Shown here: positions 1 to 64,000 of the stretch, one piece after another
Layout: every line of letters starts with the position of its first letter
How positions within the stretch are numbered: the stretch's first letter is position 1
Source: Aptenodytes patagonicus
Lineage: Eukaryota > Chordata > Aves > Sphenisciformes > Spheniscidae
Assembly: GCF_965638725.1 (NCBI RefSeq)
Contig: NC_134970.1
Span: 5,337,001-5,401,000 of the forward strand
DNA length: 64,000 nucleotides
Direction: 5' to 3'
Translations under genes and position numbers: made by a program
The notes under the pieces: generated by a model
What the model saw: the letters and a program-made list of their open reading frames with translations, nothing else
The model's database searches: none
What the model was told of the DNA's origin: nothing

Positions 1-1990
1 GCGTGTTGAGATTTAAAAAAGAACATCGCCGAGGTGCTAGTGCCGAGTGCCTGTGTCGCCTCTCTGAAGCTGGTGGGGCTGAACAGGGTAATATATACTC
101 CACACAAACCGAGGGTCTTAGAAAGTGCAGCTGAGCACTTGCAAATCCAGCTGAAATAAACTGCAGCTGCTGCTAATCGCTTTGATATCAGGCTTTTAAC
201 CTTTAACGCGCACAGGTCCTTTTTAGCAATTGCATTAATTTCAACAATTCTGAAGAAAATGGCCACAGAACCACCAGCTGAAGCACAGATACAAACATTA
301 CTCATTTTTTGCGGCTTAATGAATCAACAAACAAAAAAGGTCAGTTCTCAATTCCACATGATGATTTTCTCCCCTTTTCAAGTATGTTTTATACACTTGA
401 ATGAAGATGAACAAAATTATAATCCGATTGAAGGTGCCCAGCTCTGTTTCAGCTGTCTTGGCTGCTCCTTTCATTTGAAGCGACAGGGCTGGTTTTGAAC
501 TTGCACCCTTTAAAAACTGGGAGAGCGAAGAAATTGAATTAAGTTGTGCCTCTGGGATTGGAGATAAGTTCAGAATGTTTTTTCAAGCAACGCCATTAGT
601 TCCACAGCTCTATTATAAAAGCAAATGATGGATAACTTGTTTTGATGATCTAACACGTGGCCCCCAATCTTTGGAGATGTCCGTACATCGCTTTGCGCAC
701 GAGTCATCCTGCTGAACTTAACAGGGCTATTCACATGCTTGACATTAAGCACGTATGCAAATCTTTGCAAGACTGGAACCTCATGTGATTATAAGAAGCC
801 AATTCCAGTGTGAATCTAAGAGTACAGAGTTTCAAAACTGCGGTCAAAATGAAAGAGTTTGCAAAAGTTTGTCATATTTAAAAAAAAAAAAAAAAAAAGA
901 CACCAAAAATGCTAGAGAAAAAACCCAAACAAAACCTGCTGTTAAAATCAAAAGCTCTCACATAAAGAAGGAAAACGATAGTGAAGCTGCTCATCAGTTA
1001 TTGAAGTGATTTTATTTACTGTATAACCGTCTTCCCAACACTCAACTCGGAAGCAAAAACACCTATCGATTTCTTTTTTTTTTAATCCTTCATGGATAGG
1101 ACCGTGCTGTTGCCTAGCTGTTCTTTTGAGGTTAGGCGAGATCCTGTGTAAATCAGCGAGTATTGGGACTTTATTTCTAAATCTTTGATATGTTCTTTTT
1201 CATGCGGGACAAGAATAGAATATACTACTGAGTTGTGATGTGTTAATTACAATAGATTCTTTGAAAAGCATACACAGAAAGGAGTACCGAGATGTTGACA
1301 TGCAAGACTGTTCAGCATTAAATAACATGTTTTCCCATGCTTCTAAGGCTTCAACAAGCTCTGCTCCAACCCAAGTACTTTGCAAAACAGACTCGTCATA
1401 GACTGGCTGCTCCGATTCCACGGTTAACATACGTTAAAAGACAAAAGATCTATAGTTGGACTGTAGATGAGGGAAAATAGCATTTACTTTTTCCTTTGAA
1501 AACAATTCGGTTAATTCTATAAATTCAGATGGTAATATTATGCAATACTCTGCACGATCGTGAGTGGGAGGTGGAGCGTACATATGCCCAAGTATTTGGT
1601 ATGCTCTATAGAAAATAAGCGTAGGAGCCTCTGCAGTTCCCATCTCACCACTTCTCTCTGTCGCAAACATAACTTCTTCCTTGCTCATTCCTCTCAGTCC
1701 CTCTCCCGCTGTCCTTCCACCCCGTCACACCTCCGCACGTTAGGAGGCCATCTGGACCTGAAGTTATCAGACTAGAAAATAAATACGGGCTCTTATTATT
1801 CCCATCGTTTGTTGGATGTTGCTTCTTTGGGTTAACGGTGGCGGAGACAAGGCTACAGGCTCTCTGGGCGTGCAGCTGGGTTGGACTCTGGCGCCTGGCA
1901 ATGCTCCTGCACATTTTGGGGGGCCCCTGTGCCTCCTGCAAAAAAGCGGGTGGAGGATGAAGGCACCCCAATGAGCCCGGGGCAATAATC
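1..1990. other. AT-rich region upstream of BRPF3, no gene recognised
   Basis: This stretch is AT-rich compared with the CpG island that follows. It has an 18-base A run near 882-899 and several T and A runs. Short open frames exist on both strands (for example 1434-1688 on the minus strand), but none shows a recognisable domain or sensible splice context. It could be intergenic DNA or the distal 3' UTR of an upstream gene; an AATAAA occurs near 156. Nothing here decides between these. Confidence 0.5.
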
Positions 1991-2499
1991 CAAGCTGCTC
2001 ATCTCCAGTGGCCTGGGGGCTCCTGGGTGCAAGGCACCGGCCTAGGAAGGGATCACCACGACTGTACCCGAGCCCCCAGCCCGAGGAAGGGGGGGGGGGC
2101 GGACACGGGACAACGGACAGTCCCCCTCCGGCCCTCCGGAGCCAGAAGCGGGGACCGGGAGGCCGCGGCTCCGCGGACACCCGCTCCTCTCCGCCTCGCC
2201 GGGAACGGAGGGGCGGGCGGGCAGCAGCGGCGGCCCCCCGGTCCTCCCCCCCCCCCCCCCCCAGCCATGAGGCCAGCGCGGAGGGACACCCCCCTCCCTC
2301 CCTCCCGTCACCCCGCAGCCCCCGGGGGCCTCCCGCTCCGCGCGGCCCGGGGGTGGGAAGGGACCGGGGAGGGGCGGGCGGTCCCTGCCCGCGGGGGGGA
2401 GCGAAGCGCGGCAGCCCCCTCCCCCGCCTGCCCGCTGCCTTTCCTCGCCGCTCGGCCGGGCTACGCTGCTGCCGCCGCCGCCACCTCCATCTTGTGCGT

Positions 2500-2931
2500 G
2501 TGTCCCCTGCTCCCCCCCTTCTCCTCCACACAGCACCGGGATCGGCGGGGGCGCTGGAGCGAGCGGGGCCCCGGGGAGGGGGGGGGGGGGAGCGGGGGGG
2601 AGGTGAGGGTGGTGGGGGGCGAAGCGGCACCGGGGCCGGAGCGGCAGCGGCGGGAGCAGCGGCGGCAGCGGCATGAGGAGGCGGCGCTGAGGAGGCGGCG
2701 GTAGCCGGAGCGGACGGAGCCGACATCTTGTGCCCTCCCCTCCCGCCGCCGGCTGGGTGAGCCCGTCCGCCCCAGGGGGGAGGGGAGGGGGAGTCGGAAA
2801 GAGAGGATTTAAAAAAAAAAAAAAAAAAGGAAAAAAAAAAACAAAAGAAAACAAACAAAAAAAAAATCCCCAAAAAGGAGGCGGCGGCAACGGTGGAGAC
2901 CGCCGCGGCGGCGGCGCGCTGAGGCGGCCAG
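2500..2931 (+). other. BRPF3: BRPF3 non-coding first exon (approximate)
   Basis: The first coding exon starts with a splice acceptor at 8337-8338 and has only 18 bases before its ATG, so an upstream non-coding exon is required. Two plausible donors lie in the CpG island: GGCTGG|GTGAGC after 2756 and GGCCAG|GTAAAG after 2931. The 5' end given here is a guess. If the later donor is used, the exon contains an unusual A-rich tract (about 2810-2876) set in very GC-rich sequence. Confidence 0.45.
2808..2876 (+). repeat. A-rich tract within the CpG island
   Basis: About 70 bases are almost entirely A with scattered G and C, flanked on both sides by sequence that is mostly G and C. It is a simple low-complexity tract; it lies in or just after the non-coding first exon of BRPF3. 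Confidence 0.8.
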
Positions 2932-5900
2932 GTAAAGCGCTGCGCGGGAGGCCGCGACACCCTTCCCTCCGGGGGTCTCCTCCCTCACACACCCGCGCGC
3001 CGGGGTCGCGGGAAGGTGACCGGGCGGGCGGGAAGGAGCCGGGGGAGGCCGGTGCGCCGCAGCCTGCGGGCCCCCCCCCCCGGGTCCCCGCTCGGTCCCC
3101 GCGCGGCGGGAGCGGCCCGCGGCCCCTCGCCGAGGAGGGGGCGACGGCGGCGAGCGCCTGGGGAGGGGGAACGGGCAGCGCCGTGTCAGCCGGGCCCCCC
3201 CCTTGTCGCCATCTTGGCCCCCCCTCTTCGCTGTGCCCGTGGGGGCCCCGCCCACCTTCTCCCTCGCTATTGGCCCAGGCGGGGCCGAGCGCACCCCCCT
3301 TTAGACCCGCAAAGCCTTGCGTTGCTATTGGTGGTGGAGTTGGGATGGACGGCAGCGACAGCCAATAGCCTTCCGGTGCTCCTGCGCTGTTTCTCGCTCT
3401 CCCCCGCCCTAGTCCCTCTCTCCTTAGGGACTTTTCTCGCTCCCCGGGGGGCGGTGGGCCCACTGGGGCAGGGCCCGGTGCTGAGACCGGCGTAGCTCAT
3501 CGGACGCACCCGCCGCGCCTTCTCCTCCCCCGGGGGCGGCTTTATTTTTGTCCAGATCCCTGCTGTGTCTTGACCCAGATCGCTGGCTGCTACTGGGGCT
3601 CCCTGCAGGGATCCCGTGGTCCTTGCTGCGCAGGGGAGCTCCTGAGAGGAGCTCCCGGCCAGCACCTGACACAGCTCATGGCGTGACACGGTTCCCTCAG
3701 CGCGCTGCTGCTGAGGCCAGGCACAGCTCATGGCATGTCACGGTTCCCTCAGCTGCTGCTGAGGCCAGGCACAGCTCATGGCATGTCACGGTTCCCTCAG
3801 CTGCTGCTAAGGCCAGGCACAGCTCATGGCACGTCACGGTTCCCTCAGAGTGCTGCTGCTGAGGCCAGACACAGCTCGTGGCACACGCCATCTGTTGCTG
3901 AGCCCAGACTTTACCTTAAACTTCATCTGCAGCCCAACATAATGCCTCGCACCCTCTCCGCTCTGGAGGGAGCTCCCCTCCTGCGGCCTGGTGCATCTCC
4001 CGTCAGCTCGACTTGGTTACAGATAAAGATCTCTGTGTGTGCTGGGGCAGGCTCTGGGTCAGTGGCTCTCCGCGACTTCTGCTGAGCACTGACACGCTTC
4101 GTTGTAGGCGTCAGCGTGGGCGCAAGGAGTGTAAACCCTCGGCAGGCACGTGGGGCGAATATGGGCCCGTGGAAAGCACGGATGTGGTGGGAACGTGGAG
4201 GGACATCGGCGGGGCGGCAGGAGCTTCGCCTGGCATTTTAGTTGGCGAAAGGAAGGTGGAAAGGAGGCCACAACTGTTCCAGGCTGTTTCTTTCCTCTGG
4301 CATCCACTGCCTTTATTTTATGGATGCGTTTCTTAAACAGCTCTGTAGATGTCCGTTCCCTGCTGCGCAGGAACGGGTTTTAAATCCCAGCAAACAGCGA
4401 CAAGTGCCGGCCTGGAGCTGCGTGGCTGCCAGCGCCGGACGGCGACGAGGAGGAGCGTCTCCAGACCTCACGTTTGACTTGGTGTCCTGGAGAGAGGCAG
4501 TCTCTGGTAACACCAGACCCCAAACTTTTTACGGCTGTATGAGCTGTAGCCACTGCCGGTAATCACGGTGCACCAGAGTGGAACGAGAGCCACGTTGTTC
4601 CCATCTGCTGCTGCTGCCTGCTGAGGTCCAGGTGGCCGCCTCCTCGCTGCAAATCACTGAAGGTCTTCATTGTCGAGGGACCTAGCTCTTCACTGGCCTC
4701 CCCAAGCCATGCTGGAAAGGGCCAGGAAACTCCCCCAGCAGCACTGCCTTGAGCTCCAGCTTTGTGTCCTCGCAGGTTAGCAAAGAAACCTGGTGCTGGA
4801 AAGAATATCCTTGGTTGTCAGCGTGGGAAGGCTGGAAAGAAGGACTGCGGCGGGAAGGAGGAGTGGGAAGGAGACTGAGGTCTTCTGCGGTGCAAGAGGG
4901 TGCCCCCGGTGCGAGAGGGTGCCCCTGCCCCTCAGAAATGGGCCAACATAGTATTGCATGGGTGTAAATCACGGCAATGTTTAGCCCTTCCTTTAGTGGA
5001 TCCACTTGTGCTGGATTTTCCAGGGTGCGTGTACAATAGGGGCCTGTATTGTGATATTGTTCGATACGTGGGTCTCTCCAGTTTTATATACGTGGCGCTT
5101 TCAACCCCTTATAGTAAATTTAAGTCTCCTGATGATGGGCTTGTTCTTCTTAGTTGCCTTTTGCAGCCCCCAGGCACCACTGGCCCACAGGTGTGAAAAC
5201 CGCTGCTCGGGAGAACTGAACCGTTCCTGCGCGAACTCGTGGGGTAGAAATAAGTTCCTCTCCGGTGACTTTGTGCATTGTAGCCACGTTGTTTGCTCAG
5301 TTGTGCTCTCTAGGAACCTCACCCCCTGCTCCTGGCACAATACCCAGCGGAAATGGATGATGGGAGGTTTTTGGAAAGCCTTGAGCACGCTGTGGCGACT
5401 GAGAGGACAACTGTTTGAACCTTCTGCTTTCACATCAGCAACCTTTGTCCGTGGTGGGACAGAATCAGCATGGGCTGAAATAGCATTTAACCCCGCTGAA
5501 GTCAAGTCTGTTTAGCATTTCAGCGTGCACGGGTGCTGTTTGCAGAGGGATTCTTTTTTATCTGTGGCTGGGAGGTGTTTTCAAGTGTGCCAGGAAGATC
5601 AAAACATTCCTAGATTGCTGCTTCGAAGTTTGTGTTGCAGACAAGGTCTCAGTGTTCAGCTCAGCGTGTCTGAGTTCATTTCATTGCTGCTTTCAAGGTA
5701 TTTTGGAGGTGGGTAGCTGTGTCTCTCCTAATATCCAGGTGCATGTCTTATCCCAGGCGCTCAGGTCTCCCTGGCAGCAATTTCCATGCCATTTTAGATG
5801 CTTCTGCGTAGCACTAAGTAATTGTGTGTTTTACAAATGGGTTGTTTTATGGCAGTCGGTCGCTGTGGTGGAAAGCCCATTTTGGGTAATTTCTCTAGAC

Positions 5901-8338
5901 AATACACTGATTGTTTCACTAAAGCAACAGGAACACCGTACCCTTGTTTTTCCCATCAACAGGTAAAATAACCCTTCCTTGAGGTGCTTGTTTTGCTGAA
6001 ATTTGCGTGTCCCTCAGCACTCCCAGCAATCGGCTAATGCTTTGTTTTTTCCTGAACACAATATTAAATACGAGTGTGGTCAGCTCATGCTAATTACTTT
6101 ATCCTCCAATATCTTTTTGCTCATATCTCTTTTTGCCTCCAGTATCTTCTTTGCTCATAACCCGCCTGAATTGTAAGAGAGCTGTTTGTCAGCAGGATTT
6201 TCTAGTTTTTTCATTTGATGATCAAGTTGCCTTTATACCCTTATTTTAGAATTCTTTTTTCCTATTGATTGAAGCTGTTGGAGCTCAGCTGGTACAAGTG
6301 CAGTCGGGTGTCTGCAGTCTGCTGATCAAGTGGCTGATTAGAGTTTCAAGGCAAAGGTCCTGAAATTTGTGGTACCTATATTTTCAGGTAGAAATTGTTA
6401 TCTGAAATTAAATTGTGCCTACAGGCTCCATCATTGTGGGTGTGCGTACTGAAACTGGCACCTGCAGCTTATTTCTGTGGATGCAAAGGAGAGTTTGGAA
6501 AGTTTTCCCAAAGCCTGTTTGTTTCTTAGGGCACATGTTGTATCATGGCTTAGGCTCATGGTTCACAGAGCCAGTACTTTCAAGAGAAACGTGTCGCTCC
6601 TGGAATTTGTTACGTCTTTCTGGAGTAAGCTCAGGACTTCTTGTAGGTCCTGGTCCTGCAAAGTGCTGCTTGCTCTGACTCACACGATTGAGGGTTTGTG
6701 GAGCTATGTCCTTCACAGAGCAGAAATAATGCAACGACTAAGTACAGATTATGGGTTTGTAGTGTATTTTCTTGTCTGCGGGTCCCACAGAAAGGGGCTG
6801 AAAGTGTGGATTGCTCTAAATAAGGGTGAGGTGCTGCTTCAGGCCTCTGCATGGCAACAGATAAGCTCTGGGCTGGCTTATCTTCTCGAGAAGATTTTAC
6901 ATTTGCTTTTCTTTGTCTCCTTTCCGGCTTGTTTCAGCCTCAGCCCGTTTCTTCCCATAACTCATGTTCCCATCCCTGACACTGCCCTTCTCACTTGCAT
7001 TGCTCACTTGGCTTCCTCTCCGCTTTCCCTCTTCGCTGCCTCCCTCCTTTGCCCTCAGATTGCCGGGCTCCTGCCGCTGCGTCTCCATCCTCCCCCAGCT
7101 CGTCTCGCCGGCTTCAGGCTTCTGCTCTGCTCCCCCTTGATGGGCACCTCCTTAATGTCAGGAGCCGACTCTCAAATAATTATCTGGGTTGCTGATTAGC
7201 AGTTTGCGAGGGCAGAGCTGGCTTGGGCTTTTCGTTAAGGCTCTGAGCAAATACCATTGCACGGTTCCTGGTGCAGTCCAGAAGCTGTCTTGCTGCTTTC
7301 CTGCTCATACCCCCGTGGACCCTCCATGCAGAACCAGCTCAGGTGCCTGAACACGGATTGTGGCTCCAGAGGGGCTAACGCTGAGCCAAAACTAGTAAGT
7401 CCATCTGGACCCATGCTGCTCGTTCCCATGCTCATTCCCCTTCGCTTCCTCATGGATCCCGTCGAGGAGCAGAAGGGACGCACATCTAGCACCCGCTACG
7501 TTGCTCAGTTCATCCTCTGGTTCTGTTTGGGCTTTTGTGACCCATTTTGTATGTTGGGAAGGACGTGGTCCATTCAGTGCACACTGTCTGGAGAGTGGTA
7601 TAAGGAACAGCTACATCTGCGAGAGAAGGGAAAGCAAAGCTGGAGGATGATTTTTCATTACGGGACTTTCTGCATCCGCAGTGTGGGAAAGGAAGAAATG
7701 GTGGTGGCAGCCCTGGGGTGGGAAAATTGGAGGGGCTCCCTCCTGGACTGAGGGAGCACTGCTAGTTTTCTCTTATGGAGCTCAGTGACACAAAAAATTG
7801 GGAACTGCTTTCACGGGGCAGGAACAGTGCTTTCCTTTCCGTCTGGAAAACATCCAGCACATTTTGTGTGCTATTGGGGATGTAAAAGAAAAGCCGCAGG
7901 CAAAAGTACAGAGAACTCCTTGGCTTGTGTGAACTCAGTATGTGAACGGCGCAAGCGGATGTGATAAGTGCTGTTTGAATTTTGGGGGATCTGAATGGTT
8001 TGCTGAGCTGAACGCACAGCAGAGTGTTTGGATGCTATGCTGTAAAATGTATTTCAGTTCTTCTCATCCAGTGGTACGGGGGTATATACGTCTCCTGGCA
8101 TGCAAATAGAGAAGGTTGGAGGGTGCTGTGCATTGCTGTGATACACATTGCAAGAAATGGTTGATATATCCATTACCTGCTTGTATGTAAGAAGGTAAAG
8201 ACGCCTCAGCAAGCCTGAAATTGCTGGAGTCTCTAGTAGAAATGTTGCTCTATTGCAACGCTGAGTGAGTTGTTGAATCTGTGCTGCTCCTTGCTTGTCT
8301 CCTTGGCTTACACTGTCCTCTGTGCTGTTTTGTTACAG
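2932..8338 (+). other. BRPF3: BRPF3 intron 1
   Basis: The interval between the probable non-coding exon and the first coding exon. It begins inside the CpG island, carries the minisatellite at 3669-3895 and becomes ordinary mixed-composition intron. No other exon with coding homology was recognised. The 3' end is a good acceptor (pyrimidine tract, then TTACAG at 8333-8338). Confidence 0.6.
3669..3895 (+). repeat. Minisatellite, unit about 48-52 bp, 4-5 copies
   Basis: Successive units begin with ACAGCTCATGGC, continue with CACGGTTCCCTCAG, and end with GCTGCTGCTGAGGCCAGGC. About four and a half copies are visible, differing by point changes and a two- to four-base insertion (GCGC or AGTG) before the GCTGCTGCT block. 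The last unit is degenerate. It lies in BRPF3 intron 1, just past the CpG island. Confidence 0.9.
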
Positions 8339-9741
8339 GGTCTCTGGACCGCAGCGATGAGGAAGCCTCGGAGGAGGTCCCGGCAGAACTTGGAGGGGAG
8401 GCGTTCTCCCTCGCCCTACAGCCTCAAGTGCTCACCGACTCGGGAGACCCTGACGTACGCTCAAGCCCAGCGGATTGTGGAGGTAGACATCGATGGGCGG
8501 CTTCATCGCATCAGCATCTATGATCCCTTAAAAATCATCACGGAGGACGAGCTGACTGCCCAGGACATCACAGAGTGCAACAGCAACAAGGAAAACAGCG
8601 AGCAGCCCCTTTTCCCTTCCAAATCTAAGAAAACACCTTCCAAAGGCAAGAAGAAGGAGTCCTGCTCCAAACATGCACCAGGGACGTCTTTACACTTACC
8701 CCAGCCCAACTTCCGTGTGGTGGACTCCTTCAGCCAGCCAGATGCCCCTCCTCTCCCTGCCGCCTACTACCGGTACATTGAAAAGCCTCCTGAAGACCTT
8801 GACGTAGAGGTGGAGTATGACATGGATGAGGAGGATTTGGCTTGGCTGGAAATGGTCAACGAGAAGAGGAGGGACGATGGTTATGGGACAGTTTCTGCTG
8901 ACACTTTTGAGCTGCTGGTGGACCGGTTGGAAAAGGAGTCGTACCTTGAGAGCCGGAACAACGGGGCTCAGCAGTCCCTCATCGATGAGGATGCCTTCTG
9001 CTGCGTCTGCATGGACGACGAGTGTCACAACAGCAACGTCATCCTGTTCTGTGATATCTGCAATCTGGCTGTGCACCAGGAGTGTTACGGCGTGCCCTAT
9101 ATCCCCGAGGGGCAGTGGCTTTGCCGCTGCTGCTTACAGTCCCCTTCTCGCCCTGTGGATTGTGTCCTTTGCCCGAACAAAGGTGGAGCCTTCAAGCAGA
9201 CCAGCGATGGCCGCTGGGCTCACGTTGTTTGTGCCATCTGGATCCCAGAGGTCTGCTTTGCAAACACTGTGTTCTTGGAGCCTATTGAAGGGATAAATAA
9301 CATCCCCCCGGCTCGGTGGAAGCTCACATGCTATATCTGCAAGCGGAAGGGCATGGGAGCTGCTATCCAGTGCCACAAGGTGAACTGTTATACTGCCTTC
9401 CACGTCACCTGTGCCCAGCGGGCTGGTCTCTTCATGAAGATTGAACCCATGAGGGAGACCAGCATCAACGGCACGACATTCACCGTGCGCAAGACTGCCT
9501 TTTGTGAGAGTCATTCCCCACCTGGGATGGTGAAAAAAGGGTCCCTAGCTGCTAGCGGTGAGAGGCAGGAGGACACTGTGAAGGAGGAGGGAGAGGAGGA
9601 AGCCAATTCTGGCCCTCCCAAAGGGTCTCTGAAAAAGAACCAAATGAAATTGAAGCAGAAGATCAAAAAGAAGCCTGGTGATGTGACCAACGGGCGTTCG
9701 TCTGTGCCCATGGTGACAGTCGCACAAATCCCCTCTTACAG
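8339..9741 (+). CDS. BRPF3: BRPF3 first coding exon: N-terminus, PHD-knuckle-PHD module
   Basis: Acceptor TTACAG before 8339, start codon 8357-8359, donor CAG|GTGAGT after 9741 (phase 2). It encodes about 461 residues. It holds the BRPF N-terminal region with [10 protein letters not shown], the PHD1 Cys/His set starting at [12 protein letters not shown], the linking zinc knuckle CVLCPNKGG, and the extended PHD2 (CYICKRKG to HVTCAQRAG). This module reads unmodified H3 tails and contacts DNA in the family. The stretch after residue 395 is acidic then basic and less conserved. Confidence 0.96.
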
Positions 9742-12700
9742 GTGAGTGTGGCAGGTTTAGGGAAGGAGCTGGACAGTTGGAGCTGGACAGGGTCTGTTTT
9801 GAGCACTTGGTCCCTCTCGTCACTGACCTTGGAAACGCTGTCTCCAGTCAAGACGTAGCAATAACCGTGTTCAAAGCATGCTCTGCAGAATCATCCTGAC
9901 CAGTGTTCTTCCACGTGAGTGTCACTGGCACACTGTGGTTTCCCTGATTTGCTGAGCAGCCGTCCCAAACTGTCATGTAATGCAGAATCCTTGATGGTCC
10001 CTAACAGCAAACACCCATCGAGCATCCAAATTAACATAGATGGCTGTGAAGGTGTTTTTAAAATACTTCAAGTTGGCAGGCAGATAGAGGTCATCCTGCT
10101 ATTAAATTTTTTTTTTTAATCTCCTCATTTCATAGTTTCTTAATTTCCCCTTTTGTTACAGAGCATGTCAAACCTGTCAGTGTTGCAAGCAGCTTTGAAT
10201 TTGCCTGTGTATTTTTTTTCTCCCAGCTCTCTCTCATGCAGAACTAGGTAGTGCTGAATTTTCGTTTGGTGCCTGCGGAAGTGTGGTGATGTGTCGCCAG
10301 TATTTTAACAGATAAGCTTTGGAAAGCTGCTGGTAAGGCACCATGTATAATCTAACAAATGGTTTGAAAAGGTTAAAATAGGTGCTGTATTATTTTTGGA
10401 CTCCTGTCACGTTAGTTTCCCAGACTTCAGCTTAATAACATCAGGCTGAAATGACCCCCAGGAAAGTTCTTGACACTGAAAGTAGATCTGAAATTAAGGC
10501 TGGGAGCCGAATTGGTGATTGCGTACTTTGACCGTGCTGTGGCAAGTGCTTGGTGAGAGCCTCCAGCCGAGCTGCTACTGAAATAGGGATATATTGTGAA
10601 AAGTAGGCACGTATGTCTTCGCGGTGGGGAGATCCCAGATTGTACCAGTTGCATGTGTAGTTCAGAGCGTGCATTGACACACCACCACAAAGCTTTGTTG
10701 GGAAACCTGATGGTATCACCAGGGTCCGCAGAGTCACGATTGCTTTGCAGGTGGCTCCATGACACCTCTTTGCTTCCTTTAGGCTGAACAAAATCTGCAG
10801 TGGCCTCTCCTTCCAGAGGAAGAACCAGTTCATGCAGAGGCTCCACAACTACTGGCTGCTGAAGCGGCAGGCGAGGAACGGGGTGCCCCTCATCCGGCGG
10901 CTGCACTCGCACCTCCAGTCCCAGAGGAACGCGGAACAGGTACTGGTCCCCGGCTGAACCCGCGTGGGAGGACGGAGAGCTTGCATTGTGGGTGGAGATG
11001 CGCTTGATGCATGGCTGGGAAGGGGAGTGAAGGTGAAAGGATCAGAGGGTGACCTGATTTAAGTCTCTTTTGGTCTCCTCTTGGTATGCTCATGCCTGAA
11101 GAGCTGAGTTAGTGTATCAGTGGGATATCCGTTGTGCCACCAGAATTGGTGTTGATGAGCCAGCCGGTATGAGTTTTTCCCCTGAGTCAGGAGACCCAGG
11201 ATTGTGCAAGGGTGTGATGGGCCCTTGGACTGATCTCTTAGATGAATCATAAAATCACGTTCCTCACGAGTGATTCAAGATCCCCTCCTCAAGAAAATGG
11301 GTGTTAGCTCCGGAGTCCTGGCCAAATTCCAGTTTGGGTCATTCTTCCTGCAGCTTCAATTTCTGACCCTCCCATGTACATTCATATGGAAGTTTAGGCA
11401 TAATCATCAGCTCTGGACTCCTTTGCTTCCTCCTTTGAGCTGGCGTCCAGAGTCACTCGATCTCGATGCTATTAAACAGCACTGCGTTTGGCATGAGAAG
11501 TAGTTGGTGAAGTAATGAAGCAGTCGGACTCTACCCTCTAACATAGCCTGTCAGTAGGCATTGTGCACGTTGTGCACGTATATTTTTACTGTAGCTGGAG
11601 GAATTTATGGGCTTTTGGTTTGTATAAAGGCTGCTCTGAGTGATTAATAAAAAAAATATTTCCCATTCATCAGTCTGGTGCTTGGGGAAGTGCAGCATTT
11701 CCTTGGTGTATTAAGTTGGCAATTTACCGTGAGTGAGTTCTTAAAAACAAATGTCCTATAAATATAAACCATCAAGATCTTGTGAAGCAATTGTCCTCTC
11801 TTGGCAATCATGCGAAAAGTATATGCACTTCAGCTATATCCTCAAAACCATTTCAAAAGCTACAGATTTAGGAGAAGAAGGATGATTGCGTTGCGAAGCC
11901 ACTGAACTGTGTCTTGGAAGGTGTGAGCTCATCTCCCAGCGTTGGCTGTTCCTTTGTGTTTTGGTGAATCTCTTTCCGTGGCTCTATTTCTTACTGGTTA
12001 CGAAGAGGATAATAATAGCTCTTTTCTCCCATGCTTTTGCTCGCCTGCGTTTGTACTGTAAACGCTTTGGGCTGCCTCTTCGATGCACAGCAGCCAACAG
12101 AAAGAATTTCCAGCCTCTGTAATGAACTCGGATATAAAAGCAGGGAGGCTGTACATGAGCATGCACTGAAGCGTGTTCCCAGAGTGTAGCTACAGTATGA
12201 TTTATGCCTAACTTCACAGATAACGTAAAATCCAGAAAGGCTGATGTTGTGTTTGTTAGACAGCTAAATGCTGTAGGAAGGAGGGGACATAGTCTGAACA
12301 AGAGACTAGTAGACAGGAGGAAGGCTATGAGAGCAATTCACAGGGGACGCCTAGAAAGAGGAGGAAACGCAGGAGGCCAGTTGTGTTTTTTCATCTCACC
12401 CCACTGTTCTGTCTTACAGAAGGAGCAGGATGAGAAGACCAGTGCAGTGAAGGAAGAGCTGAAGTACTGGCAAAAACTGCGGCATGACTTGGAGCGGGCA
12501 CGGCTGCTCATCGAGCTGATCCGTAAGAGGGAAAAACTCAAACGGGAGCAGGTAGGTAGTTTTGGCTGTCAAGTTGCTGCAGTTAGCTTCAGTCCCGTGC
12601 TAGCACCCTGTGTCGCAGGAGGCAGAGGAGGAACACGACAGTTCTTCTTGAGCCTTTTCCTTTTTTCATAGAGTCTGGCTTTTGGATGTGCAGAGTGGCC

Positions 12701-15700
12701 ATCTCTCCCTGTGTCAGTCACAGTCTCAGGCTGCTCAGCCTCTGCCCTCAGAACGGGTGCTGGGCTGCAGAGTGCTGGGAAAATGTATTTGCATAACTGA
12801 CGGTGGATTTGATTCCTGACCTACAGCACCTCTTCTATTTCTGGGCATGGACCGGGTGTTTTGTAGAGTGGAAGTTTGATCTCCCTTAATGTTTATTTCA
12901 GGAGTTTGGTAACACCTGCTCCAGAGAAGAGGTCTAAATCACAATTCTCTGCATTTCAAAAGCTAAAAATTCCTGTGTTTTGCCTCTAAGTACATTTTTG
13001 AGAAGACCCAGTTTTAAGATGGAGACTATTTACTGATTCCTCTTTGATCTGTGTGCAATTCTCCAAAGTTGCACCCTTACTTCCCGTGCTTGCCAGCTTT
13101 GCCTGTTGAGGGTCTTTGCTTGCCGTACCTGGCTGGACGGTGCAGCCACAACTGTGCTCTCTGGCACAAGTATCTTCACGGACAGCTTCATGAAAGACCC
13201 TGCGCACGGTGAGTCTTCACACGTGGCCTCAGGCATTGCCTGGGTGCTTTCCCTGCTGCTAGGCACTCAGGCTGTCTGCAGGGAGCCAGGCAGAGGGAAA
13301 GCAGCATCCTCTGTGATCACAGCCCTTCTGCAAGCTATTTTTTTGTGGCCCGAAACTGCCCACAGCTTTTCTGGAGTCTTTTCGATGCCAGCACTGGTTC
13401 ATTTGCTACGTTGTCCCTGATTTACAGCAGTGGCTCAATCCTGCTTGCAGTGTGGACATATTTTAGGTAGGAGGATCAAAAAAAAAAAAAATCACTCTTG
13501 GGCTTTGTTTCTGTTTGCTTTTGATATCTTGATATATCCATATCACAGTTGGCTAAATCCATAAAAGCTTGTTGAAACTATTGTGTGCTTTATAAAGGAT
13601 AAGATATCACAGAAAAGCGTATCTAGCTCTATCGCAGCCCAGCTTTTAGCTGGGTGAAAAGGATGCTCCAGAGTCCTGAGTCTTTGTTCAGCTTCTTTGG
13701 TGTTTTGGGGGAAGAGTGTGGTCTTTGTATCCGTCTTCATTCATTTTCTTATTGATGCTGTCTTGTTGCTGAGCACATCAAATACAGTTTGCTTTATGTA
13801 AACAGACTTGCTTTCTTTTGCTACTGAAGTGGTTGATTTAATGACATAATGAGGGATTATAAGATCAAAGAAATTAAAACGTTAAAGGAGAAATAAATAC
13901 TTCTACCCTGTTCCAGTATCCTTTGAGTAGGGTTTCAGTGTAAGAGATCAAACCAGTGCTACACCTTGTTTGCTTGAAATCAAGCAGTATTAGAGACTTC
14001 ATAAAGGATGTAAGAAACTGTATTAGGAATTTGCAAACATCTAACCACTGTTGTTATTTGGCTTCTGCCTTGAAGTGTGAGAGCTTATATCTTAGACTTT
14101 GTTTATGCTCTCTAGTCTAATTATGGATGTTGTTGTTTGTGTAGACGCCTACATACTTTTAACTTTTGTATAATGTTGCTAATTGGCATAATAATGTCTT
14201 GAGGCAGGGAGTTCTACAGGATAATTTGCCAGGCATGAAAAGCTTCTTCCTGTTTTCATTTTTAGTTGTGTTATCTGTTAATTTTATGGGGTTTCCTCTT
14301 GTTTTGGCTTTATGAGGTTGGATAAACAGGAGTTCCCCATACAAAAGGATTGGACTGTGCAGTTAGACTCTGCAAAGTGCTGTCTGCTAATGTGCATCCT
14401 GCACATGGGGAGCACAAGGTGTTTGCCAGAAATTCCTCAGCAGTGAGTCTACCAGACCAGTGGTATGATGACCTGAGGTTTCCACCACTGAGTAGAGCTG
14501 GGGTGATGATTCGGGAGAAACCGGAGGGAGACACCACTCACATACCCTGTCCTCAATAACTGTGCTCATCGCTGTTCTCCCGTTCCCAGGTCAAGGTTCA
14601 GCAGGCTGCCATGGAGCTACAGCTGACCCCTTTCAATGTACTTCTACGCACAACGCTGGACCTGCTGCAGGAGAAGGATGCTGCCCAGATCTTCGCAGAG
14701 CCTGTTAACCTGAACGAGGCAAGTCTCTTTCCTAGAGGTGTCTAACGGGTTGTAGATGAGGTATTGCTGGGCAGAAGCTCATGTGCTGTCATAACCCTGG
14801 AAGCACAAACCACCTTGTCCCAAGCTGCTGGTGGACTAAAGAATATCTCAAAGAGGACTCACAATGTGGGTATCCTTCCAGGCCGAAAAAGGGTATTGTT
14901 TTCTGGAAGCTTCAGCACGTCTCAGACAAGTAATGTTTTGCAGAGCCAGGATGTGTCTGCCTTGACTGGGTGACACAGAAATGAACTGCTGGCACTGCCC
15001 CTTGCCGGTGGAAAGGGCATTAAGAGTGCTTATGATGGATGCGCTCTAGTTGGCTAGTAAATGGTTTTTGTAATTGTACAGGTTTTATATGTTTAGGTTC
15101 CAGATTACCTGGAATTCATTTCCAACCCAATGGATTTTTCCACCATGAGGCGGAAGCTGGAGTCCCACCTGTACCGAACATTGGATGAGTTTGAGGAAGA
15201 CTTTAACCTTATAGTTACCAACTGCATGAGGTATAATGCTAAAGACACGATTTTCCACCGAGCAGCTGTCCGGCTCAGAGACCTCGGAGGAGCGATATTG
15301 CGTCATGCACGGCGGCAGGCTGAAAACATCGGCTTTGACACTGATGTGGGGATTCACCTGCCCGAGTCACCCAAAACCGAGGACTTTTACCGCTTTTCTT
15401 GGGAGGATGGTGAGTGTTTATTAACCTTTATTTTTGCAGGTAGATCATAACTGTGTTCTTTGTTCTGAGCATGTCACTCAGCCTGCGTGAAAGTCATAGC
15501 TGTCACTCAGCATACAAGAATTTTTCTATCCATCTGTTTACTTAAGCATATATCTAACTCCTTCGTAGCCTCAAAGAGCAGGATTTCAGGTGAGCCAGGC
15601 ACTTAGAGCTAGGTGCAGCTTGGCTCCAGCTCTCCTAGTGCATGTCTGCCTCAGAAGAGCCTCGTGACTGCCCATGCTGTTTGATTTGTGCCATGGCTGT

Positions 15701-18700
15701 AGTATAAACTTGGTATTTTAAAGAACAATACAAAGGTGGATCTAGGATTTTTTGCTCTGAGGAGAGCTCATATATTTCATTGTAAATTGGCAAGGTATAG
15801 AGCAATTGGGTTAGATGGAGCACTGAGGGCTGGGAGGGGGTGGTGTGGGGTTAAGGTACTGGAACCCAAGCAGTCCTTCTAGCCGAGACTTTCCATTCAC
15901 AACATGACCACATCCATTCCCATAGCTGTCTTGAGATGCAGCTCCAATGCATTGGTTGAATAACTTGGCTAAACTTAGTACAGAATACTGCTGCCATCCA
16001 GCACACAGAGCTCGCAGTCTGCAGTCCGTTTCCGAAATGTTGCAGCCCTCTTGGATGCAGACGGACAGTCTGTTACGAAATTTATGTTGGTGTACGATAG
16101 CACAGCCCCCAGCTGTCTGCTCTGCTCTGGTGGATGCCAGCCCTTCAGCAGAGCCAGAGGAATGGCAAACATGTCATGTGTTGGCCAGTTCTGTTTGTGG
16201 TCTGATTTTGTCGTTTAATCTGGCAATGAAATAGGTTTCTGCCAAGGACCTGGACTGTGAGCTGTCTTGTGTGTGCAGACACATGTTCTTTTACTGTTGC
16301 CCCTGGGACAGTAATGGGAACTGGAGGGCAGTGCAAGTTAAATCAGCTCCTCTTTACCCAAAGGAGGGAAGTCCGAGCTCCAAGGTCAACTGCTCCTGAC
16401 TAAAGCAGTTGGTTCATGAATAGCAGCAGTGGGAATGAGGCATGGCAGTGGTCCCAAATGCAGGAGTGGAGTTCCCTTCTTCAAGAAGCCGTGCTCCTTC
16501 CCTTCACTGTTACGCTCTCTTTTGATGCAGTGGATAACATCCTCCTCCCGGAGAACCGGGCTCACCTCTCCTTGGAGGCACAGCTGAAGGAGCTGCTGGA
16601 GAAGCTAGACATGGTGAGCAGCATGCGGTCCAGCGGCGCCCGGACACGACGCATCCGGCTCCTGAGACGGGAGATCAACTCCATTCGGCAGAAGCTGGCC
16701 CAGCAGCAGAACAAGACCATGCCCAACGGGGAGCCTGTGCTGCGGGAAGAGGGGCTGGATAAAACATCAAGGGAAGGGGATGAGGAAGGGGAGAAAGGTG
16801 AGAGGTTGCAGCAGGATTTTAGCTCCAGCTCTCCTAGTGCATGTCAACAGTCAAGACCTGCTGTTTCTCCTGTCTGCGGCCCTAGTGAAAGATGGGAATG
16901 GCTGTTGGTAGTTTGGGCAATAACTTTTTCTAAAATGTTCAAGCAGATTCTTTATTCCTTTAGCAGATGATGCCAAGCCCCCGCACCCTCCCACCCTGGA
17001 GCCCACAGGACCTGCACCCTCCCTCTCAGAGCTGGACTCTCTGCAGGACCCTCCAACACTCAAACCCATCAGTGAAAGCAAGTCCTTGAATCAGCTGCAG
17101 AAGAGGGTGATGTCGGACAGGGAACTCTTCGACAAGAAGGCGCTGCAGCGGGAGAGCCAAGCCTTCCAGCGCCTGCTCAGTGACAACGGCCTGAACGGAC
17201 TGGCCTTGCCGCCTGCAGACACCCCTGCCAGCCCCCCCTTCAGCGGTGTGGGCCGACGGACATCTGTCCTTTTTAAAAAAGCTAAGAACGGGGTGAAGCT
17301 GCAAAGAGGCCTGGACTGCTCCCTGGAGAACGGGGAGGACCACGGGCAGAGCGGGCAGCTTTCACCCTCCCGCCCTGATGGGGAGCGACAAGCTCGGAAG
17401 CGACTGCAGAGCAGGACCTGCAGCGAGAGCGATGGAGAGAAGTCGCCCAGGCAGGCGGGACAGAGAGGTAATTCCTTGGGATTTCTCTTCCTTCTGTACC
17501 CTTGGAAACTGTGAGATAGGGCTGAGGGAGTGGGAATCCTGGGGCCAAGTAAAGACATCTGCATCCAAACTGCTCACCTGAAACTCAGTTTATGCTGGGG
17601 GGAAATACAGTCCCTATAACCAGATGTGCCTGGTAAAAGCTTCAACTCTTCCACAGATTTCTAAAATAAAGCAGACAAGACAAGACATGTCCATAATGAG
17701 TTGCACCTCTCTTCTCCACTGACTCTACACGGAGTTTCTGGTAACTTAGTTCAGCCCTAGACACCTCCATTTTAGACATTTAAAGGTACCAAGATGAAGC
17801 CCAGGGAGGTCACAAGTAATTCTTCCCTTTACCAGTCAGCAGGGCTACTGTAAGAGAGAGTTTGCCATTTTTTGTAGGGCAAGCCAACCAACGTGCCCAG
17901 CTGCTTGCAAAGCTGTTGAATGGCCTGGCTGGAGACTCGGGGCTCTCCAGTAAGGGCTGAGAAGTGTTGGCATTCCTGCCCTCGCGGAAGGGTTTGCGTT
18001 GCCTCGGTCACTCTTAGGAGTGAGAGTTTCCTGCTGCAGAAATGGTGCATTTGGTTGGAAGTGTGCAGTGGACCGGTACCACAGCACCCATGGAAGATAA
18101 GATGTTAAACATTACTTTTACATCAGCTGTACCCTCAGTTCTGGGGTTTAAATAAAATTAGTGGGAATACCGAGCAGGTTCCTTTTCAAATTAGATCTGC
18201 AAATGAGAATAAGCAGCTGAGATGAAATTTGGAAAGAGACAAAGTGAAAAAGGAACATCTGAGTGACAGCAATGTGATTTCTTTTTAATTCTGTGTTAAC
18301 AGCCATCATGGGACAGTTCCCATCTGTAAGGCTTGACTTAGCCCATACCTCAAATATTACCTTAAAGTTACTTGGCTGTCAGAAGGTTGCTAGCAAATCG
18401 AGAGTGGGAGGAAAGCAATTGAATGTGAGGACTGACTTACCAGGACAGGTTAAAGGAAACACAAATGGCTTCTCCAAAGGTTTGAGGGACTCACCGTCAT
18501 CATCTGCCAGTAATTAAAGCAGAGAGGAGTTGTCCGCAATTGATACAGGTCAGAATGAGAGGCTGAAATTAAAAAAGGGAAAATAAAGGCAGGGTGCTGG
18601 AAAATCACTGATAACTAGGCAGTGACATTTTTCCTCTGCTGAAGCAGCACTGCTGGCTTTTTCCTATGAGTTGCAGCACTGCTTTTGTGATTCAACCCCT

Positions 18701-21700
18701 TCCACTGTTTCAAACACAATTGATTTCTCCTAACTGGAGGGAGTGTCTGGTGTGCCGAATCTGTTACCGCAGGAGCAGGTCAGCGTGATCGGGATTGTCA
18801 GAACAAGGTGTTTCCCAGAAATGTGCTCCTTGTGGCCATTCCATATTTATAGCTGGAAAAACAATAGTGGCCTTGGCATGAATTTGCCCTTTGTATGGCT
18901 GGCGGGCTTTTGATGAGCCCACGGGGAACCTGGGGGCGATGGGTCCCTGGATTGCGGAAGGCCGTGGTCATCTGGCTTCTTGTGCCTGTTCTGGGCTTGG
19001 GGATGCTCTCAGGGGTCATTCCCTGTCCACCCCTGCCTGTCCCTGGTTGTGGGATCTTGTTTAAGCTCGGAGGTGATCCTGGCTCTCTGTGTAGGTAACC
19101 CTCCGGGGCACAGAGCAGGAAACCTGGCAGTGAAGGGAAGATTTCCAGCGCTGTCAGCGTCTGGGGCAAAGAAGTGAAATATTCCACTTTACGGCTACAG
19201 TGACATTTGTACTGCCGGAGAGGAAGGTGGTGGGGAGCCGCCTTCTACCCAGGGGGAATTTGCTTCCTCAGTGCCTGCTCTGTCCACTGGAAAAATCTCA
19301 TTTCCAGAAATTGAAGCAATGAGTTTCCTAGAGCGGTTTTCTCCCAGCAAGGAACCTATAACCGAATAAGCTATGATTTTATATGCCTGCTCCCGTGGGC
19401 AGGGACCAGCCCGGCAGCCAGGCCCGGGGTGAGGCAGGGAGAAGTCCATGGCAGTCAGCGTGAAACCTCCGTGTCTTTTCCAAATGACACTTGAAGTCAG
19501 ATGAGCAAGTGGTTCATTTCCTGGCCTCTGGCCTTGCCCAGCGAGCTGGGTGCTGCGTGGAGCTCTCCTATGCCATCCCCGGGCACTTCTCCAGCACTCA
19601 CTTCTTCAGAGACAGCCTAATTTTTCATGTGTCGGGGGTAGAAATACCTTTTATTAGTCACGTTTTGGTTGCAGCTGAGTCTGGGGAACTCGGGGCAGAA
19701 TTTCCCTCTCTGGTTGAAGTACTCAGCATCTTTGTGGCTGGCAGTCATGGGACAGTGACCCTACCTGAGTCTTGGTAGCATCTCTGTGTCTTGCTGCTGC
19801 TTCTTTGGCCTGATTCCCATTTGTCTCCTCGGCAGGAGTGACTAACGGCTTTGCGAAGCACGCAGAAAGCGGCTCTGACTCCGAGTGCAGCTCTGGCCTG
19901 GGCGGTGGACTGGTGTTTGAAGCCTGCAGGTTAGTGCCCCGTGTGAAGCTGTTCCTCAGAAAACCTGGTCTCTGGATTAATCTGCCTGGTTTTATCGTTC
20001 GACTTCTTTGTTTAAAACCCAGCCCAAACCGTTACTTATTTTGTGTGTTGACCCTAAAGAGAAAAAGCTTCTTGGGTTCCATCCCGTCCTCTTAAGCTAT
20101 AGGTCCCAAAAGCAGTGCTTGATTTTTCAAGCAAATGGGTATCTGTTACGCTTCTGTTTCTCAATGCATACACATCCTCTCTGCTGATGCATACCTTCTT
20201 GCAGTTCTTGAGAGCCAAAGCTAGAAAAACCTTGAACTCAAATGTCTAGTTCAGCACTGCAGGTGAAGCTGAACTTCTACCACCTACTGAATTGCTGCTT
20301 TCTTCCTCTCAGAGGTTTAAAGCAGAACTAGGCACTTCAGACAGGACTGAACAGACTTAAAGCAAATATCTGTCATCTTTTGGTCAGATGCAGTAGGCAT
20401 TCATGGGTACCGTATCCATTTTCTGGTCTTATCTACCTATGCAGCCCTCCTAACATGCACCCAAGTCATTTCACGGCCCTTTCGCTGCACGGTAAAACCT
20501 GCATTATGCCAGAATCATGTTTGTGTGAGTTGTGAGCAGCGGGCTGAGAACATTTGACCTTGATGGCTAAGATCGTCCAGGACAGGCAGAAGCAAGACTT
20601 TCTTAGTTGATATTCTTAGTAATAATTTCAGTGCCTTGAACATGTCATTGCCCTCTGCTTGTCTTTGATGACCCTGAGGTTGATGACCCATCACTAGAGA
20701 AATATGTTCAGACATTTTATGCTTCCTCCCACTGCATGTGCTCAGTTAGTCCTGTAAGACCTCAAGTTTGCAATGTCAGTTGGGCACTTATAATCATAAA
20801 GCTCCCCATGCACACCCATTTTCAGGACTGAGGCTACAGTTTAGAACTAATAGCTGTGTAACAAATTATTCTGCAGCAGGGTTGAATCCCAGGAGCACTT
20901 TTTAAATGAAAACTTCGCTCTGCTATGCAGAGTGATCCTAAATGGTAGCTGTCAAAAGAGGCATATAGTTTTGCAGTTGTAGCTAAGGTTTGGTTAGTGT
21001 TTCCATTACAAATCCGGTTGCAAAGGCTTTTGTGCCCATGAAAAGGGGCAAGGCCCTGGGTTTGGAGGAGCAATTTTGGTGTGAGGGCTTTTCCCTGCAG
21101 CAGAGTGATCCCACCTCAACAAGTCAGGCGCGGGGCAGCCCGAGGGAAGCACGTGGCACCCCAGTAAATTCTCTCTCTTAGCACATGCTGAGCCCCTTGG
21201 AGGCATAGGACCTTCAGCTCTTCTCTGAGATGGGACGCCCACCCACCTCTTCATCTCTCCCCTCTTCTCTGGGCTCTGTGCCCAGATCCTCAGCTCAGTC
21301 ATTGCCTCTTCTGTAAGCTGGATAGTACCATGACCCCCGTGCAGATCTCAAGAAGCTATTGCAATAAACTATCGTAAGGTGAAGAGACGCATCCAAGGGA
21401 ACAAAAAGGAGAGACCTGGATTTGTGCATAGTTGTGTCATTTAAATGAGGGCCCTTGAGGGCCTTCATGGGGTGAGGATGCTGTCAGAACAGGACCAGGA
21501 GCCAGAAACTCCCTTTCAAACCATGTCTTGGCCTTATAGCCCACCGTATTTGCCTCCATTTCCCCATCTGTAAGTGAGGGAGACAAATCTGAATTCACAG
21601 GGGAGCGTGGGGGCTTGTTAGTTGGTGTTGGTATAGTACTTTGAAGATGGAAAGTGCGATGTAAGTGCTTACTACAATAATTGCAAACAATTCACATAGC

Positions 21701-24700
21701 AAAAATTACATTAGAGCTATGTGACACCCACAAAACAAGGAATTAAAAACAAGCTGATGTCTCATGGATAACTTGTACAATTATTCTATTTAGGAACAGC
21801 TGTTTACTGCTTTTTCTCCAGTCTTTCTTTTTGAGCACCAAATTAACTCATAATGGATTGCTTATTAGAAAATTGTAAAAGAAAAAAAAGAATTACAGTA
21901 AGTGAAAAAATATGATTGCTTGAGGTGGAGATAGTCCATTTTCTGAAATGTTTGTAGTGATGAGGTGAAAGGACGTTCAGGACATGGGCTGATAAGAGTC
22001 CAATTGCATATGTATTGTAGTCGTGTTGGAGGGCTGCTCTATCGTCTCTGAAGTCTGTACACAGCTGGGTGAGCTCATGCAAGCTCCAAGCCTCACGTCA
22101 CTGCATCAGCTCTCCAGTCTTTGCTGGGTTTCTTCCTCAGGTTCACAGCTTGGCCCCTTTCATTGCTCATGGCAAAGCTGGGATGATGTCCACTGTACTT
22201 GCACCAGAAGAGATGTATTGATGACATTTTGTTGAATTATTCAGTGTTCTTTTCATGTCAATGATGCACCAGTACAGTAATTTTCCAGTATTTTAAGCAG
22301 AGCTGGGGAATCCATTTACTTGGTTTTGTTTTCAAGGGTAATCTGTTTTCCATATCTTTCGAACAGTGGTTTGATGCCTCCCAAACGAAGTCGAGGGAAG
22401 CCAGCTCTTTCTCGGGTGCCCTTCTTAGAAGGTGTGAATGGAGACTCCGATTACAGCAGCTCAGGTGAGAACGGCTGCACAGCCGCCCCACTTTGGGGAA
22501 CACCCTGCTCCGGTCCCACCGCACCGTAGGGCTGACATCCATCTGAACCAGGGGGAGCAGGTCTCAATGCACGCCGGGAACCAGTCCTGCATGAACTATC
22601 CAGATTATAAAATCAGACTGCTGACCTGCCTGTGCATTATCACCTGCTTTGTAACGAATTTAGGTTATTGCATAAAAGGTTTTCCTGCTTTCACTTTTAC
22701 TCATTGCCTGTGCCCTGTGTTCTCCTCAGATGGGTGCTTTCAGTAGGTCTGGTGTGTGTAATGTCCCTGGCCCTGTCTTCCCCTGTTTTGGGACTAGTTC
22801 TCTTTAATGACACTGCAATACAAACAGTAAATCATAATTACAAGAGGGGTCTCTCCAGAGATGACTTCATAGCTGTTCCCTCTTGCATTGCTATCATCGC
22901 TTTCAAAGTCTTTGTAACAAAGTCACTTTGTCAGACTGTGCTATACATCAGTAAAATTAAGTCACACTCCTCTAATACTACCCAAGGCACTAAAACGATC
23001 TTCCAGCGCTCACACGACCAGATTCTTGTCTTTCTTACGGTGTGTCAATGATAGAGTTACTGCAGGTCTATGCTGAAATCAGAATTCAGCTTTGACTCCC
23101 TGGTACGCCTGTGCCCTCTGTACAGCTCCCATGCGCTGGCTCCTGTCTCCCTGGGAACCGTTATTATCCTGGACCCCACGCGCTCAGCAATCTGCTTTGG
23201 AGATAAGCTTACAGAGCGGAGCTGGTACCGGGAGAATTAGAATCAGTGGGACAATTCTGTGTTTTAGAACATCATTTCATTAATGGAAGAATACATTTGG
23301 AATGCAATAGTGGAGAAGCACATCAGATCCGTCTTGGCAGTGTGCTCATTTGGGTTGTATTCAGCCTTTTCTAGATTCAGTCTGACTTCTGGTAAAGCCA
23401 GTGTATTGACCATTCCCCCGCCAGAGCAAGCACTACTTGCTGTAAAATTCACTTTAATGAAGATTACTCCTTTTCCAGGACCAGGAGCTGGCAGATTAGT
23501 TATTCATGTCTTGAATGGATCTTTTGCCATACTTCTGACTTAAGTTTGAAAAAATTGATGGCTAATAGACTTCTGTCAACTAGAACGAGGCATTTCCTGC
23601 AGAGATCAAATAGCCCCAAAGCATGTGGCGTCAGAATAGTCTAGATATTTGTGTTTAGGAGGAGTAAAAAGGAGCTCTCTGAACAGTGGTCCAAATTAAT
23701 CTCAGTTACAGCTTCATCAGTTCCATTGAGGATGGATTTGGCTTGGTGGAGCCTAATAGACCAAATTCCTCTCTTGTATACCCATTTGATTTCAGTGATA
23801 CAGCAGCTATTCACTCCAGAACTGAATTTGATTAATATTTCCATATTGAAGAGTTCATCTGAAGCTACATGCATGCATAGACTTAGGGCCATGATTTAGG
23901 AGACTGTGGCTTTATCTTAAAGCGGAACATGACTGTACTGACAGAGCATAAAGAAGGCTGGACATTCACCGTGGCCAGGCTGGATCTCACCGCACATTAA
24001 ATTTTATCATAAACTTACTGCGGATGAGATGTGTGTCTTACCACCTCTGGTTTGGATACCCAGTGCATATAGGTACAAACAATAAGTGGCTTTCCATTTT
24101 GCTCTAGATCTTGATTAAGAGAAATGGTTTGGAATTATGGGTATGTGCATGCAGTAATGATTAAATGTATGCTCTTGTGTGACAAATAGCTGGACAATAG
24201 GTTTGTTATGAAAAAAAGGTGAAATTCCAGCTTTCTGCTTGCTGCAGAAGCAAATAGGTTAAAAAATTAAAACAGAAATACTGTCAATATGTTTTAAGTA
24301 CAACAGTAGTTCATCTGTTTTAGCTGATTGCTACTGAGACAATGCAGACCATCATGCCTGGGTTAGATGACTATGTAGTTTCTTGTGTTATCATAACCTC
24401 CTTGCTAGTAATCGCCCTCCTAAGCCATGTCTCCTTCTGTCCCTTAGGCAGGACCCTCCTGATGTCCTTTGAGAGTCAGGCTGAGCTGGAGCCCTTGGAG
24501 CTTGTGTGGGCCAAGTGCCGTGGCTATCCCTCCTACCCTGCCTTGGTAAGTTCCCTGTTGCTCTCTCGCAGCCTGTACCCGCAGCGCAGGTAGCCCAGAA
24601 CACAGTGCTAGCGTGCAGTGTAACCAGACAGAAAAGGAAAACTTCCCAAACCCATGCAATATGTGCTTTTTTTTTTTTCTTTCCCCTTTGCACAGTTAAT

Positions 24701-27700
24701 TTTCCCTGTGCTCATTGTTTCAGAGCATTGCAGAGGATTCATAAAACATTGGTCTCTCGGTGCCAGGGATAGGAGGAGATCTTTCCTCTCCTCTCCTGTT
24801 CACTCTGCAGGTATGGGGAAAGTAATCAGTACTGTTGGCATGAAGAAGACCTAAATTTTGTAAAGGCAGGCAGCAGGTTCCGCTGGTATCTAACTGCCCA
24901 CACATTTTCCTATATAGTGAGATATAGTGAGTACAACTCCATATGTAGGTGCCCAACTGGCCTTGTGATGTATATATCCTCTTCATTAACCATATGTTTA
25001 ATTTAAATGTGAGAATATATGCATGTGTTTGCACCTAGTCCTTTGAACGATATTTCCTTAATATTTATCCATCTTTGGATATTTGACTATTAATGTGAAA
25101 TCCATAAACCTGGCTTCAGTGAGCACCATACTCAGTTCCAAAGCAAGACATGACACGCAGCTATTGCTAGGAAGTGCCAGTACCACTGCAGGCTTTTAAG
25201 TGCTTGTTAAGTTATCAACAGAGATTGCTGAAGTAAGTATGTAAGTAAGAACATGAGATAGGCTGGCTATGTTTTGTTGTTTCTGCTACTTTTAAATATA
25301 TCCCTTGAGACATGGCTCTTCCTGCCATCTCTGCTCCGTGTAATTTCTGCATGGCTGCAGCCATCCCCTTAAGTACCTTTACGGTTGGGATCGCTAAGAC
25401 AGACAGCGCTTGTGACTGCTGAGAAATTGTAGGGGGTGAAAGCTAGTGTAGTCATCACGGAAATTACACGGGTCTCTACATCCAAGCAGCAGAGCTGTGA
25501 AACCATCCATAAGCTGACACAGCATGTATGCCTGGCTGTGGCTGAGCACAGTTCTGATGCCGTCAAAAAGGGCAGATTCTGCTAAAAGAGTGACCCTCAT
25601 CCATGCTCTTGCTCTGAGTGGGAGCCCAGAGGAGAGAACAGCTACGGATCTGCTAGCCATGTTGGCCAGCCAAAGCATTTTTAGATATTCATGTGGCTAC
25701 AGCCAAAGTTAAACTGTGCTTTAGCATGGCTTTAAACACTGAGATTGCTACCAAAATGCCTTTTTTGGGGGCAATCTGTGGTGGTGGAAAAGTGTCTTAA
25801 TAAATTCCTACAGCTGGCCAGTGTCAAAGCCAAGCTGCTTTTTCAAGCCCTTAGGAGCCAAGATCAGGAGGCAAAGAAGACTAGACCGAGTATTGCATCC
25901 ACCCTTTGCTGTTTCGTTCTCCTCCTGTGATCACATAGCACAAATGTTGGACACTGACATTTCTGCTTTGTATGGGGAGACTCGATGCATCTGTTGTTAC
26001 TTCTCTCCAAAATGACCTTAGTCTGCGTTTCTCTAGCCCGATAAAGCTGGCACTGCCTGTTGACTCTCTCCCAATATTGGGCCTGATTCTGATCTAACAG
26101 CAGCATAAATCTGAGCAATGCCGCTGAGGTCAACTGAATTGCACCAGAATGGAGCTGTTGTGAAATCGCATCAGTCCTGCTGAGTACAGCAATGGTGTTA
26201 CGTTTATTGTACAAGTTAGGGGTGAGGGAAGGAAATCTTTTGCTGAACACAACAATACCGGGTTTGTACTAAATTACCAGTTAGTGTAAATGCATCTACA
26301 TCCACACAGAACCACATCCTTATGTCCTTTCCCTTTTTTAAGATTGGGTGCTTGGCCTTTGGACTGACTGGCTTCCACAGGGGAAGCCTTGAGGACAGGA
26401 AAATTCTTTAAAAATTGCCGCTGAGACAGAGCAAGCAATTTTGCTTACCCATCCTAAGTAGATTTTAATTGTCTAGCTTGGATAGACTGAAAGAACAGAA
26501 AAAAAAAAAATGCATTCTCTGCAGTACTTGAAGGGTTTTGTGCTTAAATATCCTTTCCCTGTGTCACTAGATAATCGATCCCAAGATGCCACGCGAGGGT
26601 TTGCTCCACAATGGAGTCCCCATCCCAGTCCCACCCATGGATGTGTTGAAGTTGGGGGAGCAGAGGCAGACAGAGGCAGGAGAAAAACTCTTCCTTGTCC
26701 TTTTCTTTGACAACAAGAGAACCTGGTGAGTGTGTGCAGACAGGCGGGGGCCTGTGGTGAGTGCTGTGGCAGAGAGGGAAGATTTAACATTATCTTTGGT
26801 ATATGGGAGCATACAGGGATTATGATGATGATGTTACATGTAAATTGGAGAATTTAAATATGCAGCAGTCAAGAAGAGTCTAAATGAGGAAGCCAGCCTG
26901 CTTTTCCCTGACCCAAGAGCATGACATCTGACTGCTCCACTTCCACGGTGAACAGCCCAGCATCCTTCACCCAGGGGTAACATCACCACAAAAATACCGA
27001 GGCACACGAAGAGCCAATTTAGTAGTCAAAATCTGCAGCAAACTGGAGAGAGCATTTGACTTTAAAACACCAGCAGACTGAGCAGTCACTTCCACTGCTG
27101 CGCAAAAGATTTGCCTAAAATCTCCAGGGTAACATTTTCAAAATGCTGGGTTTATTCCATATTTAGACTTGCCTGATTTTTCAGAGGTGCCGAGAACCTG
27201 CAGTTTTCAAATCAAGATATTTGTTTAAGATTGAAAATGTAGGTGTAAGCACCTGGTTCAGGGCAAGTGAAATATCTCAAGGCCTTTTACTGTTCTGTCT
27301 CAGACAGACTGAATCTGCGGATTTTAGTATAGTGGCTGACCATGCTCACATGGTAACAATAACCCAGCCAGATATAATAAGCCACAAACCAGTGAAGTGC
27401 CTTAAAAATAAGCAATAAGGCTTTGAAATCCATGTATGAAACAATGGGAAACTTGTAAAATTGGAGCTTTATGCTGGAAGAGGTGACTCCCTGCAATGAG
27501 GCAGGCAGCCGCACGCTGAATCCGCTGGGTTATTTAACCAGTAAATTCCACATGGGAACATGAACCGTGAACCAAGCAAATAAATTGTCACACAGGAGGC
27601 AATACCTGTGTGCAGCTGGGATCACAGATCCAAAGAGTTCATACTGCGGACAAAGCGGATGCTGGGCCGTTGGGGTGCATGTGGGAACGGAGGAGAGAAT

Positions 27701-29649
27701 GGGCTTGCCTCTTCTTCTGCTGCCTCTGTAAAATAAGATAACAAGAGTTGAAAAAGGAGCCTCGTGGTATTTTGAGAGCCCTTTTCCTCCTTAGTCTCCT
27801 GGGGAAGGTCTTTGCTGGCATCCCTGGAAGAGCAGGGAACCGCAAGATCAGGGAATGGCGAGGGGCTGGAGGAAGGAGGCGAACGTTGCCTGGAGGCTGT
27901 GTCGTGGCTGGAGGGAGGGTGTATTGTGGTGAGAGAGCAGAGCCAAACACACAGCGAGGTAAAGCAGCAAGGGGGAGTGTTTCCCCCTACATTTTGGGGC
28001 TGCTGCGGTGTTTTATGCAGTTTAAAGAGATGGAGGCAAGGTGCAACACAGGCAAAGGAAAAGCATGTGCTGTTTTCTTGGGAAGCTGAGAAGGGGGCCA
28101 CATTTGCATCGCTTGATGAGTATGTTTGTGTCCTCTGGAGAAAAGAGGTGCCAAGAGACACAGTCCCGAGGGTTTTTATTAGTACACTGCATTGTTTCAC
28201 TGTCCCTGATTACCAGAACCACTTGATACGGGGCATGTTCTTCAAAGAGGTACTGGTGATTTTTAGCTGAAAATCAATGGCAGTGCCATGCTTCCTGTTG
28301 CTGTAGTCATCAGTTTTGAAAAATCTAAATCCAAACTTATCATTGAAACTACCTTCCCAATAAAAACAGCATTTCCTTGGCTTTGCCCTGCTCTTGTTGA
28401 AGACAAGCTCCGGTGGATATCTACACTTTTATTTGACCACTTAGATCCTTGTTTGCAATTTGTGGGAAGCTAGGGTGCCTCAGGAAAGTCCTAAAAACCC
28501 CTCTTAGTGCCAGATCCAAATTCTGCTGACTTCAGTGATGCTGCAGAAGGGTCACAAAGACTGAAATTGGCCCCTCATCTTTGTGGTGAAGATAAGCTGA
28601 GCTGCCCTGGGTCGTCCGTGTTGGCTGGCTGGGAGATGACGTTGAACTGTGCTAGCAGTGGCTGAGGTTTAACTCCTAGGGGCTGGACTCTGTTAGGAAG
28701 GATGACATGTTTCTGAGTGTGCTAATTAACCTGGGCTAATGACTGCACAATAAGAACTTGCTGTAGAAAAGGCACTTGCAATTTAAGTCACCAGTTGGTG
28801 GGGGTCAACTTGTGCTTGGAGTGTGTCTACTGGAAGCTGCCTGTTCCTGGATGGTATCAGATAGTTGTAGTCACCCAAACCCCAATGCTTACAGCCTCTT
28901 GGAACAAGGCAGAGCTTTCTCAGGGGTAAAAACTTACTTTCCACAATGGAAGTCCCTGTATTTGCTGCTCTGTGGAACACAGGAGTTTCCAAGTTTCCCC
29001 TGGAGCTCCAAGGAGCATTGAAAGCCTTGAGTAAGGACTCCAAGGAGAGATAAAACTGTGCTCGTGCAGGAAGGCATTTTGGCTACAGGTGGTTCTTCCA
29101 TGTCAAATGCAGGCATTTAGACATTTGTAGCATCGTTGTTTACAATCATCAATTGTAAACAAATAGATCACACGAATGTAGGTGCTCCTGGGGAGGAGAC
29201 GACAACTGAGTAATCACTGCTGAGACATGTGGGGAATGCTTGAGGAGCTGGAGTACTTGGCCGTGTCTTGGAAACTCTTGGGACAAAGTCCTTGGCCTGT
29301 TGCAGCAGGTATGAGAGCCAGGCACATTGGAGCAGTCAGCCTCCTGCAGAGAGCTCAGGCGCAGCGTTGCAAGGGCAAGAGGCCTCCAGGTGTTTGCTCT
29401 TCTTTCCCTGTTTCCCCTCTCGATGCCCTCGGTGACGGGGCTTTGCGCTCTCCTTTCTATTGCAGGCAGTGGCTTCCACGTGACAAAGTCTATCCCCTCG
29501 GCGTGGACGACACAGTGGACAAGTTAAAGATGATGGAAGGACGGAAAACCAGCATCCGCAAGTCTGTGCAGGTGGCATACGACCGAGCCATGATTCACAT
29601 GAGCCGTGTGCGGGGAGATCATCCCTTCCTTACGTCCAGTTACCTGTAA
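8357..29649 (+). CDS. BRPF3: BRPF3, bromodomain and PHD finger-containing protein 3 (12 coding exons)
   Basis: Scaffold subunit of nuclear MYST-family histone acetyltransferase complexes. BRPF3 is known to pair mainly with HBO1/KAT7, together with ING4/5 and MEAF6, and to direct acetylation of histone H3. Coding exons: 8357-9741, 10783-10939, 12420-12551, 14590-14718, 15097-15409, 16531-16797, 16968-17467, 19836-19929, 22367-22464, 24448-24545, 26571-26725, 29466-29649. Phases agree at every junction except the start of the 16968 exon, where one base is missing. The predicted protein is about 1,170 residues; human BRPF3 is about 1,205 from memory. Domains: N-terminal conserved region (1-210), PHD finger (about 213-260), zinc knuckle (about 268-300), second extended PHD (about 324-390), ING/MEAF6-binding region (about 462-560), bromodomain (about 573-675, acetyl-lysine Asn near 648), PWWP (about 1043-1130). 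It is assigned to BRPF3 rather than BRPF1 or BRPF2/BRD1 by its N-terminus [11 protein letters not shown] and its C-terminus ending in SSYL. The ATG at 8357 matches the family start. Confidence 0.96.
10783..10939 (+). CDS. BRPF3: BRPF3 coding exon 2
   Basis: Acceptor CCTTTAG before 10783, donor ACAG|GTACTG after 10939. 157 bases complete the split Arg codon and encode [20 protein letters not shown] through RNAEQ. This is the start of the segment that in BRPF proteins binds ING4/5 and MEAF6. Confidence 0.95.
12420..12551 (+). CDS. BRPF3: BRPF3 coding exon 3
   Basis: Acceptor TCTTACAG, donor GCAG|GTAGGT. 132 bases, phase 0 at both ends, encode a charged helical segment ([20 protein letters not shown] to REKLKREQ) predicted to form a coiled coil. 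Confidence 0.95.
14590..14718 (+). CDS. BRPF3: BRPF3 coding exon 4 (start of bromodomain), GC donor
   Basis: 129 bases, phase 0 at both ends, encode [20 protein letters not shown] through EPVNLNE, including helix Z of the bromodomain. The donor is GAG|GCAAGT, a non-canonical GC 5' splice site with otherwise perfect consensus. No in-frame GT alternative is present. Confidence 0.93.
15097..15409 (+). CDS. BRPF3: BRPF3 coding exon 5 (bromodomain body)
   Basis: Acceptor GTTTAG, donor GATG|GTGAGT. 313 bases encode [20 protein letters not shown] onward, the ZA loop and helices A to C, with the acetyl-lysine anchoring Asn in the RYNAKD motif (codon 15235-15237), then the linker ending FYRFSWED. Confidence 0.95.
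16531..16797 (+). CDS. BRPF3: BRPF3 coding exon 6
   Basis: Acceptor TGATGCAG, donor AAAG|GTGAGA (phase 1). 267 bases encode the helical [20 protein letters not shown] to [17 protein letters not shown] segment, then a low-conservation acidic tail (GDEEGEK). Confidence 0.95.
16968..17467 (+). CDS. BRPF3: BRPF3 coding exon 7, apparent one-base deletion at its 5' end
   Basis: Encodes the proline-rich linker ([35 protein letters not shown], then an Arg/Ser-rich tail). The acceptor is TTTAG or TTTAGCAG (a tandem NAGNAG site, exon start 16965 or 16968). The phase inherited from the previous exon reads DDAKP and then runs out of frame at 16979-16982, where four C are present but five are needed; reading on as given meets a stop at 17087-17089. 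The conserved frame from 16984 onward is clear. An acceptor at AAG|CCCC (start 16979) would restore the frame but drops conserved residues and has a poor pyrimidine tract. Donor GAGAG|GTAATT. Confidence 0.85.
19836..19929 (+). CDS. BRPF3: BRPF3 coding exon 8
   Basis: Acceptor CTCGGCAG, donor TGCAG|GTTAGT. 94 bases, phase 1 in and 2 out, encode [20 protein letters not shown] to FEAC, matching the [16 protein letters not shown] segment of BRPF3. Confidence 0.94.
21540..21690 (+). repeat. MIR/CORE-SINE-like fragment
   Basis: CCATTTCCCCATCTGTAAG followed at about 100 bases by TAGTACTTTGAAGATGGAAA and GTGCGATGTAAGTGCTTA matches the body and tail of MIR-type amniote SINEs as remembered. It is heavily diverged, so it is an old insertion. 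Confidence 0.65.
22367..22464 (+). CDS. BRPF3: BRPF3 coding exon 9
   Basis: Acceptor TTTCGAACAG, donor CTCAG|GTGAGA. 98 bases encode [20 protein letters not shown] then [14 protein letters not shown], a basic linker conserved in the family. Confidence 0.95.
24448..24545 (+). CDS. BRPF3: BRPF3 coding exon 10 (start of PWWP domain)
   Basis: Acceptor CCCTTAG, donor CCTTG|GTAAGT. 98 bases encode [20 protein letters not shown] then [13 protein letters not shown]. The PSYP sequence occupies the PWWP signature position, which in the family contributes to H3K36me3 and DNA recognition. Confidence 0.95.
26075..26165 (+). repeat. Ancient amniote interspersed repeat fragment
   Basis: GGGCCTGATTCTGATCT then CAGCATAAATCTGAGCAATG then GAGGTCAACTGAATTGCACC resembles a widespread reptile/bird repeat (gtgtaaatccggagtaactc... 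gaagtcaatggagt... type). Recognised from memory of the pattern; the family name is uncertain. Confidence 0.5.
26571..26725 (+). CDS. BRPF3: BRPF3 coding exon 11 (PWWP domain)
   Basis: Acceptor GTCACTAG, donor CCTG|GTGAGT. 155 bases encode [20 protein letters not shown] through [16 protein letters not shown], the central strands of the PWWP fold, ending mid-codon in Trp. Confidence 0.95.
28511..28575 (-). repeat. Possible second copy of the same ancient repeat
   Basis: CCAAATTCTGCTGACTTCAG followed by a degenerate stretch and GAAATTGGCCCC looks like the reverse orientation of the repeat seen at 26075-26165. Short and diverged. Confidence 0.35.
29466..29649 (+). CDS. BRPF3: BRPF3 last coding exon
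   Basis: Acceptor CTATTGCAG. Encodes [20 protein letters not shown] through [17 protein letters not shown], ending TSSYL with TAA at 29647-29649. It completes the PWWP domain and its C-terminal helices and matches the exact BRPF3 C-terminus. Confidence 0.96.
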
Positions 29650-31239
29650 GGGGTCGGGGTGGCCGGTCCTTCTTTTCCTCCAGACCCCGTGCTCGCTGCG
29701 TCGGCAGAGCGGACCGTCTCGTGCACTGACTGGCCGGGGGATGCTGTTCCCAGCAGCTGTCAGCACTCCTCGAAGTACCCTGAAATGTGCCAAAAAGCCT
29801 GTCCAGCTTCTTTCTGAATGTGTCTCGCTGAAGGGCTGGCAGGAGATGAAACGTATAGTCTACAGGGCCAGGAGTAAGGTAGTTAGGAAAAGCTGCCAGG
29901 TGACGGGAGCCAAGGTGAGCTGATGCAGTGAGCAGAGCGCAGCACTCCGATGTTCGGACCTCATGCACCCTCCCTCGCCCCTGCCTCCCCCGTGCCGCTG
30001 GGGTTTTTAAGTCGTCAGCCAGCCCCGAGTAATTCCCGGGAACCCGTCACCACTGGAACCGAACCAGGATCCTTTACGGAAATCCCAACTGGACTTTCTT
30101 GTGCCAAATTTACCCTAACCATCATTGGCCTTTTTATTTTTTTAAATGGCATTGATTGTCCCATCACGTTAAAAAAAAGAAAATCGTAGCTGGGAGTTCG
30201 CGTTACGATTTTCCTGCCTACGTACATAGTGTTTTCATGTTAGATTTCTCTCATGGCATTTAGAAAAGCTTGAGATATTTTGGTAACCTTCCCCTCTGCC
30301 GCACACACTTACATGCACAGATGCACAGAGCTTTAAATACGAAAAGCAAATTACCTGTTTTTTGTGTGTGTGTGTATGTCCTAGAAATTTATTTGGTAGT
30401 TTCACATTTAAATTCTGATTTCTGTGACTGTGCTTGTTCCAGTAACATTTCATATCATGGTTTAGTACAGTACTGAGTCTAAGCAAAGATAACTTCCTTT
30501 TTTTAAGAAGCAAAACTAATTTTGGAGGTGTCTAGGAGCTGGAGCAGCTTTGCAGGCACTGAGGTTGATCAGGGTTGGAGGGAGATACATCTTTTGTGTT
30601 GGTTTATGCACATTTGGTGTAAGGCTCCTCTTCCTTTCTTCCCTTTTTTTCTGTCTCTCTAATGTTTTCCTCTGGCTCGGTTTGGGTTGAAACCAAGCAC
30701 TAACTAGAGCACACGACCATTTTGCCTTTTCGCCTTCTCCCACACACGCATATCCTTTCCCGGGTGTGTGGGTCTCCAGCGCTGTCATCCACGAAAACCC
30801 AACTAAACCCAGCTCTGCAGACAATCCCTGGTTTTTTGGGTTTGCATTGCAAAAACGGGGGCAACTGATGTTTGGAAACTTGATGACAAAACCTTTTCTA
30901 TTAGCCAAGGACTTTATGATTTCTCTGATCTCTTCTGTTGTGTATCCCTTTTTGCTTTCCCATTTTAAGAACCAAAGGTGCAGGGCAAGATTGTAGATTG
31001 AATATCATCATTTCACTTTTTAACTCAATATTTTTTTATTATTTTAACTTTTTCATACTGAAGAGAATGTGGGGTCAAAATAATAATAATTAATAATAAT
31101 AATGAATAGTGGGGAGTAATCACTGCCATTTCTACTTGGTCTACTTTTTTAAAATACCACTTCTTATACATTGGGACATGGAACCACACTTTAGGGAAGA
31201 TTCCTGTAACATATGGAGATGGGGCATAGGATTTTGTAA

Positions 31240-31264
31240 AAATAATAATAATAATAATAATAAT
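31240..31264 (+). repeat. (AAT)n microsatellite in the BRPF3 3' UTR
   Basis: About eight perfect AAT units. A second interrupted TAA/AAT tract lies at 31078-31103. Confidence 0.95.
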
Positions 31265-31295
31265 GCCTATGGAGTGTGGCTAGGGAAGGATGTTG

Positions 31296-31303
31296 TGTAT
31301 ATA
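31296..31303 (+). promoter_or_regulatory. Candidate Pumilio response element in the 3' UTR
   Basis: TGTATATA is an exact match to the UGUANAUA consensus of PUF-family proteins, in an AT-rich 3' UTR on the sense strand. An eight-base motif in AT-rich DNA can occur by chance. Confidence 0.3.
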
Positions 31304-31772
31304 GTTGTAAGATACTGTTCTAAATTATTTAGACCTATTGTCACCATTCTTGAAGTCCTCAGTTGTGTTGCTGGGTCTTTTATATGCACACAGTGTAATT
31401 TATTTAAAGGAACATACACTTTTCCAGGTGGTAGCTCAGCTGTGGACTTGTGACCTGTGTATATGTTTTAAGATCTTGGGATTTGGGGTTTTTGGGTTTG
31501 GTTTGGTTTGGTTTTGTTTTTAAATGACATTTTAGAATTTGAATTGGCTAATATCCTGCTGTTGCTACGGGACCTAAACGTTACTGTCAGTCTGCTGTAA
31601 AGCACAGATCGCTCTATTTATTGTAGAAAGTGAGTTTATTTGCTTTCTAGAATTGTTTATATCAGATGGTATAAGAGAGGTAATAAGAAAATCTATGCTT
31701 GTAAAGAAAAAAAAAAAGGCTAATTTTACCTACTATAATCTGACTGTCTGAGACTATATTTTCTCTCTGAGA

Positions 31773-31778
31773 AATAAA
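31773..31778 (+). terminator. BRPF3: BRPF3 polyadenylation signal
   Basis: Canonical AATAAA about 2.1 kb past the stop codon, followed by T- and GT-containing sequence. It is the last good signal before composition changes to GC-rich intergenic DNA. Confidence 0.65.
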
Positions 31779-31844
31779 TGTTCTAACGTATAAAAAAAAG
31801 TAAGAGTCCTTCCTTGCTAGTGTGGTCCTGAGGTCCAGGACATC

Positions 31845-31915
31845 ACTTACCGTGATGGTGTTTATTCGTCCCAGTCGTCCCAGATGCGGGCGTAAAGCGG
31901 TTGCAAAGAGCAGTG
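31845..31915 (-). pseudogene. Decayed copy of a TAFA5-like exon end
   Basis: Positions 31845-31879 match 39814-39848 (the last coding bases of TAFA5-like exon 3 plus its splice donor) at 32 of 35 bases. On the minus strand the copy reads LGRINTIT followed directly by a consensus donor, against LGRIKTIT in the real gene, in the same frame relative to the donor. Farther 5', only scattered similarity remains (GCTCT, AACCGCT), and none of the exon's cysteines is preserved, so it is not a working exon of this family. It lies just beyond the BRPF3 3' end on the opposite strand. It may be a remnant of a local exon duplication. Confidence 0.5.
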
Positions 31916-31929
31916 TTAGGGAAGGGACG

Positions 31930-34900
31930 TGCGGAGGAATTCCTTGTGCTGCCTTGAACATCTCCCGGAGGTGAGTTTGCTCCCTGTGCAACGGGTAACA
32001 GGGTTGGGTGCTGCAGGATGGGATCCCACCTGGCTCCGTGCACGGCAGCCCTCTGGCCAGGGGGTGGCTGAGAGCCCCAAAGGGATGGGAATTGGGAATT
32101 TGGGGCTTGAATCCCGTCTAGTGATGCTCGTGGTGGGCCGGGGGCTCCTGCGATGCCAGGCCAAGGGCAGTGGGATTTGCCAGCAGATGGAGACAGGAGC
32201 CGAGCCGTGTGGATGCAGCAGGGCCGGACTCTGCAGCCGGGCTGGTCCCTGGCTCCTGGCTGGGGAGGGTTTCTCATAGCAGGGCTCTTGTGTTGTCTCT
32301 CTTCCCTAAGATGCATTTCCCTCCCTGCACAGGTTCGCGTTGCCGCAAGCGGTGGTGCATCATCAGGACCCCTTCGCTGTCCGGCCCCTCTCTGCAGACC
32401 CCGGGTTTCGCTGGAGGCTGCTGCTCTCCGAGGATGCAGGTATCGTTCCCGTTTGCCACGAGCATGAAGCCCTTCTGGAGCCAGAGGCACAGACCCACCG
32501 CCGTGATGCAAAACCCTGCAGGAGCCAGGGGACACTTTTCCCTTCCTTTCTCCCACCCCGTTGTCAGCCTGAGTGCCCCAAATTCTGCAGGGGAGAGATA
32601 CAGTCACCTGCTTCGAGGCCTCATCCTGGCTCTCGCCTCCTTGCCCAGCCTCTCTGCCTGCCTTGCCGGCACGTCCTCTGCCTCCCGGGCTCAGATAATT
32701 GTCAGCCTGATCCATGAAAAGCCCCCGTTTCTGATAATCTCCCGTCCCCAGCGGCCGCCGCGCTATCATGGTCTCTGACCCTCATCTCCAGCTGATATTG
32801 AAATACCGAGTAATTAAATTCCTGTTTGCTCCCTAATAGGTTTGTCCTTTCGGATGCTTCTGCCTTTAATTTGAACACAAGGCTGCCACGGGTCTCTCCA
32901 GCACCGGTTTGCAAAGCTGGGTTTGTCTTGCCTGGATCCAGCCCCGGCAGCAGCATCTGCGGGAGCTGCTGAGATCCGCTGTCCCTCCAGAGCTGGTGCA
33001 ACAGCATCTCCTGGGGCTGCCACCGACGGGACCTTTGCCTGAAACCAGTAATTAATTTGCAGATTTGCAAGCAAAACTTTCTAGCGGAGAAGTTTAATTT
33101 CCCCTTGATTACGTGGTGTGTGTTGCTTGGTGTCGTCAATGCTTCAGGTGCAGCCACCAGCCTTGCCCCATCCGTTTCTCTGTGTTTCTTTTCGGAGTCG
33201 CAAAAAACGGAAGAAACAAAGTCAATGAAAACAAGAAGATCCCCTGGCTCGGCTCGGCACGCTGGCAGGGTAAGGACACGGCTCTTTATCCGGCGTTGGG
33301 GCGATGCTGAATGCTGGCAGATTCTGATCAAGGGGAGGGGAAGTTCGCTGGATTTCTGCAACCATTCCGAATTTTCTGAATTTTGTTTTTCTGTCGAGGT
33401 GCCGGGTGCAGGGATGGCAAATAATGGCCAAGAACGAGTCACGTCCCAGACCCAGAGCGGGGTCTTGTTTGTGGACGTGCCTTTCAAAAAACCTCCCACA
33501 GGAGACCGAAATGCAAGAGCAGGGTGGACCGTGCCCCTCCGGCCGCTGCAGCGCTGGCTCGGGGGGTGCCGGGGGGGGGTGCAGGGGTCGTGCCCAGCCC
33601 TGGGCAGCCACAGGTAGGTGCTCACACACGTGCATTGATTTGTGGGATGGGTCTCCTTAGGGCAAGTGCTGCTTCCACACCCACAGAGGATGAGTTTTTT
33701 CCCATCACATGTACTGACTACACACCCACAGCCATAGGTACATCCAGGGGACAGCTCTCCCTGCGTGCTAATTATAATTGTCTGTAAGTATAATTAGCAC
33801 TTTCTATATAGACATAGCATATATATGCAATGCAAATATGCTCCAGGAGAAAACGGGGGCAGTTTTCTCCTCTGTGTGTGACTCAGCCAGACCCTCGGGG
33901 GGTCCAAGTCCTCCCCTTTGGTGAGGACAGGGGAGTTTACACCGGGTGCTGTGCATGGGTTTGGCCTCGGGCTTTTCTGTGCAAGAAAAAGCGAAGGGAG
34001 GGAGGGAAGGAGCAGCATGGAGCCAGCTCCTTGGAGGCAGATGGATAGCAGGTGACAAAACCTAATGGTGCCACCGTGCTGAGGATTAATCCTCTCCTGC
34101 TCCAGCCTCCCAAAATAGCCCTGGCTCGCTGGTTTGTGCGTTGCAGGATGTGTCCGGGATCGGCAGCCCCTGGAGCTGGGGTCTCCACGCTGCCCCGTGT
34201 GAGGAGAGGGGGAGTAACGGGTGGGTAACACGTGCTTCAGTGCTCGGAGGGCTGGAGCTTGGGCAGCAGCTAGGAGGAAAGCCATGAACCAGGTATTTTT
34301 ATTTTTCTTCCTTGCAGCAGTAGACATGAGCAGCCCGTGTCCTCGGAGCAAGCCAGGGCCCCTTTGCAGCTCAGGATGGGAGTCCGATCCTGGGAAGGAC
34401 GGAGATGGGGAAGAAAGGCAGCCTGGATGGACAGGACGAGCAGATAAAGGTGAGGATGAGGAGGGAGGGGCAGGCGAGGGAGTCGGGGCTCTCCTTCCAG
34501 CGTGTGATTAGTTTTTCTTTAGTGTTCCTCAGCGTTTGATGGATGATGCTCCGCTGTGAAACGCGCTGTAATTACTCAGCGGGACAGCAAGGGATTCATC
34601 AGTGGTGATCAATATTCACAGCATCCATCACGCCTGCGGGCAGCCCGACCCGCTGCGCACGCAGGCTCTGGCACAGACCCACAACCCGAAACGCCGTGTG
34701 TGTCCCCGTAGACCCCCAACCCCGTCCCAACCCTTGGGTGCCATTTGGGGCGAAGCCGTGTAGACCCACAGCAGTCCGGGACCATGCACAGGATTTGCAA
34801 GAAGCCGCTAATGATGGTGCAAATGTTTTTGGCATGCGTTGGCGTGTGCGCACTCGTGTACAGGTGCATAAAAAAGGGAAACATTAAAATTTCCAGCATT

Positions 34901-37900
34901 CTCCTCTTTCACGACCTGGATCCCTTTTTCTCCCAACACTTCACAGCTCCTCTCCGGAGCTTGCACCCAATTCCCAGGGCCTGGGAATGAGCATCTCTTG
35001 GCACCTCCCGTGGGAAAAACACCCTGCAACAGCCACACCGTCGGCTCCCGGGCGGCATCGGGCGTGTGGGAAGTCGGCAAGGAGCCGGCTCCAAAATGCA
35101 GTTACTTGCTTTTCCCAAGTGTAGTTTTAGTGCCCTCGAGGCCGCGGTCCCTGATTGAGGGATGCACTGATGTAACGCTGGTGTTAAGCTGACACTGTCA
35201 AGTAATTGAAGTCCTGCATTTATTGTAGCCTGGTTTAGGAAAGGGAAAAGGGATTTATTTTTCCTGAGCATGCCTGGAATTTTTATTCCCCCTTATTTAT
35301 TTACTACATTCTGTGGAAATGGTTATAAGTAATTTTTTTTTTATTATTTTTTTTTAATTTTTTTTTTTTAGTGCAGACGTTTTGCAGTGTTTGCAGATCA
35401 GGAGCACTTCAGGGCGTGCCAAGCGGGAGGTGAAGCTGACAACAAACACGGAGCTCGGGCCTCGCTCCCTGCCGAGGGAAATTCAAAAGGAGCACGGGGC
35501 CGGGCCGGGGAAGGGGCTTGTGAAAAATCTCCACAACCAGCAGGTGTTTTCCTTAAAGAAGAGCCCAGGTTTTGCTCCGATCGGAGCCTTTTTGATAATG
35601 GTGATAACTGTACTGTTTGGCATCCTTGCTGCCAGTAGGGCGATGCCTAGGTGATGCCGGGGCGATGCCAGAGTGAATCCGTTGGGATTTGGCTGCTTCC
35701 CGGCAGGAAACCTCCCTTCACCCGTGGTCTTGACCCAGCAAGGAGAAGCCGAGGCTGTAAAACGCATGTTGGGATTTGGTGAGGCTTTCAGCGATGCACC
35801 AGAGTTACAGGAGTAACCAAACTGGGGGGATGGACTGACAGACGAAGGGAGGAAGGATGGACGGGCGGCGGTAGAAACCGATGCCTCTCGCAGCGCTCGC
35901 ATGGACGGGGAAACTGGATTTTCTCTCCAGTTTATTGACTTCATTCTTGGCACCGTCCTGATCCCCTCCTCTCTTCCCACCCGTGGGCATTTTCTTAAAA
36001 GAATTCCTCCAGTAAAAAAAATACACAGAAAACGAGAAAAACCCCACCCAGTTCATTCTGAAAAGCGCAATATTAAATTTTAAATCCTAATTTTCTGGCT
36101 TATCAGGTCCCTGGCTGGCTGGAGCAAACAACCAGACAACGAAAAGCAGCGCTTCAATAACAGAGCGGTGAGCGGCTGCCCTTCTCCCACGCCGCCATCC
36201 ATCAGAGAGCGTTTTGTGGAAAAGAAAGGAAGGAACCAGAGTAAGACATTGTCGATGGATCGATAGCGCTGGAGATAAATGATGGAGCTTTGCCTGGGGA
36301 TTTATGGAGACCGTTGGCCAGAGACGTGCCCCGCGTTTGCTGGGGCGGGCGGCGATGCATCCTGGGACCGGTGCATGGCACATCTTTTGCCCTGGTTTTT
36401 ATTTCGGCTACGTCAGGTTTCCTGCCCATCGGCCAGGTTTGATCAACCCTCCTTAGAGCAGAATTAATATCCCCTGCAGACGGTACGGGTTGCATGGAGT
36501 CAGGCTCCACTTTGCAAGGCGATGGAGCCGCGCAGCCCCACAAGCTGCAGCGCTGTGACCCCGGTGCTAAGCCGCAGAGCCCTGCAGGCTGGGGAAACCC
36601 GGCTCACTGCACACCCCTGCGGCTACAGCACACGCCGGGCATTTCCACGGGCACCGAGACCCCCCCGACGTCAGGGAAAAGCCGAGATGGCTGCTAACGC
36701 CGCCAAGCTGTCCTGGGAGCTTTTGTGGGGATGCTGGTGAAGAATTTGTATTGTAGTTCACGTGTTTTAACTCTGCCTGTTCACTTCGACACTGATCAGA
36801 AAAGAAATGAGATTGTCACGCTAATATATTTTAATTAGTCCATTAGCATTGCTAAATAAAATAAATTTTGTAGGCAGCCGCGCTTGCTGAAGCGTGAACT
36901 TTCATTTCTCATTCTTGGGGCTGCGCAAAATTATTTCTTCTGCCTTCCGAGGAAATTTTAAGCTGCTTCTCGTCGCCCGACCCCGGCTCCTTCTGCAGGA
37001 CCCGCTCCCTCTGCCGCGGGGGTCCCGGGAGGCTGCGCGCGGGCTGGGGATGCGGCACGGAGCGAGGGCGAAGGTTTGGGAAGAGGCTCTGTGGAGACCG
37101 GGTTAGGGGAGCCGGCAGGTAATTAATTGAGTGGGATGGATGGTGGGGTGATGGGTGGTAGGAAAAGGGTATTTAGACTTCGGGGATCAGCTGACTTAAA
37201 AGAAAGCCTTGTCTCTACCTCCAGGTGAATTTAAATTAAAGGGAACAGCGTGAGGAGCTGGAATATGAATCGAGGCAGACCTGTAAGTCTGATCCCAGCC
37301 GTCGGCTGCGGCCGAGGCTCCGGGGAGCCGGCGGAGCTGCGGGAGCGGTTGGCCACAGCCACGGAGGAGGCGAGGGAGCACCAACCTGGCCCCAAGGCTG
37401 CAAAAAGCACAAGAAAGCACAGGTCTGTCCCGCGGGTGACTGCTCCGGGCACCCGTCCCGCCGCTCCTCTGGTGCTGCCCAGCTCTGGGCACCAGCCCGG
37501 GATGCTCCAGCCCCCTCGCTGCCTCGCTGGCAGTCTTGCTGGAGCTGTTGCACTGCAATTTTAATGCCGTAGTGTTTTAAAGCAAAAATAAGCTCCCCAT
37601 CAGCATTCCTACCCTCTCCCCAAGGGCAGCTGGTTTGACGGGCCAAAAAAAAATGATTTCCCAAGACCCTGCACCCTTGGCTGTCACCCGCTGTGGCATC
37701 CCCAGGGACTCGGGTGCTTCCCCCTGTTGCTGCAATCCGCCCTGACCCTCCGCTGTACAATGCCTTGTGCTGTCATTTGGAGAGTTATTTTGGGGACTGA
37801 AAAAAGAAGAAAAAAATTAGCTAAAAGTCTTACTGTCAGTGTTTCAAACCTTTATACACCTTAATTTGGAGTCCTATAACTAGGAAGATTTTACGGTGCA

Positions 37901-38740
37901 CGATGTTTCCTGGCTCAGGGAGAGCTGCAGCTGTAAGTGAAGGTATTAAAAGGGGAGTTCTTCACTTTTTTTTTTCTACGATTTCCACCTGTTGCAAGGA
38001 ATGGGGGAGAAGGAGGATTCGGCAACAAGAAGGGATGTTGGGAAGCTGCTTCTCCCGAGGAAAGCACCGAAAACCAGCAGCCACAGACCTACCTCAGCCC
38101 AGCCGCTGCCATTAACTTCCCTGCTGACATTTTGGGATGAAATTATTACATATTAATAAAATAGCTTCCCCCTCCCGCCCCATCTTTTCCTCTTTTAACA
38201 AATGAAATTATGACTTACTGAATTAGTCTGCGGCTAAAAGGTTTCCATGACAATGGCATCCTCCAGGCACACCAGCTGCAGCACGGTGCCCGCACCGGCC
38301 CCGGCCCTCGCCCCCCCCGGCTTCATCCCCCCAGCCCGAAATGGGGGAGATGAGCGGGTGCAGGGAGTCACGCCAAGAAATTCAAACCGTGGTGGGGCGA
38401 AGAGGAAGCCTCGGTGATGAGGGGGGGGGCAGCCCAAAGGGGCATGAAGTGAGTTGTGGGGGGTCCCAGCACAGGTTTTGGGTTTTTTTTGGGTGGCCCG
38501 TCTGTGCTGGGGGGTCCCCATTGGCATCGCCCCCCAGCCCCGCGCTGAGCGGCACCAGGAAACCAGGTCCCAAAAATCCCATCGAGGTAATTAGGCTGAG
38601 CCACGAATTCGCGGCTTGGAGACTGATTGCAGCGGATGGGGCAGGGATCTGGGGGCTTGGGGCTTTGGAGCTCTTGGGGGGGGGGGAGGGGGGGGGGCAA
38701 TTTCTGCCCCCCTGCCCCGGACAAACCAGCGCTTTTCATA
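31930..38740. other. Intergenic region between BRPF3 and the TAFA5-like gene
   Basis: The two genes converge on this 7 kb interval. Composition alternates between GC-rich and AT-rich blocks; a T-rich tract lies at about 35332-35371. No exon with recognisable coding content was found on either strand, apart from the exon-like fragment at 31845. Overlapping open frames in the GC-rich parts are composition artefacts. Confidence 0.55.
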
Positions 38741-38744
38741 GCTG

Positions 38745-39457
38745 TGTAATAAATCAGACCTTTATTTCCTCGCACCATGGACGCCTCGAGGCCGCTGGCT
38801 TTGCCTCTCTCCCTCGCCGGCCCCTTGCGGAGGGCACCCAGCCGTGTCCGTGGGGGCGAGAGACACCCTGCAAAGCCCCGCGACCCCCGCCCTGCAGCAG
38901 GGCTGTTCCCCACCCCACCCCCCCCCCCCCGCTGCCCCTGGGTACCCGCAGTGGCCCCGTCCCCGGGACCCCCACCCGGCTCCTGCAGCTCCCTGCACCC
39001 TCCTGCACCCTGACAGGCGGCCAAATTCAGGTCAGGCACTGACGCCGCTCAACCGCTGCAAAATTCAGGACCTGCAGATGGGTGCGGGGTGGGGGGGGGG
39101 GCTGTGTGTCAGAGCTGGAAACTGGGACCCCGATGGCCTCTTCTTCCTCCTCCTCCTCAGCACGGTGGCCCTGGGGGACCCTCCATAGGCAAAGGGAGGC
39201 CATGGGGTGAACGGGAGCCCGGTGACCCTTCCAGCCACCCTGCCCACATTGCAACTCCCCTGCAAGTTCCCAGCACCCGGCGCCCGCCCGGTGACTGTCC
39301 CCGAGGTGGCTGGTCCCTCCGCTGGCCCGGGGCACCCAGGGTGGGGGTGGGGGGGTCAAGGCCATTGCACGGCGGCACCGAGCAAACCCCGCTCCCTGCC
39401 CGGGCTCGTCCCGCCAGCTCCGGAGCGAGTCCCCTCGTCCTCGCGCACTGGCTGCTG
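38745..39457 (-). other. TAFA5L: TAFA5-like 3' UTR (probable)
   Basis: Runs from the stop codon to a minus-strand AATAAA at 38766-38761. About 0.7 kb, very GC-rich with several G/C homopolymers. The extent is inferred from the signal only. Confidence 0.55.
38761..38766 (-). terminator. TAFA5L: TAFA5-like polyadenylation signal (candidate)
   Basis: TTTATT on the plus strand, AATAAA on the minus strand, about 0.7 kb past the stop. It is the first canonical signal on this strand after the stop in my reading. Confidence 0.5.
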
Positions 39458-39466
39458 TCAGGACAC
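39458..39466 (-). CDS. TAFA5L: TAFA5-like coding exon 4: nine coding bases (Val-Ser-stop)
   Basis: The acceptor is a good pyrimidine tract ending TTTTTCCTGCAG, followed immediately by GTG TCC TGA. This gives Val-Ser-stop, exactly the invariant TAFA5 C-terminus, in the phase left by exon 3, and brings the total to 132 residues. The 3' UTR follows. Confidence 0.85.
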   Translation of the reverse strand: MS

Positions 39467-42206
39467 CTGCAGGAAAAATATTGGGAGAATATTTCATGGG
39501 TGCCCAGTGGTGCTGCGGGCTTGGGGGGAGCCGGGGCTGTGCCGGGGTGGGGGGGTCCCAGCGCACACAACTGGAGGGGTGCGGGGGGGGGGGGGGGGGG
39601 GCACTGGACCCTCTGCCCCACCCCATCAGCCCCTCCCTGCCACTAATAAACCACCCCTGGCATTGATATAAACTCCCCCCCCCCCCCAAAGGCTCCCCTC
39701 TCGGGGTTCCAGCATCCCACCCCCTTCCTCACTCCCCCCAACCTTGCACCCAGCCCTGCCTCAGTTTCCCCCCTAGGAGATGGGAGCAGGGACACAGGGG
39801 ACCGAGCAGGGGGACTTACCGTGATGGTTTTTATTCGTCCTAGTTGTCTCGTGCAGCTCCAGCCCGAGCGGTTTTGGAGCAGAGCGCACTGCTCCCCCTC
39901 CTCACACGGCTCCATCCCGCACCACTGCCGGCTGGCGATGAGCCGGGCTGCCGGGGCGTGGGGGAGCCGGGGAACGAGGATATTTGGGAGGGTGGAGGTG
40001 TGTGGAGAGGTGGAGGTGGAAGGAGAAATGGAGGGAGGGATGGGTGGATGGAGGGAGGGATGGAGGGAAGGATGGAGGCATGGAGGGAGGGGTGATGGAT
40101 GAGTGGATGCAGGGAGGGATGGATGTGTAGACGAATGGAGGGATACGTGGGTGGACGGAGGGAGGGATGAGTGGATGGAGGGATGGGCAGGGGAATGGGT
40201 GGAAGGACAGAGGGATGAATGGAAGGGGAATGGATGGATGGATGGATGGATGGAGGGATGGAGGGAGGGAGGGATGGATGAAGAGATGGAGGGATGGAGG
40301 GAAGAAGCACATGAGCTCAGCCAGCACAGGACCAATTTGGGAACCACAAAAAAGAGAAGCGCGCAGGGGACCATGGTCAAATTATGGGAGAAAGTGGGGG
40401 AAGGAGACGGAGAGGCCGGGGGGGGGGGGGGCAAAGGGACAGAGAAGGGGCTGTCAAGGATGGACAGCCGCCAACTCCCGGCGCCAGAGCATCCACCAGC
40501 CCCAGGGCGCCAGCCAGGACCCGCGTCTCCAGCCATGGGCCCTTGCACCACCCCCCCCGCCATGGGTCCCCACCAACCACCCCCCCACCCCCCCCACCCC
40601 CCATGCCGCTGCTGTTACCGTCCACACAGGCCGGCTTGGCCCGGGCGGTGCCGGCGGCTTGGCCGCGGCGGCAGGCGCAGCGTGCCGTCTGCTGGGCGAT
40701 CGTCCGCCGCGGGTGGCTCAGGTCCCAGTCCAGTGCCGTGATCTCGCACGTCCCCACCTCCAGCTCCTGCCCTGCAAGGGGATGGGTGCGAGGGGGCACC
40801 CTACAGCGCTGAGCCCAACTGGGGGGGGCTGCAATGACACCCCACCCCCCCCCCCCCCCCCCCCCCCCCGGGGCCGGGGGCTCACCCATTCCCTGCACCG
40901 CGACGTGCTGATTTACCCAGGGCTGGAAAACCCTTTCCCCTTCCAGCCTGGCCGGGAGGGTTTGCAATTTAATGGCAAACCCTAGAAATCAGGAGGGGAA
41001 ACCCCAAATGAACCCGGTTTGGGCAAAATTTTCCGGCAAAATCAATCTCAGTTATTTTTGGGCTACGTGCAGTGGCTGCACAATGCAAAGGCGATGCCAT
41101 GTGTCATCTCCGGGTTGGTTGACCCCCCTCCTCAGCTAACTTTTCGATTATTTTTTTCTGCTTTTAAACTGATTTTTGCACACAAAACGCTGCTCTCAAA
41201 CCTTGGGCCCGAAAACAGCCCCGGTGGGGAGATTGGACTGGGGGGGGGGGGGGGGCAGGATGGGAGCTGCCCGGGCAGAAATGGTCACAACGCTCCCCCC
41301 CCCCCCCCGCCTTTCCCCAGCACCCACCTTTTGGGGCTGGGGCAATCCTGCCCACTGCCCAGCACCCTCCTGGCTGCGCGGGAGCAGATTTAAACCACTT
41401 TTCTCCCAGTTTCCAGGTCCCGCTGGGACACTGGGGACCACGGCTGCACGTGGGACGGTTCAAAGGCGCCGAAGTTCAGCCGGGTTGGAGGCAAGGGCAG
41501 TGTGTTTTCTGGGGTTTGGGGTGCTTTTATTGGGGTTTTTCTTTCTGTCCGGGGTTGTGGGGCCACCAGCCTCCGGCAGGGCCAGCGGCAGCCCCGGGCC
41601 GGAGGGTCCCACGGCTCGGGGTGGATGCGGTGGCTGGGGTCCCTGCCCTGTCCCCCCCGTGTCCCGTCCCCCCATCCTGTCTGGGGGCACATCCCTCCTC
41701 CCCGGAGCGACACCCCGGGGGTCCCCGCAGCCTCGCAAGCAGCTCTGGCGGGGGGGGGGGGGGGGGGGAGGACCTTGCAGGGAGTGGGGGGTGCATTGCC
41801 CGGAGACACCCCCCCCCAGCCCAGCTCACCCTCCCCGGGGAGCTCCCATGTGCATCCCCCCGCCCAATCCCCCCCCCTGCAAACAGCTGAATATCGCCCC
41901 CCCCGCCCAAAATATCCCGGGGGGGGGGGGGGCCGGGTGCTCAGCCCCCGGGGAAGTTTGTGCCCCGCTCCGCACGCTGCTAACGGGGTGCTACCCCCCC
42001 CTCCGGCCCCCCCCGGAGGCAGGTTCCCCCCGAGCACGGGGGGGGGGACACGGGACGGGACGGACACGGGGGAGGTGCCGGGGGGCGGTGGCGTTACCTG
42101 CTCGGGGGGGGGCGGAGGAGAGGAGCCAGAGGAGGAGGAGGAGGAGGAGGAGGAGGAGGCAGCAAATGGTCGCGGCGGCGGAGCGCTCCTTCCAGGCGCC
42201 CGGCAT
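39458..42206 (-). CDS. TAFA5L: TAFA5-like secreted cytokine (FAM19A5 paralogue), 4 coding exons
   Basis: Small secreted protein of the TAFA (FAM19A) chemokine-like family, whose members are mostly brain-expressed signalling proteins. Coding exons 42206-42098, 40771-40619, 39947-39820 and 39466-39458 join in consistent phase (1, 1, 0) to exactly 399 bases, 132 residues plus stop, the same length as TAFA5. Residues 1-36 are a signal peptide with a basic start, ten consecutive Leu and a small-residue end. The mature part starts near [11 protein letters not shown] and keeps eight cysteines at 45, 68, 70, 85, 97, 102, 108 and 119 in the TAFA5 arrangement, the [13 protein letters not shown] and KPACVDARLI blocks, an NRS glycosylation sequon at 113, and the GRIKTITVS end. 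TAFA5 itself is nearly invariant in vertebrates and has RIIKTKQWCDMLPCLEGEGC where this has [20 protein letters not shown], so I infer a paralogue, probably the tafa5l known from fish. Introns are only 1326, 671 and 353 bases. The symbol is by inferred orthology. Confidence 0.9.
39820..39947 (-). CDS. TAFA5L: TAFA5-like coding exon 3
   Basis: Acceptor CCCCGGCAG before 39947, donor CACG|GTAAGT after 39820. 128 bases complete the split Ala codon and encode [31 protein letters not shown] and [11 protein letters not shown]. This contains the last four cysteines and the Asn-Arg-Ser sequon. Confidence 0.93.
40012..40305 (+). repeat. ATGG/GGAGGG-type minisatellite in TAFA5-like intron 2
   Basis: About 290 bases built from variants of GGATGGAGGGAGGGATGG with runs of perfect GGAT (around 40230-40252). 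Strongly purine-biased on the plus strand. It lies wholly within intron 2 of the minus-strand gene and accounts for nearly half of that intron. Confidence 0.9.
40619..40771 (-). CDS. TAFA5L: TAFA5-like coding exon 2
   Basis: Acceptor CCCTTGCAG before 40771, donor GGACG|GTAACA after 40619. 153 bases encode [20 protein letters not shown], then [20 protein letters not shown], then [11 protein letters not shown]. This is the strongest family match: human TAFA5 has GTCEIVTLDRDSSQPRRTIA and TARCACRKGQIAG at the same places (from memory). Confidence 0.93.
42098..42206 (-). CDS. TAFA5L: TAFA5-like coding exon 1 (signal peptide)
   Basis: ATG at 42206-42204, donor GAGCAG|GTAACG after 42098, 109 bases. 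It encodes [16 protein letters not shown], then ten Leu from a perfect CTC repeat, then [11 protein letters not shown] classic secretory leader: charged start, hydrophobic core, polar end. The start is the only in-frame ATG that gives a correctly sized leader, but the 5' end of the mRNA was not located. Confidence 0.88.
42130..42159 (-). repeat. (CTC)10 trinucleotide repeat coding the leader's Leu10
   Basis: Ten perfect GAG units on the plus strand, read as ten CTC Leu codons on the minus strand in exon 1 of the TAFA5-like gene. It forms the hydrophobic core of the signal peptide. Confidence 0.9.
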
Positions 42207-42480
42207 CCTGCGCTGCGGCCCGCCCGCCCCCACCCCCCCCCGGCCCGGCCTCGGGGCCGCCCCGCCGCTGGAGGGGATGCTCCAGCCGGCCAGGAGGGAG
42301 GAGAGGGAGGAGCCCCCCCCCCCCCACCACCTCCCCACCCCCGTGCACCCCCACCGCAGGGGAGGAGGTGCAGCCCCCCCCCCCCCCCCGTTTCTGTGCG
42401 GGTCCCCCCCCCGGTGCAGGTCCCGGTCCCCCCCCCCCCGGTGCAGATCTCCCTCCCCATCCCAGGCAGGTGCCCCCCCA
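42207..42480 (-). promoter_or_regulatory. TAFA5L: Probable TAFA5-like promoter / 5' UTR
   Basis: CpG-rich sequence directly upstream of the minus-strand ATG, with C/G runs and no clear TATA box. Assigned by position and composition only. Confidence 0.4.
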
Positions 42481-42593
42481 TCCTGCGGTGCAGGGCTCAG
42501 CCCCTCGGTGTGGCTCCTGCCTCGTCCTCAGCCCCCAGCCCAGTCCCCAGCCCCTCTCTATTCCCGGTGCGCCCCCCCCCCCCCCCCCGCTCC

Positions 42594-42710
42594 CATCCCA
42601 GTCCTCAGCTCCATCCTTGTCCCCAACTCATATCTTTGTCCTCATCCCAGTCCTCATCCTCATCCCAGTCCTCATCCCCATCCCTGTCCCCAGCTCCCTC
42701 CATCCCCAAA
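42594..42710 (+). repeat. Minisatellite of TCCTCATCCCAG-type units
   Basis: Repeated CTCATCCCAGTC, CTCATCCTCATC and CCCCATCC variants, unit about 12-18 bp, upstream of the TAFA5-like gene. Imperfect. Confidence 0.7.
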
Positions 42711-45580
42711 CCCCCATTTCTATCCCCAGTTGCCCCCCCCCCCCCCCCCGACCCCCCAGTTGCTCCCCCTTGGCGGGAGCTGCTCCCTCCTGCCCAGGGG
42801 TACGGGGGATGCTCCAGCCCCTGCAGCGGGGCTGCGGGTGGGAGAAGCAGCGCAGCCTCCCCCCCCCCCGGGGCCATCAGAAACAGAAAAAGGGAAGAAA
42901 ACGGAGCCAGCGTCCGCTTGTCCTCGAGCCATCGGTGGCAGCGCCGCCGTCCGAGGTTGCTGCTCGACCTCTCCCCTCTCCCCAGACCCGCTCCGGGTGC
43001 TCGGTTTGGCCCTTTCCACCTCCCGGGAAGAAACTCTAAAAATCCTGAGCTGTTGGAAAACTTTTTCCTCTCCCAAAAAGGCTCTGAAAGAGCTGGCACC
43101 TGGCCGGCACAGACATCGCGTGCCGGGAGGAGCGAGGCAGGGGGTGGGTTGGGGGGGGCCGAGGCTGTGGCAGGGCCGGTGCATGCGGTGTTTGCCAGGG
43201 AAAGGTATCAGCCAGACAAACCTCCCTGGGTGGGGTCTGGTCCCGAGCAAGGGCCGGGGGGGAGACGCAGCGGGGCTCCGTGGATTTTAAGCCGCTTGGA
43301 AACCCCCTCTCCGGCTCTGGGCTGGCTGCAGCCCCGCTCCCGGTGGAACCATTTGGCTCGCCGGGTTTGAAACCATTGGTCTGCCAATGGGAGGGCCATG
43401 AGCCACTGTCCCGTGTCTCCGGCACCACTCGGATTGGGGAGCCCTTCCTCCTCCTCTTCTTCCTCCTCTTCCTCTTCCTCCAGCCCATCAGCTTCTCTTC
43501 AAGGCTCTTTTCCCTCTCTCATCCCATACGGTCCATATTTTAAAGTGGCCCCGGTCTCACTGCGAGGGCTTCCTCTCCCCTCCACGCTCCTCTTGATTTT
43601 ATTTTGTCCTCAGGACGTATCTCAGCCCACTTGCCTGCAACAGCAGGAATCACTCAGGGCTCCGTTACTGCAGGAGCTCCACGCTTTAATAAAACCCCAG
43701 TCACATCCAACAGAAAAAGGATTGCAGATACAGTCACCATTTATTGTCATGAATGGGGTGGCACGGGAACGTAGTGCAATTTTTCCCTGTCAAGGCTTCA
43801 TTTGGGAGAGGAAAAAAAATGCCCAAAATTCGCTCTTGGGTTAGCGGACTCCACGAAACCCCCCCGAGGTGTTTACAGCCCTCGAACACCCCGGCTTTGC
43901 TGCAGAGAAAAGCCACTGTCACCAGCCCCGGGACCGGAGAATCCGCTCCTGTTAACACCTGAAAGTGTTTTATTTCACAAGGCTGCACTGGAAGCAGGTG
44001 ACAGGAGAGGGGCTGCACCGTGCTGGGACACAGGTGAGCCGGTGGGGACACGCCAGGACGTGGGTGCTCGACCTTGTCACCGCGGCGGTGGCTGGCCCTG
44101 GTGACGTTGGGGACCTGCTCCCTGCCAGCCAGGCTCTCCCCAGCCGGCAGCGCTGCTGGTTTGCTCACCCGCAGCCCAAGAGGGAGGCAATCGTGTTTCA
44201 ATCGCTGGCCCACAAATGGATGCAACATCGCGGTGCGAGCCCACGGTGCCGCGTTAACGGTGATAACTAAAGGAGAAATAACGAGCCCTGCAGTTAATAA
44301 ACTCCCTGCAGCGGCTCCCTGCCTCTTCTGCTCCATCCCAGGCAGGACCTGCAGCTCCTAAAACCCGGGTGAAACCCCGTCCATTGCTGCTGGTGGGTGC
44401 CCGGTCCCCCCGGGCCGGCAGGGCTGGAGGTGCCTCCTGCAGATGCAGAGATCAGCGTCAGCGCAGCCCGGCCACCCTCCAGTGCCACCAGCCACAGGGA
44501 CCCCCCCCCCCGCTCCCCTCCCCGCAGGGACCCCGGCCTTTCATCCGGAGCCACGCTTTTCTGGGCTGGGAGGAGAAATCCTGCTCAGGTGGGATGCGGC
44601 CTCATCCTGCGTTGCCCTGGGACAGGGATGCTCAGCGTCTTGCAGGATCGGGGGTACGGTCACCCCCGGGCTTTAACAGCCTCAGTTTCCAAAGGACAAC
44701 AGGGCACTCGCTCCAAAAAGGGCGCTGAGCCCGCAGCAGGATCCAGCCCGGTCAGGGAAGGCAGTCTAAAACCCGGACCAGCTCCCGCCAGTGTTGAGGC
44801 CAGAAACAATCCCGAGGGGCTCTCCTCCCCCAGACTAGAGGCTCCCCGATTTAACCTCTCTGCAAAGCGGGGGGCGCGGGGAGCAGAGCCCAGGAGAGGT
44901 GTCCGGGGGCCCGGCCGGGCGCTGGGGACGCGGCTGTGACGGGACACAAACCCTGGATGGGGACAGGGGCTGCGTGGCCCCGGGGGGGACCCAGGGGAAG
45001 GAGCCAGCCCTTCGCAATCAATTCTAACAAATTGCCCAAAGTTGCCCAAAGCCTGGGCAACAAACGCAGGTAATTAGACTCTCCCAGAAGTAATTATATT
45101 TGTTCCACTCCATTGAACTTTAAAAAGTAATTAATAGGGGACAGAAGGTGACTGGGGGAGGGAGGTTAAAGGCCTGTCGACAGCAGCACGGAGGGAGGTC
45201 GATCCTCCCATAAGCTGCTCTGACCAACAGCAAACTCGGACGACAACACCGAGTCTCCCAGCGTGAGACAGAGGCGAATCTCCTCCTCATTTTACAGGTG
45301 GGGAAACTGAGGCACAAGGGGGGGTACTTGCCCAAAGCCCCTCATGAGGCCAAACGAGGACTCACCGCCCCCAACCCCACCGCAAACACTTGCCAGACCA
45401 CACAGTTCAGTTGTTCGTTTTGGTTTTTGTTGGCTTTTTTTCTTTTTTTTTTTAATTCGTCATGTTAAACTAAGGACCACCAGGTCTGTCTCTCGGAGAA
45501 AACAACAAAAGGCACACACAAAAATAAAGTAAAAGTCCAAATGCCTGAGAAAAACAACTCCAGGTTAGGAAAGCGATTTC
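42711..45580. other. Intergenic region between TAFA5-like 5' end and TBC1D22B 3' end
   Basis: GC-rich DNA with more C/G runs (for example near 42736 and 42861), a pyrimidine TCC/TTC tract at about 43447-43485 and a MIR-like fragment near 45280. No supported gene. Long overlapping open frames reflect lack of stops in GC-rich sequence. Confidence 0.55.
45275..45345 (-). repeat. MIR-like SINE fragment
   Basis: CATTTTACAGGTGGGGAAAC then TGAGGCACAAGGG and ACTTGCCCAAAG closely follow the MIR core (reverse orientation) as remembered. Old, diverged insertion. Confidence 0.75.
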
Positions 45581-47288
45581 TTGAGACACTGTTTGGAGTT
45601 TTATTGGCAACAAGGCTCTGCCTTTCACATGCTTGGCCCCAGCCTCGCGGCCCACTGCCTTTTCCCACCGGCAACAGGAATGGAAAGCGGAGGGACCAGG
45701 AACCTCCGCGCCCTGCCGAGATAGCCCACATCGCCCCGCGGGAGCACCGGCAGAAGCCCGGGGTGGCCTGGACCCGTCCCCCTACGCCCTCCAGCATCCA
45801 GCCCTTGGCACGACACGGATGGCGCCTGCCCGCGGGAAGAAAACGGCTCATTAAAACATTCACGATTGGGCTGATTTAAAAGCAGAGGGTGGCGAGGCCA
45901 GCCCGGTCCTTGCCGGCCCCATGGGAGAAGCCCCGGGAGGACGTGTCCACAGGGCTGGGGAGTTCTGGGGGCAGCCAGCGCCGGATCCGGGATCGTTCCT
46001 CCCTGGAGAGTCCCGCCGGCAGCACCGGCACGGCTGTGCCCTGCAGCGCTCGGAGGGGCATGTGCCAGCAGCCGACGAGCCCGGATACCCTGTTTCCTCG
46101 ACACGGCTCTCCCCTGCTTCCCGCTGGGAGCTCCCATCTCCTTTAAACGCCCAAATCCTCTTTGTACGGGAAGCCTTGAGATACGTATTTCTATTGCACC
46201 TCTTCCTGGCAGACCCAACACTGCAAAACCATGCTGGGGCAGAAATACCCGCGGCTCCGAAACGCCCCCCACCTCCGGAGGGGTCCAAAGCCCTACGATG
46301 CCGTACCCAGGCAGCCTTCCCAGGCATGGAGAGGATAGGGAGAACAAGGGGTACACGTTATAAATATAAAATCATTATCTGCTACAAACAGAAGACGTAT
46401 ATTGTACATCTTTGACCCATATACACAAGAACACAATATACACAGAACGCCTCGGAGGAGCGGGGGCTTTGCCAAGGGGGTTTTGGGAGATGCTGTTCCC
46501 CTGCCAGCCCCCCCGTGCCTCCCCCCCTGCGACAGAGGGGACCGTACCGACAGCACATCAGTCACCAAAAGTCCCGTCAAGCTGGCGCGCATCATTCGAA
46601 CCACGCGTGGATGGAGCGGTCCCCCCCCTCGCCGTGCCCACCCCGCTGCCCTGGGGGAGAGGGAGGCGAAGAGGATGGAGAGAGGGAGAGAGGGCAGGTG
46701 CGAGGGGTTCTCTCGCGAACCCACAAAGTGCTTGGGGTCTCCGGACCCTCGGAGTGAAGCTAGGCCCTGAGAGAAACTTCTTGCCCTGCTGCCCTTGGGG
46801 GGAAGGATTTTTCCGGCCAGGCGGGTCTCTGATAAGGCATTTTCATCTGGGAGTTGGAGTGAACAGTGTCGGAAGAGAGAAAAGGAGCAGATGGGGCAGC
46901 GCATGTGGTGGCAGGTTAACACGAGGCAGCGAAGCCAAGGTGGTCCCAGCCAGACAAGCCCAGGGCAAGGGGTGGAGAGGACAGGAGGGCTTCGTCCTCA
47001 GCTCAGTTTATCTGTAAAGCTGCCCCCCATGTCGAACCCCCAGCCCCTTCACGCCTCTCTCCCCGGCGCGGCGTGAAATACTGACGGTCATTGGAGTGGC
47101 ACATCCAGGCGCATGGGAGTGGCAGACAGGCACACGTTAAGACAAGAGTCAATGTGAGCTTTGTACAGCGAGGAGCAGCTCCTGGCCGGAGTGTCCGAGG
47201 ACTTGGGACGACAAAATGCCACAGTGATCAGATCGGGCCAGGACGAGGGGGTGGGCACGGGGGAGAGGAGGGAGTCGAGTCCCGGCAC
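45580..47288 (-). other. TBC1D22B: TBC1D22B 3' UTR
   Basis: Non-coding sequence following the TAG. Mostly GC-rich, with an AT-rich island at about 46355-46440 that may be a conserved UTR element. The 3' limit is set by the AATAAA candidate. Confidence 0.6.
45600..45605 (-). terminator. TBC1D22B: TBC1D22B polyadenylation signal (candidate)
   Basis: TTTATT on the plus strand gives AATAAA on the minus strand, about 1.7 kb past the stop codon. No better signal was seen between it and the stop. Confidence 0.55.
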
Positions 47289-47417
47289 CTATCGGCGGTA
47301 ATGATTGGGGGCGTCTGCAAACATGTACTTGAGTCTGTAGGCTTCAGCGAGCAGGAGTCCAATTTCTTCGTTACCCCAGTGTATCGTGGGCAGGTTTTGT
47401 AACAACATCAGAAGGCC
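47289..47417 (-). CDS. TBC1D22B: TBC1D22B last coding exon
   Basis: Acceptor CTTTCAG, stop TAG at 47291-47289. 43 codons including stop encode GLLMLLQNLPTIHWGNEEIG, LLLAEAYRLKYMFADAPNHY, RR. Confidence 0.96.
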   Translation of the reverse strand, partial: GLLMLLQNLPTIHWGNEEIGLLLAEAYRLKYMFADAPNHYRR

Positions 47418-50400
47418 CTGAAAGAGGGGAAGGTGCTTAGTTTGGGGCGGTTGAAGGCAGAGTACAGATCCAGAGCAGGCTCGGGGCCGACGCGACCAGA
47501 GGCAGCAGCACTCAGTAACTTTCGCTCACCACGCTCGCAGGTCTGAAAGGCTCAGAGACAGCATTAAGATGTGCTCGTGTCTAGATCCGAATCAGTGAAG
47601 CACCTCAGATGCCCCCAAACCCCTTGAGATAAAGGGTGCTACCGTAGTGTTACAGCTGGACAGCAGAAGGCAAACACGAAGGGACTTACCGTGATCAAAG
47701 CTCGAGCCCAGGGAAGAGCTGATATTTCATGTTTGAACCCTCCAACAGCTCAGTTCTCTGTCCTGAGCGCTGAGGCTCAGAAGTTACTTTTAGGCAAAGA
47801 TCCTGAGACTGGATGATCTTGGAGCCAGCTTTGAGGCGACGGTTGACTCTGTCCATGCTGGGCTCCCAACCAGAGCAATTCCCTCCCCTCTACCCCCAGG
47901 GAATTACCCCCAGCCCCAGGGACTTACTTGGAAGTCTTCCTCATCTAGGATCTCCTTCCGCCACTTGATCAAGAAGGCGGCGCAGACGTACAGGTGGAAA
48001 TGTGAGAATCCTTCTGGCTCCGACTGCGGATGGCAAAACTCTGGGTCAGCTCCTGCAGCTCAGCGGGAGCGCGACTTCCCTGGACACAGACGTCCTACCG
48101 GGCCACCCGTCATCCAACTGGCTATAAACGTCCCGGGGCCACACTGCTTTGCTTCCCTCATCTCCCCAGCTGCACGGTGCTGCCAGAAGACCTCCATCCC
48201 CCCCCCATCTACAGGGAATTGGCCCCACAGCGACCAGCCAAGCAGGGAAGGCAGCGGGAGCCTGCGTACCTGGTAGGTGTCCCAGAGGCGGATGGTGCAG
48301 CGAAGAGGCAGCTCCCTCATAAGCAGATTGTTCATCCAGCGAAAGGCAAACTGCAGGTATTCGACCTCGTACTTCCTAAAGTGATTATGTACCTGCTCTG
48401 AAACAGCACATTTCACTTACATACCTGGGGACCACGGTGCCCCAGCTCCCACACGCGCCACTGCCCCCAACACACCAGCTTTCACGCACTTTCAGGCTGA
48501 GACCTCGTTCTCCCAAATGCCTCCGCTCCTCACCCTGCGCTGCCTGGCCAGAAAAACCCTGTCCCCAAGGGGTTTCTGGCTGACCCTACCCTGCCCTGCT
48601 TCCATATGTGTTGTAGGCAAGTGTCTACCCCTGCCCTGAGAGTACTACTTGCAAAGGAGGCCTCCCGCTGTCGTGACAAGAGAGCCTCCAACCTGCTCAG
48701 ATCCCCTTGTCACCTACCATCGATCCGACTGACTAGCTCCTCCAGGGCTTTGACTTTCTTCTGGATCCCCGGCTGTGCAAAGGTGTAGTTATCCTGTGGA
48801 GAGAGGCCATGAGTCAGAAGTAGCAGCTCTAACAACAGCTCGAAATGACCAAAACCAGATCCCCAGCTCCACGGGGAGCCAAGATCACCATGAGCCAAGC
48901 AGACATGGCTCTTGAGCACCAGGATCATCTGCCTGCTGTGAAGTCCCTAGTCAGGACAGCGCCGGCTAGACAGCGGCAGCACCTTATTTCCCCAGGATTT
49001 TACCCACAGATTTAGCCCAGTGAAGTAGCAAAATCTCCCTAATGCTAGGACATGCAGAGTGCTCACCCAAACACAGAGAGATGACTGCACTGTTACCCCA
49101 GCAAAGGCAGAGAAACCTCCGCGGCCCCAGAGGCTCACCTGTATCCCGTCCAGCAGCTTGCTCATGCACCAGAAGCTATCGGCTTCGATGCTCCGTAAAA
49201 CATCCTGCGACAGGTTCGTCACGTCAAAGTTCTCCACGTCCTCCTCTGTAAAACAGAGAGGGAAAAGCATCAGGAGGATGGGGGACACGAGGCTGCTTAC
49301 GGGACATACCGAGGGGCTTTACCAAGCCAAGGCAGGGCAAGAGGCACTACAAGGCTCCCTGCATGACCCGAGTGGCCTGCCTGGCACAGAGCACAGCACC
49401 CATGCACTGACCTACTTCTCCAACCCAGGCGAAGGGCTGAAGGACCCCAGAAGACTCAGCGGCCACGATCCGAACCCAGCCCAGCTCCCCAGGGGACCAC
49501 GGGAGGGATCCCACAGCGCTGCCGCTGTTGTCGTCCCTCTGGGGTGAGGGCTGTGCATGGACAAAGCTCCCGGCATATGGGACCCCTCTTGCTGGAGCGC
49601 ACCCTGCCCTGGGTGACAGCAGGTCTTTGCCAGCTGGCAGCACCACAGGGAGAACTGGGAGAGGTGAATCCCTCACTGCAGCCAGAAACCAGGGAAGCAA
49701 ACGCTGCCCTTGGCCTGGGGCAGCACAAGGGAGCTCAGTTCCCACTCCCAGTTGAATTAATCAGCATCATCCCAGGACTGAAGCACAACAGAAGCACCCA
49801 AGAAGTTGCTGCCAACTCTGAGGACCCATGAGGAAGAACTGCCAAAGCCTCAGAAACCTCTACAGGAGAGCAGGACTCTCGCGCACGATTGCAAGGACCA
49901 AAAACCACACAAACATCTTCCTGGAGAGCAAAAGACTCCAAGTTAAATCCAGCATGGAGCCTGACAGGGGGGCCACGCGGCAGAGAGACTGCTCAGCTTC
50001 ACAGAGCCTCTCCTCCTCCTTGAGTCCTGCTGACAGGCGAGATGCAGCAAACAGAAGCAGCCCCATGCACAGAAGAGCCTTGCTGCCGGGGAAGCAGAGA
50101 TTTGTGCAAGCTTGTTTTTCAAACCCAGTGAACTGGGGGTCTGAGAGCACAAGGGTTAGTGGCAGCTCTGTCCCCAAAGGGTACTCGCAGAGTGCAAAAG
50201 GCTGCCCTTGCTTTTAAATAGGCTTATGAACCCCCAGGAAGGGCAAGGGAGAGACCAGACACGCCTTGAGGGTGGGACGGCGGTGATGCTGGCTGAGATT
50301 GGAGCAGAGTTCACCTGCTCCAGGCCAGGCTCACCTTAACCTGGAGGCTGTAGAGGGCAACAGGCATGGGAAGGCAGTGGAAGCTATGGAGGAGACAATC

Positions 50401-53400
50401 AGGAGACACAGGTCTGGCCCTCCTGGCTTGGTCGACCCAGCAGCTCCCTCCCTTTCCTCCTCGGGAGGAGAGCGCCCGTCATGCTGCTAAATCAGATCAA
50501 CAGATGCCAGGGCTGAACTGGCCCATTTCCAAACCCAGAGGCTCAGAAATCCTAACAAGCATCTTTGATCTTCCTTGGAAAAGAGCAAGAGAGGGAGAGG
50601 ACGGGGCTCGAGGCTGGAGCTGGGCCACCCTCTCAGCTCAGATACGCCGCAGGGCAGCTGTCGCAGGCCGGCAGCGCTGTGAAAACCGAAGCTCACAGAT
50701 CCTGCCCGCAGGAGGATGGGAAGTGCAGAGCCAGTGACTCCAACACTGCTCCCACCTCTGCTCCTCCTCTGTGGCAGAACTCGGCTCCGGAGCAAACTGC
50801 CGCCGGGAGCTTTAGTGACAAGCAAGGGCTTAACCCTGCATTAATCTGCCAATCTTGCACTGCAGAAAGAGCAGCAAAGCTGTTTTCCTGCTGCAGGTCA
50901 TCATCCAAAACTACCACTCTTCTGCTGGCTTCTCTGCAGCCACTCTCAAATGTTCCAGGTAATGAGAAAGGCAGGCAAAATCTGTTTAATACCCATCTCC
51001 TTCCCTAGATAACTTCCCCCACAGAGGAAGGAGGATGGGCAGGCAAAGGAGCGGGACAGGGCCACATGCGCGCGACCAGGACTGGTGGGAGAGGCAGGTT
51101 CAGCCACGCAGGAACGAGCCTCGTGCAGAAGACCTCCCGGTGCAGCTCCAGGCACGAGGACTGTGATGGAGAAGGGGATGTGGTGACCCAACCCTGCTGC
51201 TTGCACCGGTATGGGGACAAGAGCAGCAACCCTGCTGCCACCCTGGTGTCAAAGCAAAACAGTGGTAGGAGATCCCCAGCACGAGCCAACACACACGGCA
51301 AGGAGCTTTGGAAAAAAAAAAAACAACCCAGGTCTCTGGAGTGTGTGGCTCAGCACGAACGTCTGCTCAGCGGCATCATTAAAGAGGCCCCGTGGAAAGG
51401 AGTGAGATATTCAACACGTGGCTCTGACAGGGACTGAAAGAGAGGCAGTGGCACGGTGACAGCTGCCTGCAGCTGGGCTGAAGGCAGCCGGGACACCGCT
51501 GCCAGTGTCACAGGGTGCCCAAGGGCAGCTGAGCACTGGGGAAAGCAAAGCTCCTGTGAGTGACGTTTCGAGAGGACTCAAGGGCTGACAGGGGAGAAGG
51601 GACATCACAGCCCCACTCGAACCCCCTGCTTCAAATGTCAGGCAGGGCATAGCTTGCAGCAGATTAGAGGAGCCAGGGCTCCAGCCTCCCACATCCCTGC
51701 TTTCCGTAGGGGAGCTTTAATGACTCCCCATATTCTGGCAGCCGGGGCTCAGTGCAGGACTAGACGCCTAGAGAACAGTTAAACCCAGTCTCAGCTCACA
51801 GCTCTGCACAGCAGTGGGCACGTCTGCACCGCGGGCAGTGACAGGTCCAGGGCAAAACTGGAGTTCAGGACAAGGCTGATGTTACAGCCTGAGCTGGGTC
51901 AGTCGCAGTGTGACTAGTAATACCCAGGTACAAGGCTCCCCTTCCCTTCATCCAAGCTCCACTTCTGCTCCTGCTTACAGGGAAAGAGAGTCTTAATTTA
52001 ACCATGATTAGTATTTAGTAAAAAAGCCAGTTAGGAGCGAGCAAGATCAATACTTTCCATGGCACTAATCCCCTCCACAGACTTGGTGAAATGCCAAACA
52101 GGTCCCAAAGCTGGGACGATCCCTTAAGCAAGGCCTTGAATTGGGGATGGAAGTGGTCTCCCATGTCGAGATGGGCAGACAGCACTGGGAGAGGGTGCAG
52201 GGGCCAGCACTGACACTACCTGTGGATGCTGAACTCATTTCTGAGCTCTGCCACTGCCATTTTAAACGCAAACAAAAGCCATGAGAGCTGGGAGTGTCTC
52301 CGTGCAGCAGGAGGGGCTGCGGGACCTGGGCTGGGAGGCAGTTTTAGCAGGACTGACAGCTCAGCGTCCCTGTGCTTGCTGGGCCCTCTCCGGGGCCCCT
52401 TCTGGAAAAAGGGGCATGCTGTTTCCTCTGGCAGGTGTCATCTCTTGCCCCAATTCCTCGGATGCCAGACTGCCTCCCTCCATCCTCACCGCTCAAGCTC
52501 TGCCTCCCCAGCGGCACTGGCAGCCTGTGCCCATCCCATACGGAGGGCAGCAACAGCAGGCTCAGCTGCTCCTGCAGCCTCAACACCTCCCTCAAGCTCT
52601 TCCTCACGGTGGCACCAGCTGAAAACAAGCAGTGCTCAGCAATCTGCGACAGAAGCCATCGATCAGCCGGGAGGAGGAATAGCTCCAGCTATGGAGCTGG
52701 CAGTGGCAGGAGCCCAAAGAGCCCACGCTTGCTGCCAAGTAGCCGAGGCAGCCGTGTTCATGCAGGAGGCAGGCAGAGAATCACAGGAGAAGGCGAGCCA
52801 GCTTGCCACGCTGGGGGAAAGGGGAAAACACAGCAAAAAACTCAGATGGGATAGAAAATCTATCCCATCTGCCAAGGGCTCACAGCAGTCTGCACAGCAC
52901 CTGGAGGGAGCACGAGGAGTTTTGCGTCCAGACTGAGTACAAGTACAGGAAAAGCAACGGGTCCCGACCAGTGCTGGAGAAGGGGGCAGGGGAATTCAGA
53001 CACAGGGAGTGGAAGCTCTGGGGAAGAGCTGCTTCTCCCTGCCTCAGCCTAGGTGGTATTTTCTGAAGCTGGTCAAAGGGGTACACACACTGGATTCAAG
53101 GCAATGCTCGGAAAGAAGAGGGAAGCAATATCCCTTTCAGTCAGGCCAGGGAGATGCAAGTTAATAACGGGGTCATCCAGTTCCCTAAGCATCCAAAAGA
53201 AATAGCTTCCTGCAAATGTTTTTCACTCACTGATCTGTTTCCCTCCTTCAGGACCTGGACAGGCATACACCCTTCCTCCCCACACCTTCTACAGCGAGGA
53301 TGGCAAGCCACCAAGTCAAAAGGCACAGCAGCATGGCCATGCTCCCAAATCCAGCCAAACTGCTCTAACTACTACCCCGAAAAAGCTGTGTTTAATCCCT

Positions 53401-56400
53401 CTGCACACAAAGGCCTGGGAGTTTGCTGGGTTACTGCTGACTGTTGGTTCGTTGCTCCTGTCAACTTCAATGAAAGGAAGCTGCCAAATTTTTCCCTGAA
53501 TGTGTTTGATAAGCTACAGACCATCCCCTACCCAAACCACCCACCTTTTCCCCATAGACACGCTCTAGCCCTTGGTGGGAAGCCAGTCAAGCCCTCTGAA
53601 GGATGTTTTAAGCCTTGGTCTAGTAACTGATATATAATAGAGACAACATCAGTAACGTGTCTACATTAATCAGCTGATGAGCACGAAGGAGATTTTAATT
53701 TATCTGTGGAAAAGTTGATTTGTTGTCTGAGAATTGAATGCCTGCCCAAAGCATGGGATGATGGGTTAGAAGCCTACAGTGAACTTGGAGATGGGGACCA
53801 GCCTGTTATCAGGGGTGAGACTGCGATGCCAAAAGCCACTAAATTGAACAGAAGACGACCAGGGTGTCAGCCTGACCTTGTGCTGAACAGCTAACCAAAG
53901 TCAACAGCTTGTGAACTCCCCCCTCTGCCTGTCAGCTCTGAATCACACACGCACACCATGGTCCCCGGAGAGCTGCGATGGTCCTGCTGAGTCAGCTGCT
54001 GCGGGAGGCAGCCCTTCAAAGGCTCTAACACAAATATCCCAGGGAAGGCAGTGGGCAGCTAAGCAGAGGAGCCAGCTGGCAGCACAGTGGGTATCTTCTA
54101 GCATCTTGCAATCAACAAAACACCCGCTCTGAAAGGAGAGTAGGGGCAGCAAACCCAAGAGGTTTGAGGATGGAGCCAGTGCTGGTACCAACTTCCCAGA
54201 GCCAGCTTTCAAGGAAAGGCAAGGGAAACTTTTCCAGGCCAGTTGTACACACCTTTGAACGTGGAAATACCCTCACATGACACACAGGTGTATGAGCCCT
54301 CAGTGGCTCTGTGGGCAGGGGCTGCCTGAGCCGTACAGATTGTCCCCTTTCCCAAGGAGGATACAGCTTGAGGAATACAAGCAGAATTTCCTTTGAACAA
54401 GAGACTTCCCACAGAAAGGCGAGTTGTCCCTTGGCACGTGCTGCCCAAGGATTACCAAACTGTGCAAGGCCTCTTTTGGCTCTCCTGCTGCAAGGACTCA
54501 GATGCAGCACAGACTTGGCTGATCCGGGGATCCTGAGAATTAGTGATCCAACATGGAGAGCCTCCAGCCCTGCCCAGCACCAGCTCTTCAGGGGCCTGTC
54601 AGCAAAGGCAGCTGTAGAGAACAGCCAGTGCTCCAAACCAGCGACCTAAATCCTGCTGCAAAAGGGGTTACGTGACACTGAACGCTGCCAGTTCTTTCCC
54701 ACGTACGTTCAAGGCAATTACTGATCTCGTCCTTAAACTCTGACGGCTACACAGCCAGACCAGGGAGCAGGTAGCCACCAAGACAGCTTGTGACCTGAAG
54801 GCTGGCTTTGAATCCCAGGCTCTGGGGACAGAAGGGGATGCATGATGTTGCTTGGCCAAATTCAACTCAACGGGTCTCATGCAAAGGGTTTTTTTCCCCT
54901 CCAACACAAGTTTCAGAGATAGCTGGAAACAGGAAGGCCACGTTCAGAGAGGAAGCTTCAGTCAGGGGTGAAAACAGCCCTGGAAGGTGGCGAGAAGCAT
55001 GACCCCAGCAAGAGATGGACAGGTCTGATGCAGCATGAACTCTGCATCCACATGCAGAGCAGAGAGAGTTGAGCCCCGACATCGAACACAGTACAGGACT
55101 GCAAGAAGTCACACCAGGTACCCGCAGGCAGCTCTGATGCTTCAGACCGGCTCTCTTCTTGCACAGATAACTCACTGTGTACAGCTCTGCTTCTAACCCA
55201 ATAAATCAATCCTGAGCAACCAGCCTCTGCCAAGACTAAATGCCACCAATGCTGTTCGAGCAATAAGGCACAGGAGAAGCCACTCAAAGGGAACCTGCTC
55301 AGACCCGACAGGCTCTTGACCTCCCAGGAAAGGGAATTCACTCCAGCCGGTAGCAGAGCCACATTTTGTGCCTTCTCCTTCAGGCTGTGAGGGGCAACAG
55401 CACTTCCTAGGGATCAATCCTGACCACACCAGCTACCACAGTGGAAACCGAGGTAGCTTACCTCTTCACAATGTCCCCAGAAGAGGCAGAGCAATACTAG
55501 TTTACAAAGCCTTAGTTAGATAGTGGAAGGCTTCCACTGACTTCAACAAGCTTTGGATCAGACCTTAGAGAAATGCTGTTGAACAAATATTCTTATCACT
55601 AATACAGTCTTATGAATTCCTTTTTCCTTCTATTTACAGTGAAAACTAAGAGTCTTTAGGCATAGGGATTACCGCATCCCAGCATTAATGTCGACCCCAA
55701 AACACAGCTAGAGCTGGACAAAAGAATAAAAATGCTATGGGTGGAAATGACTTGATCGCTGGCTAAAAGCAACAAGAAAGCCAAAAGCAGCAGGGAGAAG
55801 TCAACTTGTTTTCTGAAACTCTCAGCCTGAGAAACACACCTGTACTAGCAGCACCGGACAGGAATCTTTATTTAAATAGTTTATTTTACATTCTCAGCAG
55901 GGTCTCTTTATACTTCACTCATTGCTCCTAGAGCAAGAACTAGCTCCAAGCCCAAGCTTTGAGAGCAAGACCCTCCCCCTCTCCCAACTCCGTGTATCAG
56001 GGCTTTGCCTAAACTCCCTTGGCGCCTAAAAGACCCCACTCTCCTCCAAGCTGTAAGGATGTTAAGTACATTCAAATGCAAATCCACCCTTAGCACTTCA
56101 ACTTCCGTGGAGCTCAGCAAAGTTATGAAACTGAAGTCAGTTCAACCAGGCAGCAAAGATACAGTAAGAGGTCAAGATGCATCTCCAGCCTGGCACAGGC
56201 GCTGAAGGAAGAACACATCATCCCCTCCAGCAAGGCAAGCTTTTCTGATGCCGGCACTTCACACCATTTCAAACACCGAGGTCGAGAGGCAGCACCGTGC
56301 TTCAAGCAGCAAATGTCACTTACCAACATACTCAGAGAGGAACACAACAAAGAACGGAGTGACCAGGTCATTGATTCCCTGTACATAGCCGCTTGCTGGG

Positions 56401-59400
56401 TGTCGAATGGCCCAGATAAACAGGATTCTTTCAAAGATCTAGGGAAGAATGAGGGAAAGCAGGTACCTGCATTAGCCGTGCACAAAGGAAAGGCAGAAAA
56501 GCGTAACTGTTAAGCTCAGGGAGCAGAGATCATGCGCTGACAGGCTTTTCTGCAGCAATACGGGTAAGATAAGAAGCATACAAGTCCTAGAGAGACTCGT
56601 GTATGATCCACAGATCCCACACACAGGCCAGCCCACACTCACAGAATAAGGCAGCCCAGGCTCCTCATCAAAGCCTCCGCTTGAAGAAATGCGGACCCAA
56701 CTTTTCAAGATCCAGGTGGCTTAAGACCCTTCCACCCAAGGGCAGGGCTGCCTATTAGCAGAGCAGCATGCCTCGCTGAACATCACATGGAAATCTAAGG
56801 CTGTTACGTGTTATCAGCACAGTACTCCCAGGAAAACATCACAGATCAGGACAGCTCCCAACAGAGCAGCCTCCCCCCAACAACCAATGTGTTATTTCCA
56901 GACTGTCCCAGCCCCAGGACACCATGCTCTGACATACCACATACACACGCTGAGCTTGTTTCCAAAGAGGACAGATGCCCACACCTCCTGGCCACCTCTC
57001 AAACCCATCCCTGCCTGGGTTTCCTCACATACTGCTTCGCACAAAAGAGGTTTTGTAGCAAAACAGAACTGATCTCCTGTTCTGGTTCAAATGCCTTGAA
57101 TTTGTCTCAAAACAAAAGCGTCAGGTCTTTTACCAACTCTTGGCTACATCTCACCACAAAAGAGCTGATCTCATAACCCCTGAGCTCCAAGTCTGATGTC
57201 CTTCAGAAACGCAGGACAAGACCAAACAGTTTCGGCAGGTATTTCCATCGGGAGCTGTCAGCCAGGGAAGTTTCCCCGCAAAGCTAACTCACTAGCAGCA
57301 GTGCTGGTCTAACTCCACACACACGCCTCATGCCAAACGTGGGGCAGGAGCTTCACCCCCCCCCCTTACCTCCTGGACCAGCGGTTGCTGGAAGAGGGGG
57401 ATGAGTGGATTGGTCCTTGGAATGTCGATGTGGATCTGGAAGAGAGGGTGGGTTACACACACCAGCCATGCTTTCCGGGGGCACAGTAACTCATCGCAGG
57501 CTGACAGAGGGGAATCCACCCCTCAGTGTCCCCCCAAGCGAGAGCTGCACTTGCTGACAAGCACAGCGAGGGCTACAGATGACAGCTGCACTGAGAAAAT
57601 CATCTACAGTTTTATCTCCGGTCTCCTCTGCTCAGGTCTGGGCAGGTGGCCAGAGCTGGGAAAGAGTTGGGGTCTGAAATATAGTTATTAGATCAGTTTA
57701 AGGAAGGCTTAAACTAATACCCGTAAGAAGATGGACAGAAACATGGTGCCCTGTCCCCAAGGAGAAGACTCCTAGTAGTTATAGCTAGAGGAAGTGCTAG
57801 CACAACCCCAGCTGCAAGAGGGAGGAAAGGGATATACCAAGGCAGAAAGCCAGGCAACAGGCAGAGGGCTCGTACCTGTCGGTAGGTGTCTTGATGGTGT
57901 TCCTCATTCCGGGAATCGTAATACTGCTGGATGAAGCCAAAGTACTCCTCACGCTTACGCTGCAAAGTCAGCTTTCGCCGCTCCATGTTTGCGGGGAGAT
58001 AACCCTGCAGCAGGAAAACCCGTGTCAGGGCAGATCCGCTTCCTTCACTGCAAACCATCCCCTGAAATCCTGCCTGAAGGCAGCTTGTGCATCTGGAAGC
58101 ATCAGGCACAGAGACTTGGGAGCTGGGGAAAGAGGTTTCATGGGGTTTGGCTTTCCCAGCCTCTGATGCCTTTTCTGACCTTGGGGCAACCCAACTTCAG
58201 GGGATTCAGTTTCCCAAAAAAGAGCAAACCACATATTCCCAGCGCCTGTCTGGGCTTTGTGCTCAAAAAGGATGTAGCAATTACACTCCCCGAGAGAAAA
58301 AAAACCCTACAGCTCACCTGTAGGCCGGGCACAGATACAACATGAGCAAACCTGGTTACGGGACACACGAAGGTCTAGGAGCGCATGTCCCTGGCTTGGC
58401 GCATTCCCCCCAAGCTCCTGTGTCACAGCTCCAAGTACTCACTGAGAGGAGACGCCACGTCACGGGCCGGACCTCTCTGGGCACACCAGGCCAGCTGCAT
58501 TTCCTCAGCTCATCTGCAAACGGACAGTGGTGGCAATGGATTAGATCCTAGGCACGTCCAGGCACCACTACACCTAGAAGGAGAGGAAAGCCCAGTCTGC
58601 TCCTGCAGGCTCTGGAGATACTGAGCCTCCAGGAAGGCTCCGCATTTGCAATGACTGGGGATGCGGGTCTGCGGCAAGGGGAGTAGAGACGTTTTCAGTT
58701 CAGCCTGGGCACAGGACTCGTGGCTGCGGGGGCTCCAATTCTCTGGAGCCTCAGTTCTCATGCAGAGCCCAACAGCCCCCAGCGATCACAACCATCATTT
58801 GCGAGATGGAGAAAGGCTGGAAATGGACAGGCAGCTGGTGGAGGACATAACCATCTGCCAACAAAGCAGTTTGTGCAACTATCCCACTTGGAGCAACTGC
58901 AGGTAGTCATTTTATCTGCCCTGGAGCAGACCTGATTGCAACCTGAAGCAGGCAGCAGGCCCCCTCTGCCTTCCCCTTCCCACCCGCAGGCACCCCCATT
59001 TTGCCACACTCACCCAGGTCTGTGTTGTGGCTGGAAAGGAGCTGCCGAAACTTCTCCAGGCGGGTTTTCTCCCTCACCGTCATGGGGGGAGCACCTGAAG
59101 CATTTTGGTCAGAGATTCTGGCGACGAGTGGAATGACGGGCCGAAGGGGAAGGGACTGCTGCTTCTGAAGGGGGGTCCGCACACAGGCCTCCTCTGCAAG
59201 GAGCAGATGCTGCAGTGAGGCAGGGAAGGAGACTGCACCTCTCCAACCCTACCTCGCTCCTCTGGCCACTGTCAGAGACCTGCCACTGCAGATTTCACCC
59301 TTCTCTTCCCCAGCCCCAGCAAACAGAGCATCGCTGGCCCACTCCAAGGGATCAGCTGGTTCACAGGCATCTGTCGTGGCTCTTCCATCACCTCCCCCTG

Positions 59401-61460
59401 TTCCTCCTTCCCTTTCTTCCTCCTGCATCCAGACACCTAGCTGCCAGCGGATCAGACCTCTCCCTTCACATGGGAAGCCATGGGCAGAAGGATACAGAAG
59501 ACGAGGTAGAAGGAGCCCGTGAGAATCCCAGAGGAACTGACCTTCACAGCTGCCCTGCTCATCTCTGATCTAAATAGCGATCAAGCTAATTGCTAGCGCA
59601 GAGAGAGGAGGCGACAGGCTGCCTATGCCACCTGCTGGCAGCAGGGACCTGCTGGGTTACTTTCACAGCACAGGCAGCCGCCTGCCTGCGACAAGGCAAA
59701 GCGAGCAGGGGCTGATGCTGCCCAGATCCCTGCCCAAGCTGTACCGACCTGGGCTTTACACGGCCTCATCCAGACCTTTACTAAGAGCAGCACACTGGGC
59801 CACAAAGGAAGCAGAAGGTGAGCAATCCCAAGCAAGAACTTAACATATCTCCAAAATCCCTTAGCACCCAGAACACAGGATCCTCTGGGACAGACGTGTC
59901 TGTGTGCAGGATATTGAGCAGCAGAGGAGACTGAAGAAGCATCAAGGCCAGGACTCCAAAAACAGCTCCTTGGAGTGCAGGATACTACAAGGAGGTGAAA
60001 GCCTCTGTTGGGCTTACGGGCTGCGCCACAGCCTCTTGCCCATAACATGCGAGTAGCAGCAAGCAGCTGAGTTCAGCGATCAACCAGGAGAGCACCGGAG
60101 CAGGATGCTGCTCCTGAAGATGGCTCTTACCAGATGTCCTGGAGAGCTGGGCCTCACTGCTGGACTTGATGACCTTGCAGTTGGTGGGCACGTCGCTGAG
60201 AGCGGACTGGGCCTGCTCGGGTTTTGCCCGCAGCTTGCTGTGGTTCTCCAGAACCTGGGCTGCCGTGGCCTTGGCCACTTTAGAGTTCAGAGTTTGCAAA
60301 GAAGAAGAGGAGGAAGAGAAGTCCTCATCTTCGTCATCACCGATGTCCCAGGCATCACTGGTGTTGCGGGCAAACTCGTGAAAGCTGGAGGCCTTCTTGC
60401 TTTTCATAGGCAGTGCATTGGCCTTGGAGCGGTCCTTGATGAAGCTGGGACCCAGAGAGAAACAGTATCAGAGCAATGCTGCCAGACGAGTCCATTTTCT
60501 TTCCTCCCCTACATCCTCACTCCAATCAGCCAGTCCCATTTTCCACTTTCCCCATTCCTCGCCCCAAACCCAAGGAATGAGTTAAGCCTCTCCGGGCTGC
60601 CCACTGCCGGGAGGCAGAGCCCGAACTGGTATGACGGCAGGGCACGGAGGCCACAGTGCCAGCAGATAGCTGGAGAGGTGCCAGGCTTCCCAGCTCAGAA
60701 GGGCAAAGGGGAGAGACGTACAATTCCTCCAGCTCTGCCTCCCCCCACCCTAGAAAAAACTGGTAGATTAACACCCCAAAAAAGTCTTGCAACCTGGGGA
60801 GAGGCATGCGAGAGGTTAGACGGAGCCGGTCTGCGCTCGTGGACACTCCTGATACAGCTGCGATGGCTCCCAGCAGACAGACCAGCCTGGTTCTTTTCTC
60901 AGGCACAGGAGGAGCCTTCGCGTTTACCCTTAAGCTACAGGAGTCAAAGTCCACGACCTGAAGCGTCACAGAAAAGGGGGAACCTTCACCACTACACAGC
61001 ACGAGATAGAGACAAGGAGGCAGTTCAGATCAGCTCTGCCTCTTCCTGCCGGGAAGGGTGCTGCGATTCTGCAGCCTCACAGCTGCCGGGCAGCTTTACC
61101 TCCCCTTCCCTTAATTGTTTGTCTCCGAAGGGGAGCAGAGGGTTCAGACACCATTGCTGAAAAATACACCCGTCTGCTTTGATGTGGCTGGTACGATATC
61201 GATTTCTGGCCATAAAGGGCGCCAGCAGATAAGCTTTCCCTGCAAGCTTTCGCAGAGCTCAAGACAGCACCGCGCGCTACTGCTGCCCTTCTCCGCTGGA
61301 ACATCACAGTGCCAGAGGATGCTGGAGACCTCCACCTACTGCAGGACTGAGCCAAAAACCTGCAAAGCCTCGTGGCCTGCATCTCCAGAAGATAAACACT
61401 TACTTTTTGGTGAGCCGGGGATCCAGCGGAGGATGCTGTGCTCCATAGACAGGTTGAATG
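47289..61460 (-). CDS. TBC1D22B: TBC1D22B, TBC-domain Rab GTPase-activating protein (coding exons 2-13; exon 1 outside window)
   Basis: Cytosolic/Golgi-associated GAP that stimulates GTP hydrolysis by Rab GTPases; TBC1D22A/B are also reported to bind the Golgi adaptor ACBD3. Coding exons on the minus strand: 61460-61404, 60444-60131, 59193-59014, 58513-58443, 58004-57876, 57435-57370, 56438-56324, 49245-49139, 48793-48718, 48397-48270, 48023-47928, 47417-47289. All phases agree; 1,468 bases are present, and the missing first exon should add about 18 residues, giving close to the roughly 505 of the human protein. The N-terminal half is a Ser-rich disordered region (KASSFHEFARNTSDAWDIGD, KVIKSSSEAQLS). 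The TBC domain starts near CSWPGVPREVRPVTWRLLSG and has the arginine-finger motif DIPRTNP and the glutamine-finger motif GYVQGINDLVTPF, so it should be catalytically competent. Matches to B rather than A include IPRTNPLIPLFQQPLVQE and the ending ADAPNHYRR. Confidence 0.96.
47928..48023 (-). CDS. TBC1D22B: TBC1D22B coding exon 12
   Basis: Acceptor GACTGCG on the plus strand (CGCAG), donor TCCAA|GTAAGT. 96 bases, phase 0, encode SEPEGFSHFHLYVCAAFLIK, WRKEILDEEDFQ. Confidence 0.96.
48270..48397 (-). CDS. TBC1D22B: TBC1D22B coding exon 11
   Basis: Acceptor CTGTTTCAG, donor ACCAG|GTACGC. 128 bases encode QVHNHFRKYEVEYLQFAFRW, MNNLLMRELPLRCTIRLWDT, YQ, the hydrophobic core of the C-terminal TBC lobe. 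Confidence 0.96.
48718..48793 (-). CDS. TBC1D22B: TBC1D22B coding exon 10
   Basis: Acceptor CTCCACAG, donor GATG|GTAGGT. 76 bases encode DNYTFAQPGIQKKVKALEEL, VSRID. Confidence 0.96.
49139..49245 (-). CDS. TBC1D22B: TBC1D22B coding exon 9
   Basis: Acceptor GTTTTACAG, donor TACAG|GTGAGC. 107 bases encode EDVENFDVTNLSQDVLRSIE, ADSFWCMSKLLDGIQ. Confidence 0.96.
49246..56323 (-). other. TBC1D22B: TBC1D22B intron 8 (7.1 kb)
   Basis: The largest intron seen in this gene. Mixed composition; a fragment of the ancient repeat (CACTGACTTCAACAAGCTTT then GGATCAGACC) lies at about 55533-55568. No nested gene was recognised; open frames are short and lack domain signal. Confidence 0.6.
55533..55568 (-). 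repeat. Ancient repeat fragment
   Basis: Resembles the end of the amniote repeat seen at 26075 in reverse orientation (ccattgacttcaatgg... ggatcaggcc type). Very short. Confidence 0.35.
56324..56438 (-). CDS. TBC1D22B: TBC1D22B coding exon 8 (glutamine finger)
   Basis: Acceptor TTCCCTAG, donor GTTG|GTAAGT. 115 bases encode IFERILFIWAIRHPASGYVQ, then GINDLVTPFFVVFLSEYV. YVQG carries the catalytic glutamine finger. Confidence 0.96.
57370..57435 (-). CDS. TBC1D22B: TBC1D22B coding exon 7 (arginine finger)
   Basis: Acceptor CTTCCAG, donor AGGAG|GTAAGG. 66 bases encode IHIDIPRTNPLIPLFQQPLV then QE. The Arg in IPRT is the catalytic arginine finger of the TBC family. Confidence 0.96.
57876..58004 (-). 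CDS. TBC1D22B: TBC1D22B coding exon 6
   Basis: Acceptor CTGCAG, donor GACAG|GTACGA. 129 bases, phase 0, encode GYLPANMERRKLTLQRKREE, YFGFIQQYYDSRNEEHHQDT, YRQ. Confidence 0.96.
58443..58513 (-). CDS. TBC1D22B: TBC1D22B coding exon 5 (start of TBC domain)
   Basis: Acceptor GTTTGCAG, donor CTCA|GTGAGT. 71 bases encode ELRKCSWPGVPREVRPVTWR then LLS, including the R-x-x-W motif that opens TBC domains. Confidence 0.95.
59014..59193 (-). CDS. TBC1D22B: TBC1D22B coding exon 4
   Basis: Acceptor CTCCTTGCAG, donor CCTGG|GTGAGT. 180 bases encode TPLQKQQSLPLRPVIPLVAR, ISDQNASGAPPMTVREKTRL and EKFRQLLSSHNTDL, leading into the TBC domain. Confidence 0.95.
60131..60444 (-). CDS. TBC1D22B: TBC1D22B coding exon 3
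   Basis: Acceptor GGTCCCAG, donor TCTG|GTAAGA. 314 bases encode FIKDRSKANALPMKSKKASS, FHEFARNTSDAWDIGDDEDE and a seven-residue Ser/Leu run (SSSSSSL) slightly longer than in human, then LNSKVAKATAAQVLENHSKL. Low-complexity, likely disordered, phosphorylatable. Confidence 0.94.
61404..61460 (-). CDS. TBC1D22B: TBC1D22B coding exon 2
   Basis: Acceptor TTCCTGCAG before 61460, donor AAAAA|GTAAGT after 61404. 57 bases encode (S)IQPVYGAQHPPLDPRLTK, the conserved N-terminal segment. The preceding exon is beyond 64000. Confidence 0.93.
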
Positions 61461-61984
61461 CTGCAGGAAGAGGATAGAAAAAAAAGAAGACAATGCAAAA
61501 AGCCACAGAGCACCCACAAATAACCTCTTCAGTCTAGACTGGGGTCACACTTCTTGCCTGCCGTCGGGAGCTGAATACAGACCAAAAGCAACTTCAATAA
61601 CCTTCTGTCTTCAAAGCCTTAGATCCAAAGTGCCACATTCAGCTGAAGATTTGTTCTTTGCAGCAGCAAAGACAAGCCTTGTTTAAACTCTTAGGCTCTC
61701 TCCAGCCTGAGCTGGGATTTGAGATCTGCTCTTTTCTGCACCACCGATTCACTCCGAGTGACCACGTGTCTCAGTCCCCCTGCCTTATACACTGACGTTC
61801 ATTCTCTTTTCCATCAAGGGGATTTCCAGGTTTGGGAATTCATGCTTCCGAGCCTTGCAGGACAGGGAAAGACTCTAGCCAGCGACGCTGGGGCTCCTCC
61901 ACAACACACCTGAGGATTTGAACCCCACGCTGGCTCTCAGGCTCGTAGCCAACGCTACAGCGAAGCAGCATCTGGTATGGTACA

Positions 61985-62100
61985 CGGTTTGACTCGGGTC
62001 CAAATTCCAGCTTCATCGACTACTTCCTATGTGGCCTGAAATGAGTCACCACATCTCAGTCCCTCGGCTCCCCTCTGCGTGGAATGGGACTAGTGGGAAA
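61985..62100 (+). repeat. MIR-like SINE
   Basis: GACTCGGGTCCAAATTCCAG, then ACTTCCTATGTGGCCTGAAA, TGAGTCACCACATCTCAGTC and GTGGAATGGGAC follow the MIR head and body in order (ggttcgaatcc, cttactagctgtgtgacctt, cacttaacctctc, aaaatgggg). Old copy in TBC1D22B intron 1. Confidence 0.75.
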
Positions 62101-63624
62101 GGGAGCCCGAGCGCTGCAGGCACTACATGGGGAGCATCACCTTGGAGAGGAGCTACTAGGTGAGTGCTCATCACTAGTTTTACAGGCTCTGGACGCGAGA
62201 CAGGGATCCTGAGTTATTACCTCCATTTGGGTAACTATTCACAGCCACCCCACCCTGAAAAACCATCTCTGGAAAACAAGTCCTCTCCATCCCCTGGTAC
62301 ACAGCACGGCCCCGCATCCCACGGCGGAGACAAGGGCCCATTCAGAGCTGGCACACAAGGGACAGGCTCCTCTTGGGTCAACAGAGCTGGCCTGGTTTCT
62401 GAGAGCTGCAGATGGTGCCCGGCGGTAAAACGAGCAGAGCCCAGCCGTGTAGGAGGGGGACGGCAGCCTGGTGCAGCTGGAAAGCGCGCTGGGAACCAGT
62501 TGATGCTGGGGAAGCAGCAGCGACAGGCCCAGCTGGCAGGGGAGAGACGCAGAGATCCAGGGCAGAGGCTGAAACAACCACAGCACGGAGAGATCCTGGT
62601 GGTGAAGTCTGACGAGGGGTGGGCTCGCCGCTGCAGCGACCGTCCCTCGTGGCTGGAAATGCTGAAAAGGCTCACTGTGTTTACCCACCAGCAATCAAGC
62701 CTAGGAAAGAGTCTGCTGACTAATTAGCATCTAGGAGTCAGGACAGCTATTAAACAGAGGCACCCCCGTGGGTGGGCATAGCAAGCAGATTATCAGGAGT
62801 AAGAAAAACAACCCCTCCAGATTAGCGCTGCTTCCCAATGACTCATGGCAGCTCCTTGCAGAAGAGGAGCTGGCAGAGCCTCTCTGATAACCCAGCACCA
62901 AGCTCGCACCGTCTCGTGACGGCAGTCACAACGCTGCTCCTCTCTGCGCAGGGATCCACACGCTGCCAACGGGTGACTGCTTTGATTCACATGCGCAGGC
63001 CTGAAGTTCACAAGCCAAACGGATGATGTGTGTTAGACATAGAGGAGGGGATGTGGCAGCCAGCTCTGGGTGAAGAAACCCTTTCCTGGGGCTCTGAAGC
63101 AATCGGCCGATGCCTTCTCTGGCTAACGGCTGATACAACTGCAGAGGGTCCCACCTCCCAAGCAGCTCTTTTTAAAGAATGTGAACCCAGGCTCCCCCAG
63201 ACAAAGCATCCCAAGCTGATCTAAGTGCACAGCTCATCAGCCTATGCTCCCACACGAGCAGCTGAAGATGACAGTCTCGTTTCCAGCAGGCTACAGAGGC
63301 AGGGCTGAACACCACCGTCCTGCATTGGTGAGCTCCAACCGCTGCATGAAGCGGGTTCGCCCCCCGTTTGTCCCATCTTTGCCGATTCTCTGCCCTATCC
63401 ACCTGTGCAGTGGGTGTAAGAGGCTGGACAGGAGGAGTGCAAATGCTCCGAGGTGTGCAACAGGTGACTTCTAAGATACACGAGCACATGCACAACTGCC
63501 AGACGGCAGGTTTGTGCCGTAGTGTCTGTGGTACCCTCGATGTCTGATCCCACTCCTTTAGCTCACGTCCCTGCAGCTGACTTCCAGCAGATCCTGCAGC
63601 CCCACACAAAGGTGCGTTACCACA

Positions 63625-63660
63625 TCCTACTTTTACAGCTGAGAAAACTGAGGCAGGGGA
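63625..63660 (-). repeat. MIR-like SINE fragment
   Basis: CCTACTTTTACAGCTGAGAA then AACTGAGGCAGGGG matches the MIR core in reverse orientation. Confidence 0.6.
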
Positions 63661-64000
63661 GTGACACCACCAAGCGATGCTCAGTAACTTTATTTTCTCA
63701 CTCTTGTCTGGTTTTCCCTGATGCAGCTTGGCTAGATGAATCTGCTGTCTCCAAGCTTAACTCCCTGTCTGAAGCTGTCTTCACCTGCCTTTTGCATGGA
63801 CAGAAAGCTCAGGGAGGGCACTACCTTTCAGCAAACACACCACTGAGTCAGGAGCCGAGACCTAAGCTGATGCTGTGCTCCCAAACTGACTGGACGAGTC
63901 CCCTGTCCTGTCTCAGTTTAAGCTCTTTGGGACAGGCATTTCTTGTTACCCGTATGTTCAGTGTCTGGTACAACAGCTGTGGTATCTGCGTTATACCACT

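Follow-up and report, generated by a model that had tools for sequence, protein, structure and literature searches.

TAFA genes are usually counted as five, TAFA1 to TAFA5 (FAM19A1 to FAM19A5). Beside them stands the fish gene tafa5l (fam19a5l), which in zebrafish has reportedly been studied in relation to nociception, to go by the title of a reference. The human 22q13 gene order is TBC1D22A-FAM19A5-BRD1. Roles in synapse loss have been reported for FAM19A5, and four of its residues, R58, R59, R125 and K127, are reported to bind LRRC4B; HEK293 cells were found to secrete part of isoform 2 and to leave most of it uncleaved. The LRRC4B-binding data come from a single group. A letter reportedly disputes FAM19A5 work of that group.

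The genome of the penguin Aptenodytes patagonicus holds six TAFA loci. With high confidence we identify the sixth as TAFA5L, orthologous to fish tafa5l/fam19a5l and ohnologous to TAFA5; coupling this ancestry with a proposed TAFA5-like action gives what is likely the best explanation overall.

Gene structure and neighbourhood

The window, by which we mean the whole stretch of 64,000 nucleotides that was analysed, contains an intact and very compact TAFA5L gene of four exons on the minus strand, lying between two flanking genes:

8240..29610, plus strand: BRPF3, flanking gene, ends approximate
8240-9742, plus strand: BRPF3 EPL/PHD frame
15097-15447, plus strand: BRPF3 bromodomain exon
24465-24542, 26541-26726 and 29404-29610, plus strand: BRPF3 PWWP exons
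38761..38766, minus strand: AATAAA, candidate polyadenylation signal 0.7 kb 3' of the TAFA5L stop
39458..39466, minus strand: TAFA5L exon 4, Val-Ser-stop (TGA)
39820..39947, minus strand: TAFA5L exon 3, coding for the C-terminal half of the TAFA domain, with cysteines 97, 102, 108 and 119 and the sequon N113-R-S
40619..40771, minus strand: TAFA5L exon 2, coding for the N-terminal half of the TAFA domain, with cysteines 45, 68, 70 and 85
42098..42206, minus strand: TAFA5L exon 1, start codon, leader and leucine run, similar to exon 1 of TAFA5 isoform 2
42114..42159, minus strand: trinucleotide repeat in exon 1, coding for the leucine run of the leader
48270..56438, minus strand: TBC1D22B, flanking gene, with three TBC-domain exons (56319-56438, 49139-49318 and 48270-48368); the span is that of the mapped exons

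The three introns measure 1326, 671 and 353 bp and all follow the GT-AG rule (3/3); the coding sequence of 399 nt has no inner stops and yields 132 residues, with a GC content of 0.65, 0.59 and 0.86 at codon positions 1, 2 and 3. The leader is hydrophobic and carries cysteines 15 and 16, in addition to the eight cysteines of the mature protein. An initial annotation, made from the letters alone, had reconstructed a complete gene of four exons with an uninterrupted 132-residue product, all eight cysteines and an NRS sequon, and our analysis reproduced it base for base, including the ITVS of the TITVS ending that it had proposed; its placement of the gene between BRPF3 and TBC1D22B likewise proved correct, as did its description of G/C-homopolymer-rich DNA, given that 32 of the 43 runs of at least eight G or C in the window fall within 38001-43000.

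The Pfam TAFA profile (PF12020) aligns over its full length (1-90 of 90) at 136.9 bits (E 3.1e-40; curated cut-off 25 bits), which places the product in the TAFA family, and the eight mature cysteines, as against ten in TAFA1-4, place it in the TAFA5-type subgroup. A chance reading frame is ruled out by the Pfam match together with deposited homologous proteins. On the minus strand from 40772 to 61000, a simple scan for a hydrophobic start with a phase-1 donor and a short motif revealed no first exon of the isoform-1 type. One sequence query of solved TAFA structures gave no matches, and the predicted structure of the stork orthologue was too poor for a fold search (mean pLDDT 64.4, pTM 0.39).

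No RNA family reached its gathering score. Of the ten longest open frames between BRPF3 and TAFA5L (29.6-39.5 kb), the eight other than 38251-39039 on the plus strand and 38371-39048 on the minus strand had no Pfam match at E 0.01; two further frames tested belong to the TBC1D22B stretch. Taken alone, the BRPF3 bromodomain scored best against BRD1, because the chains listed include no BRPF3 bromodomain.

Ancestry and a probable paralogon

Canonical TAFA5 lies in the same genome on a separate contig of 227 Mb (C1), its intron 2 spanning about 119 kb as against 671 bp in TAFA5L (on C22), and both genes also occur together in Ciconia boyciana and Chiloscyllium plagiosum. The penguin TAFA5 core equals that of chicken at 86/86 residues and that of mouse at 83/86; TAFA5L matches its own genome's TAFA5 at only 59/86, in agreement with the many substitutions relative to a near-invariant TAFA5 that had been noted from the sequence. 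The second locus also bears out the proposal of a separate paralogue, and the clustering with fish tafa5l, suggested as a check, was recovered: 31 TAFA5L rows, comprising sauropsid, lungfish, ray-finned fish and cartilaginous fish copies, fall on one side of a branch, apart from TAFA5, with moderate support (87/88 without TAFA1-4, 95/85 with TAFA1-4 as outgroup). The duplication that separated TAFA5 from TAFA5L is supported as older than the split between cartilaginous and bony fishes.

Most sauropsid orthologues are labelled TAFA-5 or FAM19A5, which is what one would expect if the gene were simply the bird orthologue of TAFA5. This reading has next to no probability left and may be called refuted: canonical TAFA5 occupies its own locus, with a very different intron 2, and an approximately unbiased (AU) test rejects the grouping of amniote TAFA5L and the TAFA5 of tetrapods in one clade (p 5e-5), and with it a duplication of tetrapod age. 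Nor is TAFA5L the only TAFA5-type locus, situated near BRD1; it sits beside BRPF3 on another contig. The deeper alternative of amniote TAFA5L with all TAFA5 is not rejected (p 0.108), and in the rooted tree the TAFA5 rows do not form one side of a branch. Somewhat less remote, yet still very improbable, is an older paralogue that split off before jawed vertebrates or lies nearer to TAFA1-4, and is no partner of TAFA5 from the two rounds of genome duplication (2R). The AU test does not reject amniote TAFA5L with TAFA1-4 (p 0.15) or, when the set is rooted, with lampreys (p 0.184, as against 0.028 once TAFA1-4 are left out), and the motifs MEPC and SGWSC are common to TAFA5L and the genome's own TAFA3. 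However, the cysteines number eight, as in TAFA5, and not ten, only 36-37/86 core residues equal those of TAFA1-4, fewer than are shared with TAFA5, the best trees place TAFA5L with the shark and fish copies, and the surroundings BRPF3/TBC1D22B mirror the BRD1/TBC1D22A setting that TAFA5 has on human 22q13.

These surroundings favour the ohnologue reading of TAFA5L. It had been predicted beforehand that BRD1 would accompany TAFA5, and BRPF1 the pair TAFA1/4, as BRPF3 stands beside TAFA5L, and this was found: BRD1 shares the contig of TAFA5 at a distance of 1.8 Mb, and BRPF1 that of TAFA1/4, 4.6 Mb from TAFA1. The arrangement of TAFA and BRPF genes is what whole-genome duplication predicts, and a 2R paralogon is supported. 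Within the 210 kb of C1 scanned around TAFA5 neither BRD1 nor TBC1D22A was present, BRD1 being found later at its greater distance. Both linkages, BRD1-TAFA5 and BRPF1-TAFA1, are loose.

Distribution and pattern of changes

Partial or complete TAFA5L models exist in databases for penguin, stork, petrel, eagles, hawk and stilt, and for crocodilians, turtles and squamates. A record from Spheniscus humboldti has the same 94 residues (100% identity), and one from Ciconia boyciana is a full-length protein at 90% identity, in which the leucine run of the leader is 3 residues longer than in Aptenodytes. The suspicion that the gene might be undescribed in this lineage therefore did not hold, since bird and reptile models were already deposited; in the literature searched there is no account of TAFA5L as a separate gene in tetrapods, and it is this recognition that is missing. 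Its supposed absence from mammals agrees with the records, no mammal being named among 44 database matches (4 of them unnamed) or occurring among the best 120 of 123 in a second match list.

Could the gene be decaying in birds, dispensable, intact here by chance and in the process of being lost in some lineages? At 0.23 changes per column the bird TAFA5L branch is long, whereas canonical TAFA5 shows no differences among its six rows of bird and turtle origin. The Himantopus (stilt) record looks damaged, with 18 changes, 5 of them at invariant sites and including C108Y and W96R; the sea eagle has R58W, and the matches include none named as chicken, passerine or ratite, though canonical TAFA5 of these birds was found. 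Against this, the penguin reading frame and splice sites are intact, the eight cysteines are kept in the other bird cores examined, the stilt apart, and changes avoid the 33 sites that are invariant in 52 other rows: 0/11 in the penguin lineage, 0/10 in stork, 0/9 in petrel, 0/13 in hawk-eagle, 0/12 in hawk, and 0/9 and 1/13 in two sea eagle records, counts that are not independent, as changes are shared between these birds. Absent records may moreover reflect absent assembly, given the G/C runs. We consider decay improbable, and the earlier claim of an intact gene is upheld by the frame and by the placement of bird-lineage changes.

Proposed action and comparison with known TAFA genes

All four residues reported to contact LRRC4B are kept in penguin TAFA5L (4/4), and a synaptic role like that of TAFA5, though unproven, is therefore our best guess by analogy. 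Guided by its leader, the protein would enter the secretory pathway, with pairing of the eight cysteines and glycosylation of N113; the product might then be released, or held at the membrane by its leucine-rich helix. Through R58, R59, R125 and K127 it could grip a short segment of LRRC4B, or of a paralogue, and so loosen the LRRC4B-PTPRF contact of synapses, as has been reported for TAFA5. Action through LRRC4B is a tentative proposal, to which we give somewhat less than an even chance; expression mainly in nervous tissue is a prediction that we hold rather more probable. At the level of rows, R58 is replaced by Lys in 5/14 amniote and 3/11 fish TAFA5L sequences and by Trp in the two sea eagle records, and R125 by Asn in lungfish. 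More speculative, and on present evidence unlikely, is the idea that sauropsids retain a sixth TAFA gene, lost by mammals, with a leader of the isoform-2 type only, whose repeat-encoded leucine helix would keep part of the product at the cell surface as a cell-attached, synapse-loosening ligand of LRRC4-family adhesion proteins beside secreted TAFA5, the leader length drifting between species.

As the sixth gene mostly carries the name of the fifth in the records found, studies aimed at 'TAFA5' can end up with the wrong gene in birds, crocodilians, turtles or squamates. Since its ohnologue TAFA5 has reported roles in synapse loss, the gene also offers a natural comparison between two-copy animals and one-copy mammals, and the BRPF/TAFA5-type/TBC1D22 surroundings mark a paralogon of use in dating the duplications among TAFA genes.

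Like TAFA5 (FAM19A5), TAFA5L combines an eight-cysteine TAFA domain with the sequon at N113, a T-x-T-V-S end, the four basic residues and three introns, and it differs in its separate locus, its short intron 2 and, by simple scan, the lack of an isoform-1 type first exon. With TAFA1-4 (FAM19A1-4) it shares the position of the intron that splits the PF12020 domain. Fish tafa5l falls on the same side of the branch in the trees and has eight cysteines, a first exon of the isoform-2 type in many rows and all four LRRC4B residues in most, the Triplophysa copy being equal to that of the penguin at about 60/86 core residues.

An intact gene at a locus of its own

TAFA5L is a real and intact gene. The window covers bases 5337001-5401000 of contig C22. 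The four minus-strand exons proposed in the initial annotation were confirmed in their coordinates, with GT-AG introns throughout, junction phases of 1, 1 and 0 that keep the frame open, and a CDS of 399 nt comprising 132 codons ahead of the stop.

Exons of TAFA5L (window positions; splice and translation check)
42098-42206, minus strand, exon 1
40619-40771, minus strand, exon 2
39820-39947, minus strand, exon 3
39458-39466, minus strand, exon 4

The TAFA family model (PF12020) matches the full length of the protein (E 3.1e-40), which carries eight mature cysteines, an N113-R-S sequon and a C-terminal ITVS. The leader is a leucine run encoded by a repeat, and the predicted structure of the stork protein places a helix at residues 9-33 in a model that is otherwise poor. 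Intron 2 holds a purine-rich repeat array (40028-40302; period 20, 13 copies). Runs of G or C of at least 8 bases are concentrated in positions 38001-43000 (32 of the 43 in the window), which is a likely source of partial gene models and gaps.

Scanning all 1.35 Gb of the genome (618 contigs) for PF12020 gave six loci with two matching exons each, 12 in all. The loci were named from their exon translations, with TAFA1, TAFA2, TAFA3 and TAFA4 as putative assignments.

TAFA loci of the king penguin genome (contigs C1, 227,153,109 bp; C8; C22, 8,342,863 bp)
C1, 36.84 Mb, TAFA2
C1, 18.76-18.88 Mb, plus strand, canonical TAFA5
C8, 18.88-18.93 Mb, TAFA1
C8, 19.01 Mb, TAFA4
C22, 0.86 Mb, TAFA3 (exon matches L002 and L003)
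C22, 5.38 Mb (window 39458-42206), minus strand, TAFA5L

The proposal of a separate paralogue is upheld by these separate loci for TAFA5L and canonical TAFA5 in the same genome. The core of the latter (86 aligned TAFA-domain residues) equals that of database record P0056 letter for letter, and TAFA5L agrees with it at 59 of 86 residues; exons 2 and 3 lie 671 bp apart in TAFA5L and ~119 kb apart in TAFA5.

Phylogenetic placement, relatives and naming

Trees were built from TAFA5L and 56 of 221 fetched proteins (P0002-P0222), hand-picked across groups with the other 165 left out, after first exons of unlike type had been trimmed from the alignment. Of the 57 rows in the resulting tree (124 columns), 31 lay together on the TAFA5L side of a branch supported at 87/88: 14 from amniotes, 11 from ray-finned fishes, 5 from cartilaginous fishes and 1 from a lungfish; support was 100/100 for amniote TAFA5L and 77/79 for TAFA5 (24 rows). 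In a second tree of 62 rows, which included the genome's own TAFA1-5 and was rooted on TAFA1-4, support for the TAFA5L branch was 95/85, and TAFA5 (25 rows) no longer formed one side of a branch. The predicted clustering with fish tafa5l, apart from TAFA5, was recovered in both trees.

Among alternative placements, joining amniote TAFA5L and tetrapod TAFA5 in one clade was rejected (p 5e-5, 57-row set). Grouping amniote TAFA5L with all TAFA5 was not rejected in the same set (p 0.108), nor was grouping it with TAFA1-4 in the rooted 62-row set (p 0.15); grouping it with lampreys was not rejected in the rooted set either (p 0.184; p 0.028 in the set without TAFA1-4). The resolving power of the tree is limited by the shortness of the sequences and by the length of the amniote branch.

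Protein searches with TAFA5L (44 matches), a chimaera protein (120 of 668 matches listed) and a tortoise protein (120 of 123 listed) recovered orthologues from other birds, crocodilians, turtles, squamates, lungfish, sturgeon, teleosts and cartilaginous fishes, including a partial Spheniscus humboldti record identical to TAFA5L over 94 residues. Both TAFA5L and TAFA5 are present in Ciconia boyciana, where their contigs measure 7.8 and 220 Mb, and in Chiloscyllium plagiosum, where they measure 53 and 58 Mb. No mammal or amphibian appears among the named rows of the 44 TAFA5L matches or of the best 120 of 123 tortoise matches, where each row is one cluster shown by its representative and a few rows lack a name. 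This agrees with the suggested absence from mammals, although a highly divergent mammalian copy could escape a search that relies on shared five-residue words. Named bird records come from penguin, stork, petrel, eagles, hawk and stilt; none among the 44 matches is named as chicken, passerine or ratite, which may reflect loss, poor assembly or clustering.

The suggestion that the gene may be undescribed in this lineage did not hold, since databases already contain bird and reptile records. Most sauropsid entries carry the label TAFA-5 or FAM19A5, a single turtle record is labelled TAFA-3, and some teleost entries are labelled tafa5l or "TAFA5, like"; the gene has been overlooked through naming. 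Turtle and fish records called TAFA-3 among the TAFA5L matches (P0035, P0201, P0204, P0207, P0211, P0213) are probably misnamed, the sequence having been inspected for P0035 only. The name FAM19A5L/TAFA5L appears, via a cited zebrafish study, in excerpts of PMC12281766, PMC9073690 and PMC11603079. PMC10810531 and PMC13411783 were also returned for the name; in PMC12324117 the matching text is "FAM19A5-LacZ" and so spurious, and its bibliography appears to name the authors of the zebrafish study. Among the open-access journal papers listed for TAFA5 together with synteny, paralogues, ohnologues, birds or chicken (10 to 20 per listing), no title or abstract concerned TAFA5L in tetrapods. In the main, the initial interpretation is right: the window gene is TAFA5L, and it adds a member to a known family.

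Bird-specific changes and invariant sites

As a stand-in for dN/dS, we used the 33 of 86 core sites that are invariant across the 52 rows other than bird TAFA5L. None of 11 bird-specific changes in the penguin falls at such a site (p 0.003), nor do any in stork (0/10), petrel (0/9), hawk-eagle (0/13) or hawk (0/12); two sea eagle records give 0/9 and 1/13. Eight bird records, stilt excluded, show 19 changed sites, 1 of them invariant (p 0.0004), in a set that includes the identical window and Spheniscus sequences and in which birds are non-independent and share changes. If invariance is defined without the lampreys, 43 sites qualify and the penguin count is 1/11 (p 0.004). In the stilt record (Himantopus himantopus, P0026), 5 of the 18 changes fall at invariant sites, C108Y and W96R among them (p 0.24); this record may represent a broken or decaying copy or a sequencing fault.

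Genomic neighbourhood and comparison with FAM19A5

The plus-strand neighbour is BRPF3 (PWWP 262.8 bits, versus ~205 for BRPF1 or BRD1), and the second neighbour is TBC1D22B (207.1 bits, versus 175.1 for TBC1D22A). Downstream of BRPF3, the minus strand of 31846-34507 contains long open frames of 312, 363 and 237 codons; these gave no match in a Pfam search and are probably due to chance.

Excerpts of PMC9224546 and PMC2966422 give the human 22q13 order as TBC1D22A, FAM19A5, BRD1. The prediction made beforehand was BRD1 on C1 and BRPF1 on C8. In a genome search with the BRPF3 PWWP peptide, 13 candidates were scored and 9 exons matched, at three loci. One is the window; the second, at 20.67 Mb on C1, is BRD1 (210.7 bits, versus 160.4 for BRPF3), and the third, at 14.31 Mb on C8, is BRPF1 (219.2 versus 159.8), both as predicted. 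TAFA5 (plus) and BRD1 (minus) on C1 are convergent, as are BRPF3 (plus) and TAFA5L (minus) in the window; separations are large, at 1.8 Mb for TAFA5-BRD1 and 4.6 Mb for BRPF1-TAFA1 on C8. TAFA genes share contigs in pairs, TAFA3 with TAFA5L on the 8.3 Mb C22 (0.6% of the genome), TAFA2 with TAFA5 on C1 and TAFA1 with TAFA4 on C8, an arrangement suggesting that linkage between a TAFA1-4 type gene and a TAFA5 type gene predates the genome duplications.

Exon 1 of TAFA5L resembles the first exon of FAM19A5 isoform 2. According to excerpts of PMC11603079, HEK293 cells secreted part of this isoform and left most of it uncleaved, which may be an artefact. Shark records on the TAFA5L side (P0028, P0034) show two first-exon types, comparable to those that distinguish TAFA5 isoforms 1 and 2, which suggests that the alternative first exon predates the TAFA5/TAFA5L duplication.

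The excerpted PMC11603079 text reports no binding of FAM19A5 to NRXN1 or S1PR2. According to excerpts of PMC12281766, FAM19A5 binds LRRC4B residues 484-498 with picomolar affinity and thereby displaces PTPRF, and alteration of R58, R59, R125 and K127 abolishes binding to 484-498. From C45 onwards TAFA5L is numbered as FAM19A5 is, and all four residues are conserved in it. Against an LRRC4B mechanism, Lys replaces R58 in 5 of the 14 amniote and 3 of the 11 ray-finned fish TAFA5L rows, both sea eagle records have Trp at this position, and the lungfish has Asn in place of R125. Taken together, our best guess, by analogy, is that TAFA5L would bind LRRC4B as FAM19A5 does and would have a synaptic role.
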